Positions 1-64,000 of a DNA stretch of 64,000 bases are shown piece by piece. The notes under the pieces were generated by a model. It ran no database searches, was not told the origin of the DNA, and saw only the letters and a list, made by a program, of their open reading frames with translations. Position 1 is the first letter of the stretch, and each line of letters starts with the position of its first letter. This DNA comes from Rhodomicrobium sp. R_RK_3. Lineage in GTDB: Bacteria > Pseudomonadota > Alphaproteobacteria > Rhizobiales > Rhodomicrobiaceae. Made by a program: the position numbers and the translations under genes. Location of the stretch: contig NZ_MWLK01000018.1 in NCBI RefSeq assembly GCF_002198715.1, positions 119,623 to 183,622 of the forward strand, in the 5' to 3' direction.

Positions 1-174
1 GCGCTGGCGGCGGCGCGCGGCGCCAACGGCTCCGGCGCGGCGGCGGACGGGCATATCGCGCTCGCCCGGCATTTCGCCGAAACCCAGGCGCCGCAGAACG
101 GCGGCCTGAAGCGTATCGTCTTCAACATGCATGAAACCGTCAACGGCAAGGCGGCCGACGCCGCGCTTGCCTGA
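1..174 (+). CDS. 3' end of an unidentified protein (window edge)
   Basis: An open frame enters at base 1 and stops with TGA at 172-174, giving the last 57 residues of a protein. The visible part is Ala-rich and helical-looking, ending in NGKAADAALA. The ALARHFAE stretch and helical character resemble the C-terminal helix of acyl-CoA dehydrogenase-like proteins, but no diagnostic motif is present, so this is only a guess. It lies 17 bases upstream of the SDR gene on the same strand, so the two could share a transcript. Confidence 0.5.
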   Translation, partial: ALAAARGANGSGAAADGHIALARHFAETQAPQNGGLKRIVFNMHETVNGKAADAALA

Positions 175-191
175 AAGCCAAGCAGGGACGC

Positions 192-1058
192 ATGGACACG
201 CTCAAAGGCAAGACGCTCTTCATCACCGGCGCCAGCCGCGGCATCGGCCTCGCCATCGCCCTGCGCGCCGCCCGCGACGGCGCCAATGTCGCCATCGCCG
301 CCAAGACCGCCGAGCCGCATCCCAAGCTCGAGGGCACCATCTACACCGCCGCCGCCGAGATCGAGGCGGCGGGCGGCAAGGCGCTGCCGCTCGTCTGCGA
401 CATCCGCAATGAGGAGCAGCTTGCCGACGCGGTCGCGAAAACCGCCGCGGCCTTCGGCGGCATCGATATCTGCGTCAACAATGCCAGCGCCATTTCGCTG
501 ACCGGCACGCTGGCGACCGACATGAAGCGCTACGATCTGATGCACCAGATCAACACGCGCGGCACCTTCCTGACCTCGAAACTGTGCATCCCCTATCTCG
601 CCAAGGCGGAGAACCCGCATATCCTGATGCTGTCGCCGCCGCTCGACATGAAGCCGAAATGGTTCGGCCCGCATGTCGCCTATACGATGGCGAAATTCGG
701 CATGAGCATGTGCGTGCTGGGGATGGCGGAGGAATTAAAGCCGCAAGGCATCGCGGTGAACGCGCTGTGGCCGCGCACCACCATCGCCACCGCCGCCGTC
801 AACAATCTGCTCGGCGGCGATATGCTGATGCGCATGAGCCGCAAGCCCGACATCCTGGCCGACGCGGCGCATCTGATCTTCACCCAGCCCTCGCGTGAGT
901 TCACCGGCCGCTTCCTGATCGACGACACGCTGTTGAGCGAATTCGGCGTCACCGATTTCGACCGTTACCGCGTCGACCCGAGCAAGGACCTCGCGCCGGA
1001 TTTCTTCGTCCCCGAGGACAGCGTTCCGCCGGTCAGCCTGAAGGCGCTGACCGCCTAG
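192..1058 (+). CDS. SDR family oxidoreductase (HSDL2-like)
   Basis: A 288-residue short-chain dehydrogenase/reductase. The Rossmann cofactor motif TGASRGIG is at residues 12-19, NNAS at 96-99, Ser148 is in LSPP, and the catalytic Tyr164 and Lys168 are in YTMAK. The long insertion after the second strand (EPHPKLEGTI) and the length resemble the hydroxysteroid-dehydrogenase-like 2 (HSDL2) branch, whose substrate is poorly defined. NAD(P)(H)-dependent alcohol/ketone redox activity is expected from the family; the actual substrate is unknown. It is probably cytosolic, as no signal peptide is seen. The next gene starts about 70 bases downstream on the same strand. Confidence 0.85.
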   Translation: MDTLKGKTLFITGASRGIGLAIALRAARDGANVAIAAKTAEPHPKLEGTIYTAAAEIEAAGGKALPLVCDIRNEEQLADAVAKTAAAFGGIDICVNNASAISLTGTLATDMKRYDLMHQINTRGTFLTSKLCIPYLAKAENPHILMLSPPLDMKPKWFGPHVAYTMAKFGMSMCVLGMAEELKPQGIAVNALWPRTTIATAAVNNLLGGDMLMRMSRKPDILADAAHLIFTQPSREFTGRFLIDDTLLSEFGVTDFDRYRVDPSKDLAPDFFVPEDSVPPVSLKALTA

Positions 1059-1130
1059 CCACCGCCGCGAGCGGGCCGCGTGCCCGCCCTCCGCCTTGCC
1101 GAATCTTGCAAAGCATGGTCACCTAGCCCC

Positions 1131-2066
1131 ATGGCGACACTCTACCTCACCCATCCCTGCCTCGTGGAGCACGACACCGGCCCCGGCCATCCGGAGCGGC
1201 CGGACCGCATCCGCGCGGTCGAAAAAGTGCTCGCCCATGAGACGTTCGACGCGCTCATCCGCGAGGAGGCCCCCGAGGGCGCCGAGGAGGACATCGCGCG
1301 CGTCCATCCGCGTGCCTATATCGAGGCCATCAAGAACGTCGCGCCGGCGCGCGGCCTGGTCTATCTGGACGGCGATACGCCGATGTCGCCCGGCACGCTC
1401 AACGTCATTCTGCACGCCGTGGGCGCGGGCACCCGCGCCGTCGATGCGGTGATGACGGGCGAGGTGCAGAACGCCTTTTGCGGCGTCCGCCCGCCCGGCC
1501 ATCACGCCGAGCCGAGCCGCGCCATGGGCTTCTGCATCTTCAACAGCGCCGCCATCGCCGCCGAATATGCGCGCGCCAAGCACGGCGCCGAGCGCGTCGC
1601 CGTCGTCGATTTCGACGTGCATCACGGCAATGGCACGCAGGCCGCCTTCTGGTCGGAGAAGAACCTGTTCTACGCCTCCAGCCACCAGTCGCCCTTCTAT
1701 CCCGGGACCGGGCGGACGGGGGAGACGGGCGTTGCCGGCAACATCGTCAACGCGCCGCTGCGGGCGGGCGACGGCGGCCGCGAATTCCGCGCCGCCTACA
1801 AGGATCTGATCCTGCCGTCGCTGGTGAATTTCGCGCCCGACCTCTTGATCCTCTCCGCCGGCTTCGACGCCCATCAGGAAGACCCGCTCGCCGAGATCAA
1901 CCTCGTCGAGGAGGATTTTTCCTGGGTCACCTATCAGCTTGCCGAGGTCGCGCAGAAATGGTCGGGCGGGCGCATCGTCTCGATGCTGGAAGGCGGCTAT
2001 AGCCTCAACGGGCTCGCCCGTTCGACTGCCGTGCATGTCGCCGCGCTTATGGATGCCGGGCGCTGA
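1131..2066 (+). CDS. histone deacetylase family / acetylpolyamine amidohydrolase-like protein
   Basis: 311 residues with the arginase-deacetylase fold signature: His124-His125 in RPPGHH, zinc ligands Asp162 and His164 in DFDVHH, the third ligand Asp246 in SAGFDAH, and Tyr290 in EGGYS. All catalytic residues are present. Bacterial members remove acetyl groups from polyamines, acetoin-like compounds or proteins; the substrate cannot be told here. The frame is open upstream to 1080, but ATG 1131 (MATLYLTHP) matches the usual family N-terminus. xseB follows 42 bases downstream. Neighbourhoods of the form HDAC-xseB-dxs are common in Alphaproteobacteria. Confidence 0.9.
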   Translation: MATLYLTHPCLVEHDTGPGHPERPDRIRAVEKVLAHETFDALIREEAPEGAEEDIARVHPRAYIEAIKNVAPARGLVYLDGDTPMSPGTLNVILHAVGAGTRAVDAVMTGEVQNAFCGVRPPGHHAEPSRAMGFCIFNSAAIAAEYARAKHGAERVAVVDFDVHHGNGTQAAFWSEKNLFYASSHQSPFYPGTGRTGETGVAGNIVNAPLRAGDGGREFRAAYKDLILPSLVNFAPDLLILSAGFDAHQEDPLAEINLVEEDFSWVTYQLAEVAQKWSGGRIVSMLEGGYSLNGLARSTAVHVAALMDAGR

Positions 2067-2108
2067 GCGGCGCACCGGCGCCAAGAATAACGCTGAGAAA
2101 GGATTTCC

Positions 2109-2369
2109 ATGGCAAAGCCACCTGCCACTCATGAGGACATTCAGGCGCTGAGTTTCGAGCAGGCGCTTAAGGAGCTAGAAACCATCGTTGGCAAGCTCGA
2201 GCGCGGCGACGTCGAGCTGGAGCCGTCCATTTCGCTCTACGAACGCGGCGAAGCCCTGCGTGCGCATTGCGAACGCCTGCTTCAGCGCATCGAGGCGAAG
2301 GTTGAAAAGATCACCTTGGATGCCCAAGGCGCGCCGAATGGCAGCGTGCCATTGGAAGCCGGACAGTGA
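2109..2369 (+). CDS. xseB: exodeoxyribonuclease VII small subunit
   Basis: 86 residues with the family core: [25 protein letters not shown], then a helix carrying [17 protein letters not shown]. XseB is the small subunit that assembles in several copies on XseA to form exonuclease VII, which cuts single-stranded DNA into oligonucleotides. The GAAAGGA ribosome binding site lies a few bases upstream of ATG 2109. xseA is not in the window, which is normal because the two subunits are often unlinked. An ispA gene often sits between xseB and dxs; it is absent here. Confidence 0.93.
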
Positions 2370-2504
2370 CATTTCGTCTCATAAAAAGGCAATTATGACA
2401 GTGTTACGGCATAATTTCCGTGATTTTGAGGCGAAGATTGGGGTCTAATCACGAGGATATGGCCGACCCCGACCGGGCCGGCTTACTTTTGAGGAGACTG
2501 CCTC
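2370..2504 (+). promoter_or_regulatory. xseB-dxs spacer, probable dxs leader
   Basis: 135 bases that are more AT-rich than the flanking genes, with a CATAAT hexamer at 2410-2415 and the GAGGAG ribosome site just before GTG 2505. No well-spaced -35 hexamer accompanies CATAAT, so a separate dxs promoter is only suggested by composition. No ispA remnant was recognised in it. Confidence 0.25.
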
Positions 2505-4427
2505 GTGACGGTTCCGAGTAAGACACCGCTTCTCGATCAAATCAAAATCCCCTCCGACCTGCGCAAATTTACCGAGAAGGATCTCATTCAAATCGCCGGG
2601 GAGTTGCGGCAGGAGACGATCGACGCCGTGTCGGTGACCGGCGGCCATCTGGGCGCGGGGCTCGGCGTCGTCGAGCTGACCGTCGCGCTGCATTACCTGT
2701 TCGACACGCCGGACGACCGCATCCTCTGGGACGTCGGCCACCAGGCCTATCCGCACAAAATCCTGACCGGCCGCCGCGACCGCATCCGCACGCTGCGTCA
2801 GGGCGGCGGGCTCGCCGGTTTCACCAAGCGCGCCGAAAGCGAGTATGACACGTTCGGCGCGGGCCATTCCTCGACCTCAATTTCGGCCGGGCTCGGCATG
2901 GCCGTGGCGCGCGACCTCGAGGGGCGAAAGAACCACGTCATCGCCGTGATCGGCGACGGCGCCATGAGCGCGGGCATGGCCTATGAGGCGATGAACAATG
3001 CCGGCGCCATGGACAAGCGGCTGATCGTCATCCTCAACGACAACGACATGTCGATCGCCCCGCCGGTCGGCGCGCTGAGCGCTTATCTCGCGCGCATCAA
3101 TTCCAGCCACACCTATCTGGCCATTCGCGATTTCGTGAAGCAGCTCGCCAAGCGCCTGCCCAAGGACTGGGAGCGCCGCGCCGCCCGCGCCGAGGAATAC
3201 ACCCGCAGCTTCTGGGCCGGCGGCGTGTTGTTCGAGGAACTCGGCTTCTATTATGTCGGCCCGGTCGACGGCCATAATCTGGATCATCTGATCCCGGTAC
3301 TGCGCAATGTGCGCGACGCCGATGTCGGGCCGGTGCTGATCCACGTCGTCACCCAGAAGGGCAAGGGCTACGCCCCGGCGGAGAAGTCCCCGGACAAATA
3401 TCACGGGGTCAACAAGTTCAACGTCATCACCGGGGCGCAGGCCGTCGCCAAGCCGAACGCGCCGAGCTACACGAAGGTCTTTGCGCAAAGCCTGATCCAG
3501 GAGGCGCGCAAGGACGACAAGATCGTTGCCGTGACCGCCGCCATGCCCGCGGGCACCGGGCTCGACCTGTTCGGGCGCGAATTCCCCGATCGCTGTTTCG
3601 ATGTCGGCATCGCGGAGCAGCATGGCGTCACCTTCGCCGCAGGCCTTGCGACCGAGGGCTATAAGCCGTTCGCCGCGATCTATTCGACCTTCCTGCAGCG
3701 TGCCTACGATCAGGTCGTGCACGATGTCGCCGTGCAGCATTTGCCGGTGCGCTTCGCCATCGACCGCGCCGGTCTCGTCGGCGCCGACGGGCCGACCCAT
3801 GCCGGCTCCTTCGACGTCGCCTATCTGAGCTGCCTGCCGGGTTTCGTGGTCATGGCCGCCGCCGATGAGGTCGAGTTGCGCCACATGGTGGCGACGGCCG
3901 CCGCCATCGATGACGGCCCGTCCGCCTTCCGCTATCCGCGCGGCGAAGGCTGGGGGCTGGACATGCCCGAGGAAGGCACGCCCCTGGAGATCGGGCGCGG
4001 CCGTATCCTGCGCGAGGGCACGGCGGTGGCGCTGTTATCCTTCGGCGGTCGCCTCGCCGAATGCCTGACCGCCGCCGACCAGCTTTCCGCGCGCGGCCTC
4101 TCGACCACGGTGGCGGACGCCCGCTTCGCCAAGCCGCTCGATGAAGCGCTGATCCGCCAGCTTTGCGCCCATCACGAGGTGGTGGTGAGCATCGAGGAAG
4201 GCTCGACCGGCGGCTTCGGCGCGCAATTGCTGCATTTCCTCTCGGCGGACGGCCTTCTGGACCGCGGCCTGAAGATCCGCACGCTGACCTTGCCCGACCG
4301 CTTCATCGATCAGGACAAGCCGGAGCGCATGTATGAGCAGGCTGGGCTGGACGGAGCGGGAATCGTGCGCAGCGTGTTCTCGGCCCTTTCGCTTTCGCCA
4401 AGGGCCGAGGCCGATTTCAACGCCTGA
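2505..4427 (+). CDS. dxs: 1-deoxy-D-xylulose-5-phosphate synthase
   Basis: 640 residues, the normal length. DXS joins pyruvate and glyceraldehyde 3-phosphate to make DXP, the first step of the MEP isoprenoid pathway, which also supplies thiamine and pyridoxal synthesis. Visible features are GGHLG (46-50, with the N-terminal active-site His), the thiamine diphosphate motif GDGA (150-153) through NDN (178-180), and the DVGIAEQHG segment with the catalytic Glu near residue 370. The C-terminal transketolase domain is complete. Translation starts at GTG 2505, preceded by a clear GAGGAG site. The gene converges on the SET-domain gene, with only 13 bases between stops. Confidence 0.97.
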
Positions 4428-4440
4428 TGCGGCGGGGGAC

Positions 4441-4866
4441 TCAGCTTTGGCCGGCGATATGGCCGTTTTGCTGCGTCCCTGAATAGGTCGTGTTGAAGGC
4501 CCCGGCAAAGCTCGGGTCGAATTCGTAATAATTGCAGGTGATCTCCTCACCGGCGGCAATATCGCGAATGGCGTAGCCTTGGCTGAACTCGGTGAAATCC
4601 GTGTTCGGCTGCTCCGTATGGTTCATGAACCGGCCATTATCCAACTCGATCACGAGATGGTTGCCGTTCTCGACATGGGGAAATGAATATTTTTCGACGA
4701 ACTCCCTGGTATGGGGCGGGAGCTCTTCTATATCGCTAGGCGAGAAGCTCGCAATGAATTTCGGGTTGAATTGCCAGATCAGCGTGCCCGAAGGGATGAA
4801 CTCATCTGCGTAGACGCCCAAGCCTTCAATCTGGCTGGGAGCAACATACGTGCGGACAAGCATCAT
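4441..4866 (-). CDS. SET domain-containing protein (short)
   Basis: 141 residues, essentially a minimal SET fold. It begins with the SET-N-like IEGLGVYADEFIPSGTLIW, has the cofactor and pseudoknot motif RFMNHTEQPN (79-88) with the characteristic Asn-His, and ends with GEEITCNYYEF (106-116). SET domains transfer methyl groups from S-adenosylmethionine to lysines; the target in this bacterium is unknown. There is no cysteine-rich post-SET segment, unlike its neighbour. Local GC is visibly lower than in flanking genes, suggesting a different history. Start chosen at the first of two ATG codons (4866, 4863), with AGGA upstream. Confidence 0.85.
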   Translation of the reverse strand: MMLVRTYVAPSQIEGLGVYADEFIPSGTLIWQFNPKFIASFSPSDIEELPPHTREFVEKYSFPHVENGNHLVIELDNGRFMNHTEQPNTDFTEFSQGYAIRDIAAGEEITCNYYEFDPSFAGAFNTTYSGTQQNGHIAGQS

Positions 4867-5197
4867 TTTCTACTGATTCCTCATATGGGTTCGGGGTTGG
4901 GTCGCGGTAATTTCACGTGCATCAGCACTTCAAGCTCTCAATATTTCCATGCGCGATATAAAGGGCGAACCCATCACGCGACATCAGTAGTTTTGCTGCA
5001 AAAACGCTCATAGATTCAATACTCGACTGCGGTTCACTCAGATTCCGCTGAGTTTCATGCTGCGGAGACTGAGATTCCGACGGCCAGCGGTCGGCCGACC
5101 GTCAAAAGTGGTCACCGTTATGCCGTATAAACGCGTATGTAAAGCGAAAAAACAACTGTCGGCTTTTTTTGACGGATGGGCCGGCCGGCCGCACCCG
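4867..5197. other. intergenic region between the two SET-domain genes
   Basis: About 330 bases without a convincing gene. It is AT-richer than its surroundings and holds short homopolymer runs (seven T at 5164-5170, six A near 5149) and a perfect palindrome GGTCGGCCGACC near 5090-5101. The right end is the hairpin annotated at 5170-5200. The upstream signals of the 4441-4866 gene must lie here, but no clear promoter is visible. Confidence 0.5.
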
Positions 5198-5200
5198 TCA
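5170..5200 (-). repeat. hairpin embedding the stop codon of a SET-domain gene
   Basis: An imperfect inverted repeat of about 31 bases with a GGCCGGCCGGCC core. On the minus strand it begins with the TGA stop of the 5198-5767 gene and closes with CCGTCA. A run of seven T flanks it on the plus strand, so on the minus (coding) strand the stem is followed by A, not U. It is therefore not a standard intrinsic terminator for the gene whose end it covers, although it could protect the 3' end. Confidence 0.5.
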
Positions 5201-5767
5201 GCGCCGCCGCAGCCGGTCGATCCGCCGCTGCAGGTAGGGCGAGAAAAACCCATGATAACGGTCCCATAGCGCGGGATCGCGCCAGTCATTGCCGGTGATC
5301 CGGCCCCGGCAATTGCGCGCTCCGCAACTGCAGAAAAACTCGTCATAGGACGAGCCGTCCGCCATGGCGTAATCGAAGGTGATTTCTTCGCCCGGCAGGA
5401 TGTTGCGCATCGCCACCAGCGAGATCTGGCCGGAGAGCCCGGTATTGGGCTCGCAGCAATGGTTGACATAGTCCGGCGGCTCGCCGGCGTCGAAGGAAGT
5501 GAGGTACAGCCCCTCCTCGACCTGCACGGTGTAGGTCTTCAGGATCGCCGACAGGAAGGGCAACTCCTCCCAGGAGACGATGCGTCCGCTCCAGACGCCG
5601 ATGAGTTCGCCCGCCGGGATCGGCTCGCGCGCGATGACGGCATGACCGCCCTTGGCGGTGGCGCCGACGACGTAGCATTTAGGGGACAAATAGGAGAATG
5701 AGCGCTGCGCTAAGGCAGGCTCGGCCAACTCGGATTGCATCGATGATTCACCGAAGGAAAGCAGCAA
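5198..5767 (-). CDS. SET domain protein with post-SET cysteine cluster
   Basis: Up to 189 residues; an alternative ATG at 5740 gives 180. SET motifs are VNHCCEPN (101-108), holding the Asn-His pair, and GEEITFDYAMAD (126-137), followed by a post-SET cluster CSCGARNCRG (Cys146, 148, 153). In eukaryotic-type lysine methyltransferases this cluster binds zinc together with a cysteine in the SET core, here probably Cys104 or Cys105. All elements for an active methyltransferase appear present; the substrate is unknown. It is only moderately similar to the adjacent short SET protein, so a recent tandem duplication is unlikely. Confidence 0.88.
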   Translation of the reverse strand: MLLSFGESSMQSELAEPALAQRSFSYLSPKCYVVGATAKGGHAVIAREPIPAGELIGVWSGRIVSWEELPFLSAILKTYTVQVEEGLYLTSFDAGEPPDYVNHCCEPNTGLSGQISLVAMRNILPGEEITFDYAMADGSSYDEFFCSCGARNCRGRITGNDWRDPALWDRYHGFFSPYLQRRIDRLRRR

Positions 5768-6151
5768 TTCGTTGTGGTTGGGATTATGTCACCCACGCGG
5801 GGAGCGTGGGCGCGCGAGGCGGAAATCAAAGATCAGCACCGCAATTTCGACGACCGGCATTGGGCCGACAATCGATGGCGTGATCCAAAAAAGGTAAAAC
5901 TCTGCCAGGCGCCCTGACGCCAGATAAGCCGCCAGTGACTATGCCGGTCTTTCGGTTTCATTCGGTCCGGACCAAGCCGCTTTCGCGTTGTGGCATGATC
6001 GTGCGTGCCTCCAGGGCGCGGCGAAAACTTCGCTAAACTCATGCATTAACACAGAAGCGCAGCAGAGGCGATTACGAAAAATCGGCCTGCGGAACTTACC
6101 CATAAGCAAATGGCGAGCACCGGCAACGGTTTTGGCACGGCGCCCGCTGCG
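5768..6151. other. intergenic region with a small hairpin
   Basis: About 380 bases with no supported gene. A perfect 7-bp stem CCCACGC/GCGTGGG with a five-base loop lies at 5792-5810, 25-52 bases upstream of the SET gene start depending on which ATG is used. The rest has stops in every frame apart from a 69-codon frame (5833-6042, minus) of unconvincing composition. The 3' end of csaA transcripts also falls in this region. Confidence 0.4.
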
Positions 6152-6508
6152 TCAAAACAGCTTGCCGCCATTGGGGACGGCGAGACTCGGCCCGATCAGC
6201 ACGACGCCGCCCTCCTCGTCGGGAAAGCCGAGCGTGAGCACTTCGGAGAGGAATTTGCCGATCTGGCGCGGCGGGAAATTGACCACCGCCGCGACCTGCC
6301 GGCCTTTCAGCGTATCCGGTGCGTAATGCCTGGTGATCTGGGCCGAGCTTTTCTTGACGCCGATCTCCGGCCCGAAATCGATCCAGATCTTGATCGCGGG
6401 TTTGCGCGCTTCGGGAAAGGCCTGCGCGTCGACAATTGTGCCGACACGGATATCCACGGCCTCGAAATCGGCAAAGCTGATGGTGCCGCGCGGCTCTGTT
6501 TCGGTCAT
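6152..6508 (-). CDS. csaA: tRNA-binding protein, CsaA family
   Basis: 118 residues forming a stand-alone tRNA-binding (EMAP/Arc1p-type OB-fold) domain: SFADFEAVDIRVGTIV at the N-terminus, KPAIKIWIDFG, KKSSAQIT and the C-terminal NGGKLF. CsaA proteins bind tRNA as dimers and have been linked to chaperone-like export functions in Bacillus. The frame is open upstream, but ATG 6508 gives the standard N-terminus. It lies 22 bases after the stop of the TetR-type gene on the same strand, so the two are probably cotranscribed. Confidence 0.92.
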   Translation of the reverse strand: MTETEPRGTISFADFEAVDIRVGTIVDAQAFPEARKPAIKIWIDFGPEIGVKKSSAQITRHYAPDTLKGRQVAAVVNFPPRQIGKFLSEVLTLGFPDEEGGVVLIGPSLAVPNGGKLF

Positions 6509-6530
6509 GCTCGGGCTCTGTTGTCCGTGG

Positions 6531-7256
6531 CTAGAGGGCAGGCGCTGGACCGGGTTCGCCGCCGCCCGGCGTGTGCCCGTTGGGTGATGGGGCGGGGGCG
6601 GCCGCAGTCTCGGGCGCGCCGGCCGAGGCGCGCTCGCGCCGGGACGGGACGATGCTGTTGAACATCCGCTTCGCCGCCGCGCCGATGTCGTCGGTGCGCT
6701 GCATGACGCGCTCGCCGCGCCGCAGGCGGCTGTCGAGGGCCGCCATGGTGCGGGCAAGGCCGGGATCGGTGTCTTCCAGCCAGATGTCGAAGACGCGGGC
6801 ATAAATGCCCATGATACCCGGCAGCCGCAGCGCGCCGCGCGTGCCTTCGGCGTCGATGCCGGCGGCGGCCAGCATCCAGTAGAGCGAGCGGGCCGCGACC
6901 CCGAACTGCGCGAGGCTTTCGCCGGGCCGGTATTGCAGATCGTCTTTAATGCGGGCGAGGCCTGCCTTATGCGGCGCCATCAGCTCGAAGCGGGTCATCA
7001 GCACGTCGAACAGCCGGTCGCGCGGGGCAAGGGCCGCATCGGCGGGGCTGATCTTGGCCAGCACGGCGTCATCGATGCTGCGCGTATAGGCGGCCAGAAT
7101 ATGCGCCTTGGAAGAGAATTCCTTGCGGAACTGGGCGAGGCCGACGCCGGCTTCGTTGGCGATCTGGTCGAGGCTCAGCCCGTCCCAGCCTTTGCTGGCG
7201 GCAAGGCGCAAGGCTGCGTCGACGATCTTTCCCCTGATGCTCGTGAGGTCCAGCAT
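6531..7256 (-). CDS. TetR-type / COQ9-like transcriptional regulator
   Basis: 241 residues. The N-terminal 50 form a TetR helix-turn-helix (IVDAALRLAASKGWDGLSLDQIANEAGVG, then the LAQFRKEFSSK recognition region). The following helical domain resembles COQ9/RpsU-linked regulators of Alphaproteobacteria. The last 40 residues are Pro/Ala/Gly-rich and probably disordered. The frame extends to 7301, but ATG 7256 has a GGGAG site and starts directly before the HTH. It is cotranscribed with csaA; ligand and target genes are unknown. If COQ9-like in fold, a lipid or quinone ligand is possible, but nothing here proves it. Confidence 0.8.
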   Translation of the reverse strand: MLDLTSIRGKIVDAALRLAASKGWDGLSLDQIANEAGVGLAQFRKEFSSKAHILAAYTRSIDDAVLAKISPADAALAPRDRLFDVLMTRFELMAPHKAGLARIKDDLQYRPGESLAQFGVAARSLYWMLAAAGIDAEGTRGALRLPGIMGIYARVFDIWLEDTDPGLARTMAALDSRLRRGERVMQRTDDIGAAAKRMFNSIVPSRRERASAGAPETAAAPAPSPNGHTPGGGEPGPAPAL

Positions 7257-7339
7257 GGCTTGGCTCCCGTGATCCCGCGGTTCAGGCTCGGCCGCTCCCA
7301 AGGGGGCGGTCCGTCACCATCACTTAATGGCTTCGGGGT

Positions 7340-7906
7340 TCAACTTAAAGGCCGAAATGGGCCGAGTTCGCGGTGGTGGCCGAGCTTGTTCACCAGCGCT
7401 TCGAGGCGGCGGTCGAAAATCCCGCATTCGCGTAAGTGCCGCACCGTGTTTACCACATAATCGATATTGATGCCGGAGCGGCCGCGCCCCTGACGCACCA
7501 GCCGCGCCTGGACTTCGAGCGGCAGGTCGCCCGCATATTGCCGGTGATGGCGGTTGACCATGTAGCAAAGCGCGCGGACGTCCTCGCCGTCCCTGGCGGT
7601 CAGGAGGATGCTGCGATTGACGGCGCGGTAGACATTGTTGGCTTGCTCGCGCCGGCGCAGATAGGCGAGCGTCGCGCGGATATCACGATCGGCGACGCGG
7701 TAGGCGATGCCTTCGCAGCGGCCGCCCGCATCGAGGCCGAGCACCAGCCCCGGAACCGCTTTCGTGCCGCGATGCACATGCGAGTAGATGCACAGAGCCC
7801 GGTGGCCGCCGGGGAAAATGGCGTGCTGGCGCTCCTCATAGGGAAAACCCGGCCGCCACATCAGCGAGCCGTAGCCGAACACCCAGAGGCCGCCGCCCGC
7901 GCTCAC
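7340..7906 (-). CDS. chaC: gamma-glutamylcyclotransferase, ChaC-like
   Basis: 188 residues. The ChaC signature VFGYGSLMW (9-17) is followed by RGTKAVPGLVLGLD and the YLRRREQANNVY region, which carries the likely catalytic Glu. ChaC enzymes split glutathione to 5-oxoproline and Cys-Gly. The start is GTG 7906, whose bases overlap the tyrC stop in a GTGA arrangement; a GAGAAG stretch inside the end of tyrC can serve as ribosome site. The long upstream open frame is tyrC read in another frame and is not part of this protein. It is the last gene of hisC-tyrC-chaC. Confidence 0.9.
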   Translation of the reverse strand: MSAGGGLWVFGYGSLMWRPGFPYEERQHAIFPGGHRALCIYSHVHRGTKAVPGLVLGLDAGGRCEGIAYRVADRDIRATLAYLRRREQANNVYRAVNRSILLTARDGEDVRALCYMVNRHHRQYAGDLPLEVQARLVRQGRGRSGINIDYVVNTVRHLRECGIFDRRLEALVNKLGHHRELGPFRPLS

Positions 7907-8850
7907 GCCGATTTTTTCTTCTCGGCCGTCGCGCCATGCGGACGCCCGAAATCCGGGGCCGGCGTTTCCTGGCCGGCCTCGATGATGGCCCGCCGGATCG
8001 CCCGCGTCTTGGTGAACAGGTCGAACAGCGCATCGCCGTCGCCCCAGCGGATGGCGCGCTGCAGGGCGGCGAGGTCTTCGTTGAAGCGGCCCAGCATCTC
8101 CAGCACGGCTTCCTTGTTGTTGAGGAAGATGTCGCGCCACATGGTGGGGTCGGAGGCGGCGATGCGGGTGAAATCGCGGAAGCCGCTGGCCGAGAATTTG
8201 ACGACTTCCTTCTCCGTCACCTTCTCCAGATCGGAGGCCGTGCCGACGATATTGTAGGCGATCAGATGCGGCACGTGGCTGGTTATGGCGAGCACGAGGT
8301 CATGATGCTCGGCCGTCATGATCTCGACCGAGGCGCCGCAAGCCTCCCAGAAGCGCTTCAGCCTGGCGACGGGTTCCGGCTCGGCGCCGGGCAGCGGCGT
8401 CAGGATGCACCAGCGGCCGTCGAACAATTCGGCAAAGCCGGATTCGGGGCCGGAATGTTCCGTGCCCGCGATCGGGTGGCCGGGAATGAAATGCACGCCC
8501 TCGGGAATATGCGGGCCGATGTCGCGCACGGCGGCGGTCTTCACCGAGCCGGCGTCGGAGATGATGGCGCCGGGCTTCAGCGCCGGGCGGATCGCCTCGG
8601 CGACCGGCCCGAAAGCGCCGACCGGCGTGCAGATGATGACGAGATCGGCGCCAGCCACGGCTTCCGCCGGGTCGGCATAGACGGCGTCGCACAGCTTGAT
8701 GCGCTCGGCGATTTTGCGCGTCTCTTCCGAGCGCGCCGCGCCGGTGATGCGCTTGGCGAGGCCGCCGCGCCGGATCGCATGGCTGATCGAGGAGCCGATC
8801 AGGCCGAGGCCGATCAGCGCGACATGGTCGAAATGTGGGCCCGGCATCAA
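7903..8850 (-). CDS. tyrC: prephenate/arogenate dehydrogenase
   Basis: 315 residues. N-terminal NAD(P)-binding motif GLGLIG (14-19), then [22 protein letters not shown] (substrate-binding His) and the helical C-terminal domain with [12 protein letters not shown] and [12 protein letters not shown]. It oxidatively decarboxylates prephenate and/or arogenate in tyrosine synthesis. There is no fused chorismate mutase or ACT domain. The start overlaps the hisC stop by 4 bases (ATGA) and its stop overlaps the chaC start, so all three genes are probably translationally coupled. Confidence 0.94.
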
Positions 8851-9953
8851 TGCCCGCCTTTCATGAAATCGCTGAGCGCCGCGACGACGGCGCGGTTATG
8901 ATCCTCGAGCCCGACCGTCAGGCGGATGCCCTGCGGAATGCCGTAAGCTTCGAGCCGCCGCGTAATGATGCGGCGGCCGCCCAGGAAGGCGTCGGCATCG
9001 GCGGCGGTCTTGCCGGGCGTATCGGCGAAATGCAGCAGCAGGAAATTCGCCGCGCTGTCGGTGACGGGAATGCCGAGCGCCCGGATCTCCTTCGCCAGCC
9101 ATTCCAGCCATTCGCTATTATGCGCCTTCGAGCGCTCGATATGCGCGCGGTCGTCCAGCGCGGCAATGGCGGCGGACATGCTGGGCCCGGCGAGATTGAA
9201 GGGCCCGCGAATCCGGTTCAGCGCGGAGGCGATTTCGGCGGGGCAGTAGACCCAGCCGACGCGCGCGCTCGCCAGCCCGAAGATCTTCGAAAAGGTCCGC
9301 GTCATCACGGTGTTCGGCGTGGTCGCGACCAGCTCGATGCCCGCTTCGTAATCATTGCGGTTCACATATTCCGCATAGGCGCCGTCGAGCACCAGCAGCA
9401 CGTTGTCGGGCAGGCCCTTGCGCAGGCGGCGGATCTCGCCGAAGGCGACATAGGTGCCGGTCGGGTTGTTCGGATTGGCGATGAAGACGGCGCGCGTGCG
9501 CGGCGTGACCGCCGCCAGGATCGCATCTACATTGGCGCAGAAATCCGTCTCCGGCACGACGACCGGCGTTGCTCCCGCCGCCAGGATGACGATCTTGTAG
9601 ACCAGAAATCCGTGCTCGGTGTAGATCGCCTCGTCGCCGGTCGCGAGATAGGCCTGGGCCAGCAGGTGGAACAGCTCGTCCGAGCCCGCGCCGCAGACCA
9701 GATGATCTGGGTTCAAGCCGTAAAACGTGCCGAGCGCCTGACGCAGCGCCGTCGCCGAGCCGTCCGGATAGCGGTCGAGCTGGCCGGCGGCCTCGCGAAA
9801 TGCCGCGACCGCCGCCGGGCTCGCACCGAACGGCGTCTCGTTGGAGGACAGTTTTATGACCGGCCCGGCGCCAGGGAGCTTGCTGCGCCCCGGCACATAG
9901 GCGTCGATCTCGAATACACCCGGCCGCGCTTGCGGCCCTTGCGCCAGAGACAC
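8847..9953 (-). CDS. hisC: histidinol-phosphate / aromatic aminotransferase
   Basis: 368 residues, class I/II PLP aminotransferase. SNETPFG (37-43), [16 protein letters not shown] and the PLP lysine Lys223 in TFSKIFGLA are all present. HisC makes histidinol phosphate from imidazole acetol phosphate. In Alphaproteobacteria the copy linked to tyrC often also acts on aromatic keto acids, so the adjacency suggests a dual role. GTG start at 9953 with a strong AAGGAGAGGG site upstream. First gene of the hisC-tyrC-chaC operon, divergent from metX. Confidence 0.94.
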
Positions 9954-10186
9954 GTCCCTCTCCTTAAATCTTTTGCCGCGGGGCTCACCCTAACATGGCC
10001 CGCAGCAGCCGGAACTCATAGGATCGGATGGCGTCGAATGCAAAGAAAAGATTGACTTTAGCTGCCGACACCCTAGCTAACCATCAAAGCGCTGCCCCAA
10101 TTTCGTGCAGCCTTCGCGCGCGCCCGGCCCCCCGCGCGAAAATCCTGTGGTGGTGGCCGGGTCGGCTGAGGGAGGCTCCATAGCAT
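9954..10186. promoter_or_regulatory. divergent control region, hisC / metX
   Basis: 233 bases between divergent genes, so it must hold both promoters. A TTGACT hexamer lies at about 10052-10057. The metX-proximal part is very GC-rich with clustered CGCGCG, GGCCGG and GGCTGAGG segments that could fold. I looked for a SAM-II type pseudoknot, common before metX/metA in this class, and could not draw one with confidence. Confidence 0.35.
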
Positions 10187-11356
10187 ATGGCGCAGGCGTC
10201 GACGGCGCAGTGTGATATTGCGCATTTCTCCGAGGATGAACCGCTTCCCCTGGATAGCGGCGCTATGCTCGCGCCTTATTCCATCGCCTATCAGACCTAC
10301 GGCACGCTGAACGCGGACAAATCCAACGCGGTCGTGGTCTGCCACGCGCTGACCGGCGATCAATATGTCGTCGGCACGCATCCCGTCACCGGCAAACCCG
10401 GCTGGTGGGCGACCATGGTCGGCCCCGGCAAGCCGGTCGATACGGACCGCTATTTCGTCATCTGCCCGAACATCATCGGCGGCTGCATGGGCTCGACAGG
10501 GCCGGCTTCGCTCAATCCGCGCACCAACAGGGTCTATGGGCTGGATTTCCCGGTCATCACCATCCGCGACATGGTGCGCGCGCAGGCGCGTTTGATCGAG
10601 CGGCTCGGCATTGACAGCCTGTTCTGCGTCATCGGCGGCTCGATGGGCGGCATGCAGGTGCTGGAATGGGCGGCGAGCTACGGCGACAAGGTGTTTTGCG
10701 CCGTGCCGATCGCCTCCGCCCCCCGCCACTCCTCGCAGAACATCGCCTTCCACGAGGTCGGCCGGCAGGCCGTGATGGCCGATCCGGACTGGCGCGGCGG
10801 CCGCTATCTCGACGAGGGCGTGTTGCCCCGCAAGGGCCTGTCGGTCGCGCGCATGGCCGCGCATATCACCTATCTGTCCTCCAAGGCGCTGCACGAGAAA
10901 TTCGGCCGCAAGCTGCAGGACCGCGAGACGCTGACCTTCGGCTTCGACGCCGATTTCCAGGTGGAGAGCTATCTGCGCTACCAGGGCTCGACCTTCGTCG
11001 ACCGCTTTGACGCCAATTCCTATTTATACATCACCCGCGCCATGGATTATTTCGACCTCGCCGCCGACCACGGCGGCACGCTGGCCAATGCCTTTGCCGA
11101 CATCAAGACGCGCTTCTGCGTGATTTCCTTCACCAGCGATTGGCTCTATCCGACCCGCGACAGCCGCGAGATCGTGCGGGCGCTGAATTCCGTCGCCGCC
11201 AATGTCAGCTTCGTCGAGATCGAATCCGACAAGGGGCACGATGCCTTCCTGCTGGACGAGCCGGAATTGTTCGGCACCGTCTCGGGCTTCCTGAACGCCG
11301 CAGCCGCGCGCCGCGGCATCGCGCCCGCGCCGGCGCGCATCCTGGCGAGCGCCTAA
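10187..11356 (+). CDS. metX: homoserine O-acyltransferase
   Basis: 389 residues, alpha/beta-hydrolase fold of the MetX family. The nucleophile Ser152 is in GGSMGG, HALTGD (53-58) contributes the oxyanion region, the acid Asp is in SDWLYPT and the catalytic His is in DKGHDAF near the C-terminus. It acylates homoserine (acetyl-CoA for most alphaproteobacterial members, although some use succinyl-CoA), opening methionine synthesis by direct sulfhydrylation. ATG 10187 is preceded by GAGGGAGG. metW follows after 2 bases, a very conserved pair. Confidence 0.95.
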
Positions 11357-11358
11357 CC

Positions 11359-12000
11359 TTGCGCGCGCTGAACACTATCCCGCTGGTCCCGGCCCGCGTC
11401 GACCATTTGCTGATCGCGGAGATGGTGACGCGGGGCGCCCGCGTGCTCGACATCGGCTGCGGCGACGGCGAACTGTTGTCGCTGCTGGAGGTCAATCGCG
11501 ACGTCGACGGGCGCGGCATCGAGCTGAGCCAGTCGAACGTGAATCTGTGCGTGGCGCGCGGCCTGTCCGTGATCCAAGGCGACGCCGACCGTGATCTGGT
11601 GCATTTCCCGGATAAGAGCTTCGACTACGCCATCCTAAGCCAAACCTTGCAGGCGACACGGCATCCGCGCCACGTGCTGGAGCAGCTTCTCCGGATCGGG
11701 CGGCACGCGATCGTGTCGTTCCCCAATTTCGGCCATTGGCGCATCCGGCTGCAATTTCTCATGCATGGCCGGATGCCGGTGACGCCGAACCTGCCCGAAT
11801 CCTGGCACGAGACCCAGAACATCCACTATTGCACGATCAAGGATTTTCTGGCGCTGTCCGAGGCCGTCGACGCCAAGGTCGAGCGGACCGTGGCGCTGAA
11901 CGCCTATGGCAAGCGCATGGGCCTGAACCTGCCGCTCGCCTGGCACAATCTGATCGGCGAGCAGGCGGTGTTTTTGCTGACGCGGAACGGCACGGAGTAG
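11359..12000 (+). CDS. metW: methionine biosynthesis protein MetW
   Basis: About 213 residues. The SAM-dependent methyltransferase-like motif VLDIGCGDGELL lies near the N-terminus; FDYAILSQTLQATRHP and SFPNFGHWRIRLQ are signature blocks of MetW. The protein always accompanies MetX in this class and is needed with it for homoserine acylation. No ATG suits the conserved start: TTG 11359, two bases after the metX TAA, keeps the PARVDHLLIAEMV segment, so I chose it. The next ATG (11419) would remove the conserved beginning. Convergent with the membrane gene downstream. Confidence 0.9.
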   Translation: MRALNTIPLVPARVDHLLIAEMVTRGARVLDIGCGDGELLSLLEVNRDVDGRGIELSQSNVNLCVARGLSVIQGDADRDLVHFPDKSFDYAILSQTLQATRHPRHVLEQLLRIGRHAIVSFPNFGHWRIRLQFLMHGRMPVTPNLPESWHETQNIHYCTIKDFLALSEAVDAKVERTVALNAYGKRMGLNLPLAWHNLIGEQAVFLLTRNGTE

Positions 12001-12042
12001 CGCGCCGGCAACCAGCTTTTCGACGAACCTCTCCTCCTCGTC

Positions 12043-12074
12043 GTCCCGGACACCGCGAAGCGGTGAGCCGGGAC
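12043..12074. repeat. REP-like palindrome in the metW 3' region
   Basis: A near-perfect stem-loop: GTCCCGG (12043-12049) pairs with CCGGGAC (12068-12074), and inside it CACCGC (12051-12056) pairs with GCGGTG (12060-12065) around a GAA loop. No T-run follows, so it is more like a dispersed palindromic element than an intrinsic terminator. It lies between convergent genes and may still stabilise either mRNA. Confidence 0.6.
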
Positions 12075-12165
12075 CAAATCATCGATCCGCGGGCACTGCG
12101 GGAAAGAGGTGAGGCGAGTAGGCCCCGGCTCTGACGGCCGGGGCGGCGGAGGATTTGACCCCTGC

Positions 12166-12606
12166 TTAAGCCCGCTTCGCGCCGACGAAATGGTGCAGAT
12201 AGCGGACATGGATCATCACATCCATGATGCTGGCGAAGAACAGGATCACGAAAACCGAGGTCCAGGCCAGCGGCACGAAGAACAGCTCGATGCTGGTGAC
12301 GACCAGCAAGAGGATCGAGCCATAGAGGTCATATTGGCTGCCGGTGAAATTGCGCTCGACGCCGTAGCGCACCATGCGGCCCATCTCCAGATAGAGCGCC
12401 ACCAGGATGCCGAAAGTGATGATGGCGCCATAGGTGATGACGAATGCCGGCCCGCTCGCGCCGATCAGGCTGCCGAGGTCGAGCACATACAGGCTCTCAT
12501 GCAGAAAAGCTTCGTTGGCGCCGGTCGCGACCGGGCCGCCATTATAGAGATGCAGGCCGGCAATGATGTGGTAGAGCAGCCACGCGCCCATGAGCCATGT
12601 GAACAT
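12166..12606 (-). CDS. conserved-looking integral membrane protein, unknown function
   Basis: 146 residues with about four hydrophobic segments: MGAWLLYHIIAGLHLY, AFVITYGAIITFGILVALYL, ILLLVVTSIELFFVPLAW and VFVILFFASIMDVMI. No catalytic motif is seen. ATG 12606 was chosen over the longer open frame because AGGGGAA lies upstream and the first helix begins at once. I do not recognise a family; a small inner-membrane protein with both ends in the cytoplasm is the simplest reading. Confidence 0.7.
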   Translation of the reverse strand: MFTWLMGAWLLYHIIAGLHLYNGGPVATGANEAFLHESLYVLDLGSLIGASGPAFVITYGAIITFGILVALYLEMGRMVRYGVERNFTGSQYDLYGSILLLVVTSIELFFVPLAWTSVFVILFFASIMDVMIHVRYLHHFVGAKRA

Positions 12607-12727
12607 CGAAATTCCCCTGCGCCAAAAAACTGATGCCGAGCTTTTTGCTGTTCGGCGGAAAGCGCAAGGCGTGAAACTGGGGCGCCCGGAGCTATCTACA
12701 ATTTTCTTCAAAGGGCGCGGACATGGC

Positions 12728-12753
12728 AAAACCGCCAGCGAGGGCTGGCGGTT
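12728..12753 (-). terminator. intrinsic terminator downstream of the 12780-13340 gene
   Basis: ACCGCCAGC and GCTGGCGGT form a 9-bp perfect stem with a four-base loop. Read on the minus strand the stem is followed by TTTT, 27 bases after the stop of the single-helix membrane protein gene. Confidence 0.75.
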
Positions 12754-12779
12754 TGTTGATTCGTCGGGAGCCTGAGCGC

Positions 12780-13340
12780 CTAGCGCAGTCCGAGGCTGGA
12801 CATCAGGCTGTCGCTCTGGCGGCTGCCATAGCGCTTCAAGTCGCGGATGAAGCGGCGGCGCTTGCCCGAGGTCGACAGGTCGATGTCGCGGAGCCAGCGC
12901 GGCGGGTTGCTCCAGTCGAAATTCGCCATCAGACGGCGCTTGTTGACATTGGCGTCGGGCAGCCAGTCGCTGCTGGACGAGAAGAAGTCGGAGATCGAGC
13001 GGCGCGACGGTGCGTTGTCGTAGAACCAGCTTTTGGCGCGCGAGCCGGTTTCCTCGGCGGTGTCGCGCAGATCCGGCCAGATGCCTTGCCAGCGGTTATT
13101 GGCCTGGGAGAGCAGGCGGTCATGCCAGGGACGGTGCCGCTCTTGGGCGGCTGCCGCGCGGGCGACGACGAGAAGCGCAAAGCCAGCCAGCGCGATGGGC
13201 AGCCAGGGGCTGATACGGCCGCTCGATTGCTGGCGCGGACGGCGCGCGACGGAGTTGGTGCCGGCACTGTTGGTCGAGTTGGCGCGGTTGCCGGAACCGG
13301 AATATCGAGGTTCGTTAACGGATTTTGGCGTGGGCTTCAT
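12780..13340 (-). CDS. uncharacterised single-pass membrane protein
   Basis: 186 residues. A polar, Ser/Asn/Arg-rich N-terminus of about 40 residues is followed by one hydrophobic segment (ISPWLPIALAGFALLVVARA), then a basic, Trp/Arg-rich C-terminal part with WFYDNAPSRRSISDFF and DWSNPPRWLRDIDL. No known domain recognised. ATG 13340 follows an excellent GGAGGTAAGA site. A hairpin terminator follows the gene, and pnp ends about 175 bases upstream with its own terminator, so this is a separate transcription unit. Confidence 0.72.
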   Translation of the reverse strand: MKPTPKSVNEPRYSGSGNRANSTNSAGTNSVARRPRQQSSGRISPWLPIALAGFALLVVARAAAAQERHRPWHDRLLSQANNRWQGIWPDLRDTAEETGSRAKSWFYDNAPSRRSISDFFSSSSDWLPDANVNKRRLMANFDWSNPPRWLRDIDLSTSGKRRRFIRDLKRYGSRQSDSLMSSLGLR

Positions 13341-13433
13341 TCTTACCTCCGATGGGGGACGCGGATTGGCGCGCGGGGATCTCGGTAGGATAATTCGTAG
13401 CGCTCCCGGCAGTTCCATCGGGCGGCACAATGC

Positions 13434-13464
13434 AAAAAAGCGCCGGGCGATGCCGCGGCGCTTT
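13434..13464 (-). terminator. intrinsic terminator of the rpsO-pnp unit
   Basis: On the minus strand GCGCCG pairs with CGGCGC, extended by A-T pairs, and is followed by six T. It lies about 50 bases after the pnp stop. This closes the long rimP...pnp transcription unit. Confidence 0.8.
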
Positions 13465-13515
13465 CTAATCTTGCAGAAATCTTTGGCCGGCCTCCCTGGG
13501 GAGAGGCCGTCAGGC

Positions 13516-15651
<2,136 letters not shown>

Positions 15652-15917
15652 TCTTCAAATTCCGATAGTTCGTCTCAAGCGCTGGATTGCGCTGGGAGTT
15701 TGTTTCATTCGCTATTTAGCGCGCATAGCCTTAGCCGAATTTGTCGCCGGAGAATAGTGTTGACTGTGTCTTTCCGCAGCTACCCTCAGGAAAGTGACGA
15801 GGCGGCCCGGCTTAAGCCCCTTGCTTTGCTCTTGTTTCAGCGCCAACGACAATAGCCGCGGCGGCCGACAAACGCAGCCACCACGGCGATAAGTACGATT
15901 ACAGAGGACGGGCGAGC
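15652..15917 (-). promoter_or_regulatory. rpsO-pnp spacer / pnp leader
   Basis: 266 bases without a gene. On the minus strand the half next to pnp has complementary segments such as CCAGCGC/GCGCTTG and CGCGCTAAATAGCG that can form stem-loops. In Escherichia coli the equivalent leader is cut by RNase III and lets PNPase control its own mRNA; a similar role here is inferred from position only. Confidence 0.4.
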
Positions 15918-16187
15918 CTAGCGGCGGATGCCGAGACGGCCGATCAGGTCCCGATAGCGCTTTTCGTCCTTCGACTTCACATAGTCGAGCAGACGGCGGC
16001 GGGTGGAGACCATCTTCAGAAGACCCCGGCGCGAATGGTTGTCGCCCTTGTGGGTCTTGAAATGTTCGGTCAGCGTGACGATCCGGTCGGTCAGAATGGC
16101 GACCTGCACCTCGGGCGAGCCTGTATCGCCGGCCTTGGTGGCATATTCGGAAATGAGCGTTTGCTTGCGCTCAGGCGTAATCGACAT
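15918..16187 (-). CDS. rpsO: 30S ribosomal protein S15
   Basis: 89 residues, the standard length. The core [34 protein letters not shown] is intact. S15 binds the central 16S rRNA domain early in 30S assembly. ATG 16187 follows GAGGAG; the longer open frame to 16202 is not needed. It sits 31 bases after truB, the classic order truB-rpsO-pnp. Confidence 0.97.
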
Positions 16188-16218
16188 CGGGAATCTCCTC
16201 AAATCGGATGAGGTTCCA

Positions 16219-17142
16219 TCAGAGCGGGATGTTGAAAACCCGTGAGGGCCGCAACTCTCCCTGTTCGACCTCGCCGAGCGCGATCAGCGTTCCGCGCGAG
16301 GTGGCATAGATGAGACCAGTGTGGATGGGGGCGTCCCTTCCGCGAAGGATGATGGGCTTGCCCCGCTTCAATTGCGCCGCGTCCGATCCGTTGACAGCCA
16401 GGGCCGGGATGCCGTCCAGCGCGGTTTCAACGGGCAGAAGCGCTCCAAGGAGCGCCTCGCGGCCGGCCTCACTATTGCTCAATTCGAATAGCCGTTCCAG
16501 CGAAATTGCGCGTGCCTGCGGGAATGGCCCGACGCGGGTGCGGCGAAGCTGCGCGACATGGCCGAAGCAGCCGAGCTGACGGCCCAGGTCGCGGGCGATG
16601 GAGCGGACATAGGTGCCCTTGCCGCATTCGGCCTCGAAGACGCACGCATCTGGCGAGGGCATCTCGGCGATTTCGAGCCGTGTGACTTCGACGACGCGCG
16701 GCTGCAATTCGAACTCCTCGCCGTCGCGGGCGAGGTCATAGGCGCGCTCGCCCTCGATCTTGATGGCGGAGAAGCGCGGCGGCGTCTGCATGATGCTGCC
16801 GCGAAAGGCCGGCAGCGCCGCTTCGATGGCCTCGCGGCCCGGGCGCTCGGCGCTGTCGCGCGAAGGCTCGCCTTCGGCGTCGTCGGTCGTCGTCTCAACG
16901 CCCCAGCGCACCAGGAAGCGGTACTCCTTGGCGCTGTCGACCACATGCGGGATGGTTTTCGTCGCTTCGCCGAAAGCGATGGGAAGGATGCCTGTCGCGA
17001 GCGGATCGAGCGTGCCAGCGTGGCCCGCCTTGTCGGCGTTGAAGAGGCGCTTCACCTTGTTCAGAGCATGGGTCGAAGTGATCGATTGCGGCTTGTCCAG
17101 GACCAGCCAGCCATGAACGGGTGTGCCTTTGCGACGGCGCAT
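16219..17142 (-). CDS. truB: tRNA pseudouridine(55) synthase
   Basis: 307 residues. The N-terminal [13 protein letters not shown], the catalytic Asp in [18 protein letters not shown], the [15 protein letters not shown] strand, and [12 protein letters not shown] are all present; the C-terminal PUA-like part ([19 protein letters not shown]) closes the protein. TruB makes pseudouridine 55 in the T-loop of tRNAs. ATG 17142 has a CGGAG site. Follows rbfA with a 23-base gap. Confidence 0.96.
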
Positions 17143-17165
17143 GAAACGCTCCGAGAGTGGGGAGT

Positions 17166-17552
17166 TCAGTCCAGATCGCGGCTGACGTCCGGCGAGCGCA
17201 GGATGGCGTCGATCCGCGCGGCTTCGTCGAATGTCTCATCGATCTGAAACGACAAGCTCGGCATGTATTTCAGATCGACCCGCTTGGCAAGCTCGCCGCG
17301 CAGGAATCGCTGGTTGCGGGCGAGCGCGTCCTTCAGCGCCTTGGTGTCGCCGCCGCCGAAGGGCAGGGCGAAGATGGTGGCATTGCGCAGGTCCGGGCTG
17401 ACGCGCACTTCGGTGACGGTGACCTTGGCGCCCTGCAATTCCGGATCCGCGATGCCGGAGCGCCAGAGGATGTCGGCGAAGGCGTGCCGGATCATCTCGC
17501 CGACGCGGAGCTGGCGCTGCGACGGGCCTTTTACGCCTTGCTGTTTCGACAT
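17166..17552 (-). CDS. rbfA: 30S ribosome-binding factor RbfA
   Basis: 128 residues from ATG 17552 (an upstream ATG at 17582 would add ten). The KH-like core QRQLRVGEMIRHAFADIL, VTVTEVRVSPDLRNATIFALP and KYMPSLSFQIDETFDEA match the family. RbfA assists late 16S rRNA maturation and cold adaptation. GGGGATGAG precedes the chosen ATG. It precedes truB and is separated from infB by a small membrane protein gene. Confidence 0.93.
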   Translation of the reverse strand: MSKQQGVKGPSQRQLRVGEMIRHAFADILWRSGIADPELQGAKVTVTEVRVSPDLRNATIFALPFGGGDTKALKDALARNQRFLRGELAKRVDLKYMPSLSFQIDETFDEAARIDAILRSPDVSRDLD

Positions 17553-17612
17553 CTCATCCCCGCTTGAAAAAGAAGCGGCCATTTAGCCGGTCCGGACCGG
17601 CGGTGCAATCGT

Positions 17613-18008
17613 TCAATTCAACACGCCCATCCGCGACGCATAGGCCGCAAAGGCAAAGGCTGCGGTGCTGAGCACGGCCGCGGTCCAGGTCTTGGTCCAG
17701 TGCGCGTCGCCGGCAGGAGCTTGTGGCGTGGTCAGCAGCCAGGCCGCACCGTAATAGAGCGCCTGCACGGCGAGGCCGCCGCCAAGTAGCCAGACGGCCA
17801 AGCCGCTCCTCGCCAGAAGGGCAAGGCCCGCCGCGCCGTACAACATCGCCGAAGCCGCCATGAAGGCGAGGCGGCCATGGTCCGTTTCCGGCTCCTTGGC
17901 CAGCGACTTGACCGCGCGGTCGAACAGCCATTCGAGCCGCGCGCGCCGCAGCACCATGACGGCCGACAGCAGATAGAAAGCGCCGAGCACCGTGGCGATG
18001 AAGACCAT
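17613..18008 (-). CDS. small multi-pass membrane protein inside the infB-rbfA run
   Basis: 131 residues with four hydrophobic stretches: FIATVLGAFYLLSAVMVL, LAFMAASAMLYGAAGLALLA, LAVWLLGGGLAVQALYYGAAWLL and TWTAAVLSTAAFAFAAYA. No family recognised and no catalytic motif. It is 20 bases downstream of infB and 60 bases upstream of rbfA, on the same strand, with no terminator between. Most genomes have infB and rbfA adjacent, so this gene is an insertion into a conserved translation operon. Its codon usage looks like that of its neighbours. Confidence 0.75.
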   Translation of the reverse strand: MVFIATVLGAFYLLSAVMVLRRARLEWLFDRAVKSLAKEPETDHGRLAFMAASAMLYGAAGLALLARSGLAVWLLGGGLAVQALYYGAAWLLTTPQAPAGDAHWTKTWTAAVLSTAAFAFAAYASRMGVLN

Positions 18009-18028
18009 CGAGGGCCGTCAAACGCCCG

Positions 18029-20746
18029 CTAAAGCGAGCGTTTGACCTCTTCGGAACGGAAGCACTCGATGATGTCGCCCTTGCGCAGGTCGTGGTAGTT
18101 CTCGAAGCCCATGCCGCATTCCTGGCCGGCCTGGACCTCGCGGACCTCGTCCTTGAAGCGCTTCAGCGTCGACAGCTTGCCCTCGTGGATCACGACGTTG
18201 TCGCGGATCAGGCGGACATTGGCGCCGCGCTCGACCTTGCCGTCGGTGACGCGGCAGCCGGCGATGTTGCCGACCTTGGTGATGTTGAACACCTCCAAAA
18301 TCTCCGCATTGCCGAGGAAGGTCTCGCGGATGGTCGGCGAGAGCAGGCCCGACATGGCCGCCTTGATGTCGTCCACCAGGTCGTAGATGACGTTGTAGTA
18401 GCGGATCTCGATGCCGCCGCGCTCCGCCAGTTCCTTGGCCTGGGCGTTGGCGCGGACATTGAAGCCCACCATCGCCGCGTTGGAGGCCGAGGCCAGCGAG
18501 ACGTCGGATTCTGTGATGCCGCCGACGCCTGCATGGATGATGCGGGCCGCGACCTCATCGGTGCCGAGCTTTTCGAGCGCGGCCGAGATGGCCTCGACCG
18601 AGCCCTGCACGTCGCCCTTGATGATGAGCGAGAACTCTTTCTTACCGGCCTGGCTGAGCTGGCTCATCATCTGCTCGAGCGAGCCGCGGCCTCCGGCCCC
18701 GACCGCCTTCAGATCGCGCAGCTTGCGCGTCCGGTAGGATGTCAGCTCGCGGGCGCGGGCTTCGTTCTCGACGACGGCGAGCTGATCGCCCGCTTCCGGC
18801 GCGCTGTCGAAGCCGAGCACTTCGACCGGCACGGACGGACCGGCCGATGCGATATGCTCGCCCTTGTCGTTGATGAGGGCGCGGACACGGCCCCAGGCGC
18901 GGCCGGCGACGACGATCTGGCCGACCCTAAGCGTGCCGCGCTGGATCAGCACGGTGCCGACCGGACCGCGGCCGCGTTCCAGCTTGGCCTCGATGACCAC
19001 GCCTTCGGCGAGACGGTTCGGATTGGCGCGCAGCTCCAGAACTTCGGCTTGCAGGCCGATCATTTCGAGCAGCTTGTCGAGATTGGCCCGGGTCTTCGCC
19101 GAGACCTCGACTTCGAGCGTGTCGCCTCCCAGCGTTTCGACGACGATCTCATGCTGCAGCAGCTCCATGCGGACGCGCTGCGGATCGGCGTCGGGCTTGT
19201 CCATCTTATTGATGGCGACGATCATCGGCACGCCGGCCGCCTTGGCGTGATTGATCGCCTCGACGGTTTGCGGCATGACGCCGTCATCGGCCGCCACCAC
19301 CAGGATGACGATGTCAGTCACCTTGGCGCCGCGCGAGCGCATGGCCGTAAAGGCGGCATGGCCCGGCGTATCGATGAAGGTGATCGGCGCGCCGCCGGGT
19401 GTCACCACCTGATAGGCGCCGATATGCTGGGTGATGCCACCGGCCTCGCCCGCCACGACATTGGTCTCGCGCAGGGCGTCCAGCAGCGAGGTCTTGCCGT
19501 GATCGACATGGCCCATGATGGTGACGACCGGCGCGCGGCCTTCGAGTTCGGAGGTGTCGTCGTCGGTGCCGATGAAGCCTTCCTCGACGTCGGCTTCCGA
19601 GACGCGCTTCACGCCATGGCCGAATTCGGCCACGACGAGCTCGGCCGTGTCGGCGTCGATGACGTCGTTGATCTTGTGCATCTGCCCCTGTTTCATCAGG
19701 AACTTGATGATCTCCACCGACCGCTCGGCCATGCGATTGGCGAGTTCCTGGATGGTGATCGCTTCCGGCAGCTGCACTTCGCGAATGATCTTCTTCCTCG
19801 GCTCAGGCCCAAGCGCCTGCTTCTTCAAACGCTCGCGCTGGCGGCGGAGCGAGGCGAGCGAACGCTCGCGCTGGCTCTCGTCGAGCGCGTTGGTGATGGT
19901 CAGGCGCTGGCGGCCGCGGCGGTCGTCCTCGACCTTCTTGACGGGGGCGCGCTCGACCGGCTTTTTCTTCAATGCCGCGGGGCTGCCGGGGCGGCCGCGT
20001 GCGGGACCGTCATCATCCTCGGTGGCGGCGGCGGCGCGGGACGTCGTCTCGCGATCCTCGCGCGGCGGACGCGCGGTGGTCTCGGTCGCCGCCTCGCCGG
20101 TCTTGGGCGTGGTCGTCGTGGCGCGGCGTCCGGTGACATTGGTCGCGGATCTCGGCCTCTCGCCGGCCGGCTTCGCGGCGGCGGGGGCTTCGGCGACGGG
20201 CGCCGGCGCCTCCGGCTGGACGGGCGGCGGATTGTTCTTGGCCTCCAGCGCGGCGAGAGCGGCCTGCTTGGCCTCTTCCTCGGCGCGGATCGCATCGAGC
20301 GCGGCCTGGCGCTTGGCCTCTTCGGCGAGCCGCTTTTCCTCTTCCGCGCGTTCGATCTTTTCGATCTCTTCGCGCTTCCTGGCTTCGGTCAGCGCGCGCG
20401 CGCGGGCATCGACCTCGCCGGCGGAGAGCTGGCGCAGGACGTTGCGGGGCTGCTGCTTGTCGGCCTGGGATAATTCCGGCCTCGGCTTGCGGAAGGCGTC
20501 GCGGGCAGGCTTGGGGGGCTCCGGCACCACGGGCTTGGCGGGCGTCTCCGGCGGAACCGAGGCGACCGCTTCCTGCATGCTCATCGGCCGCTTGGAACGC
20601 TTCTTCTCAACCACGACCGATTTCGAACGGCCATGGCTGAAATTCTGGCGCACCAAGCCCTGCTCGACCGTCCTCTTGACGTTCAAGGTGATGGTCTTGC
20701 GTCCGGCATTTCCGGCTTTGTCTTCGGGGTCTCTCGTTTCGCTCAT
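18029..20746 (-). CDS. infB: translation initiation factor IF-2
   Basis: 905 residues. A long charged, Ala/Arg/Glu/Pro-rich N-terminal region (about 1-390) includes a coiled coil of [20 protein letters not shown] type. The IF2-N-like segment [18 protein letters not shown] follows, then the GTPase domain with [16 protein letters not shown] and NKMDKPDAD, and C-terminal domains that bind fMet-tRNA. IF-2 places initiator tRNA on the 30S subunit. ATG 20746 overlaps the ylxR stop by 4 bases (ATGA). Confidence 0.97.
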
Positions 20747-21447
20747 TCTTTATCCTGTGCCGGCATGTCCGCAACCGCTGCAGCCGCCAGACGTGTTCCC
20801 AAATAGCTTATATAACGTTTAGCCGACCAGAGAAACTTCCGGCCAGCGCCATCGTCCGCAATGGCGGCATGGATGACGTTTTCTTTACCGAGCGCCGAAC
20901 TCAGATCGGCGGAGGCAAACCATGTGACGGGGCCTGCCCCGTCCGCGCCATCTGCGGGACGGACCGGGCCAATCCGATCCAGTTTCCGTGCACCGTCGCG
21001 GGAGGCGTCGGATGCATGGACGAGGACGACCGGCCTGGCGCTCCTCAGCGCCTTTTCGACTTTCGTAAATCCGGTGACGACGCAGCCTGCCTTATTGGCC
21101 AGGGCCAAATCTTGCAGAGCGGCGCGCCGCAAAAGATCCGTGACGACATCGGCTAGATCTGGATCGACCGCGACGGCCCGCCGGAACGCTTTGGCAAAGA
21201 CCTTTTGACGGACAGACCTTGCGACAGCCTCATGCTCGGCAGTAATCCAAACGCCGCGCCCAGGAAGCTTCCTCTTGATGTCGGGCACGACCCGGTTGTC
21301 CGGGTCGAGAACGAAACGCAAAAGCTCGTCTTCCCGGCTGCGTGTCCGCTCGAGCGCACATTGCCGGACAGGTCTTATCCTATCTCTACCCTCTTCACCG
21401 GAAAAATTCACTAATTCTATTCGCCCTAAAGTCAGCGATGCCGTCAA
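20743..21447 (-). CDS. ylxR: YlxR-type RNA-binding protein with C-terminal L7Ae-like half
   Basis: About 234 residues. The N-terminal DUF448/YlxR domain is clear: [35 protein letters not shown] and the following helix. The second half ([33 protein letters not shown], then [13 protein letters not shown]) looks like an L7Ae-type fold, as in the nusA-infB-linked proteins of this class. No ATG is available: TTG 21447 follows AGGGA at good spacing and is preferred, though GTG codons further in are possible. Located between nusA and infB as usual. Confidence 0.88.
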
Positions 21448-21489
21448 ACTGTTTCCCTGGTGACACAGACGATGTGCGAAATTGCTGTG

Positions 21490-23133
21490 TCACGCGTCTT
21501 TGCCGGCCGGCGCGGCCTCTTCGGCTTCGCCTTCGGCAAGTTCTGATTCGTCGGAGGGCTCTTCCTCCGGCTCCGGCGCCGCCTCGATCCAGCCGGCGTG
21601 AACGCGGGCGGCGAGGATAAGCTGCTCGGCCTCTTCGCGGCTGACATCGAACGGCTCCAGGAAGCCCTTATGCCGGGTCGAGGCGCCGTCCTTCTTTTCG
21701 CTCCAGCCGGTCAGGTCGTCGGTGGCGCAATCGGCCAGGTCCTCGACGGTCTTGACGCCCTTCTCGCCGAGCGCCACCAGCATGGCCTTCGAGAGGCCCG
21801 GGATTTCGGTCAGCTCGTCCGCGACGCCGAGTTCGCGGCGCTTCGAATCGAGCTCGTTTTCGCGGCGCTCCAGATAGTCGACGGCGCGGCTCTGAATTTC
21901 TTCGGCGGTCGTCTCGTCGAAGCCCTCGATGGCGGCGACTTCATGCGCATCGACATAGGCGACTTCTTCGACGCTGGAAAAACCCTCCGAGGCGAGCAAC
22001 TGGGCGATGACCTCATCGACATCCAGCGCTTCCATGAATGTGTTGGAGCGCTCGTTGAATTCTTTCTGGCGGCGCTCGGATTCCTCAGCTTCGGTGAGGA
22101 TGTCGATGTCCCAACCCGTGAGCTGGGAGGCGAGGCGCACATTCTGCCCGCGCCGTCCGATCGCCAGGCTTAGCTGGTCATCCGGGACGACAACTTCAAT
22201 ACGTTCGGCGTCCTCGTCGAGCACGACTTTGGCGACTTCGGCAGGCGCCAGCGCGTTGACGATAAAAGTCGCGGCGTCCGGCGACCATTGGATGATGTCG
22301 ATCTTTTCACCCTGCAGCTCGTTGACCACGGCCTGCACGCGCGAGCCGCGCATGCCGACGCAGGCGCCGACCGGATCGATCGAGCTGTCCTTGGAGACCA
22401 CGGCGATCTTGGCGCGGCTGCCGGGATCGCGGGCGACCGACTTCAGCTCGACCACGCCGTCATAGATCTCGGGCACTTCCTGGGCGAACAGCTTGGCCAT
22501 GAATTCGGGCCGGGTGCGCGACAGGAAGATCTGCGGCCCGCGCTGCTCGCGGCGAACGTCGTAAATGTAAGCGCGGATGCGGTCGCCATAGCGGTAGGTC
22601 TCGCGCGGCAGCGCTTCGTCGCGGCGCACGACCGCTTCCGCGCGGCCCAGATCGACGACGACATTGCCATATTCGACGCGCTTGACGACGCCGTTGGAGA
22701 TGTCGCCGATGCGGTCCTTATATTCATCGAACTGGCGGTCGCGCTCGGCCTCGCGCACCTTCTGCACGATCACCTGCTTGGCGTTCTGCGCGGCGACGCG
22801 GCCGAAATCGAGCGGGGGGAGCGGCTCGGCGATGAAATCGCCGATATTGGCTTCCGGATTGCGCTTCCTGGCATCCTTCAGCGAAATCTCGATGGCGTCC
22901 TGCACCACGGCCTCGACCACTTCGAGCAGCCGGGCCAGGCGAATTTCGCCGGTCTTGGGATCGATCTCGGCGCGGATCTCGTTCTCGCTGCCATAGCGCG
23001 ACTTGGCCGCCTTCTGGATCGCGTCTTCCATGGCGCCGATGACGAGCATTCGGTCGATCGACTTCTCGCGCGCCACCGCATCCGCGATCTGCAACAGTTC
23101 CAGCCTGTTCGCGCTAACACCTTGCTGCGCCAT
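21490..23133 (-). CDS. nusA: transcription termination/antitermination protein NusA
   Basis: 547 residues. N-terminal RNA-polymerase-binding domain ([17 protein letters not shown] onward), S1 domain ([22 protein letters not shown] near 150), KH1 and KH2 ([23 protein letters not shown] and [22 protein letters not shown]), and a C-terminal part with helix-hairpin-helix repeats ending in a very acidic tail. NusA modulates pausing, termination and antitermination. The third possible start, ATG 23133, has GGAG at 8 bases and is preferred. The rimP stop overlaps the upstream alternatives. Confidence 0.96.
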
Positions 23134-23138
23134 TCGCA

Positions 23139-23738
23139 TCACTCCAAATTTTCGTCGTCAGGGTCGATTCCCGCTTCGGCGTTCTCCGCCTCTTGCGCCG
23201 CCCTGGCCATCTTCAAAAGCTCATCGGTGAGGACGAGTTTCGCCTCGCCGATCATCGCCACGGGGATGCCGATCACCTGCGGCTCGTCATGCCCCTTCAA
23301 CTCAACGCGCAATCTGGCTTCGCCGTCCTCGAACCCCTCCAGCACGCCGCGGAAGCGGCGGCGGCCGTCGATCATCTCCCGCAGCTCGATCTTGGCTTCA
23401 TAGCCGGCCCAATCGTCGAGATCGGCGGGCCGCACCAGAGGCCGGTCGATGCCGGGCGAGGAGACTTCGAGCACATAGCCGCCCGGGATCGGATCTTCGG
23501 TATCCAAAAGCGGCGACAGGCGGCGGCTGATGCGCGCGCAATCGTCGACGCTGATCGCCCCATCCGGCTTGTCGGCCATGATCTGCACGGTGGTGCCGCT
23601 TTGGGCGGAGACCTTCACGCGCACCAGCCGCAAACCCAACTCCTCGATCACGGGTTCCGCAAGCGCCGCGACGCGCGCCGCTACGCCGCTCTCGCGGGTG
23701 AAGCGCTGATGCAAATCGCCATCAAACGGTTCAGCCAT
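23139..23738 (-). CDS. rimP: ribosome maturation factor RimP
   Basis: 199 residues from ATG 23738; the open frame upstream encodes unrelated leader sequence. The two conserved blocks are VIEELGLRLVRVKVSAQSGTTVQIMAD with DDCARISRRLSPLLD, and PGGYVLEVSSPGIDRPL followed by an Sm-like C-terminal domain and an acidic end. RimP assists 30S maturation before translation. First gene of the rimP-nusA-ylxR-infB operon, with a hairpin leader annotated separately. Confidence 0.95.
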   Translation of the reverse strand: MAEPFDGDLHQRFTRESGVAARVAALAEPVIEELGLRLVRVKVSAQSGTTVQIMADKPDGAISVDDCARISRRLSPLLDTEDPIPGGYVLEVSSPGIDRPLVRPADLDDWAGYEAKIELREMIDGRRRFRGVLEGFEDGEARLRVELKGHDEPQVIGIPVAMIGEAKLVLTDELLKMARAAQEAENAEAGIDPDDENLE

Positions 23739-23781
23739 TGCCGCTTGCCTGAAATCCTGCTCCGAGTGGTTTTGGAAAGGC

Positions 23782-23820
23782 CCCAACAAAGAAAGAGCGG
23801 ACCCTGGTAGGGGCCCACTC
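23782..23820 (-). promoter_or_regulatory. possible attenuator hairpin in the rimP leader
   Basis: On the minus strand GAGTGGGCCC (23820-23811) pairs along ten positions with GGGTCCGCTC (23804-23795) around a six-base loop, two pairs being G-U. TTTCTTTGTT follows directly, giving an intrinsic-terminator shape about 45 bases before the rimP start. The next segment (GGGGCC) could instead pair with GGCCCC of the first arm, so two exclusive folds are possible. Regulation of rimP-nusA-infB by this element is inference. Confidence 0.5.
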
Positions 23821-23988
23821 TCCACAGTCGAGATGATCATGAGCAAATATAATTTAGGCAACTTTGCGTGATCGCGCAAGGCTGTCTTGCGGGAAATGCA
23901 TCTTTTTGGGCGCGCCAGGGCGGGTTTTCAGACATGTTTACCAATCGGTAGCGGTGTTTTGGAAAAAACTTAGGCCCATCTGGCCGGT

Positions 23989-24696
23989 TCAGGCGCGCTC
24001 GAATTCGAAAAAGCGGCATTCGCGGCCGGCCTCGACGGCCTTTTCGGCATAGCGCGTCAGCGGCCAGTCGGCCGGGCGATCCGCGTAGAGTCCTGGCGCG
24101 GCGCGGAAATCGGCGCGCGAATCAATTGCGGCGGTGACCATCGCGGCGTAATCGGCGATGTCTGTGGCAAAACGCAATGTCGCGCCGGGGCGCAGCACGC
24201 GGGCGAGCGCGGACAGCCCGTCATCACCGAGGAAGCGGCGCTTGCGGTGTCGCTTTTTGGGCCACGGGTCGGGAAAGAGGACGAAGGCGCGGCCGATGCT
24301 GGACTCCGGCAGCCAGCCCAGCACATGGCGCGCATCGTCATCGTAGAGGCGCACGGTTTCGAGGCCGGACTCGGTGACGCCGCGGACGAGTTTGGCGACG
24401 CCGCTCAGGAACGGTTCGCAGCCGATGAAGCCGGTACGGGGGTGGCTTAGCGCCTGATAGAGCAGGTGCTCGCCGCCGCCGAAGCCGATTTCGAGCCAGA
24501 TGTCCTCGACCGGCGCGGGGAAAAGCCTGGCGACGGGCTGCGGCGCGGGTGCGGAGAGATCCAGCCGCAGCGCCGGCAGGCGTTCCGCGATCTGCCGGGA
24601 CAGATCGTCGGTGAGCGCACGCCCGACCCGGCGGCCGTAAATCTGACGGCCGCGCTGGGGTCTGGCGGACTGTTCGGCGGCAGACGGCATGAGCAT
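23989..24696 (-). CDS. trmB: tRNA (guanine(46)-N(7))-methyltransferase
   Basis: 235 residues from ATG 24696 (24690 is an alternative). SAM-binding motif WLEIGFGGGEHLLYQA, then FIGCEPFLSGVAKLV and the family hallmark FPDPWPKKRHRKRRFL, with TRYAEKAVEAGRECRFFEF at the C-terminus. It makes m7G46 in the variable loop of tRNAs. GGGACGG precedes the start. It lies 52 bases after metK. Confidence 0.94.
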   Translation of the reverse strand: MLMPSAAEQSARPQRGRQIYGRRVGRALTDDLSRQIAERLPALRLDLSAPAPQPVARLFPAPVEDIWLEIGFGGGEHLLYQALSHPRTGFIGCEPFLSGVAKLVRGVTESGLETVRLYDDDARHVLGWLPESSIGRAFVLFPDPWPKKRHRKRRFLGDDGLSALARVLRPGATLRFATDIADYAAMVTAAIDSRADFRAAPGLYADRPADWPLTRYAEKAVEAGRECRFFEFERA

Positions 24697-24748
24697 CCGT
24701 CCCGCGGCGAGCGGGGCTGGTTCCAATTCGGTCTTCCCCGCCCTTGGC

Positions 24749-25918
24749 TTAGGTCAGCGCGGCCTTGATCGGCTCGACGAGATCGAGCTTTTCCCAGGAG
24801 AAGCCGCCATCATTGTCCGGCGTGCGGCCGAAATGACCATAGGCGGCGGTGCGCTGGTAGATCGGGCGGTTGAGGCTGAGATGCTCGCGAATGCCGCGCG
24901 GGGTGAGATTCATCACTTCCCCGAGCGCCTTTTCCAGCTTCAGCTCATCGACGCGGCCCGTGCCGTAGAAATTCACATAGAGCGACAAGGGCTTTGAAAC
25001 GCCGATGGCATAGGCGAGCTGGATCGCGCATTTGTCGGCGAGGCCGGCCGCGATGACATTCTTGGCCAGATAGCGCGCGGCATAGGCGGCCGAGCGGTCG
25101 ACTTTTGTCGGGTCCTTGCCGGAGAAGGCGCCGCCGCCATGCGGGGCCGCGCCGCCATAGGTGTCGACGATGATCTTGCGGCCGGTGAGGCCGGCGTCGC
25201 CATCGGGACCGCCGACAACGAAGCGCCCGGTCGGGTTGACGTAGAATTCGTCTTCCGGCGGCATCCAGCCCGCCGGGATGACGCCCTCGACGAAGCCGCG
25301 CACGATTTCGCGCACGCGGTCCTGGCTGACATCCTCGATATGCTGGGTGGAGACGACGATGGAGGTCGCCTTCACCGGCTTGCCATCTTGATAAAGCAGC
25401 GTCACCTGGCTCTTGGCGTCCGGGCCGAGCTCGGTGACGGTGCCGGCATGGCGGGCCTTAGCCATTTCATGCAGGATGCGGTGCGCGTAATGGATCGGCG
25501 CCGGCATGAAATCTTGGGTCTCGGTGCAGCCATAGCCGAACATGATGCCCTGGTCGCCGGCGCCCTCGTCCTTATTCTCCCCGGCGTCGACGCCTTGCGC
25601 GATGTCGCTGGATTGCTCGTGCACATAGCACTCGATTTCCAGATTGCGCCAGTCGAAGCCGGACTGTTCGTAGCCGATCTTCCTCACCGTCTCGCGCGCT
25701 GCCGCTTCCATGGCCTCATGCGTGACGCTGGCGGGGCCGCGCACTTCGCCCGCCAGCACGACGCGGTTGGTCGTGGCCAGCGTTTCGAGAGCGACGCGGG
25801 AATAGGGGTCGGCGGTCAGGTACAGATCCACGATGGAATCGGAGATCTGATCGCAGACCTTGTCGGGATGGCCCTCCGAAACCGATTCGCTCGTGAACAG
25901 ATAATGCGTGCGGGACAC
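24749..25918 (-). CDS. metK: S-adenosylmethionine synthetase
   Basis: 389 residues. [33 protein letters not shown] (the P-loop-like signature), [21 protein letters not shown] and the second signature [19 protein letters not shown] are all intact. It makes SAM from methionine and ATP. The start is GTG 25918 with AAGGGGG upstream; TTG 25921 directly before it is a weaker choice. No SAM-riboswitch fold was recognised in the 95-base gap behind the XRE gene. Confidence 0.97.
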
Positions 25919-26013
25919 CAAAACCCCCTTCGTGCACTCATGTGAAGAATCGGGCGCGACCATATGGCCTCCGCCCCCAGGACGCAAGCGTCGGAAAGCA
26001 GCACTCGCCGGTG

Positions 26014-26532
26014 TCAGTCCGCGGATTGAGCCGGTACGGGACGCAAGGGCGCGGCGTCGAGCACGACGTCGTCGCTGAGGGCCCGGACAAGCTCGACCAC
26101 GCGCTTGCGCACCTTCGGATCGGTGATCTTCACAAAGGCGCGGTTCAGCTCGAGGCCGTCGCGGCTATTGAGAAAATCCAGAAGAAAGGCCTCGGTCTTG
26201 GATTCCGCGAAGCCTGCGGCATGAGCCGCTGCGCGCCCCATCATGCTGATCGGCGCGTCTTCGAAGAAAAATTGCACGGGCACGTCGAGGATCTGAGAGA
26301 GCTGAAACAGCCGGCTGGCGCCGATGCGGTTCGTCCCCTTCTCGTATTTCTGGATCTGCTGGAAGGTCAGACCCATCTTCTCCCCGAGCTTCTCCTGGCT
26401 CATGCCCACGACCATCCGGCGAAGCCGCACGCGGCTGCCGACATGGATGTCCATCGGATTTGGTTTACGGCCTTGCCCTTGCGGCTCCAGCCGATCCTCA
26501 ATGCCCCCCGGCGTCGTTTGTTCGGTTCCCAT
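26014..26532 (-). CDS. XRE-family helix-turn-helix regulator (PhrR/PraR-like context)
   Basis: 172 residues. After a polar N-terminus, a canonical XRE HTH occupies about residues 31-86 ([36 protein letters not shown], then [18 protein letters not shown]). The C-terminal helical part is of the type seen in alphaproteobacterial regulators placed between lnt and metK; in rhizobia the gene in that slot is phrR/praR, linked to pH response and surface attachment. Symbol left open because the identity rests on context. Transcribed with metK downstream, 95 bases away. Confidence 0.9.
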
Positions 26533-26705
26533 TGCTCCCTACTGTGCCCTGTTACCCTGTGAATGCCACATTGCACCAAACTGAGAATTTCGTATGCAAT
26601 GCGTGGTTGTAAGCTTCTGATGCCTCACCCGTCAAGAAACTATGAACTCAACCCTAAATTGTGGTTAGCGATGGTTGCTACTCGTAGGTAATGCTCAATT
26701 CCCGC

Positions 26706-26726
26706 CGCGAGATCATATTACTCGCG
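26706..26726. repeat. inverted repeat CGCGAG-N9-CTCGCG
   Basis: Two perfect 6-base half sites separated by nine AT-rich bases, in the AT-rich gap between lnt and the XRE gene, about 170 bases upstream of the XRE start. On the plus strand a T-rich tract follows, but no plus-strand gene ends here, so a terminator role is unlikely. A dimeric regulator's operator is possible. Confidence 0.35.
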
Positions 26727-26745
26727 TTGCTTGTCTCTTTTTGGG

Positions 26746-28401
26746 TCACTCAACTATAATTAAAACTCTATACAATACGAAAATAAGAAACGCCACTAGG
26801 ATTAACCAAAAATCCCCCCATCGCGCGTAAGGTGTTGCCGCAAGCGCAGCGGGCAGCGCGTGATCGATATGTCCGATCGCCCCGAGCGGCAGGCTGGCGG
26901 CGATCCGGCCATGCGCGTCGATGATCGCGGAGATCCCCGTATTGGCCGCGCGGATCAGCGGCAGGCCCTGTTCGACGGCGCGCAGCCGCACCTGCTGCAG
27001 ATGCTGGTACGGCCCTGTCGAAATCCCGAACCAGGCATCGTTTGTCAGGTTCAGCAGCCATTGAGGCCGTCCGTCTTCCGCGTTGATCTGGCCGGGAAAA
27101 ATCGCCTCGTAGCAGATCAGCGGGCTGAAGGGCGGCGCGCCCGGCGCCGTCATCAGGCGGCGCGTCGCGCCACTCGCGAAGCCGGTGTTCATATGCGTGA
27201 GCTGCTTGATGCCGAGGGCGGTCAACGCGGTTTCGAAGGGCACATATTCGCCGAATGGGACGAGGTGCAGCTTGTCATAAGTGCCGAGCACCTTCGCCTC
27301 TGGATCGAGGATGAAGAGGCTGTTGAAAACCCGGTCCACATTATATCTGCCGTCAGCGCGGGCCGTGCCTTCGACCCGTTCCGCCCCCAGGATCAGCGAC
27401 GAACCTTCCGGGACGAGTGTGGCAAACGCGTCACGGGCATCCGGCAGGGCGATGGCGCCGTTGAGCATGAACAGGAACGGCACCGACGTCTCCGGCCAGA
27501 TCAGATGGGTGATCGGGCCGCCCTGTTCCGAGGGCTCGGAGCTGAGACTCAGCAGGCGTTCGAAAATCCTTTTCCGGTTTTCCGGCTTCCATTTCTCGGC
27601 CTGGGGGATGTTGGCCTGCACGATGCGCAAGGTGACGCCCGGCTGGGCTACGTCCGTCGCGGGGGCGAGCCTGAGCGTGCCCCAGCCCCAGCCGATCGCG
27701 AGCAGCCCGAGGCAGAGCGCGGGCAAGGGCCAGTTGCGGGCATCGGGGCGCGCCGTGCAGCCGGCGAGCGCCGCCGGACTGGCGAAGATCAGCAGCGCCA
27801 GCAAGGTCAGCCCGTAAATGCCGAAGATCGAGGCGCTTTGGGACAGGGCATCGTTGCCCGCCAGCGCATAGCCCCATAGATTCCAGGGAAAGCCGGTCAG
27901 GATGTTGCCGCGCAGCCATTCGGCGGCAAAGAGCGCGGCGGCGAGGATGAAGATGCGGGCAATGCCAGGGCGCCAGAGCCTCATCGCAGCGGCGCAGGCG
28001 AGTGCGTAGAACAGGGCCAGCCCCGCCGGCAGCGCCGCGACGGCGAAGGGCATCAGCCAGGCGAACTTGTCGGCCTCGACGAAGAAGGCAAAGCCCATCC
28101 AATAGAGGCCGGCGACAAAGAATCCGAAACCGAAACACCAGCCGGCGAAGGCGGCCTGCCGCCAGCGCGGCTTGGCGGTGCCATTCTCTGCCGCGATGCC
28201 GTCGAGCAGCCAGACCAAGCCGGGAAAGGTCAGGAACAGCAGCGGCCAGAGATGGAACGGCGCGAAGGCCAACACCGAGACGGCGCCGAGCCCGATGGCC
28301 ATGGCCGCGCGCCGCCATCCCCGCAGCCCGGAAAGGCCGGATGCCAGCAAGGGCAGGGGGTTCAGCCGGGATAGGCTGGGTCGCGTCGCGGTCAGGCTCA
28401 A
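26746..28401 (-). CDS. lnt: apolipoprotein N-acyltransferase
   Basis: 551 residues. About seven N-terminal membrane segments (residues 1-220) precede a nitrilase-like domain. The catalytic triad is visible: Glu in IWPETSVPF, Lys in YDKLHLVPFGEY and Cys in SPLICYEAIFPG. Lnt adds the third acyl chain to lipoproteins at the outer face of the inner membrane. No ATG is well placed: TTG 28401 follows GAGGTGACCC and gives the usual N-terminus. The ybeY/corC genes that often precede lnt are absent here. Confidence 0.95.
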   Translation of the reverse strand: MSLTATRPSLSRLNPLPLLASGLSGLRGWRRAAMAIGLGAVSVLAFAPFHLWPLLFLTFPGLVWLLDGIAAENGTAKPRWRQAAFAGWCFGFGFFVAGLYWMGFAFFVEADKFAWLMPFAVAALPAGLALFYALACAAAMRLWRPGIARIFILAAALFAAEWLRGNILTGFPWNLWGYALAGNDALSQSASIFGIYGLTLLALLIFASPAALAGCTARPDARNWPLPALCLGLLAIGWGWGTLRLAPATDVAQPGVTLRIVQANIPQAEKWKPENRKRIFERLLSLSSEPSEQGGPITHLIWPETSVPFLFMLNGAIALPDARDAFATLVPEGSSLILGAERVEGTARADGRYNVDRVFNSLFILDPEAKVLGTYDKLHLVPFGEYVPFETALTALGIKQLTHMNTGFASGATRRLMTAPGAPPFSPLICYEAIFPGQINAEDGRPQWLLNLTNDAWFGISTGPYQHLQQVRLRAVEQGLPLIRAANTGISAIIDAHGRIAASLPLGAIGHIDHALPAALAATPYARWGDFWLILVAFLIFVLYRVLIIVE

Positions 28402-28523
28402 GGGTCACCTCGGCTCGGAAGGCCCTTCGCATGGCCCACCGCGCCGGAAATGGCAAGCGCAATGATATAGGACGATTGCGTATGCACGCTGGTGTTGCGC
28501 TGCGGACCGTGCCGGCGGCCCAG

Positions 28524-28886
28524 CTAGCCTGCGTAAAACACCAGGGCCGCGCCCGCGACGATCAGCGCGAAGCCGGCGGCGTGCTGGAGGGTGATCGGCT
28601 CTTTCAAATAGGTGGCGCTGAAAACGGCGAAAACCACCAGCGTGATGACCTCCTGCATGGTCTTCAGCTCGGCCGCCGAATAGACTTGATGGCCGATGCG
28701 GTTGGCCGGCACCGCCAGCCAATATTCGAAGAAGGCGATGCCCCAGCTCACCATGACGGCGGTTGCGAGAGGCACGGACATGTAATTGAGATGTCCGTAC
28801 CACGCAATCGTCATGAACACGTTCGAGCAGATGAGCAGAAGAACGGGCGCCGCATAGGGCCAAAGACTTGACCAACTTCCAGCCAA
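28524..28886 (-). CDS. DUF486 / DMT-type small membrane protein
   Basis: 120 residues with four hydrophobic segments. Family blocks of DUF486 are clear: SNVFMTIAWYGHL, VSWGIAFFEYWLAVPANRIGHQVYSAAELKTMQEVITLVVFAVFS and YLKEPITL. Distantly related to drug/metabolite transporters; function unknown. The most likely start is TTG 28886 with GGAAAGGG upstream. Lies 122 bases before lnt on the same strand. Confidence 0.85.
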   Translation of the reverse strand: MAGSWSSLWPYAAPVLLLICSNVFMTIAWYGHLNYMSVPLATAVMVSWGIAFFEYWLAVPANRIGHQVYSAAELKTMQEVITLVVFAVFSATYLKEPITLQHAAGFALIVAGAALVFYAG

Positions 28887-28909
28887 AAGAGCGCCCTTTC
28901 CTGGCGTGA

Positions 28910-29059
28910 TTACTTTTCTGCGCGCTGGGCGAAACTGGCGTCGACGCTTTCGATCACCAGCTTGTCCTGAAGGCTCTTGGAATCCGTTTCAACGCTCAAG
29001 GCGAAAAGACCCAAGAACATCGCCATCACGGCGATGCAGGCTGCAAGAATGCCGTACAT
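28910..29059 (-). CDS. small single-pass membrane protein (candidate)
   Basis: 49 residues: MYGILAACIAVMAMFLGLFALSV forms one hydrophobic segment, followed by a charged tail. A GGAG lies about 11 bases before ATG 29059. The frame remains open further upstream (to 29179), but that part is basic and unlike a protein start. Nothing ties it to a known family. It stops 23 bases before the DUF486 gene. Confidence 0.4.
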   Translation of the reverse strand: MYGILAACIAVMAMFLGLFALSVETDSKSLQDKLVIESVDASFAQRAEK

Positions 29060-29260
29060 TTCCAGACGCTCTCCCCACTGTGCCGTTCTAAGCGCCCACG
29101 TTACGCCGTTAAGGTTTACAAAGCGCTTAGAGTTCCCCCGATAGCTCGGTGTTTTAGGTCGCAGCCGATTGGGGCGCAAGGAAGGGTTAATGCAAAAATC
29201 ACGATTTTTGTCACAATTTGCATCGAAGCCACGAGAGCGGCGGATGGCGAGGGATTGGGA

Positions 29261-30046
29261 TCAGCCGCCTGGCGCGGCTGGCAGCGCGACCCCCGATAGG
29301 GCCCGGCAAAGCGACAGCAACTCGTCCTGCAAAGCTGGGTCCAGCGCCTGCGGGTTCGGTGCCCGCCGGCGCAGATGGTAGAAATACCGGCCGCTTACGC
29401 GGGCGCCCGCGTCTTCACTAACTGCTAGCCATGCCTGGGTGAGATGGGCCTGATCGATGTCGTCGGGCGCTCCGGCGCCGCCCATCCGGGTCGGCACCCA
29501 GCCCGGCTCCAGCGCGTTGGACAAGATTCCGGGCCAAAGCCTCGCAACCGCGAAGGCGAGCAGCACGTCATACAGCTTGCTCTCGGCATAGGCCGTCGAT
29601 CCCTCCCAGCTCCGCTTGACCCATAGGGCGTCATCGAGATTGGCGCCCGCATGATGGTGCATCCCGGAACTCAGGTAAACGAGGCGGTCCGGGCGCTCCA
29701 TCAGCGCAGTCAGAAGATATGGCGCCATCACGTTGATGGCGAAGACGTGGGGGAGGCCGTCTTCGGTCTCGATACGACGCGGCTCGCGATAGCCGATGCC
29801 CGCATTATGGATCACCGCATCGAAGCGCCCGAGGCCGTTCGCCTGTTCGGCGACGCGCCGCGCGCCCGATATGGTGGAGACGTCTCCCTCGACGACCGCC
29901 TCCGCCGCCGGCAGCGCGCGCCGGGCATCCTGCGCGCGCGCCGCATTGCGCGCGTGCAGGACGATCCGGTGCCCCTGCTCGGCCATAAGCTGCCCGGCCT
30001 TGAGCCCAAGGCCCTCCGAAGAGCCGGTGATGAAGACGCGGGACAT
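29261..30046 (-). CDS. SDR family NAD(P)-dependent oxidoreductase
   Basis: 261 residues. Cofactor motif TGSSEGLG near residues 7-14, HNAGIG, catalytic Ser in LSSGMHHHAG and the YAESK segment supplying Tyr and Lys. The SSGMHHH arrangement resembles retinol-dehydrogenase/WW-domain-oxidoreductase-like SDRs. Substrate unknown. ATG 30046 has GAAGGAAA upstream. The next gene upstream on the same strand, an alpha/beta hydrolase, ends 43 bases away, so the two probably form a unit. Confidence 0.87.
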   Translation of the reverse strand: MSRVFITGSSEGLGLKAGQLMAEQGHRIVLHARNAARAQDARRALPAAEAVVEGDVSTISGARRVAEQANGLGRFDAVIHNAGIGYREPRRIETEDGLPHVFAINVMAPYLLTALMERPDRLVYLSSGMHHHAGANLDDALWVKRSWEGSTAYAESKLYDVLLAFAVARLWPGILSNALEPGWVPTRMGGAGAPDDIDQAHLTQAWLAVSEDAGARVSGRYFYHLRRRAPNPQALDPALQDELLSLCRALSGVALPAAPGG

Positions 30047-30089
30047 GCCGTTTCCTTCGGTGTCGAGCCGTCGCGGACGGCCGAGGCGC

Positions 30090-30869
30090 TCAGCTCCGCT
30101 TCTGCCCGGCCGCTTCGAGAATGAGGCCGCTGATGGCATCCGGCTGCGAGATCAGGGACAGGTGGCTGGCGTTCACTTCGATGGTCGTGGCGCCCATGCG
30201 CTTGGCCATGAAGCGCTCAAGGTCGGGATTGATCGTGCGGTCCTCGGTCGAAACTGCATAAAAGCTGGGCTTCGAACGCCATGCGGCCTGCGTGGTTTTT
30301 CCTGCCAGCAGCGCCTTCCAGAAGGGCTGTTGCACGGCATAGAGGACCAGGGCCTTCTCGCGTGGCAGATCGCCCGCGAAATCCCGAAGGAACGCTTCCT
30401 GGCTCAGCCGGCCTTCATCGCCGTCGAAGACGATGCCCGCCGATGCCGGCGGTGTGGGATAGGTCTTGGCGAGGGCCGCATAATCTTCACCCGCGTCGGG
30501 CGCTCGGGCCGCGACATAGACGAGCGATGTTACATTCGGATGGACGCCGGTCTCCGAGATCAGCACCCCGGAAAAGGAATGGCCGACCAGCACCGTCGGG
30601 CCGTCCTGCCGGGCCAGCACGCGGCGCACCGCCTCGACCGCCTCGGGCAGCGTCGTCAGCGGGTTCTGCACGGCGGTTGCGTTGAGGCCCGCCGCCTGAA
30701 GCCGCGGGATGACCTCGCTCCAGCAGGAGCCGTCGGCGAACAGGCCATGCGCCAGCACGACATTATTGGCCTTCGTTGGCGCCGCGCTCGCCGGCGACCG
30801 GGCGCCCGAGATCAGCGCGGCGGCGGCGGCACCGGCGAGCGTGGCGGAAAACATGCGTCTGTTCATCAT
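30090..30869 (-). CDS. exported alpha/beta hydrolase
   Basis: 259 residues. The N-terminus NRRMFSATLAGAAAAALISGARSPASA is a signal sequence, with a twin-arginine start that hints at Tat export. The hydrolase fold follows: VVLAHGLFADGSCW (oxyanion loop), VLVGHSFSG (nucleophile Ser in GHSFSG) and a catalytic His in NASHLSLISQP. This is the EstC-like/hydroxynitrile-lyase-like branch often annotated only as alpha/beta hydrolase. ATG 30869 or 30866 is possible; AGGGA immediately precedes them. Confidence 0.86.
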   Translation of the reverse strand: MMNRRMFSATLAGAAAAALISGARSPASAAPTKANNVVLAHGLFADGSCWSEVIPRLQAAGLNATAVQNPLTTLPEAVEAVRRVLARQDGPTVLVGHSFSGVLISETGVHPNVTSLVYVAARAPDAGEDYAALAKTYPTPPASAGIVFDGDEGRLSQEAFLRDFAGDLPREKALVLYAVQQPFWKALLAGKTTQAAWRSKPSFYAVSTEDRTINPDLERFMAKRMGATTIEVNASHLSLISQPDAISGLILEAAGQKRS

Positions 30870-31256
30870 TCCCTGGCGACCTTTGAATGGATTCGATGCG
30901 GCGGGCGGACACGAGGTCTGCCCCCCATCGGAGAGGTTTCGTATCATGCGAGACATAAGCCGCCGCCGGGCTTATTCAATCTAGAACTCTGTAAATTAGA
31001 TATTAAAGCAGTTGTTTCGATTTGCGCTAAGTTATCATACCAAAGTATATTCGAACAAATTTCGTTGATCTCCTGCGCACCTCCAATCACAACTTCGTTA
31101 TAACTTCGTCCGGTGCTGGTGAGAGAGGGCGGGCGCGTCGGAGGCTTGGGCCTACGCAAAACCGATCGCCGGCGCCGGGCGTTACGCTCCTGTCACCGGA
31201 AGATGCGCGCACCCGCTGCCGCGCTCACCGCAGCCGTCCAACCAGGGAATAGCGTC
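30870..31256. other. AT-rich intergenic region
   Basis: About 390 bases between divergent genes. The middle (30970-31110) is markedly AT-rich compared with the rest of the window and contains a tandem AACTTCGT at 31091-31098 and 31102-31109. No gene of convincing composition is present. Promoters for both neighbours should lie here, but I cannot define them. Confidence 0.4.
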
Positions 31257-31641
<385 letters not shown>

Positions 31642-31677
31642 ACCCTGGCTCCACCCTCGGGCCGGAATAGCGGGATT

Positions 31678-32577
31678 TCAGGACCAGCGCCGGTTGGACC
31701 ACATCCACTGTTCGGGATGCTCGCGGATCCAGGCTTCGAACTGGGCCTGCAGCGCCGCCAGCGCGGCGGTGATGTCGGCATTGGGGTCGTCGGTCCAGGG
31801 CACCTTGATCTCGACCATGCGCACCCGGAAGCGCGACTCGTTGCCGACCCGGATGCAGCGGCCGGCCCACAGCCGCGCGCCCGCCCGCCGTGCCAGCATC
31901 ACCGGCACCACATTCGATCCCGCCGGCTTGCCGAAGAACGGCACCTTGATGCCCTTGGCCTCGTAGCGGTCGGCAAGGAAACCGAGCCGCCCGCCCTCGC
32001 GCACATAGCTGGCGATCATACGCGCCGTGTCGTGGCCGAGCTTCATGCCGTTCATCTTGCCGCGCGCGAACAGGCCGCCGGGATAGAGTTCGGTGCGCTG
32101 GCCGCGCAGATAAAGGTCGATATAGGGATTGTCGACCAGGCGGTAGACAGCGGCGGGCTTGGCCCCGACGCGCGTCAGCGGCCACATCGCCAGCTCCCAA
32201 TTGCCCATATGCAGCGAGCAGGCGATGGCGGCGCCCATCTTGCCCTGATAGCGGCCGAGCAGTTCCGGGTTCTCGATCTCGATCCGCTCCGGCTGTTTCA
32301 GAATGCGGTCGAGCAGCATGGTCTCCGCCATCACCCGCCCGAGATTGCCCCACATCTCCAGCGCGATCGCCTCGCGCTCGGCCGCCGACTTTTCGGGAAA
32401 GGCGATGGCGAGATTGTCCAGCGCGCGGGCATGGCGGCGCCCGTAGGGGGCGAGCAGGCGCCAGGTCCTCGCCGACATTTCGCGCGCCATGTCGAGCGGA
32501 AAGGCGCGCACGAAGGCGATGACACCGCGCAGCAGCACATATTCGGCGAGGTAGCGAAGGTTCAAAAGAGCGGACAT
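31678..32577 (-). CDS. lysophospholipid / lipid A late acyltransferase (LpxL/HtrB family)
   Basis: 299 residues. The HxxxxE catalytic motif is HMGNWE (His123, Glu128). A hydrophobic N-terminal anchor (EYVLLRGVIAFVRAF), FLADRYEAKGIKVPFFGKPA and the C-terminal HPEQWMWSNRRW are family hallmarks. These enzymes add secondary fatty acids to lipid A at the inner membrane. Which position is acylated cannot be read from the sequence. No other lipid A gene is nearby. Confidence 0.92.
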   Translation of the reverse strand: MSALLNLRYLAEYVLLRGVIAFVRAFPLDMAREMSARTWRLLAPYGRRHARALDNLAIAFPEKSAAEREAIALEMWGNLGRVMAETMLLDRILKQPERIEIENPELLGRYQGKMGAAIACSLHMGNWELAMWPLTRVGAKPAAVYRLVDNPYIDLYLRGQRTELYPGGLFARGKMNGMKLGHDTARMIASYVREGGRLGFLADRYEAKGIKVPFFGKPAGSNVVPVMLARRAGARLWAGRCIRVGNESRFRVRMVEIKVPWTDDPNADITAALAALQAQFEAWIREHPEQWMWSNRRWS

Positions 32578-32752
32578 TCAGAGGGATCGATTCGAAAAGG
32601 GCTGGCGGGGAAAAAGGCCATCGGGGCTTAGTGCCAATGCGGCCGGCTGCCGTCAAGCCGCGCGGCGATCTGCGGTAAAAATCACATGTGTACGGGGTCG
32701 GGCGACGTTTTCCGGCAACTATTAGCGGTCGTCCTGGAGCGGTTCGGGCGGA

Positions 32753-33913
32753 TTACGCGCCGGCGGCAGCCATGCCCCGGCGCATTGCGGCACGCCTCAA
32801 CGGTCCGGCGAGCGACAGCGCCATGAGGCCGGCGCCGCGCGCGAGCTGGAGCGGCAGCAGGCCGGAGGTCAGCGTGCGGTTGAGCAGATCGGCGGCAAGA
32901 GTGCGGGTCAGCACGTCGCCGCGCCGGGCGGCTTCATAAGCCGCCAGCACGTCCGGCGCGCCGGGGTCGGTCGCGCCGGCAATGCAGCGCGCCAGATCCG
33001 CTACGTCGCGGAAGCCCAGATTGAGCCCTTGAGCGCCGATCGGCGGCATGACGTGACCGGCCTCGCCGACGAGGGCCAGCCTTTCGGCGGTGAGCTTTTT
33101 GGCGATCAGGCCGGAAAGCGGAAAGCTGCTGCGCGGGCCGACCTCCGTGATCTCGCCGAGCAGGCCGTCGAGCCTCGCGGCGATGGCGGCGGCGAATTCG
33201 GCGTCGCCGAGGGCGGCGAGCGCGGCGGCTTCGGCGGGACGCTCGACCCAGACGAGGCTGGAATTGCCGCCGGGGAGCGGCACCACCGTGAACGGGCCGC
33301 CCGAATAGTGAAATTCCGTGCAGGCGCCGCCATGCGGCCGCCCGTGGGCGAAGTCGCAGACGGTCGCGGTCTGATCGTAAGCCCAGCTCCGCGTGCCGAT
33401 CCCTGCGGCCTCGCGGCAGAAGGACTGCCGGCCATCCGCGCCGACGACAAGTCTGGCCGACACTTCGTGGCCGTCGGCTAGAGCGAGGCGCGCGCCCGCG
33501 CCGTCCTGCTGGATGCCGGAGACGCCGGTGCTCGGAACGAACCCCGTGCCGAGCGCATCGAACAGGGTCGCGGTCAAAATCGCGTTCGGGATATTGTAGC
33601 CAAAGGCCTCCTGGCCGATTTCGCTCGCCTCGAAGGCGGTGTCGGGCGCGCGGAACAGCCGTCCCGTGCGATCGATCAGGCGGAGTGCGGCGAGCGGGGC
33701 GGCGTGCGGGCGCAGCCTCTCCCAGACGCCGAGGCCGGTGAGGAAGCGAACCGATCCGTGCAGCAGCGCGGTCGTGCGGCGGTCCGGCCTGCCCGGCGCG
33801 GGCGCCGGTCCGACGCAAATCGCGTCCAGCCCCGCATGGCGCAGGGCAAGCGCGGCGGCCAGTCCGGCGGGGCCCGCGCCGACGATCACGGCATCATGCT
33901 GAGGATGGGTCAT
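32753..33913 (-). CDS. UbiH/UbiF/Coq6-type FAD-dependent monooxygenase
   Basis: 386 residues. The FAD motif GAGPAG (12-17), the DG motif VVGADGRQS and the third FAD block LVGEAGHVMPPIGAQGLNLGFRD place it in the ubiquinone-biosynthesis hydroxylase family. It likely hydroxylates the ubiquinone ring, although related enzymes act on other aromatics. ATG 33913 has only a weak ribosome site. The ring position and the presence of other ubi genes cannot be judged here. Confidence 0.9.
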   Translation of the reverse strand: MTHPQHDAVIVGAGPAGLAAALALRHAGLDAICVGPAPAPGRPDRRTTALLHGSVRFLTGLGVWERLRPHAAPLAALRLIDRTGRLFRAPDTAFEASEIGQEAFGYNIPNAILTATLFDALGTGFVPSTGVSGIQQDGAGARLALADGHEVSARLVVGADGRQSFCREAAGIGTRSWAYDQTATVCDFAHGRPHGGACTEFHYSGGPFTVVPLPGGNSSLVWVERPAEAAALAALGDAEFAAAIAARLDGLLGEITEVGPRSSFPLSGLIAKKLTAERLALVGEAGHVMPPIGAQGLNLGFRDVADLARCIAGATDPGAPDVLAAYEAARRGDVLTRTLAADLLNRTLTSGLLPLQLARGAGLMALSLAGPLRRAAMRRGMAAAGA

Positions 33914-33978
33914 GGCCGTACATTGGGCGCGGCGCGGCTTGGCGACAAGGTATATTCGGCCGCAGCATCCCCCGGCGG

Positions 33979-35253
33979 CTATTGCTGCCGGGAGATTCTC
34001 TTGGCGCTGAGGGCGGGATCGGTGTTCTCGCAGAGCACCACCGGGCCGTTGGAGCTGTTCACCAGCTTGCACTGGCTGTTGTCGCAGCCCCCGAGCGAAG
34101 CGGTGCCCGGACCGAGGCTCAGGCTGCCGAGCTCGGAATTGCCGAGCCGCGCCGCCTGCTCGTAAAACTCCTTCGCCTTGACGGCATCGCCCGACACGCC
34201 CAGCACCTTTTTGTGATTGAGGTAGATCGGATCGTAGGTCTTGGCGAGGCCGGCATAGGCTTCGGGCAGGTTGCGGCGGTCGGCGAGGTAGCGGAACATC
34301 AACCGGGCGGCGGCGATGTCGCCGCGCTCCAAAAGCGTGTTGCCGCGCGCCAGCATGGCCTCGTCGGCCGGGGCGACCGTGGCGCGCTTCTGAATGGAGT
34401 GCGTGTTCATCGCCTCGGGCGCCGGCAGCATGCCCTTGAACTGCAGCGGCGGGCGCGATCCGGCTTTGGCGGGCGTGCGCAGCGGCAGTCCGCAAGCGGT
34501 GATGAAATCGGCCAGGTCGGCGGCCAGCACGCCGTAGGAGATGCCGTTCGCCTCCTTGTGGATCGAGGTGCTGATGCCGACCACGACGCCGTCATTGTCG
34601 ATCAGCGGGCCGCCGCTATAGCCGGGAATGATCGGCGTCTGATGCTGCAACTGGCTGCTGAACCAGCGGTTGGTGAGCACGCGCGAGACATAGCCCTTCA
34701 GCACGGAGGGGAGGAAAAAGGTCTCGTCGTCGCCCTGCGACCAGGACAGCGCGCCCTGCGGATCGGCGGCGGCCGGAAAGCCGATGGCGAACAGGTCGGA
34801 GGCGGTGCCGGGATATTCGGTGGACAGAGGCAGAGGCTGTCCGGGCAGATCGTCGAGCGCCTCGAGCAGCGCCAGATCCTTTTGTGGAAAAACCGCGAGC
34901 ACGCGCAAGGGAATGCGCTTGATCGAGCCCTTGTCGCCGACATAGCCGACCGAGTAGGCGGTGCCCTTGTCGATGACATGGTGATTCGTGGCGATCACCC
35001 GGCTGCCGCTCACCAGAAAGGCAGTGCCGCCCTTCATGGCGCCCTCGACCTCCACCAGCAGCCGGTACACTTGATGAGTCAATGCCGCCACGGTATGGGC
35101 GACATCCGGCGCCGTCTTCGTCGGAGCAATCTCCACGGGCTGGTCAGCCGGCGTCTCCGCACGCACGATTGCGCTTTGCGCCAGGCCGAAGCCAAGAATT
35201 GCCGCCGCGGCGACGCCCATGCCTCGCCGGCCGGCGATCGTCAGGCGAAACAT
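33979..35253 (-). CDS. secreted trypsin-like serine protease with C-terminal helical repeat
   Basis: 424 residues from ATG 35253 (35280 also possible). A signal peptide (FRLTIAGRRGMGVAAAAILGFGLAQ..., cut near ALA/VRA) precedes an S1C-type protease: His92 in TNHHVID, Asp126 in QKDLALL, Ser213 in GYSGGPL. No PDZ domain follows; instead residues 290-380 look like TPR/Sel1-type helices (ARGNTLLERGDIAAARLMFRYLA, AKEFYEQAARLGN). The C-terminal part has a Cys pair (GGCDNSQCKL). It differs clearly from the Deg protease at 55.5 kb. Expected to be periplasmic. Confidence 0.85.
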   Translation of the reverse strand: MFRLTIAGRRGMGVAAAAILGFGLAQSAIVRAETPADQPVEIAPTKTAPDVAHTVAALTHQVYRLLVEVEGAMKGGTAFLVSGSRVIATNHHVIDKGTAYSVGYVGDKGSIKRIPLRVLAVFPQKDLALLEALDDLPGQPLPLSTEYPGTASDLFAIGFPAAADPQGALSWSQGDDETFFLPSVLKGYVSRVLTNRWFSSQLQHQTPIIPGYSGGPLIDNDGVVVGISTSIHKEANGISYGVLAADLADFITACGLPLRTPAKAGSRPPLQFKGMLPAPEAMNTHSIQKRATVAPADEAMLARGNTLLERGDIAAARLMFRYLADRRNLPEAYAGLAKTYDPIYLNHKKVLGVSGDAVKAKEFYEQAARLGNSELGSLSLGPGTASLGGCDNSQCKLVNSSNGPVVLCENTDPALSAKRISRQQ

Positions 35254-35490
35254 AGCCGAACCGTTTGCAATGCGCCCCATCCCGTCATGCCGTAGTTTAC
35301 GCTTCAGGTGCCAGCCCACGCAAGGTCTCAATGCCAGTTTCAAATCAGAAGAAGGCCGCAAGGAAACGGCAAAAATATGACTTACGCAAGAGGAATTCCC
35401 AGCCTGTTTAGAACCTCTCGCAAACGTTAAAATCGAGTAGCCTGCGGTGCTGGGTGAATGAAAGGAGAGAGGCTTGTATCGTAAGATTAC

Positions 35491-36138
35491 TTACATATAT
35501 CTCCGCGCAATCGGCTTCTGAATGAGCACTCTGCGGGCATTCAGCAGGGCTTTGTCTGCGGCCACCCATATTTTTTGGTCGTCGTCGGCGCGCAAATAGT
35601 CGAAAACCAGTTTGGAGACGACCGCGCCGATCACGAAGAGCAGCACCATCGCAATTGCCGCGCTGGCGAGGAAAGTCTTATCATACATCGAAGCTGGGCC
35701 GCGCTGAAGAATCAACCAGCCCAGCAGCGCCAAAGCCGCGGGAAAGGTGGCGAGGAAACCGAAGACCGCGACTTTCCACCAGCGCGCGCGATTCCGGATC
35801 AGGGAAATATTCTCCGGCAGCCGGGCGATGGCGCCGGTGGTGTGGTTCTCCAGATAGATGCAATGGCCGTAAGGCGCGCTCTTCTTGGCGGCCCAGACGG
35901 CGGTGACGGCGTGGCCGTTGCGGAAGCCGATGCCGCTATCGATCAGGAAGATCTCGATCTCGCGGCCGTCGCGCTGACGCAAAAAAAAGCGCTGCCGGTT
36001 GATCGGCGGCGCCTGAACGGGCACTCGGCCGGCATCGGCGCGCTCGCTCTCCTTAGATGGCGGGACATCGGGAGGCGCCGCCCAAGTCTGCAGCCCCCCG
36101 ACCAAACCCGTCGCCGCCCAGGCAAAGAATTCTCCCAT
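35491..36138 (-). CDS. two-helix membrane protein of unknown function
   Basis: 215 residues. A hydrophobic/proline-rich N-terminus is followed by a soluble beta-rich part (FFLRQRDGREIEIFLIDSGIGFRNGHAVTAVWAAKK, then CIYLENHTTGAIARLPENIS) and two membrane segments (WKVAVFGFLATFPAALALLGWLIL and FLASAAIAMVLLFVIGAVVS). The C-terminal 40 residues are charged. I do not recognise the family. It is the gene closest upstream of the str operon promoter region and is transcribed away from it. Confidence 0.7.
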   Translation of the reverse strand: MGEFFAWAATGLVGGLQTWAAPPDVPPSKESERADAGRVPVQAPPINRQRFFLRQRDGREIEIFLIDSGIGFRNGHAVTAVWAAKKSAPYGHCIYLENHTTGAIARLPENISLIRNRARWWKVAVFGFLATFPAALALLGWLILQRGPASMYDKTFLASAAIAMVLLFVIGAVVSKLVFDYLRADDDQKIWVAADKALLNARRVLIQKPIARRYM

Positions 36139-36270
36139 CCCCAGCCCATCAATTCATCGGCCGCGCCACGTCTCGATGTCGGCGGTCGCGCGGTAGCGCC
36201 TCGTCCATGCCCCAGTGTCGAGAACCGGAACGCCCCATCCGCCCTGGTCCCACCGCGCACGCTCTCTATA

Positions 36271-36411
36271 ATGGCTCGCACGCAGCCGGAATTCCCTGAG
36301 CCGGAATTCATCACGGTCATCAGCCGGAATAAAGGCCAATGGCTGCGCCCTGTCGAGCAAAAACCCATCCTGAGAGACAGATTAGCCGAAATCGGCGCAA
36401 ATAGGCGATAA
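36271..36411 (+). CDS. candidate 46-residue microprotein (doubtful)
   Basis: A frame from ATG 36271 to TAA 36409-36411 encodes a polar 46-residue peptide (ARTQPEFPEPEFITVISRNKGQWLRPVEQ...). It has a plausible start but no clear ribosome site. TATAAT overlaps its first bases, so the ATG could equally be promoter sequence. Recorded only because it fills an otherwise empty stretch. Confidence 0.2.
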   Translation: MARTQPEFPEPEFITVISRNKGQWLRPVEQKPILRDRLAEIGANRR

Positions 36412-36417
36412 TCACGC

Positions 36418-36446
36418 TTGACGCCTGAAAACCGGAGGGCTATCTA
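36418..36446 (+). promoter_or_regulatory. candidate sigma-70-type promoter for rpsL-rpsG-fusA-tuf
   Basis: TTGACG (36418-36423) matches the -35 consensus at five of six positions and is separated by 17 bases from TATCTA (36441-36446), a weak -10. It lies about 220 bases upstream of rpsL, the first gene of the ribosomal block. Confidence 0.35.
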
Positions 36447-36666
36447 TCGCGAACCGATTTGGCAGGCAAGTAGCGCCGTGCGCCCTGTTTCGCGCGTCCA
36501 GCGACCTAAACGCTGCCAGAAAAAAATGAATTCAGACTTGGGTGTATGACCCTCCGGAAGAGTTCTGGATGGTCCTCTCGTTTTTGCCGGTCGTCAGATC
36601 GCGCCAAGCCTTCGGGTGATGGTGCGTCTGGAACCGACGGCATTCTTTGCTTGGGTTGGATGGCGC

Positions 36667-37038
36667 ATGCCGACAATACAACAACTGATCAGGAAGCCGC
36701 GCAAGGCGCCGGTGAAGCGGAATAAGGTTCCTGCCATGCAGGCTTGTCCGCAAAAGCGTGGCGTTTGCACCAGGGTTTACACGACGACCCCGAAGAAGCC
36801 GAACTCGGCGCTTCGCAAGGTTGCCCGCGTGCGCCTGCAGAACGGCTTCGAAGTGACGAGCTACATTCCTGGCGAGGGCCATAATCTGCAGGAGCACTCC
36901 GTGGTGCTCATTCGCGGCGGCCGCGTCAAGGACTTGCCGGGCGTGCGCTATCACACGATCCGCGGCGTGCTGGATACGCAGGGCGTGTCCAAGCGGCGTC
37001 AGCGCCGGTCGAAATATGGCGCCAAGCGGCCGAAATAA
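36667..37038 (+). CDS. rpsL: 30S ribosomal protein S12
   Basis: 123 residues, standard length. [19 protein letters not shown] and [13 protein letters not shown] are intact; the two lysines that are changed in streptomycin-resistant mutants are both wild type. S12 sits at the decoding centre. ATG 36667 gives the conserved MPTIQQLIR start; the frame extends further upstream without support. First gene of the str operon. Confidence 0.98.
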
Positions 37039-37067
37039 GCAGTTGAACGAAATTTGGAAGACGAGCC

Positions 37068-37538
37068 ATGTCACGACGGCATAGAGCGGAAAAGCGCGAC
37101 ATCATTCCCGATCCGAAATACGGGGATCTCGTGCTGACCAAGTTCATGAACAGCCTGATGTACGAGGGCAAGAAGTCGGCGGCCGAACGCATCGTTTATG
37201 GCGCTCTCGACAAGATCGAGGCCAAGGCTAAGCGCGACGCCATCCAGCTTTTTCATGAAGCGCTCGATAATGTGAAGCCGGCGATCGAAGTGCGCTCGCG
37301 CCGGGTCGGCGGCGCCACCTATCAGGTGCCGGTCGAAGTGCGCATGGACCGCCGTCAGGCGCTGGCGATCCGCTGGATCATCAGCGCGGCGCGCGGCCGC
37401 AATGAAAATACCATGGAAGAAAGACTGTCCGGCGAGCTGCTGGACGCGGCGAACAATCGCGGCACGGCCGTGAAGAAGCGCGAAGACACTCACCGGATGG
37501 CCGAAGCCAACCGCGCCTTCTCGCATTATCGCTGGTAA
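37068..37538 (+). CDS. rpsG: 30S ribosomal protein S7
   Basis: 156 residues, normal length: [35 protein letters not shown] start and [15 protein letters not shown] core. S7 nucleates assembly of the 30S head and lies near the E site. In E. coli it also represses str-operon translation; no matching leader structure was examined in detail here. 29 bases after rpsL, 23 bases before fusA. Confidence 0.98.
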
Positions 37539-37561
37539 TCGGTTACTTAGGATCTAGGACG

Positions 37562-39637
<2,076 letters not shown>

Positions 39638-39685
39638 GCGAGCCCGGACCGAAGCGCCAAGAGTTAAGAAGATACGGAGAGCCAG

Positions 39686-40876
<1,191 letters not shown>

Positions 40877-40885
40877 TGAACTTTA

Positions 40886-40907
40886 GGGGACGCTTCACGG
40901 CGTCCCC
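40886..40907 (+). repeat. hairpin between tuf and rpsJ
   Basis: GGGGACG and CGTCCCC form a perfect 7-bp stem around an eight-base loop, 10 bases after the tuf stop and 18 before rpsJ. No T-run follows, so it is more likely a processing or partial-attenuation element than a terminator. Confidence 0.5.
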
Positions 40908-40924
40908 GCTTCGAGGCAATGGAC

Positions 40925-41233
40925 ATGCAAGGCCAGAATATCCGCATCCGGCTCAAGGCGTTCGATCATCGGATTCTCGACGCCTCGACCAAGGAAATCG
41001 TCAATACAGCGAAGCGGACCGGTGCCGAAGTGCGTGGGCCGATTCCGCTGCCGACGAGGATCGAGAAGTTCACCGTCAACCGCTCGCCTCACATCGACAA
41101 GAAGAGCCGCGAGCAGTTTGAAATGCGCACGCATAAACGGCTGATCGACATTGTCGACCCGACCCCGCAGACCGTCGACGCTTTGATGAAGCTCGACCTT
41201 GCGGCCGGTGTCGACGTCGAGATCAAGCTCTAA
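40925..41233 (+). CDS. rpsJ: 30S ribosomal protein S10
   Basis: 102 residues, the universal length, from ATG 40925; an in-frame ATG two codons upstream (40919) is too close to the GAGG site. [14 protein letters not shown] and [38 protein letters not shown] are conserved. S10 acts in the 30S head and, as NusE, in antitermination. First gene of the S10 group, here following tuf without an obvious promoter. Confidence 0.97.
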
Positions 41234-41256
41234 GAGATTTGGACCGAGGCAGCGCG

Positions 41257-41958
41257 ATGCGGTCAGGTGTAATAGCACAGAAGCTGGGCATGACCCGGAT
41301 CTTCACGGATGCCGGCGAGCATGTGCCCGTCACGGTGTTGAGGATCGACCACTGCAAGGTGGTCGCCCATCGCACCGATGAGAAGAATGGCTACACGGCC
41401 ATGCAGCTCGGCGCGGGTCTGGCGAAGGTGAAGAATGTGACGCGCGCACAGCGCGGCCATTTCGCCGTCGCCAAGGTTGAGCCGTCCTCGAAGGTGGTCG
41501 AATTCCGGGTTTCGCCCGAGAATCTGATCGATGTCGGGGCGGAGATCACGGCGGATCATTTCCTCGAAGGCCAGTTGGTCGACGTGACGGGAACGAGCAT
41601 CGGCCGCGGTTTTGCCGGCAGCATGAAGCGGCATAATTTCGGCGGCCTGCGCGCCTCGCACGGCGTCTCGGTCTCGCATCGCTCGCACGGCTCGACCGGC
41701 CAGCGGCAGGACCCCGGCAAGGTGTTCAAGGGCAAGAAGATGGCCGGCCATATGGGCGATGTGCGGGTGACCACGCAGAACCTGAAAGTGATCAAGACCG
41801 ATGCCGACCGCGGCCTCGTCATGGTGCGCGGCGCGGTTCCGGGCGCCAAGGGCGGCTGGGTGCTGCTGCGCGACGCGGTCAAGTCCGGCATGCCGGAAGG
41901 CGCGCCGACGCCGGGGGCGATCCGGGGCAATGGCGCCGGTGGGAATGGGAAAGCATAA
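41257..41958 (+). CDS. rplC: 50S ribosomal protein L3
   Basis: 233 residues from ATG 41257 ([16 protein letters not shown]). The loop that reaches towards the peptidyl-transferase centre, [39 protein letters not shown], is complete. A glycine-rich tail follows ([14 protein letters not shown]), typical of Alphaproteobacteria. GAGG lies upstream of the chosen ATG. Confidence 0.97.
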
Positions 41959-41961
41959 GCC

Positions 41962-42582
41962 ATGAAAGCGGACGTCACGACGCTCGAGGCCAAAAAGGCC
42001 GGCACGGTCGATCTGCCCGACGATGTTTTCGGGCTGGAGCCGCGCGCGGATATTTTGCACCGCATGGTGCGCTATCAGCTGCTGAAGCGCCAGGCCGGCA
42101 CGCATCACGCCAAGGACCGCTCGCTGGTCTCGGGCCGCCACCAGAAGATGTACAAGCAGAAGGGCACCGGCCGCGCCCGTCACGGCAACAAGCTCGCCCC
42201 GCAGTTTCGCGGCGGCGGCAAGGCGTTCGGACCGGTGCCGCGCAGCCATGCGATCGAGCTGCCGAAGAAGATCCGGGCGCTCGCTTTGAAGCACGCTCTG
42301 TCCTCGAAGGTGAAAAGCAACGAGCTGATCATCCTCGACAAGGCCGAGCTCAGCGAAGCCAAGACCAAGGCGCTCCGGGTGCAGTTCGAGGCGCTCGGCC
42401 TGGAATCGGCGCTGATCATCGGCGGCCGGGAGCTTGACAGCAATTTCTCGCTGGCGGCGCGCAACATCCCCAATATCGATGTGCTCGCGGTCGCCGGCCT
42501 CAACGTCTACGACATCCTGCGCCGGCGCAAGCTGGTGCTGACGAAGGCCGCCCTTGAGGCGATCGGGGAGCGCTTCAAATGA
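41962..42582 (+). CDS. rplD: 50S ribosomal protein L4
   Basis: 206 residues. [27 protein letters not shown], the long loop that lines the exit tunnel, is intact. In E. coli L4 also represses the S10 operon; the leader signal for that was not identified here. Starts 3 bases after rplC and overlaps rplW by 4 bases. Confidence 0.97.
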
Positions 42583-42872
42583 ACGAGGCCGATCTTTACG
42601 ACGTCATCGTGGCGCCGGTCATCACCGAAAAGGCGACGATCGCGTCCGAGCATAATCAGGTGGTCTTCAAGGTTCGTAAGAGCGCGACCAAGCCGCAGAT
42701 CCAGGAAGCGGTCGAGCGTCTGTTCAACGTGAAGGTCAAGGCAGTGAACACGCTGATCCGGGCCGGCAAGAACAAGCGCTTCCGCGGCATTCCGGGCAAG
42801 CAGAACGACATCAAAAAGGCCATCGTGACGCTGGAAGACGGTCATTCCATCGACGTCACGACGGGACTTTGA
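42579..42872 (+). CDS. rplW: 50S ribosomal protein L23
   Basis: 97 residues. [37 protein letters not shown] is conserved. L23 sits at the tunnel exit and is the docking point for trigger factor and SRP. The start overlaps the rplD stop in an ATGA arrangement, indicating translational coupling. Confidence 0.96.
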
Positions 42873-42891
42873 GCTTAAAGAGCGTTGAGCC

Positions 42892-43725
42892 ATGGCTTTA
42901 AAAACCTATAATCCGACCTCGCCCGGCCGCCGCCAGCTCGTTCTGGTGGATCGCTCCGAGCTCTGGAAGGGCAAGCCGATCAAGACGCTGACCGAGGGAC
43001 GGTCGGAGAAGGCCGGCCGCAACAATCTCGGCCGCATCACCGCCCGCCGCCGCGGCGGCGGCCACAAGCACAATTACCGGCTGGTCGACTTCAAGCGCGG
43101 CAAGCTGGAGATGAGCGCGGTCGTCGAGCGGCTGGAATATGATCCCAACCGCACCGCCTTCATCGCGCTGATCAAGTACGAAGACGGCGAACTGTCCTAT
43201 ATCCTGGCGCCGCAACGCCTCGGCGTCGGCGACAAGGTCATCGCCGGCAAGCAGGTCGACGTCAAGCCGGGCAACGCCATGCCGCTCTCGGCCATGCCGA
43301 TCGGCACCATCGTGCACAATATCGAATTGCGCCAGGGCCGCGGCGGCCAGATCGCCCGGTCGGCGGGATGCTACGCCCAGCTCGCCGGCCGCGACGCGGG
43401 CTACGCCATCCTGAAGCTGAACTCGGGTGAAACCCGCATGGTGCGCGCCGAATGTATGGCGACGGTCGGCGCGGTGTCGAACCCGAACAATTCCAACACC
43501 AGCATCGGCAAGGCCGGCCGCAAGCGCTGGATGGGCAAGCGTCCGTCGGTCCGCGGCGTGGCGATGAACCCGATCGATCATCCGCATGGCGGCGGCGAAG
43601 GCCGCACCTCGGGCGGCCGTCATCCGGTGACACCGTGGGGCAAGGGCACCAAGGGCACCAAGACGCGCTCGAACCCGTCGACGGACAAATACATCGTCCG
43701 TAGCCGTCACGCGAAGAAGAAATAG
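42892..43725 (+). CDS. rplB: 50S ribosomal protein L2
   Basis: 277 residues, normal length. [12 protein letters not shown] start, [14 protein letters not shown], and the C-terminal [26 protein letters not shown] that contains the His implicated in peptidyl-transferase function are all intact. L2 ties the two subunits together at the catalytic centre. 19 bases after rplW. Confidence 0.98.
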
Positions 43726-43736
43726 GGAGCCAGGAC

Positions 43737-44015
43737 GTGACACGCTCAGTCTCGAAAGGTCCGTTTGTCGACGGGTACATGCTGAAGAAGGCGGAGAAGG
43801 CGCGCGAGACCCGCTCCAACGCGATCATCAAGATCTGGAGCCGGCGCTCGACGATCCTGCCGCAATTCGTCGGACTGACCTTCGGCGTCTATAACGGCCA
43901 GAAGCACATTCCGGTCCTCGTTTCCGAGGACATGATCGGGCACAAATTCGGCGAATTCTCACCGACCCGGACCTATTACGGCCACGGCGCGGACAAGAAG
44001 GCCAAGAGGAAGTAA
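43737..44015 (+). CDS. rpsS: 30S ribosomal protein S19
   Basis: 92 residues. [19 protein letters not shown] and [26 protein letters not shown] are family blocks. S19 forms part of the 30S head and contacts the A-site finger. The start is GTG 43737 with GGGAGCC upstream, an uncommon initiation codon inside this operon. Confidence 0.97.
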
Positions 44016-44017
44016 TC

Positions 44018-44398
44018 ATGGGCAAGGCTAAACAGGAACGGCGCCTGGCCGAGACGGAAGTGCAGGCGGTGACGCGCAATATGCGCGTCAGCCCCCAGAA
44101 GCTCAATCTCGTCGCCCAGATGATCCGCGGCCAGAAGGTCGACAAGGCGCTCGCGGACCTCACCTTTTCGCGCAAGCGCATCGCCCTGGACGTCAAGAAG
44201 ACGCTGGAATCGGCGGTCGCCAACGCTGAGAACAATCACAGCCTCGACGTCGATTCGCTCGTCGTCTCGCAGGCATTCGTCGGCAAGAATTTGGTGATGA
44301 AGCGCTGGCGCCCTAGGGCGCGCGGGCGCATCGGCCGGATCATGAAGCCCTTTTCGCAGCTCACGGTGATCGTGAAGGAAGTTCAGGAGTCCGTCTGA
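44018..44398 (+). CDS. rplV: 50S ribosomal protein L22
   Basis: 126 residues. [50 protein letters not shown] and the tunnel-lining hairpin [26 protein letters not shown] are present. Begins 2 bases after rpsS; its stop shares one base with the rpsC start (TGATG). Confidence 0.97.
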
Positions 44399-45126
44399 TG
44401 GGCCAAAAAGTCAACCCGATCGGTCTTCGCCTCGGCATCAACCGCACCTGGGATTCGCGCTGGTACGCCGATGGCCGCGAATATGGGCGGCTGCTGCAGG
44501 AAGATTTGAAGATCCGCAAATATATCGCCAAGACCCGGCGGCAGGCGGGCATTTCGAAGGTCGTCATCGAGCGGCCGCATCGCAAATGCCGGATCACCAT
44601 CCACAGCGCCCGTCCCGGCATCCTGATCGGCAAGAAGGGCTCGGACATCGAGAAGCTGCGCGGCGAGCTGGCGACGATGACCTCCTCCGAGGTGCATTTG
44701 AACATCGTCGAAGTGCGCAAGCCCGAAATCGACGCCACGCTCGTCGCCGAGAGCATCGCGCAGCAGCTCGAGCGCCGCGTTGCCTTCCGCCGCGCCATGA
44801 AGCGCGCGGTGCAGTCGGCGCTGCGGCTCGGCGCGCTCGGCATCCGCATCAACTGCTCCGGACGGCTTGGCGGCGCGGAAATCGCGCGCATGGAATGGTA
44901 TCGCGAGGGCCGGGTGCCGCTGCACACGCTGCGCGCCAATATCGATTACGGCACCGCGCTGGGCGTGACCGCCTACGGCATCATCGGCATCAAGGTGTGG
45001 ATCTTCAAGGGCGAGATCCTCGACCACGACCCGATGGCGCAGGAGCGCCTGGCGCTCGAGGTGCAGGAAAGCGGCGGCGGTGGTGGTGGCGGCGGACGTG
45101 GCCGGCGCGACGAGTCCCGGGCTTAA
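44398..45126 (+). CDS. rpsC: 30S ribosomal protein S3
   Basis: 242 residues. N-terminal [12 protein letters not shown], a KH domain with [14 protein letters not shown], and the C-terminal [17 protein letters not shown]3 helps form the mRNA entry channel and its helicase activity. The last 20 residues are a glycine-rich, arginine-containing tail (seven or more consecutive Gly), longer than in E. coli. Start overlaps rplV by one base. Confidence 0.97.
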
Positions 45127-45158
45127 GGGCCGGGCGGGAATAGGTAAAGGGCAGGACC

Positions 45159-45596
45159 ATGCTGCAACCGAAACGCACAAAATTCCGCAAGGTGCATAAG
45201 GGCCGCAACCGCGGCAATGCCAAGGGCGGATTCGACTTGAACTTCGGCTCGCACGGGCTGAAGGCGATGGAGCCGGAGCGCGTCACGGCGCGCCAGATCG
45301 AAGCTGCTCGCCGTGCCATCACGCGCCAGATGAAGCGCGCGGGCCGCGTCTGGATCCGGATCTTCCCGGATCTGCCGGTGACCAAGAAGCCGATCGAAGT
45401 GCGCATGGGCAAGGGCAAGGGCTCGGTGGAGTTCTGGGCCTGCCGGGTGAAGCCGGGCCGGGTGATGTTCGAGATCGACGGCGTGCCGGATGTGGTGGCG
45501 CGCGAGGCGCTGCGGCTCGGTGCGGCCAAGCTGCCGATCAAGACGCGCGTCGTCGCCCGCTTCGGCGAGCAGGCGGTCGCGGCAGGGAAGGCATAA
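45159..45596 (+). CDS. rplP: 50S ribosomal protein L16
   Basis: 145 residues, slightly longer than the usual 137 because of a short C-terminal extension. [27 protein letters not shown]-type helices and [26 protein letters not shown] are conserved. L16 organises the A-site region of the 50S. 32 bases after rpsC, 4 bases before rpmC. Confidence 0.97.
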
Positions 45597-45600
45597 GACC

Positions 45601-45807
45601 ATGAAGATCGAGAAAATCCGGGATTTGACCCCCGACCAGCTTCGCGACGAATTGATCAAGCTGAAGCGCGAGCAGTTCAACCTGCGCTTCCAGAAGGCCA
45701 CGGGACAGCTCTCGAACACCGCGCGGGTGCGCGAGGTTCGCCGGTCCGTCGCCCAGGTGAAAACTGTCGAGCGCCAGAAGAGCGCCGCCTCGGCAAGCAA
45801 GGAATAA
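45601..45807 (+). CDS. rpmC: 50S ribosomal protein L29
   Basis: 68 residues, start ATG 45601. [52 protein letters not shown] is the full family pattern of two antiparallel helices. L29 sits at the tunnel exit beside L23. The frame is open further upstream within rplP, but the ATG four bases after the rplP stop is the evident start. Confidence 0.96.
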
Positions 45808-45816
45808 GGCGAACCC

Positions 45817-46062
45817 ATGCCGAAGCGCATTCTCCAAGGTGTCGTGGTCTCCGACAAGAACGACAAGACCGTCGTCGTGAAGGTCGAGCGCCGGTTCACC
45901 CATCCGGTGATGAAGAAGACCGTGCGGCTGACCAAGAAATATCACGCCCACGACGAGACCAACGCCCACAAGGAGGGCGACATCGTGCGGATCGAGGAAT
46001 GTCCGCCGATTTCGAAGAACAAGAAATGGGTGGTGCTGGCCGAGACGCGCGCCGCCGGTTGA
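45817..46062 (+). CDS. rpsQ: 30S ribosomal protein S17
   Basis: 81 residues. The OB-fold blocks [31 protein letters not shown] and [20 protein letters not shown] are conserved. S17 binds the 5' domain of 16S rRNA. Nine bases after rpmC; an 85-base GC-rich spacer follows before rplN. Confidence 0.96.
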
Positions 46063-46147
46063 TCCGGCCGGCTGACGGGGCGGCGACAAGGACGAATTTT
46101 CCGCGCGCGCATGCCGCGCAGGCGGGCCGGAGTTTGAGGAATTTGAC

Positions 46148-46516
46148 ATGATACAGATGCAAACCAATTTGGATGTCGCCGACAATTCCGGCGCGCGCCG
46201 GGTGCAGTGCATCAAAGTGCTGGGCGGTTCGATGCGCCGTTTTGCGACGATCGGCGACATCATCATCGTCAGCGTCAAGGAAGCCATCCCGCGGGGCCGC
46301 GTGAAGAAGGGCCAGGTCATGAAGGCCGTGGTCGTGCGCACCGCCAAGGGCGTGCGCCGTCCCGACGGCAGCCTGATCCGCTTCGACCGCAACGCTGCCG
46401 TGCTGGTGAACAACAACAAGGAGCCGATCGGCACCCGCATCTTCGGGCCGGTTCCGCGCGAATTGCGCTCCAAGCAGCATATGAAGATCATCTCGCTCGC
46501 TCCCGAGGTGCTGTAA
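46148..46516 (+). CDS. rplN: 50S ribosomal protein L14
   Basis: 122 residues, universal length: [45 protein letters not shown] and [12 protein letters not shown]14 forms an intersubunit bridge. The ribosome site GAGGAATTTGAC precedes ATG 46148. Its TAA overlaps the rplX ATG by one base. Confidence 0.98.
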
Positions 46517-46836
46517 TGGCGAAGCTGAAGATCAAAAAAGGCGACAAGGTCGTCGTCCTCGCCGGCCGCGACAAAGGCAAGCGCGGCGAGGTCATCAAGG
46601 CTTTCCCGACCGAGAACAAGGTCGTGGTGCAGGGCATCAATCTGGTGCGCAAGCATCAGAAGCAGACGCCCGGCCAGGAAGGCGGGATCATCTCCAAGGA
46701 AGCCCCGATCCAGGTTTCGAACCTGGCCATCGAGGATCCCAAGGACGGCGCGCCGACCCGCATCGGCTACAAAATTTTGGACGATGGACGCAAGGTTCGC
46801 TACGCCAAGCGTTCGGGAGAAGTGATCGATGACTGA
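46516..46836 (+). CDS. rplX: 50S ribosomal protein L24
   Basis: 106 residues. The KOW motif [24 protein letters not shown] lies near the N-terminus; [14 protein letters not shown] and [17 protein letters not shown] follow. L24 is an early 50S assembly initiator. Its start ATG shares one base with the rplN stop, and its stop overlaps rplE by 8 bases. Confidence 0.97.
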
Positions 46837-47389
46837 AGCAGCCGCCTACGAACCCCGGCTGAAGCGCCAATATCGCGAGGAAATGCGCAAGGCGCTCGTC
46901 GAGGAATTCCAGTATAAGAACCCGATGCAGGTGCCCCGGCTCGAGAAGATCGTGCTGAACATGGGCATCGGCGAGGCGGTTTCGGATCGCAAGAAGGTCG
47001 ACAGCGCCGCGCGCGACCTGGCCATGATCGCCGGCCAGAAGCCGGTTCTGACCAAGGCGCGCAAGTCGATCGCCACCTTCAAGCTGCGCGACGGCATGGC
47101 CATCGGCGCCAAGGTGACCTTGCGCCAGGCGCGTATGTACGAGTTTCTGGACCGGCTGATCACGATCGCGTTGCCGCGGGTGAAGGACTTTCGTGGGCTG
47201 AACCCGAAGAGTTTCGACGGCCGCGGCAATTATGCCCTCGGCATCAAGGAACACATCGTGTTCCCCGAAATCGACTACGACAAGGTCGAGGCGATCTGGG
47301 GCATGGACGTGATCGTGTGCACCACGGCTCCGACGGATGACGAGGCCCGCGCGCTTCTGAAGCAGTTCAACTTTCCGTTCCGCAAATAA
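46829..47389 (+). CDS. rplE: 50S ribosomal protein L5
   Basis: 186 residues. [24 protein letters not shown]-type block ([33 protein letters not shown]), [32 protein letters not shown] are conserved. L5 binds 5S rRNA. The 8-base overlap with rplX implies coupling. Confidence 0.98.
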
Positions 47390-47422
47390 GGCCACGCTGG
47401 CGGACGAGGAGAAAAGAAAAAC

Positions 47423-47728
47423 ATGGCAAAAACGAGCATGGTGGAGCGCAACCGTAAGCGCCAGACGCTCGCCAAGAAATACGCGTCGCGCCGGGCCACG
47501 CTGAAAGCCAAGGCCGGGGACGAGAGCTTGCCGGCCGAGGAGCGCTTCCAGGCGCGCCTGAAGCTGGCCGAGCTGCCGCGCAATTCCGCGCCGAACCGGG
47601 TTCGCAATCGCTGCGAGCTGACCGGCCGCCCGCGCGCCTATTATCGCAAGCTGCGCCTGTCGCGCATCGCCCTGCGGGATCTGTCGTCGAACGGCCTGAT
47701 CCCCGGCATGGTCAAGTCGAGCTGGTAG
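47423..47728 (+). CDS. rpsN: 30S ribosomal protein S14 (zinc-free type)
   Basis: 101 residues, the long form. The C-terminal [43 protein letters not shown] is diagnostic; the CxxC pairs of the zinc-binding short form are absent. Good AGGAG upstream of ATG 47423. S14 lies in the 30S head. Confidence 0.97.
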
Positions 47729-47738
47729 AGGGAAAGAG

Positions 47739-48137
47739 ATGACGGTTTCGGACCCTTTGGGAGATATGCTGACCCGCATCAGAAATGCTCAGATGCGGAG
47801 CAGGCCGAAAGTCTCCACGCCCGCCTCCAAGCTGCGCGAGCGCGTGCTTGAAGTGCTGAAGGATGAAGGCTACATCCGCGGCTTTGCCCGCATCGATTAT
47901 CAGGACGGCAAGTCCGAGATCGAGATCGAGCTGAAATATTTCGACGGCCAGCCGGTCATCCGCGAGATCAAGCGGGTGTCGACGCCGGGCCGGCGGGTCT
48001 ATTCCTCGGTCCGGGATCTGCCCACCATCGCCAACGGCCTTGGCGTGGCCATTCTTTCGACGCCCAAGGGCGTGATGTCGGACAGCCGCGCCAGGCTTGA
48101 AAATGTCGGCGGCGAAGTCCTTTGCAGCATATTCTAA
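47739..48137 (+). CDS. rpsH: 30S ribosomal protein S8
   Basis: 132 residues. [45 protein letters not shown] and the C-terminal [32 protein letters not shown]8 binds the central 16S domain and in E. coli represses the spc operon by binding mRNA near rplE. Ten bases after rpsN. Confidence 0.97.
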
Positions 48138-48177
48138 CGGGGCTTCCGGCCTCGCGTTGAGATGAAAGGCTTGGACG

Positions 48178-48714
48178 ATGTCCAGGATTGGAAAAAAGCC
48201 GGTGCCGGTGCCGGGCGGCGTGACCGCGAAGGTCGAGGGACAGCACGTCTCGGTCAAGGGGCCGAAGGGCGAGCTTTCGGTGACCCTCGTCGACGACGTC
48301 ACGGTCAAGATGGGCGATAAGGGGATCGAGGTTCAGCCGCGCGATCAGTCGAAGCGCGCCCGCTCGATGTGGGGCATGTCGCGCTCGCTGGTCGACAATC
48401 TCGTCGGCGGCGTGACCAAGGGCTTCACCAAGCAGCTCGACATCACCGGCGTCGGCTATCGCGCCGCGCTGAAGGGCAAGGAGCTGCAGCTCCAGCTCGG
48501 CTACAGCCACGATATTCTCTACCCGATCCCGGAAGGCATCACCATCGTGGTGCCGAGGCCGACGGAGATCCAGATCAGCGGCATCGACCGGGCGCAAGTC
48601 GGTCAGGTCGCGGCGGAGATCCGGCGCTATCGCGGACCGGAGCCCTACAAGGGCAAAGGCATCAAATATTCGACCGAATTCATCTTCCGCAAGGAAGGTA
48701 AGAAGAAGAAATAG
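48178..48714 (+). CDS. rplF: 50S ribosomal protein L6
   Basis: 178 residues. [14 protein letters not shown] start, [41 protein letters not shown], and C-terminal [13 protein letters not shown]6 lies near the factor-binding site. 40 bases after rpsH. Confidence 0.98.
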
Positions 48715-48725
48715 TGGAGACTTCG

Positions 48726-49091
48726 ATGAGCGTCAGCGCCCATACCAATTTTGAGCGACGGAAGGTCCGGGTTCGGAAGACTGTGCGCAGCGCCGCCAAT
48801 GGCCGGCCGCGGCTCTCGGTGTTCCGCTCGTCCAAGAATATCTACGCCCAGGTTATCGACGATGCGACCAGCCACACGCTGGCTTCGGCCTCGACTCTCG
48901 ACAAGGACCTGGCCAAGAAGCTGAAGACCGGCGCCGACAAGGACGCGGCGGTCGAGGTCGGCAAGCTTCTGGCCAAGCGCGCGCTCGAAGCGGGCGTCTC
49001 CGCCGTCATCTTCGATCGCGGCGGTTATATCTATCATGGCCGGGTGAAAGCCCTGGCGGACGCCGCCCGCGAAGGCGGTTTGAGTTTCTAA
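48726..49091 (+). CDS. rplR: 50S ribosomal protein L18
   Basis: 121 residues. [47 protein letters not shown] and [27 protein letters not shown]18 binds 5S rRNA together with L5. ATG 48726, with GGAG at the right spacing, is preferred over an in-frame ATG four codons earlier that overlaps rplF. Confidence 0.96.
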
Positions 49092-49127
49092 AAGCGAATA
49101 GCTATTTACCGGACGAAAGGGACGACA

Positions 49128-49697
49128 GTGGCACGAGCACCGCGAGAACGGGACCGCGAAGAACGCGACAGCGAGTTCGTCGACAAGCTCGTTCACATCA
49201 ACCGCGTGGCGAAGGTGGTCAAGGGCGGACGTCGCTTCGGCTTTGCGGCGCTGGTGGTTGTGGGCGATCAGAAGGGCCGCGTCGGCTTCGGCCACGGCAA
49301 GGCCCGCGAAGTGCCTGAAGCCATCCGCAAGGCGACCGAGGCGGCCAAGCGCGGCCTGATCAAGGTGCCGCTGCGCGAAGGCCGCACGCTGCATCATGAC
49401 GTTGCCGGCCATCACGGCGCGGGCCGAGTGATCCTGCGCGCGGCGCCTCCCGGCACCGGCATCATCGCCGGCGGCCCGATGCGCGCCGTGTTCGAGACGC
49501 TCGGCATCCAGGACGTCGTCGCCAAGTCGATGGGCACTTCGAACCCCTATAACATGGTGCGCGCCACGTTCGACGCGCTGAAGCATGAAGACAGCCCGCG
49601 CTCCGTCGCGGCACGCCGGGGCAAGAAGGTCAGCGAGATCGTCTCGCGCCGCAGGGATGGGGCCGAAGGCACCACCGCCGCGGCTCAAGAGGCTTAA
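49128..49697 (+). CDS. rpsE: 30S ribosomal protein S5
   Basis: 189 residues. [50 protein letters not shown] and [47 protein letters not shown]5 helps maintain decoding fidelity. GTG start at 49128 after GAAAGG. A C-terminal extension of about 20 residues is Arg/Ala-rich. Confidence 0.97.
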
Positions 49698-49723
49698 AGA
49701 GCGCGCGCGAGGGAATTTTCGAT

Positions 49724-49939
49724 ATGGCTGACAAGGCAAAGACCAAGGGTGGAACGCTGGTGATCGAGCAGATCGCCAGCCCGATCCGCCGCCCGGCTCA
49801 CCAGCGCGAGACGCTGATCGGCCTCGGGCTGAACAAGATTCGCAAGCGCCGCACCGTGCCGGACAATCCGGCTGTGCGCGGCATGATCGCGAAGGTCTCC
49901 CATCTCGTCCGGATCGTCGACGAACCGGCGGCGAAATAG
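49724..49939 (+). CDS. rpmD: 50S ribosomal protein L30
   Basis: 71 residues. [55 protein letters not shown] covers the whole family fold. A short Lys-rich N-terminal lead (ADKAKTKGG) precedes it, usual in Alphaproteobacteria. 26 bases after rpsE. Confidence 0.96.
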
Positions 49940-49979
49940 GCTTTCGCGGCTAGCAACATACAGGATTTGAGGCGGGCAG

Positions 49980-50504
49980 ATGCAGCTCAACGAACTCAGG
50001 GACAATGAAGGCGCCACCCAGGCGCGCAAGCGCGTCGGCCGTGGCATCGGCTCCGGTCTCGGCAAGACCGCCGGTCGCGGCCACAAAGGCCAGAAGGCGC
50101 GCTCCGGCGTCGCCATCAAGGGCTTCGAGGGCGGCCAGATGCCGATCCACATGCGCATGCCCAAGCGCGGCTTCAACAATCCGCTGCGGCTGAAATTCTC
50201 CGAGGTCAATCTGGAGCGCATCCAGCTCGCCATCGACGAAGGCAAGCTCGACGCCAAGAGCCCGATCACCGGCGAGGCGCTGGTCGCCGCCGGCGTCGTC
50301 CGGCGCGTGCGCGACGGCGTGCGCCTGCTCGGCCGCGGCGCGCTGAAGGCCAAGGTGCAGATCGAGGTGGCCGGCGCGACGGCAAGCGCCGTCAAGGCGG
50401 TCGAGGCCGCCGGCGGCAGCATCAAGCTGTTGAAGCTGGTCAAGGACACCGACGCCACCGAGCGCCGCCCCAAGAAAAAAGCCGCGCCGGCGAAGGGCGA
50501 ATAG
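49980..50504 (+). CDS. rplO: 50S ribosomal protein L15
   Basis: 174 residues. [42 protein letters not shown] is the conserved extended N-terminus; [12 protein letters not shown] and the C-terminal [11 protein letters not shown]-type core follow. A basic tail ([14 protein letters not shown]) extends beyond the E. coli end. Followed by a 146-base spacer before secY. Confidence 0.97.
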
Positions 50505-50650
50505 GCGGGTGCGCGTATATCCCTTTCCGAGCGGTGATTTACAGCCGGTGCGTGACAGGCAGAATGGATCTTTGGCGTCCCTTTCGGCGAGCGATCGCCG
50601 GGACGCCATGACGGGCGCGTCATGCGCCTATCGGCATTGGAGTATTCCGG

Positions 50651-51982
50651 ATGGCTTCCGCCGCTGAGCAACTGGTTTCGAACCTGAATTTCGCGGCCTT
50701 CGGCAAGGCCGAGGAGCTGAAGAAGCGCCTGTGGTTCACCCTCGGCGCTCTTTTGGTGTTCCGGCTCGGCACCTACATCCCGCTGCCGGGCATCAATCCG
50801 CAGGCTCTCGCCGATCTGGTGCAGCAGAACCAATCCGGTATTCTCGGCATTTTCAACACCTTCTCCGGCGGGGCCGTCGGGCGCATGGCGATCTTTGCGC
50901 TCAACATCATGCCCTATATCTCGGCCTCCATCATCGTGCAGTTGCTGACGACGGTGTCGCCGCAGCTCGAGGCGCTGAAGAAGGAAGGCGAGTCCGGCCG
51001 CAAGCAGATCAATCAATATACCCGCTACGGCACGGTGCTCCTGGCGACGGTCCAGGGCTACGCCATTGCCGTGGGCTTGCAGAGCGCGACCAATATCGTC
51101 AGCAATCCGGGCTGGTTCTTCCAGCTCACCGCCGTCATCACGCTGGTCGGCGGCACGGTGTTCCTGATGTGGCTCGGGGAGCAGATCACCGCGCGCGGCG
51201 TCGGCAACGGCATTTCGCTGATCATCTTCGCCGGCATCGTCGCCGAACTGCCGACGGCGCTCGCCGGTACGCTGGAGCTCAGCCGCCAGGGCGCGATCTC
51301 GCCCGGCCTGATCATCGCCATGATCATCGGCGCGGTCGGCGTCATCGCCTTCATCGTCTTCATGGAGCGCGCCCAGCGCCGCCTTCTGGTGCAATATCCA
51401 AAGCGGCAGATGGGCAATAAGATGTTCCAGGGCGACAGCTCGCATCTGCCCTTGAAGCTGAACACGGCCGGCGTCATTCCGCCGATCTTTGCCTCGTCGC
51501 TCTTGCTGGTGCCGATCACCATCGCCAATTTCTCGGCCGGCGGCGGTCCCGACTGGCTGACCTCGCTGACTGCGATTCTTGGTCACGGCCAGCCGCTCTA
51601 CATCCTGCTCTATGTGCTCGGCATCGTGTTCTTCGCCTTCTTCTACACGGCCATCGTCTTCAATCCGCAAGACACCGCCGACAATCTGAAGAAATATGGC
51701 GGCTTCATTCCCGGCATTCGTCCCGGCCAGCGCACGGCGGAATATATCGACTACGTGCTGACCCGCATCACCGTCATCGGCGCGGCCTATCTGGCGGCGG
51801 TCTGCGTGCTGCCCGAGCTCTTGATTTCTTCGGCCGGCGTTCCATTTTACTTCGGCGGCACTTCGCTGCTGATCGTGGTCAGTGTCACCATGGACACGGT
51901 GGCCCAGATTCAAAGCCACTTGCTCGCTCACCAATATGAGGGCCTAATCAAGAAGGCCAAACTAAGGGGAGCGAAGCGCTGA
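50651..51982 (+). CDS. secY: preprotein translocase subunit SecY
   Basis: 443 residues with ten hydrophobic segments. FRLGTYIPLPGINPQAL, the plug region after it, MPYISASIIVQLL, WLGEQITARGVGNGISLIIFAGI and FFYTAIVFNPQDTADNLKKYGGFIPGIRPG (the ribosome-docking cytosolic loop) are all present. SecY forms the protein-conducting channel in the inner membrane. Its stop and the adk ATG share one base. Confidence 0.98.
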   Translation: MASAAEQLVSNLNFAAFGKAEELKKRLWFTLGALLVFRLGTYIPLPGINPQALADLVQQNQSGILGIFNTFSGGAVGRMAIFALNIMPYISASIIVQLLTTVSPQLEALKKEGESGRKQINQYTRYGTVLLATVQGYAIAVGLQSATNIVSNPGWFFQLTAVITLVGGTVFLMWLGEQITARGVGNGISLIIFAGIVAELPTALAGTLELSRQGAISPGLIIAMIIGAVGVIAFIVFMERAQRRLLVQYPKRQMGNKMFQGDSSHLPLKLNTAGVIPPIFASSLLLVPITIANFSAGGGPDWLTSLTAILGHGQPLYILLYVLGIVFFAFFYTAIVFNPQDTADNLKKYGGFIPGIRPGQRTAEYIDYVLTRITVIGAAYLAAVCVLPELLISSAGVPFYFGGTSLLIVVSVTMDTVAQIQSHLLAHQYEGLIKKAKLRGAKR

Positions 51983-52641
51983 TGAATTTGATTCTGCTGG
52001 GGCCGCCGGGCGCGGGCAAGGGGACGCAAGCCAAGCTGCTGGAAGGAAAGTTCGGCCTGCGCCAGCTCTCTTCCGGTGACATGCTGCGCGCCGCCGTCTC
52101 GTCCGGGACACCGGTCGGCATCAAGGCGAAGTCTTTTATGGACCAGGGCGCGCTCGTGCCCGATCAGCTAGTGGTCGACGTGGTCTTCGAACATCTGGCC
52201 GGCCTGACCGACGAGAAGGGTTTCATCCTCGACGGCTTTCCGCGCACCGCCGAACAGGCCGAGGCGCTGGATAAATTCCTGGCCGACCGCGACAGCGGCA
52301 TCGACCGGGTGATTGTGATCCAGGTGCGGGACGACCGGCTGGTCGAGCGCATCGCGGGCCGCTTCACCTGCGCAAAATGCGGTGAGGGCTATCACGACAG
52401 CTTCAAGCCGACGGCGGTCTACGGCGTTTGCGACAAATGCGGCAATCATGAATTCAAGCGCCGCGTCGACGACAATGCGGCGACGGTTGCGGCGAGGCTC
52501 AAGGTCTATCACGAGCAGACCGCGCCGCTGATCGACTATTACAAGGCGCGCGGCAAGGTAACGATCGTCGACGGCGAAGCGCCGATCGAGGCCGTGTCGC
52601 ACGAAATCGACGAGGTTTTCAGCGCCAACGCCGCTGGTTGA
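51982..52641 (+). CDS. adk: adenylate kinase (long, zinc-type LID)
   Basis: 219 residues. P-loop GPPGAGKGTQ (7-16), FILDGFPRT (81-89), and a LID with four cysteines Cys130, 133, 150, 153 (CAKC ... CDKC), the arrangement that binds zinc in Gram-positive and some alphaproteobacterial enzymes. It equilibrates ATP + AMP with two ADP. Overlaps secY by one base. The secY-adk pair is followed by a 267-base gap. Confidence 0.97.
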   Translation: MNLILLGPPGAGKGTQAKLLEGKFGLRQLSSGDMLRAAVSSGTPVGIKAKSFMDQGALVPDQLVVDVVFEHLAGLTDEKGFILDGFPRTAEQAEALDKFLADRDSGIDRVIVIQVRDDRLVERIAGRFTCAKCGEGYHDSFKPTAVYGVCDKCGNHEFKRRVDDNAATVAARLKVYHEQTAPLIDYYKARGKVTIVDGEAPIEAVSHEIDEVFSANAAG

Positions 52642-52659
52642 AAGAATTGTGTCTGGAGG

Positions 52660-52689
52660 TTGACGGGGCTGCCGAATATCAGCTAAATA
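52660..52689 (+). promoter_or_regulatory. candidate promoter for rpsM-rpsK-rpoA-rplQ
   Basis: TTGACG at 52660-52665, then CTAAATA at 52683-52689, spaced 17-18 bases with a GGGCT-containing spacer as in strong alphaproteobacterial promoters. It lies about 225 bases upstream of rpsM, soon after the adk stop. Confidence 0.5.
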
Positions 52690-52908
52690 CGGGCTCTTCA
52701 CCGAGATGGTATCGTTTTACCTGGATGATCCCTCGTTCGGGCCCGATCTGTTACCGCGCATTGCTCCCGCTGGCTGCTACGACGCACGGTCGGAATGAAT
52801 AACGCCGATTTTTCCAAAAATCCGGCGCAACTGCAAGAGTCAAACGGCGAGGGCCGGGTAAACATTGGCGGAAGGCACCAAGCAACCGCCTGCTAAGGAG
52901 AATTCAAC
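52690..52908 (+). promoter_or_regulatory. rpsM leader with hairpin
   Basis: Untranslated leader of about 220 bases. GCCGATTTTT and AAAAATCCGGC (52804-52826) pair with a one-base bulge; the stem is AT-rich in the middle and GC at the base. No ribosomal-protein binding site could be recognised (S4, which regulates this operon in E. coli, is not encoded here). Confidence 0.4.
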
Positions 52909-53277
52909 GTGGCACGTATTGCGGGTGTCAATATTCCGTCGAATAAGCGCGTCGATGTCGCGCTGCGCTACATCCATGGCATCGGCGAGAAGCTGGCCAA
53001 GGATATTTGCGAGAAGACCAGCATTCCCGGCGACCGCCGGGTGAACCAGCTTTCGGACGCCGAAGTGCTGCAGATCCGCGAAGTGATCGACCGCGATTAT
53101 ATGGTCGAGGGCGATCTGCGCCGCGACGTCGCGATGAACATCAAGCGGCTGATGGATCTGGCCTGCTACCGGGGCCTGCGTCATCGCCGCGGCCTGCCTG
53201 TGCATGGCCAGCGGACGCATACCAACGCCCGCACCCGCAAGGGCCCCTCCAAGCCGATCGCCGGCAAGAAGAAGTAA
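52909..53277 (+). CDS. rpsM: 30S ribosomal protein S13
   Basis: 122 residues. [25 protein letters not shown] start, [28 protein letters not shown] near the C-terminus. S13 forms a bridge to the 50S and contacts the P-site tRNA. AAGGAG lies just before GTG/ATG 52909 (the codon is GTG). Confidence 0.97.
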
Positions 53278-53323
53278 TCATGTGCCGCCCTGGTCGCGGC
53301 TGACGGTTTAAGGACGAAATGGC

Positions 53324-53713
53324 ATGGCTAAAGAGAAAACGCGCGTTCGTCGCCGCGAGAAAAAGAACATCACCTCGGGCGTGGCGCATGTGGCTGCCTC
53401 GTTCAACAACACCATGATTACCATCACTGACGCGCAAGGGAATGCGATTTCCTGGTCGTCCGCCGGCACGATGGGCTTCAAGGGCTCGCGCAAATCCACG
53501 CCCTACGCCGCTCAGATGGCGGCCGAGGACGCCGGCCGCAAGGCCATGGAGCACGGCATGAAGACCATCGAAGTCGAGGTCTCCGGTCCGGGCTCGGGCC
53601 GCGAATCCGCGCTTCGCGCGCTGCAATCCTGCGGCTTCCAGGTCGTCGCCATCACCGACGTGACGCCGATACCGCATAATGGCTGCCGGCCGCGCAAGCG
53701 CCGCCGCGTCTAA
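53324..53713 (+). CDS. rpsK: 30S ribosomal protein S11
   Basis: 129 residues. [52 protein letters not shown] and [10 protein letters not shown] at the C-terminus. S11 lies on the platform near the E-site mRNA. 46 bases after rpsM; rpsD, which follows in Gammaproteobacteria, is absent. Confidence 0.98.
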
Positions 53714-53828
53714 TAGCCCGCCGGGACGGGCAGATCGCTTTGCCCCGTGCGGACGACCCCGCGTTCGTTTCGACGAATTCAAGCTGCCAGCCTTTGCTGG
53801 CACACTGCATATAAGAACGAGGTTCTCC

Positions 53829-54845
53829 GTGCTGCAGAAGAACTGGCAAGATTTGATCAAACCCGCCAAGCTGAGCGTGACGTCCGGCCGCGATCCCAAG
53901 CGCCTGGGCACGATCGTGGCGGAACCGCTTGAGCGCGGCTTCGGCCTGACGCTCGGCAACGCGCTCCGCCGCGTGCTGCTGTCTTCGCTGCAGGGCGCCG
54001 CCATCACCAGCGTGCATATCGACGGCGTGCTGCATGAATTCTCCTCCATCGCCGGTGTGCGCGAGGATGTGACCGACATCGTCCTCAACATCAAGGAAGT
54101 GGCGCTGCGGATCCATTCCGACGGCGTCAAGCGCATGGTGCTGAAGAAGGAAGGCCCGGGCGTCGTGCTCGCCCGCGATATCGAGGCCGGCGCCGACGTC
54201 GACATCCTCAATCCGAACCATGTCATCTGCACGGTGGACGAGGGCGCAACGGTGCGCATGGAATTCACCGCCCAGCTCGGCAAGGGCTACGTCCCCTCCG
54301 AGCGCAACCGCCCGGAAGACGCGCCCATCGGCCTGATCCCGGTCGACAGCCTCTACAGCCCGGTGAAGAAGGTCTCCTACCGCGTCTCCAATACGCGCGA
54401 AGGCCAGATCCTGGACTATGACAAGCTGACCATGGAGATCGAGACCGACGGCTCGATCAATCCGGAAGATTCCGTGGCTCTCGCCGCCCGCATTTTGCAG
54501 GACCAGCTCTCGATCTTCGTCAACTTCGAGGAGCCCCGCAAGGAAGTCCGCGAGGAGCGTGCGCCGGATCTGGAATTCAACGCCGCTCTGCTCAAGAAGG
54601 TCGACGAGCTGGAACTGTCCGTTCGCTCGGCCAACTGCTTGAAGAACGACAACATCGTCTATATCGGCGACCTGATCCAGAAGACCGAAGCGGAGATGCT
54701 GCGCACCCCGAACTTCGGGCGCAAGTCGCTGAACGAGATCAAGGAAGTTCTCGCCGGCATGGGCCTGCACCTGGGCATGGACGTGCCGAACTGGCCGCCG
54801 GACAATATCGAAGAGCTGGCCAAGCGTTTCGAAGACCAATATTAG
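53829..54845 (+). CDS. rpoA: DNA-directed RNA polymerase subunit alpha
   Basis: 338 residues from GTG 53829 (GAGG at six bases). The N-terminal domain ([51 protein letters not shown]) dimerises and binds beta/beta'. The C-terminal domain ([48 protein letters not shown]) holds the arginine that contacts UP elements and activators. 115 bases after rpsK. Confidence 0.98.
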
Positions 54846-54899
54846 CGGCGGGCGGCCGGGAGCCGCCATTCGCCCGTTGAAGGAACTGAGGGTAGTCCT

Positions 54900-55328
54900 A
54901 TGCGCCATCGCAATTCTGGCCGGAAGCTGAACCGGACGGCCGAGCACCGAAAAGCGCTGTTCGCCAACATGGCGGCGGCACTGATCAAGCACGAGCAGAT
55001 CACCACCACGCTGCCCAAGGCGAAGGATCTTCGCCGGGTGGCCGAGCGTCTCATCACGCTCGCCAAGAAGGGCGATCTGCACGCCCGCCGCATTGCGATT
55101 TCGCGCCTGCGCGACGAGAAGATGGTGGCCAAGCTGTTCGAGACGCTCGGACCCCGCTATCAAGGCCGTGCCGGTGGCTACACCCGCGTGCTGAAGGCCG
55201 GCTTCCGCTATGGCGATAGCGCTCCGGTCGCCGTCATCGAGCTGGTCGACCGCGACGAGAGCGCCAAGGGCCAGGATTCCGGCCCGCTTCCGGGCGAGAC
55301 TGCCGAAGGCGCCAGGGCTGCGGCCTAG
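54900..55328 (+). CDS. rplQ: 50S ribosomal protein L17
   Basis: 142 residues. [56 protein letters not shown] is diagnostic; an Ala/Gly-rich C-terminal tail extends about 20 residues beyond the conserved end. L17 sits near the tunnel exit. Last gene of the ribosomal block. Confidence 0.97.
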
Positions 55329-55335
55329 CCTGTTC

Positions 55336-55403
55336 GCGGCCGCTTTGCCTTGGCGGCCGCACCACCCTCCCAATTGAAGCGCGGCGCGTTGCCGCCGCGC
55401 GCT
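55336..55403. repeat. two hairpins after rplQ
   Basis: GCGGCCGC (55336-55343) and the same self-complementary octamer (55353-55360) form a strong stem with a nine-base loop. A second stem AGCGCGGCG/CGCCGCGCGCT lies at 55379-55403. Neither is followed by a T-run, so they may mark the end of the ribosomal transcript by stability or with Rho rather than as intrinsic terminators. Confidence 0.5.
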
Positions 55404-55478
55404 TGAAGCCCGGCGCCGAGTTTGCTAGGGACGGAACTCTGCGCCGTTCGAGCAAGATCAGAGCATGGGGCAATCCGA

Positions 55479-56921
55479 ATGAATTTGCGGCTTCGATGGG
55501 TTCGCTGGATGAGTGCGGCGGCCATCCTTTTCGTCTGTGCGCTCTTCTTTGAACGCGCGGCGGATGCCCAGGAGAAAGCCGTTCCGCGCAGCCGCGCCGA
55601 CCTGACCCTCTCCTACGCCTCGATCGTCAAGCAGGTCGCGCCGGCCGTGGTCAATGTGTATGTCCGCAGCCAGGTGCGCCGCCAGCGCTCGCCCTTCCTC
55701 GACGACCCGTTCTTCCAGCGCTTCTTCGGCGGCGGCGGCGATGATTTCGGCGGCCCCAGCCAGCGGCTGCAGAACTCGCTCGGCTCCGGCGTCATCGTCT
55801 CCGCCGACGGCCTCGTCGTCACCAACAACCACGTCGTGCAGAGCGAGGGCGGCGCCGAGACCGCCATCAAGGTCGCGCTGTCGGACGCCCGCGAATTCGA
55901 GGCCAGCATCATTCTGCGCGACGAGCGCACGGACCTCGCCGTGCTGCGCATCGAGGGCGGCGAAAAGGATTTCCCGCACATCCCCTTCGCCGACAGCGAC
56001 GCGCTCGAGGTCGGCGACATCGTGCTCGCCATCGGCAATCCCTTCGGCGTCGGCCAGACCGTCACCAGCGGCATCGTCTCGGCGCTTGCCCGCACCCGCG
56101 TCGGCGTCTCCGACTACCAGTTCTTCATCCAGACCGACGCGGCGATCAATCCGGGCAATTCCGGCGGCCCGCTGGTCGACATGAACGGCCGCGTCGTCGG
56201 CATCAACACGGCGATCTTCAGCCGCAGCGGCGGCTCGCAGGGTATCGGCTTCGCCATCCCGTCCAACATGGTGCATGTGGTGGTCAATTCGGCCCTGCGC
56301 GGCGGCAAGGTCGAGCGGCCCTGGCTCGGGGCGGAACTCGAGCCGGTCACCTCTGATATCGCCAAGGCGCTCGGCCTCGACCGCCCGGCCGGCGCGCTGG
56401 TCGACACGGTCGTTGCCGACGGACCGGCCGCCAAGGCGGGGCTTAGGCCGCGCGACGTCATCCTCTCCGTCGACGGGCGCGATGCGGCGGACGCGCAGGC
56501 GGTGTTCTACCGCCTCGCCACCAAGGGCGTCGGCAGCGAAGCCGAGCTGGCGGTCTCGCGCGACGGCCAGCCCATGAAGCTGAAGCTGGCCCTGATCGCC
56601 GCGCCCGAGACGACGCCGCGCAAACTGACCCTGGTCGATGGCGTCAACCCCTTCGCCGGCGCGACCGTCGCGAACCTGTCCCCCGCCGTCGCGGAGGAAA
56701 TGTCGATCGAGCAGATCACCGGCGTCGTGGTGGTGGAGACCAAAGCCTATTCGACCGCCCGCCGCGTCGGCCTGAGGCCCGGCGACATCATCGTCAATCT
56801 CAACGGCAAGCCCATCGTCAGCGTTCGCGATCTGGTCGATGCGCTGAAGCGCACATCGCGCGGCTGGGACGTCACCATCCGCCGCAATGGCGAGGATATC
56901 CGCACGGTGCTGCGCGGGTAG
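55479..56921 (+). CDS. periplasmic Deg-type serine protease with two PDZ domains
   Basis: 480 residues. The signal/anchor (RWVRWMSAAAILFVCALFF, then ADAQE) directs it to the periplasm. The protease domain carries His in VTNNHVVQ, Asp in RTDLAVL and Ser in GNSGGPLVD. Two PDZ domains follow (LGAELEPVTSDIAKALGLDRPAGALVDTVV and a second near the C-terminus with GVVVVETKAYSTARRVGLRPGDIIVNLNGKPI). The N-terminal insert is rich in Arg and Phe (DDPFFQRFFGGGGDDFGG). DegP/Q/S subtype not resolved. ATG 55479 is preferred over the longer frame because it gives the signal peptide. Confidence 0.92.
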   Translation: MNLRLRWVRWMSAAAILFVCALFFERAADAQEKAVPRSRADLTLSYASIVKQVAPAVVNVYVRSQVRRQRSPFLDDPFFQRFFGGGGDDFGGPSQRLQNSLGSGVIVSADGLVVTNNHVVQSEGGAETAIKVALSDAREFEASIILRDERTDLAVLRIEGGEKDFPHIPFADSDALEVGDIVLAIGNPFGVGQTVTSGIVSALARTRVGVSDYQFFIQTDAAINPGNSGGPLVDMNGRVVGINTAIFSRSGGSQGIGFAIPSNMVHVVVNSALRGGKVERPWLGAELEPVTSDIAKALGLDRPAGALVDTVVADGPAAKAGLRPRDVILSVDGRDAADAQAVFYRLATKGVGSEAELAVSRDGQPMKLKLALIAAPETTPRKLTLVDGVNPFAGATVANLSPAVAEEMSIEQITGVVVVETKAYSTARRVGLRPGDIIVNLNGKPIVSVRDLVDALKRTSRGWDVTIRRNGEDIRTVLRG

Positions 56922-56974
56922 CAGGGGCCGCGCGCCCCTTGCCGTGGATGCCACCCGGCCGCTTCGCGTCCGCC

Positions 56975-57080
56975 CTCTCCCGCAAGGGGAGAGCGCTGAT
57001 CCGCGCCGCATGAGACGCACCATCAACGCTCGCGCTGCTTGCCCTCTTCCCTCGAGGAGAGGGCTCCCGCCGCAGGCGGG
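56975..57080. repeat. cluster of palindromes upstream of rarA
   Basis: Three stem-loops in 106 bases: CTCTCCC/GGGAGAG (56975-56993), GCCCTCT.../...AGAGGGC (57041-57063) and CCCGCC-GCA-GGCGGG (57066-57080). The CCCTCTCC...GGTGAGAGGG style is that of dispersed intergenic repeats found in many proteobacterial genomes. No gene overlaps them once rarA starts at 57210. Confidence 0.55.
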
Positions 57081-57209
57081 TGGGTGAGAGGGCTTCGCTG
57101 CCGAGCGCGTTCCGCCTCCCCGCCGATCCAGGCAATCGCCCCTAACACTCTAGCATCACCCCCAACGCCCCCTTGCGGCTTCAGCGGCGGCGACACTATG
57201 TTAGGGGCC

Positions 57210-58517
57210 ATGGCCACCCTCTTCGAAGCTGCCGGCATGGAGAAAAGCGCGCCCCGTCCGCTGGCGGACCGGCTGCGCCCGAAAACGCTCGACGAGGTCG
57301 CGGGGCAGGAGCATCTGCTCGGCGAGGGCGCGCCGCTGCGCCGGATGCTGGCGAAGGGCGGCCTTCGCTCGGTGATCTTCTGGGGGCCGCCCGGCACCGG
57401 CAAAACGACGGTCGCGCGCCTGATCGCCAAGGATGCCGGGCTCCATTTCGAGCAGATTTCGGCGATTTACTCCGGCGTCCAGGACCTGCGAAAGCTGTTC
57501 GAGGCCGCGCGCGACCGCCGGCGCATGGGCCTCGGCACGGTGCTGTTCGTCGATGAAATCCACCGTTTCAACCGCGCCCAGCAGGACGGTTTCCTGCCCG
57601 TCATGGAAGACGGCACCATCATCCTGATCGGCGCGACGACGGAGAACCCCTCCTTCGAGCTGAACGGCGCTCTCCTGTCGCGCGCCACGGTGCTGGTGTT
57701 CCGCCGTCTCGACGAAACCGCCCTTGAAGGCTTGATCCAGCGCGCCGAAGCGCTGGAGAAGCGGCCATTGCCGCTGACGCCGGAGGCGCGCGAGCGGCTG
57801 ATCGGCATGGCCGATGGCGACGGGCGGACGCTGCTGAACCTTGCCGAGAGCGTCTATGGCGCGACCGAGGGCGGCGCGGAGATCCTGTCGCCGGAAGACC
57901 TCGTCCAGCTCGTGCAACGGCGCGCCCCGCTCTACGACAAGAACCGCGACGGCCATTACGACCTGATCAGCGCGCTGCATAAATCCGTACGCGGCTCCGA
58001 CCCGGATGCGGCGCTCTATTGGCTGGCACGGATGCTGGCGGGCGGCGAGGACCCGCTCTATATCGCCCGGCGTCTGGTGCGGATGGCGGTCGAGGATATC
58101 GGCCTCGCCGATCCGAACGCGCTGCTGCAGACGACCGCCGCCAAGGAGGCCTATGATTTCCTCGGCTCGCCGGAGGGCGAACTGGCGCTTGCCCAGGCAA
58201 CGCTCTATCTGGCCAGCGCGCCGAAATCCAATGCCGCTTATGCCGCCTTCGGCCGCGCCACCCGCGCCGCCAAGGAACACGGCTCGCTGGCTCCGCCCAA
58301 GCACATCCTCAACGCCCCGACGCGCCTGATGGCCGAACAGGGCTATGGCGAGGGATATGTGTACGACCCGGATACGCCCGAGGGCTTTTCCGGCCAGAAC
58401 TATTTCCCCGACGAGATGGAGCGCGAGCGCTTCTACCACCCGACCGACCACGGCGCGGAAAAGGACATCGCCAAGCGCATGACCGCCTGGGCAAAGCTGC
58501 GTCAGGAAAAGAGCTAG
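57210..58517 (+). CDS. rarA: replication-associated recombination protein A (MgsA/RarA), AAA+ ATPase
   Basis: 435 residues. Walker [10 protein letters not shown] (59-67), Walker [11 protein letters not shown] (about 111-120), sensor 1 [13 protein letters not shown], and the family C-terminal domain ([31 protein letters not shown]). RarA acts at stalled replication forks and is related to the clamp-loader/Werner-interacting ATPases. ATG 57210 with AGGGGCC upstream starts the usual sequence; the longer frame encodes repeat-derived residues. Confidence 0.95.
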
Positions 58518-58841
58518 GGCGCACCCTGTACCGCCCGCGCATGCTGAAACAGATCAGCCCACACACTCTCCGAAATCCCCGCGAAGGCGGGGATCCAGTA
58601 CGCCGCAGCGTTTGAGGCTGCGCAGAGTGCCAATTTCGAGTTTGTGAATACTGGGTCCCCGCCTTCGCGGGGATTTTGTTTTGAGGCCTCGGCACACCGT
58701 TCGGGCGACGCACCTGCAAGATCCGCGTCGAGCACCCAGGGAACACAACCTAACAAAACCCCCGCCCCCTCGGCCAATCCGCTTATGTAATCTTTGCGGC
58801 TATGCTATAGGGCGAGCCATCGGCTTTCGAGGGGAAGGTGT
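58518..58841. other. intergenic region left of the Tae4-like gene
   Basis: 324 bases between rarA and the amidase gene. About a third is the large inverted repeat at 58573-58676. The remainder has stops in all frames. GGGGAAGG just before ATG 58842 is the ribosome site of the amidase gene; no firm promoter seen. Confidence 0.6.
58573..58676. repeat. REPIN-like double palindrome
   Basis: Two 28-base arms (58573-58600 and 58649-58676) are inverted copies with a single mismatch, separated by 48 bases. Each arm contains its own stem, CCCCGC-GAAG-GCGGGG, so the element is two REP sequences in opposite orientation. Such units are moved by RAYT transposases encoded elsewhere. None is in the window. 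Confidence 0.85.
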
Positions 58842-59348
58842 ATGGTTTCGTTCAGTCAGCTTTGGGACAACCACCCCACCAATAATGGCGAGCAATATCC
58901 CTGCAGAACGCTGGGAATCGCCAATTTCGACAATCAATGCGCCATCCGCATGGGCGTTTGCCTGAAACGGTCAGGCGTCAGTGTCGGCGACCTGCGCGGC
59001 GCCATAACATGCAACCAGGCGACGCTGACCAACCACGCCGCCGAGGAGATGCATTTCATCCGCGCCAAGGAACTGGCGAATGCCCTCCGGCGCGGCGGCA
59101 TTGCCGGCATTGGGCCGGTCTACAGCCTGACGACGCCGAGCAATTTCGCCGAGGAGCTGGACGGGCGCAAAGGCATCATCTTCTTCAACGGCTATTGGTG
59201 GCGCGTCACCGACACCAGCCGCCCGACCGGCGACCATATCGACCTGTGGAACGGCTGGCGGACCTCGGCCAAGATGCTGTTTCCCTGGTTCGGCTGGCTC
59301 GGCGGCTACAACAAATCCAGCGAGATCTGGTTCTGGGAGGTCAAATGA
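58842..59348 (+). CDS. Tae4-family amidase-like protein (T6SS effector homologue)
   Basis: 168 residues. Cys33 in NQCAIRMGVCL followed by an amphipathic helix, then GRKGIIFFNGYWWR and the His132/Asp134 motif GDHIDLWNGW (130-139) match the NlpC/P60-like Tae4 amidases, which cleave the D-Glu-mDAP bond of peptidoglycan stems. No signal peptide is seen, as expected for a type VI cargo, but no secretion genes are present in the window. The start (ATG 58842) has GGGGAAGG. It overlaps the next gene by 4 bases. A phage- or self-directed hydrolase is an alternative. Confidence 0.78.
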   Translation: MVSFSQLWDNHPTNNGEQYPCRTLGIANFDNQCAIRMGVCLKRSGVSVGDLRGAITCNQATLTNHAAEEMHFIRAKELANALRRGGIAGIGPVYSLTTPSNFAEELDGRKGIIFFNGYWWRVTDTSRPTGDHIDLWNGWRTSAKMLFPWFGWLGGYNKSSEIWFWEVK

Positions 59349-59584
59349 GGATTATTTTCGCGATCATCTTCGCCGTGATCCTCGGGCTTGTCGGCGCGCG
59401 CTTCGCCGGCTGGTTCGTCGACTGGCTGCTCGGCACGCAGACCTTCGTCAGCCCGGACCAGGTCGCCCAGTTCGACCTGATCGCCCGCATCGCCGTTACT
59501 CTGGTCGTGGCGCTGATCGGCGTGTTCATCGGCATCCTGGTCGGCAGCCGGCTGAAGAAGCGCTTCATCCAGCGCGAAGTCTGA
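59345..59584 (+). CDS. two-helix membrane protein coupled to the Tae4-like gene
   Basis: 79 residues. Two hydrophobic segments (IIFAIIFAVILGLVGARFAGWFV and IAVTLVVALIGVFIGILVG) flank a short loop of about 25 residues (GTQTFVSPDQVAQFDLI) likely to face the periplasm; the C-terminus is basic. Its ATG overlaps the amidase stop (ATGA), so the pair is translationally coupled. Known Tai4 immunity proteins are periplasmic and unlike this protein, so an immunity role is only a hypothesis. crcB starts 19 bases later. Confidence 0.72.
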   Translation: MRIIFAIIFAVILGLVGARFAGWFVDWLLGTQTFVSPDQVAQFDLIARIAVTLVVALIGVFIGILVGSRLKKRFIQREV

Positions 59585-59603
59585 AGGAGCCGGCAGTCCC
59601 CTT

Positions 59604-59984
59604 ATGAAGCTTCTCCTGCTTGCGGCGATTGGCGGCGCCATCGGCTCCTCGGCGCGCTACCTCGTCAATGTCACCTCCGCCCAGCTCTTCGGCACCAACT
59701 TCCCCTGGGGCACGCTGGCGGTGAACATCGTGGGCTGCTTCATCATGGGGCTTGTGGTTGCCCTCGGCGCGCTTAAATTCAACATGACCAACGAAGTGCG
59801 CGTCTTCATCGCCACCGGCATATTGGGCGGCTTCACGACCTTCTCGGCCTTCTCCCTGGATTTTGCGTTGCTCGTCGAGCGCAAGGATTATGGGCTGGCC
59901 GGGTTTTATCTGGCGGGTTCGGTCGGCCTGTCGATCCTGGCGATTTTCGCCGGGCTTTATCTGGTTCGGACATGGCTGACGTAA
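59604..59984 (+). CDS. crcB: fluoride-specific ion channel
   Basis: 126 residues with four membrane segments. GGAIGSSARYLVN, GTLAVNIVGCFIMGL and GILGGFTTFSAFSLD are the channel signature. CrcB/Fluc expels fluoride as a dual-topology dimer. The upstream spacer is too short for a fluoride riboswitch and shows no match. It overlaps rluC by 13 bases. Confidence 0.96.
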   Translation: MKLLLLAAIGGAIGSSARYLVNVTSAQLFGTNFPWGTLAVNIVGCFIMGLVVALGALKFNMTNEVRVFIATGILGGFTTFSAFSLDFALLVERKDYGLAGFYLAGSVGLSILAIFAGLYLVRTWLT

Positions 59985-60988
59985 AAGACGATATCAAAGC
60001 GGTGAAATCGGCCGATGCCGGCATCCGGGTCGATCGCTGGCTGAAGGCGAATTTCCCCTCGCTGCCGCACGGGCTGATGCAGAAATTGCTGCGCAACGGC
60101 CAGATCCGGGTCAATGGCGGCCGGGTCAAGCCCGATACGCGCCTCGATACGGGCGACGAGGTGAAGGTGCGGCGGCTCGCCGATTTCGCCGATGCCGAAG
60201 TGCGCGGGCATGAGGAGCGCCCGTCGCTGAAGGCGCCGCTCGGCGTCTCCAAGGCCGACCGCAATTTCATCGAAAGCCTGATCCTGTTCGAGGATGACGA
60301 GCTGCTGGTCTTGAACAAGCCCTATGGCATCGCCGTGCAGGGCGGCACCAAGACCAAGCGCCATATCGATGGCATGCTGGCCGGCATGGAGGACCGCTTC
60401 GGCGAGCGCCCGCGCCTCGTCCACCGGCTCGATAGGGATACGTCCGGCGTGCTGCTCGTCGCCAAGACGCGCGGGTCGGCGGCGAGGCTCGGAAAGCTGT
60501 TCCAGACCCGTTCGGTGCAGAAGATCTATTGGGCGCTGGTGAAGGGCGTTCCGAAGCCGCCGCAGGGCAAGGTCGAGGCGGCGCTGGTGAAGGCCTCCGG
60601 CCCCGACGGCGACAAGGTGCGCAAGGCGCTGCCCGGCGAGCAGGAAGTGGCGCAATCCGCCGTCACCCATTACGCCGTCATCGACCGCGTCAGCACCAAG
60701 CTCGCCTGGGTGTCGCTGAAGCCGGTCACCGGCCGCCAGCACCAGCTCCGCGCCCATATGGCGATCATCGGCAATCCGATCGTCGGCGATCAGAAATATG
60801 AGGGCGACGAGGGCCTGCCCGTCGAAGATCTCGAAATGAAACTGCATTTGCACGCTCGACGCCTGATCGTGCCGCGCGGCAAGGGCGCGCCGCTCGACGT
60901 CACCGCGCCCCTGCCCGAGCACATGCTGGGAAGCTGGGACCTGCTCGGCCTCGACCCGGAGCGCTATGACGGAACGGGGGATGAATGA
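59972..60988 (+). CDS. rluC: RluC-type 23S rRNA pseudouridine synthase
   Basis: 338 residues. An N-terminal S4 domain (RVDRWLKANFPSLPHGLMQKLLRNGQIRVNGGRV) precedes the RluA-type synthase with the catalytic Asp in RLVHRLDRDTSGVLLVAKT and GRQHQLRAHMAIIGNPIVGDQKY. It is likely RluC (U955/2504/2580 specificity) rather than RluD, but the exact sites are not certain. Start overlaps crcB; its stop overlaps the HAD gene by 4 bases. Confidence 0.92.
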   Translation: MADVKDDIKAVKSADAGIRVDRWLKANFPSLPHGLMQKLLRNGQIRVNGGRVKPDTRLDTGDEVKVRRLADFADAEVRGHEERPSLKAPLGVSKADRNFIESLILFEDDELLVLNKPYGIAVQGGTKTKRHIDGMLAGMEDRFGERPRLVHRLDRDTSGVLLVAKTRGSAARLGKLFQTRSVQKIYWALVKGVPKPPQGKVEAALVKASGPDGDKVRKALPGEQEVAQSAVTHYAVIDRVSTKLAWVSLKPVTGRQHQLRAHMAIIGNPIVGDQKYEGDEGLPVEDLEMKLHLHARRLIVPRGKGAPLDVTAPLPEHMLGSWDLLGLDPERYDGTGDE

Positions 60989-61659
60989 AGCTCATCATCT
61001 TCGATTGCGACGGCACGCTGATCGACAGCCAGCACATGATCGTCGAGGCGATGCGGGCGGCGTTCCTGGCCAGCGGCTTCCCCGCGCCTGACCGCGACCA
61101 TGTGCTGCGCCATGTCGGCCTGTCGGTCGCCGAAGCCATGACGGCCATGGTCCCCGCCGCCGACGCCAAGGCCATCGCGCGGCTCAGCGCTGAATATCGC
61201 GCCGCCTTCAACGCTCTGCGCCAGGAAGCGCGCCTCGCCGAGCCGATGTTTCCGGGCGCGCGCGAGGGGCTGCTGGCGCTCGGCGCGCGGGACGATGTGC
61301 TGCTCGGCATCGCCACGGGAAAGTCCCGTCGCGGCGTCGACCGGATGATCGAGCGCGAAGGCTTTTCAGGGCTATTCGCCACCATCATGACGGCGGATGA
61401 CGCACCCTCGAAGCCGCATCCGGCGATGATCCTGCAGGCGATGGAGGCGACCGGCGTCGGCGCGGCGGAAAGCGTCATGGTCGGCGATACCAGTTTTGAT
61501 ATGCTGATGGCACGCGCCGCGCGGGTCGAAGCCATCGGCGTGAGCTGGGGCTATCACGAGGCGGCCGAACTGGTCGAAGCCGGCGCCGCCGCCGTCGCCC
61601 GCGATTTCCCCGAGCTGCAAACGCTGCTCATGCCGAGCCGGGACGACATCGCCGCATGA
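60985..61659 (+). CDS. HAD-superfamily hydrolase
   Basis: 224 residues. DxD motif DCDGTLIDS (about 8-16), GKSRRGVDRMI with the conserved Lys in KPHPAMIL, and GDTSFDMLMARAARV. The alpha-helical cap is of subclass I, like phosphoglycolate phosphatases. Substrate unknown. In Alphaproteobacteria it routinely lies between rluC and atp12. Overlaps both neighbours by 4 bases. Confidence 0.92.
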   Translation: MKLIIFDCDGTLIDSQHMIVEAMRAAFLASGFPAPDRDHVLRHVGLSVAEAMTAMVPAADAKAIARLSAEYRAAFNALRQEARLAEPMFPGAREGLLALGARDDVLLGIATGKSRRGVDRMIEREGFSGLFATIMTADDAPSKPHPAMILQAMEATGVGAAESVMVGDTSFDMLMARAARVEAIGVSWGYHEAAELVEAGAAAVARDFPELQTLLMPSRDDIAA

Positions 61660-62390
61660 AGAATGGCACGCACAGCAATGCCGAGACCGGCAGCCGATTC
61701 TATAAGGATGTGGCGACCGGCGCCGCCGCCTCCGGAGGCTGGCGCATCCTGCTCGACGGCCGCCCGGTGCGCACGCCGGGCCGGGCCGAGCTGGTACTGC
61801 CGACCCTGGCACTGGCGGAGGCCATCGCCGAGGAATGGCGGGCCCAGGGCGCGCGGATCGACCCGCATTCGATGCCGCTGACCAAGCTCGCCAACACCGC
61901 GATCGACGCGGTCGCGCCCAATCTGGATGCCGTCGCCGAGGATGTCGTCGCCTTTGCCGGGCGCGATCTGACCTGCTATCGGGCCGGCAGCCCCGAGACG
62001 TTGGTCGCCCGACAGGAGGCGGCGTGGGACCCGCTGCTGGCCTGGGCTGAGACCCATCACGGCGCGCGGCTGGTCCCGGTCGAAGGCGTCATGCCGCTCG
62101 AGCAGCCGACGGCGAGCCTTGCCGCGATGCGCACCGCCGTCGGTGGTTTCGAGGCGTTCCCACTGACCGCTTTGCATGTGATGACCGCGCTGACCGGCTC
62201 GGCCGTGATCGCGCTGGCTCATGCCGCAGGCCGCCTGTCGCTCGACGAGAGCTGGGCGGCCGCCCATGTCGATGAGGATTTCCAGGCCGGCCATTGGGGC
62301 GAGGACGCCGAAGCCAAGGCGCGCCGCGACGCCCGGTTCGCGGACATGCGCGCAGCCTCCGAGTTTTTACGGCTGAGCCGGGCAGGGTAG
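61656..62390 (+). CDS. ATP12 family chaperone for F1 ATPase assembly
   Basis: 244 residues. RFYKDVATGAAASGGWRILLDGRPVRTPGRAELVLPT, AEEWRAQGARIDPHSMPLTKLANTAID, LTCYRAGSPETLVARQEAAWDPLLAW and ALTGSAVIALAHAAG are ATP12 blocks. The eukaryotic homologue binds the F1 alpha subunit during assembly; the bacterial role is inferred to be similar. The family is largely limited to Alphaproteobacteria and mitochondria. Convergent with the VOC gene downstream. Confidence 0.94.
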   Translation: MKNGTHSNAETGSRFYKDVATGAAASGGWRILLDGRPVRTPGRAELVLPTLALAEAIAEEWRAQGARIDPHSMPLTKLANTAIDAVAPNLDAVAEDVVAFAGRDLTCYRAGSPETLVARQEAAWDPLLAWAETHHGARLVPVEGVMPLEQPTASLAAMRTAVGGFEAFPLTALHVMTALTGSAVIALAHAAGRLSLDESWAAAHVDEDFQAGHWGEDAEAKARRDARFADMRAASEFLRLSRAG

Positions 62391-62413
62391 GCGCAAGGCC
62401 CCATAGCCTACCC
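62385..62413. repeat. hairpin embedding both stop codons of convergent genes
   Basis: GGGTAGGC (62385-62392) and GCCTACCC (62406-62413) form a perfect 8-bp stem with a 13-base loop. The first arm contains the TAG of atp12 and the second the TAG of the convergent VOC gene. No T-run is present on either side. Confidence 0.6.
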
Positions 62414-62782
62414 GTCCGAAGCGCCCTGCCTGACGTGCCAGCAGACCCCGGCCGGGTCGATGATGTGCACTTCCCGTCCCCATGGAAAATCCGTCGGCGG
62501 CTTGGTGCGGACGCCCCGGTGCTTGGCGGGCAGATCCAGCGCGTCGATCTCGCGCCAATAGAGATCGAGGTCGCTAACCTCGAGCGTCAGCATTTGGTTC
62601 GACTGCCATTCCGGCACATCGATCGCCTGCAGCATGAAAAACGCCTCGCCGAACCTCAGCCCGGCCAGGCCCTCATGCCTCCAAGCCGTCTCGAAACCCA
62701 GATCGGCGAAGAAGGCCAGCGCGGCATCGAAATCCGGCCCGGACGGGACGAATGGGTAGAGCGCCTGACCACGCGCCTTCAT
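62408..62782 (-). CDS. VOC family protein (glyoxalase/dioxygenase superfamily)
   Basis: 124 residues. YPFVPSGPDFDAALAFFADLGFETAWRHEGLAGLRFGEAFFMLQAIDVPEW is a single betaalphabetabetabeta unit, and VHIIDPAGVCWHVRQ completes the second. Metal ligands are not clearly conserved, so enzymatic activity is uncertain. Unrelated by sequence to the frameshifted VOC gene at 31.3 kb. ATG 62782. Confidence 0.85.
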   Translation of the reverse strand: MKARGQALYPFVPSGPDFDAALAFFADLGFETAWRHEGLAGLRFGEAFFMLQAIDVPEWQSNQMLTLEVSDLDLYWREIDALDLPAKHRGVRTKPPTDFPWGREVHIIDPAGVCWHVRQGASDG

Positions 62783-62866
62783 GATGCACCTCGCCGCTGC
62801 CGGTTGTTGCTCGGTCCACTATGAAGCCCGCGCGCCGCGCGTCAACGGCCCCTGGGGGAAACGCAA

Positions 62867-62894
62867 AGCGGGACCGCGTCGAGACGGTCCCGCT
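62867..62894 (-). terminator. intrinsic terminator downstream of the TonB receptor
   Basis: AGCGGGACCG and CGGTCCCGCT pair over ten bases around an eight-base loop. On the minus strand TTGCGTTT follows, about 70 bases after the receptor's stop codon. Confidence 0.65.
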
Positions 62895-62966
62895 CCGCAA
62901 TCGGGGGCAATCCGGTTTTGGGGGCCGGACCGCCCCGATTCCGCGTTTAGGCGGTAGCGCCAGGGC

Positions 62967-64000
62967 TCACCATTTATGCGTCCAGGCAAGGGCGGCCTTG
63001 AAGTTGATGCCCTCTTCGTAGACGTCGGCTGCGATCAGTTCATATGCCTCGTCGGTGATGTTATCGATGCCGAGGTCGAGCCGGAATCCCTTGAAGGGGC
63101 CGTCTTCGGGTTCGATCACCGCGTAGAGATCGACCAGATTATAGGCCGCGCGCGGGCCCTCCGGGGCGTCGAGGGCGCTGGTTGGCGGGTTGAACTTGGT
63201 GAACTCGTCGGCAAAGGTCACCCGCATGCCGAAGCGCGAATACCACTCCGGCACCTTGACGCCGCCATCGACGACGAACTTGTCGGGCTGCAGAACGCCG
63301 AGATAGTTGCCGTTGGTCTTGTCCGTGCCGTCGATATGGGAGAAGGATGCGCCCGCGTACCAGCGCGCGGTATCGTATTTCGCTCCGATCTCGAACCCGT
63401 CCAGCTCGGCGTCCTTGTTGTTGAACTGGCTGGAGCAACGGTCTTGGTTCTGGCCCGGGCCCGGGAAGCATCCGGACGTATCGACGTCGAGGTCGATGAA
63501 GTTTTTGGCGTCGGTGCTCCAGTAGGATCCCTTGATGGTCAGGCGATCATCGCTTTGAACCACATCCTTGAAGTCGAACCCGACACCGCCTTCCGTGGTC
63601 ACGCCTTCCTGCGGCTTCAGGAATGGATTCTCCTTGAAGATATTTGCCAGCGGCCCGAACGGGCTGGTCGAAAACCGGAAATGCGTGCCCTGTGCGTAAA
63701 GCTCGGTATACGAGGGGGCGCGGAAGGCTTCGCCGTAATTGCCGAACAACAGAAGCCAGGGCACCGGCTTATAGGCCACGCCGAGCTTCTTTGAGATCGC
63801 GTTATCTTCGAAATCCTCGTAGCCCTGCGTATCCTTGTAGGCGTTTTCGAAGCCGTCGAAGCGGACGCCTGGGATGATGCTCAGCTCACCGGGCAGGCTC
63901 ATCGGCTGATCGATCTTGAACTCCGCCTGCGTGAAGACGCCATAATAGGTGGCGTCGGCATTGGGAACATTCTTCGGCTGCGGACCGCCATTAGAGAGAA
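62967..64000 (-). CDS. TonB-dependent receptor, C-terminal part (window edge)
   Basis: About 344 residues of the beta-barrel are visible; the frame is open to base 64000 and the N-terminal plug, TonB box and signal peptide are outside the window. Barrel motifs include SIIPGVRFDGFENAY, FGNYGEAFRAPSYTELYAQG, GGVGFDFKDV and the terminal aromatic residue in AALAWTHKW, the outer-membrane insertion signal. The pattern is closest to the hemoglobin/transferrin/lactoferrin (heme) receptor group, so heme or a related iron source is a plausible ligand, not proven. Confidence 0.88.
   Translation of the reverse strand, partial: LSNGGPQPKNVPNADATYYGVFTQAEFKIDQPMSLPGELSIIPGVRFDGFENAYKDTQGYEDFEDNAISKKLGVAYKPVPWLLLFGNYGEAFRAPSYTELYAQGTHFRFSTSPFGPLANIFKENPFLKPQEGVTTEGGVGFDFKDVVQSDDRLTIKGSYWSTDAKNFIDLDVDTSGCFPGPGQNQDRCSSQFNNKDAELDGFEIGAKYDTARWYAGASFSHIDGTDKTNGNYLGVLQPDKFVVDGGVKVPEWYSRFGMRVTFADEFTKFNPPTSALDAPEGPRAAYNLVDLYAVIEPEDGPFKGFRLDLGIDNITDEAYELIAADVYEEGINFKAALAWTHKW

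Follow-up and report, generated by a model that had tools for sequence, protein, structure and literature searches.

The SET gene pair beside dxs

The window (the whole stretch analysed, 64,000 nucleotides from Rhodomicrobium sp. R_RK_3) contains two SET-domain genes in its first part, both on the minus strand. SET-S (positions 4441 to 4866) encodes a minimal SET-domain protein of 141 aa with no post-SET segment, assigned by Pfam and by family alignments A2, A4 and A6, and SET-L (5198 to 5740) encodes a protein of 180 aa with a post-SET segment, starting at the ATG at 5740 (a TTG in the same frame lies upstream at 5767). Both ORFs are intact and passed the PF00856 gathering cut-off of 22.4 bits, with 48.6 bits (E = 1.2e-12) and 50.5 bits (E = 3.2e-13), respectively, and Pfam gave no extra domains in either protein. 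They are also the only two SET matches (E <= 0.001) in the source genome, the assembly of which is 99.49% complete in 39 contigs. The genes are separated by 331 nt (4867 to 5197), a longer gap than the 6-129 nt seen in other co-directional pairs. In the region 4400-6160 there were no promoter-like sites, and the two terminator-like sites were not informative (2.0 in shuffles). The convergent neighbour is dxs (2505 to 4427, plus strand; TIGR00204, 810 bits), which according to synteny marks one end of an old dxs-tlyA insertion site. It is preceded by a histone-deacetylase-like gene (1131-2066; no NCBIfam model matched this label) and xseB (2109-2427), an order that is also present in genomes without the pair.

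SET-L carries N93-H94 (codons at 5459 to 5464, minus strand), GEEITFDY and the post-SET cysteine cluster CSCGARNCRG (5303 to 5332, minus strand; C137, C139 and C144), and SET-S carries N82-H83 (4618 to 4623, minus strand) and GEEITCNY, with the post-SET cysteines absent. N93-H94 and Y124 were invariant across the 39 SET-L rows of alignment A5, as were N82-H83 and Y113 across the 20 SET-S rows of A6; in the wider SET-S alignment (A4, 32 rows) N82 was invariant, with H83 and Y113 found in at least 90%. Four cysteines of SET-L, namely that of NHxC (C96) and the three of CxC....C (C137, C139, C144), were likewise invariant in A5 and form a putative zinc site. Both proteins look like active methyltransferases, since N-H and Tyr are conserved in both and the four Cys are invariant in SET-L. 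The AlphaFold2 model of SET-L was of high quality (pLDDT 92.8, pTM 0.85) and has a SET fold, and that of SET-S was unusable (pLDDT 54.5; shallow alignment of 20 rows).

A sequence-only reading of this DNA had described two dissimilar SET families on one strand, one minimal and the other with the post-SET motif, both retaining Asn-His and GEEIT-Y; Pfam and the translations bear out this description, and the motifs proved to be conserved in the family alignments. Its observation that the short gene lies below its surroundings in GC also holds, as SET-S (GC 0.535) has the lowest GC3 (0.697) among the 64 predicted window genes of at least 100 aa (mean 0.836, sd 0.035), and the adjoining gap is low as well. 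The GC of the gap (0.514) is not unusual by itself, because intergenic stretches of at least 100 nt in the window average 0.589. SET-L is ordinary in composition (GC 0.637, GC3 0.829).

Occurrence and arrangement of the two genes

The distribution of both genes was determined in 397 genomes of the order by a Pfam SET search followed by family profiles at E <= 1e-15. Pfam SET was matched in 77 genomes, with at least two matches in 28, and 19 of these 28 had two SET genes within about 1 kb (in G058, two lie about 3.3 kb apart). The SET-L profile matched 21 genomes and the SET-S profile 34. Seventeen of the 21 contained SET-L proper (defined as E <= 1e-77), the remaining four being a distant relative (G138, 8e-44) and other SET proteins (G058, G069 and G379, about 1e-18). 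SET-S directly adjoined SET-L proper in 16 of the 17 genomes (exception G232), compared to an expectation by chance of 1.5 (17 x 34/397), a figure to be read with the relatedness of these genomes (families f1, f2, f31 and f39). Of the 34 genomes with SET-S, 18 had no SET-L proper, and the dependence is therefore one-way.

A scan of 84,980 named species (one genome each), with 14 SET-L rows as query, produced at least 548 relatives. The best 80 loci of these were used and were sorted by title, and by place in the tree for those included in it, which gave 24 loci of Hyphomicrobiales type and 56 others. Since several of the former come from genomes also present in the order survey, the two surveys overlap. 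Among these best 80 of at least 548 loci, SET-S lay beside SET-L in 22 of the 24 Hyphomicrobiales-type loci, the exceptions being L108, which had no SET-S, and L099, where the sequence ends about 200 nt downstream. The 56 other loci were mostly from Chloroflexi (Anaerolineae), apart from one gammaproteobacterial, one planctomycete and two unplaced proteobacterial MAG loci, and SET-S was found in none of them (SET-S scores reached 39.5 bits at most; about 6 kb on both sides was covered at 36 loci). SET-L thus occurs by itself in Anaerolineae and also in Methyloligella GL2 (L108, G232), and SET-S is accordingly not always needed.

Arrangements were counted in 43 loci (16 picked for having pairs, together with L068-L094, with L095-L147 left out), 38 of which hold the pair (28 distinct after removal of copies). 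The 28 distinct pairs consisted of 13 with SET-L followed by SET-S, 14 convergent and 1 with SET-S followed by SET-L, and the gaps between the genes across the 38 loci were 6-387 nt. Adjacency has survived these gene rearrangements, so the two genes probably work together. The genomes with SET-S and no SET-L would fit two unrelated SET genes that merely adjoin by chance, but the adjacency in all but one SET-L genome, in three arrangements, and the frequency with which multi-SET genomes of the order have two such genes within about 1 kb make that explanation extremely improbable. The superfamily itself is known; no description of such a SET-L/SET-S pair was found in the literature, as covered by open-licence papers.

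Age and origin of the pair

In a midpoint-rooted tree of 81 rows, SET-L and SET-S fell on opposite sides of one branch (99/94). The window SET-L was placed in an 11-row Hyphomicrobiales clade (98/93) situated among Anaerolineae branches, and the closest SET-L relatives outside the order, among the best 80 of at least 548 loci, were mostly Anaerolineae lacking SET-S. The nested position of the clade indicates an old inter-phylum transfer, in either direction given the midpoint root. Within the order, SET-L split into the window sequence with the Methyloligella/Methyloceanibacter types (97/80) and Hyphomicrobium with family f39 (99/99), and SET-S into the window sequence with families f1, f31, f24, f35 and a Bradyrhizobium plasmid copy (98/97) and Hyphomicrobium with f39 and the second copy of G007 (96/84). 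The trees of the two partners divide into the same two lines. Their distance matrices were correlated with r = 0.92 (none of 5000 permutations was as high), a value that is partly expected because the species history is shared.

The sequence-only reading had placed the genes in the region after dxs where tlyA often lies, and this was confirmed by genome G002, of the same family as the source and with no SET gene, in which dxs and tlyA adjoin. The two genes are also close in G008 and G045, the SET pairs of which are located elsewhere. The inserted state was found in another family, in G037 (order dxs, a 162-aa gene, SET-S, SET-L, tlyA, RlmD-like), and dxs, SET-L and tlyA occurred in one stretch at 8 named loci (among the best 80 of at least 548). 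In the source genome dxs stays with the pair, with tlyA and the RlmD-like gene on contig C15, and in G003-G006 and G007 only SET-S has remained with tlyA. These arrangements are most simply explained by a single ancient dxs-tlyA insertion that sister lines then broke up in different ways; the state of G002 may be ancestral or the result of a clean loss.

The earlier suggestion of an acquired module is correct as to the interruption of dxs-tlyA, but the occurrence of this insertion in another family shows that it is old. Recent acquisition of an effector module, possibly directed at a host, would agree with the low GC3 of SET-S and with the position of SET-L among Anaerolineae, according to which it crossed phyla at some time. 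Against this, the pair is common to several families, with the same dxs-tlyA site in two, in G003-G007, which belong to the same family, SET-S has a similarly low GC (0.54-0.56), and mobile-element marks were absent (no tRNA in window positions 1-20000, no flanking repeats at 4300-6300). Neither effector nor PADLOC models scored above cut-off, and the host target proposed by the sequence-only reading found no backing: there was no secreted-effector signal, and the sole effector model, NF043024 (AnkI/LegAS4), gave 11.8 and 10.6 bits against the two proteins (cut-off 550). That reading had held that grouping with broadly distributed families and an even composition would speak against acquisition; both proteins do belong to bacterial families that extend across several families of the order, but the composition of SET-S is indeed different. 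Overall, recent acquisition as an effector module appears very improbable, and an old pair of the order is preferred.

Other assignments were considered. For anti-phage defence no PADLOC-DB family was matched at E <= 0.01, and for a prophage origin no PHROG at E <= 1. SET-S gave seven distant phage matches (six Synechococcus phages and one uncultured; E 1e-6 to 2e-11), and SET-L gave none. A link to methylotrophy was considered because many carriers are Hyphomicrobium or Methyloceanibacter, but the formaldehyde-activating enzyme (PF08714) was present in 3 of 13 genomes and absent from the carriers G000 and G045, which gives no link to this marker.

Catalysis, substrate and known SET proteins

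SET methyltransferases are best known from animals and plants, and bacterial SET proteins are usually treated as effectors or as stray genes of eukaryotic origin. Here, free-living bacteria have a co-inherited pair, one member of which is common to Chloroflexi, and this offers a defined two-gene target for work on the role of chromosomal bacterial SET enzymes. We consider it probable that SET-L and SET-S are catalytically complete SAM-dependent methyltransferases, constituting an old co-inherited pair of the order and serving one endogenous substrate or pathway. Acting on this substrate or in this pathway, they would either perform two successive methylations or constitute one two-chain enzyme. 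Catalysis would fall mainly to SET-L, closed by the putative post-SET zinc site, with SET-S as a partner also able to exist alone.

On more than one occasion tandem SET genes arose within the class, and this gives ground for a two-chain or two-step reading. A SET match was found in 68 of 385 genomes in a survey of the class, and tandem SET genes outside the order in three (G473 and G757 of f129; G526 of f182), all of other SET types than the SET-L/SET-S pair. SET-S with a third SET type was found in two genomes of f16 (G022, G306), and two SET-S in G007. No SET-L/SET-S fusion was seen in 12 stretches of other orders in which SET frames are long or in tandem. That the bacterial SETs of the class in general are two-chain or two-step enzymes, with SET-L and SET-S as one methyltransferase or relay for an endogenous amine, is a speculative and rather unlikely extension; if true, the tandem SETs of other make-up in the class would answer the same need in parallel ways. 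The pair in any case lets one ask whether SET domains work in heteromeric pairs outside eukaryotes.

Some further SET gene contexts were observed. The tandem SETs of G473 and G757 (L167, L168) score with the SET-S profile, yet a post-SET cysteine cluster is present in them. Fusions with a HAD hydrolase and with a D-Ala-D-Ala-ligase-like domain occur among SET proteins at a greater distance and count as further hints of a small-molecule substrate. On a Paraburkholderia phenoliruptrix plasmid (L149:3941-5485) a SET-HAD hydrolase fusion has an aminotransferase gene and a DMT transporter gene as neighbours, and in G058 (L044:4339-8393) a run of four same-strand genes consists of one for a SET protein, two for ATP-grasp proteins resembling D-Ala-D-Ala ligase and one for an ATP-grasp-SET fusion.

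Regarding the substrate, the tentative proposal is a small metabolite that is either basic or sulfur-containing (an amino acid or a polyamine); on indirect evidence, a small amine or amino acid was ranked slightly ahead of a protein lysine. The SET enzyme BurB is reported to methylate free methionine to S-methylmethionine (PMC12542666). Among the 56 non-Hyphomicrobiales loci (from the best 80 of at least 548), nine had polyamine-type ABC permease genes by SET-L, a context seen outside the order of the window and not within it; the permease models were matched below their cut-offs and the ATPase model potA above, and seven of the nine loci share one gene order and may therefore reflect one event. 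A class I methyltransferase gene was located directly upstream of SET-L in 8 of the same 56 loci. On a Leptospira interrogans plasmid (NZ_CP043881, L148:3959-4825), an AdoMet decarboxylase domain is joined to a SET-L homologue (tblastn E 1e-9; SET match of 20.1 bits, under the Pfam cut-off) in a gene located between speD and speE; this homologue no longer has N-H or the post-SET cysteines.

Alternatively, the pair may methylate lysine residues in a bacterial protein, such as a ribosomal or nucleoid one, the two enzymes differing in site or in degree of methylation, which we regard as a serious though not favoured possibility. The profiles of SET-L (A5) and SET-S match lysine methyltransferases best in the PDB (KMT2A, E 1.7e-19 and 3.1e-14, respectively), and ASH1L was placed first for the SET-L model by both Foldseek and VIA-align (Z 14.2). 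This ranking is, however, biased, because the PDB is rich in eukaryotic lysine methyltransferases and poor in other SET enzymes, and BurB is in the same list (E 5.4e-14 with SET-L). The rRNA methyltransferase genes that flank both main sites (RsmB at 12 loci that have the pair, and TlyA/RlmD in the other line) could indicate a ribosomal target, but these neighbours were noticed after the fact, and by eye SET-S-only loci had no rRNA methyltransferase neighbours except beside tlyA in f1.

With Chlamydia NUE and Legionella RomA/LegAS4 the pair shares the presence of a SET domain in a bacterium, but it differs from LegAS4/AnkI in scoring far below the cut-off of NF043024 and in having no extra domains in SET-S or SET-L. 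SET-S resembles the viral vSET (PDB 1n3j) in being a SET domain of less than 145 aa without a post-SET segment, and its profile matches vSET over nearly the full length (E 2.1e-8), yet KMT2A scores higher; to our knowledge, vSET has no gene partner. ASH1L and KMT2A, the best PDB matches of SET-L, share with it the SET core, N-H, GEEIT-Y and the post-SET CxC....C, but SET-L is shorter, has no AWS/pre-SET region or chromatin domains, and has its closest relatives in bacteria. BurB of Burkholderia thailandensis (PDB 9l4t, 9l4v) is a stand-alone bacterial SET protein of 172 aa, near SET-L in size, with a sequence match of E 6e-8 over residues 90-151 and a fold match of Z 12.3 (rmsd 3.4, 134 aligned), although SET-L scores higher with the histone enzymes by sequence and fold. 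The loop after NHxxxPN was 24 residues long in 38 of 41 SET-L rows (three were unmatched by the pattern); in 32 SET-S rows it was 23, 24, 26 or 29 residues, a variation that makes its length uninformative for SET-S. By its spacing after NHxxxPN, SET-L is nearer to BurB: in the aligned spans, both are without 6-8 residues that are present in the histone enzymes between NHxxxPN and GEE.
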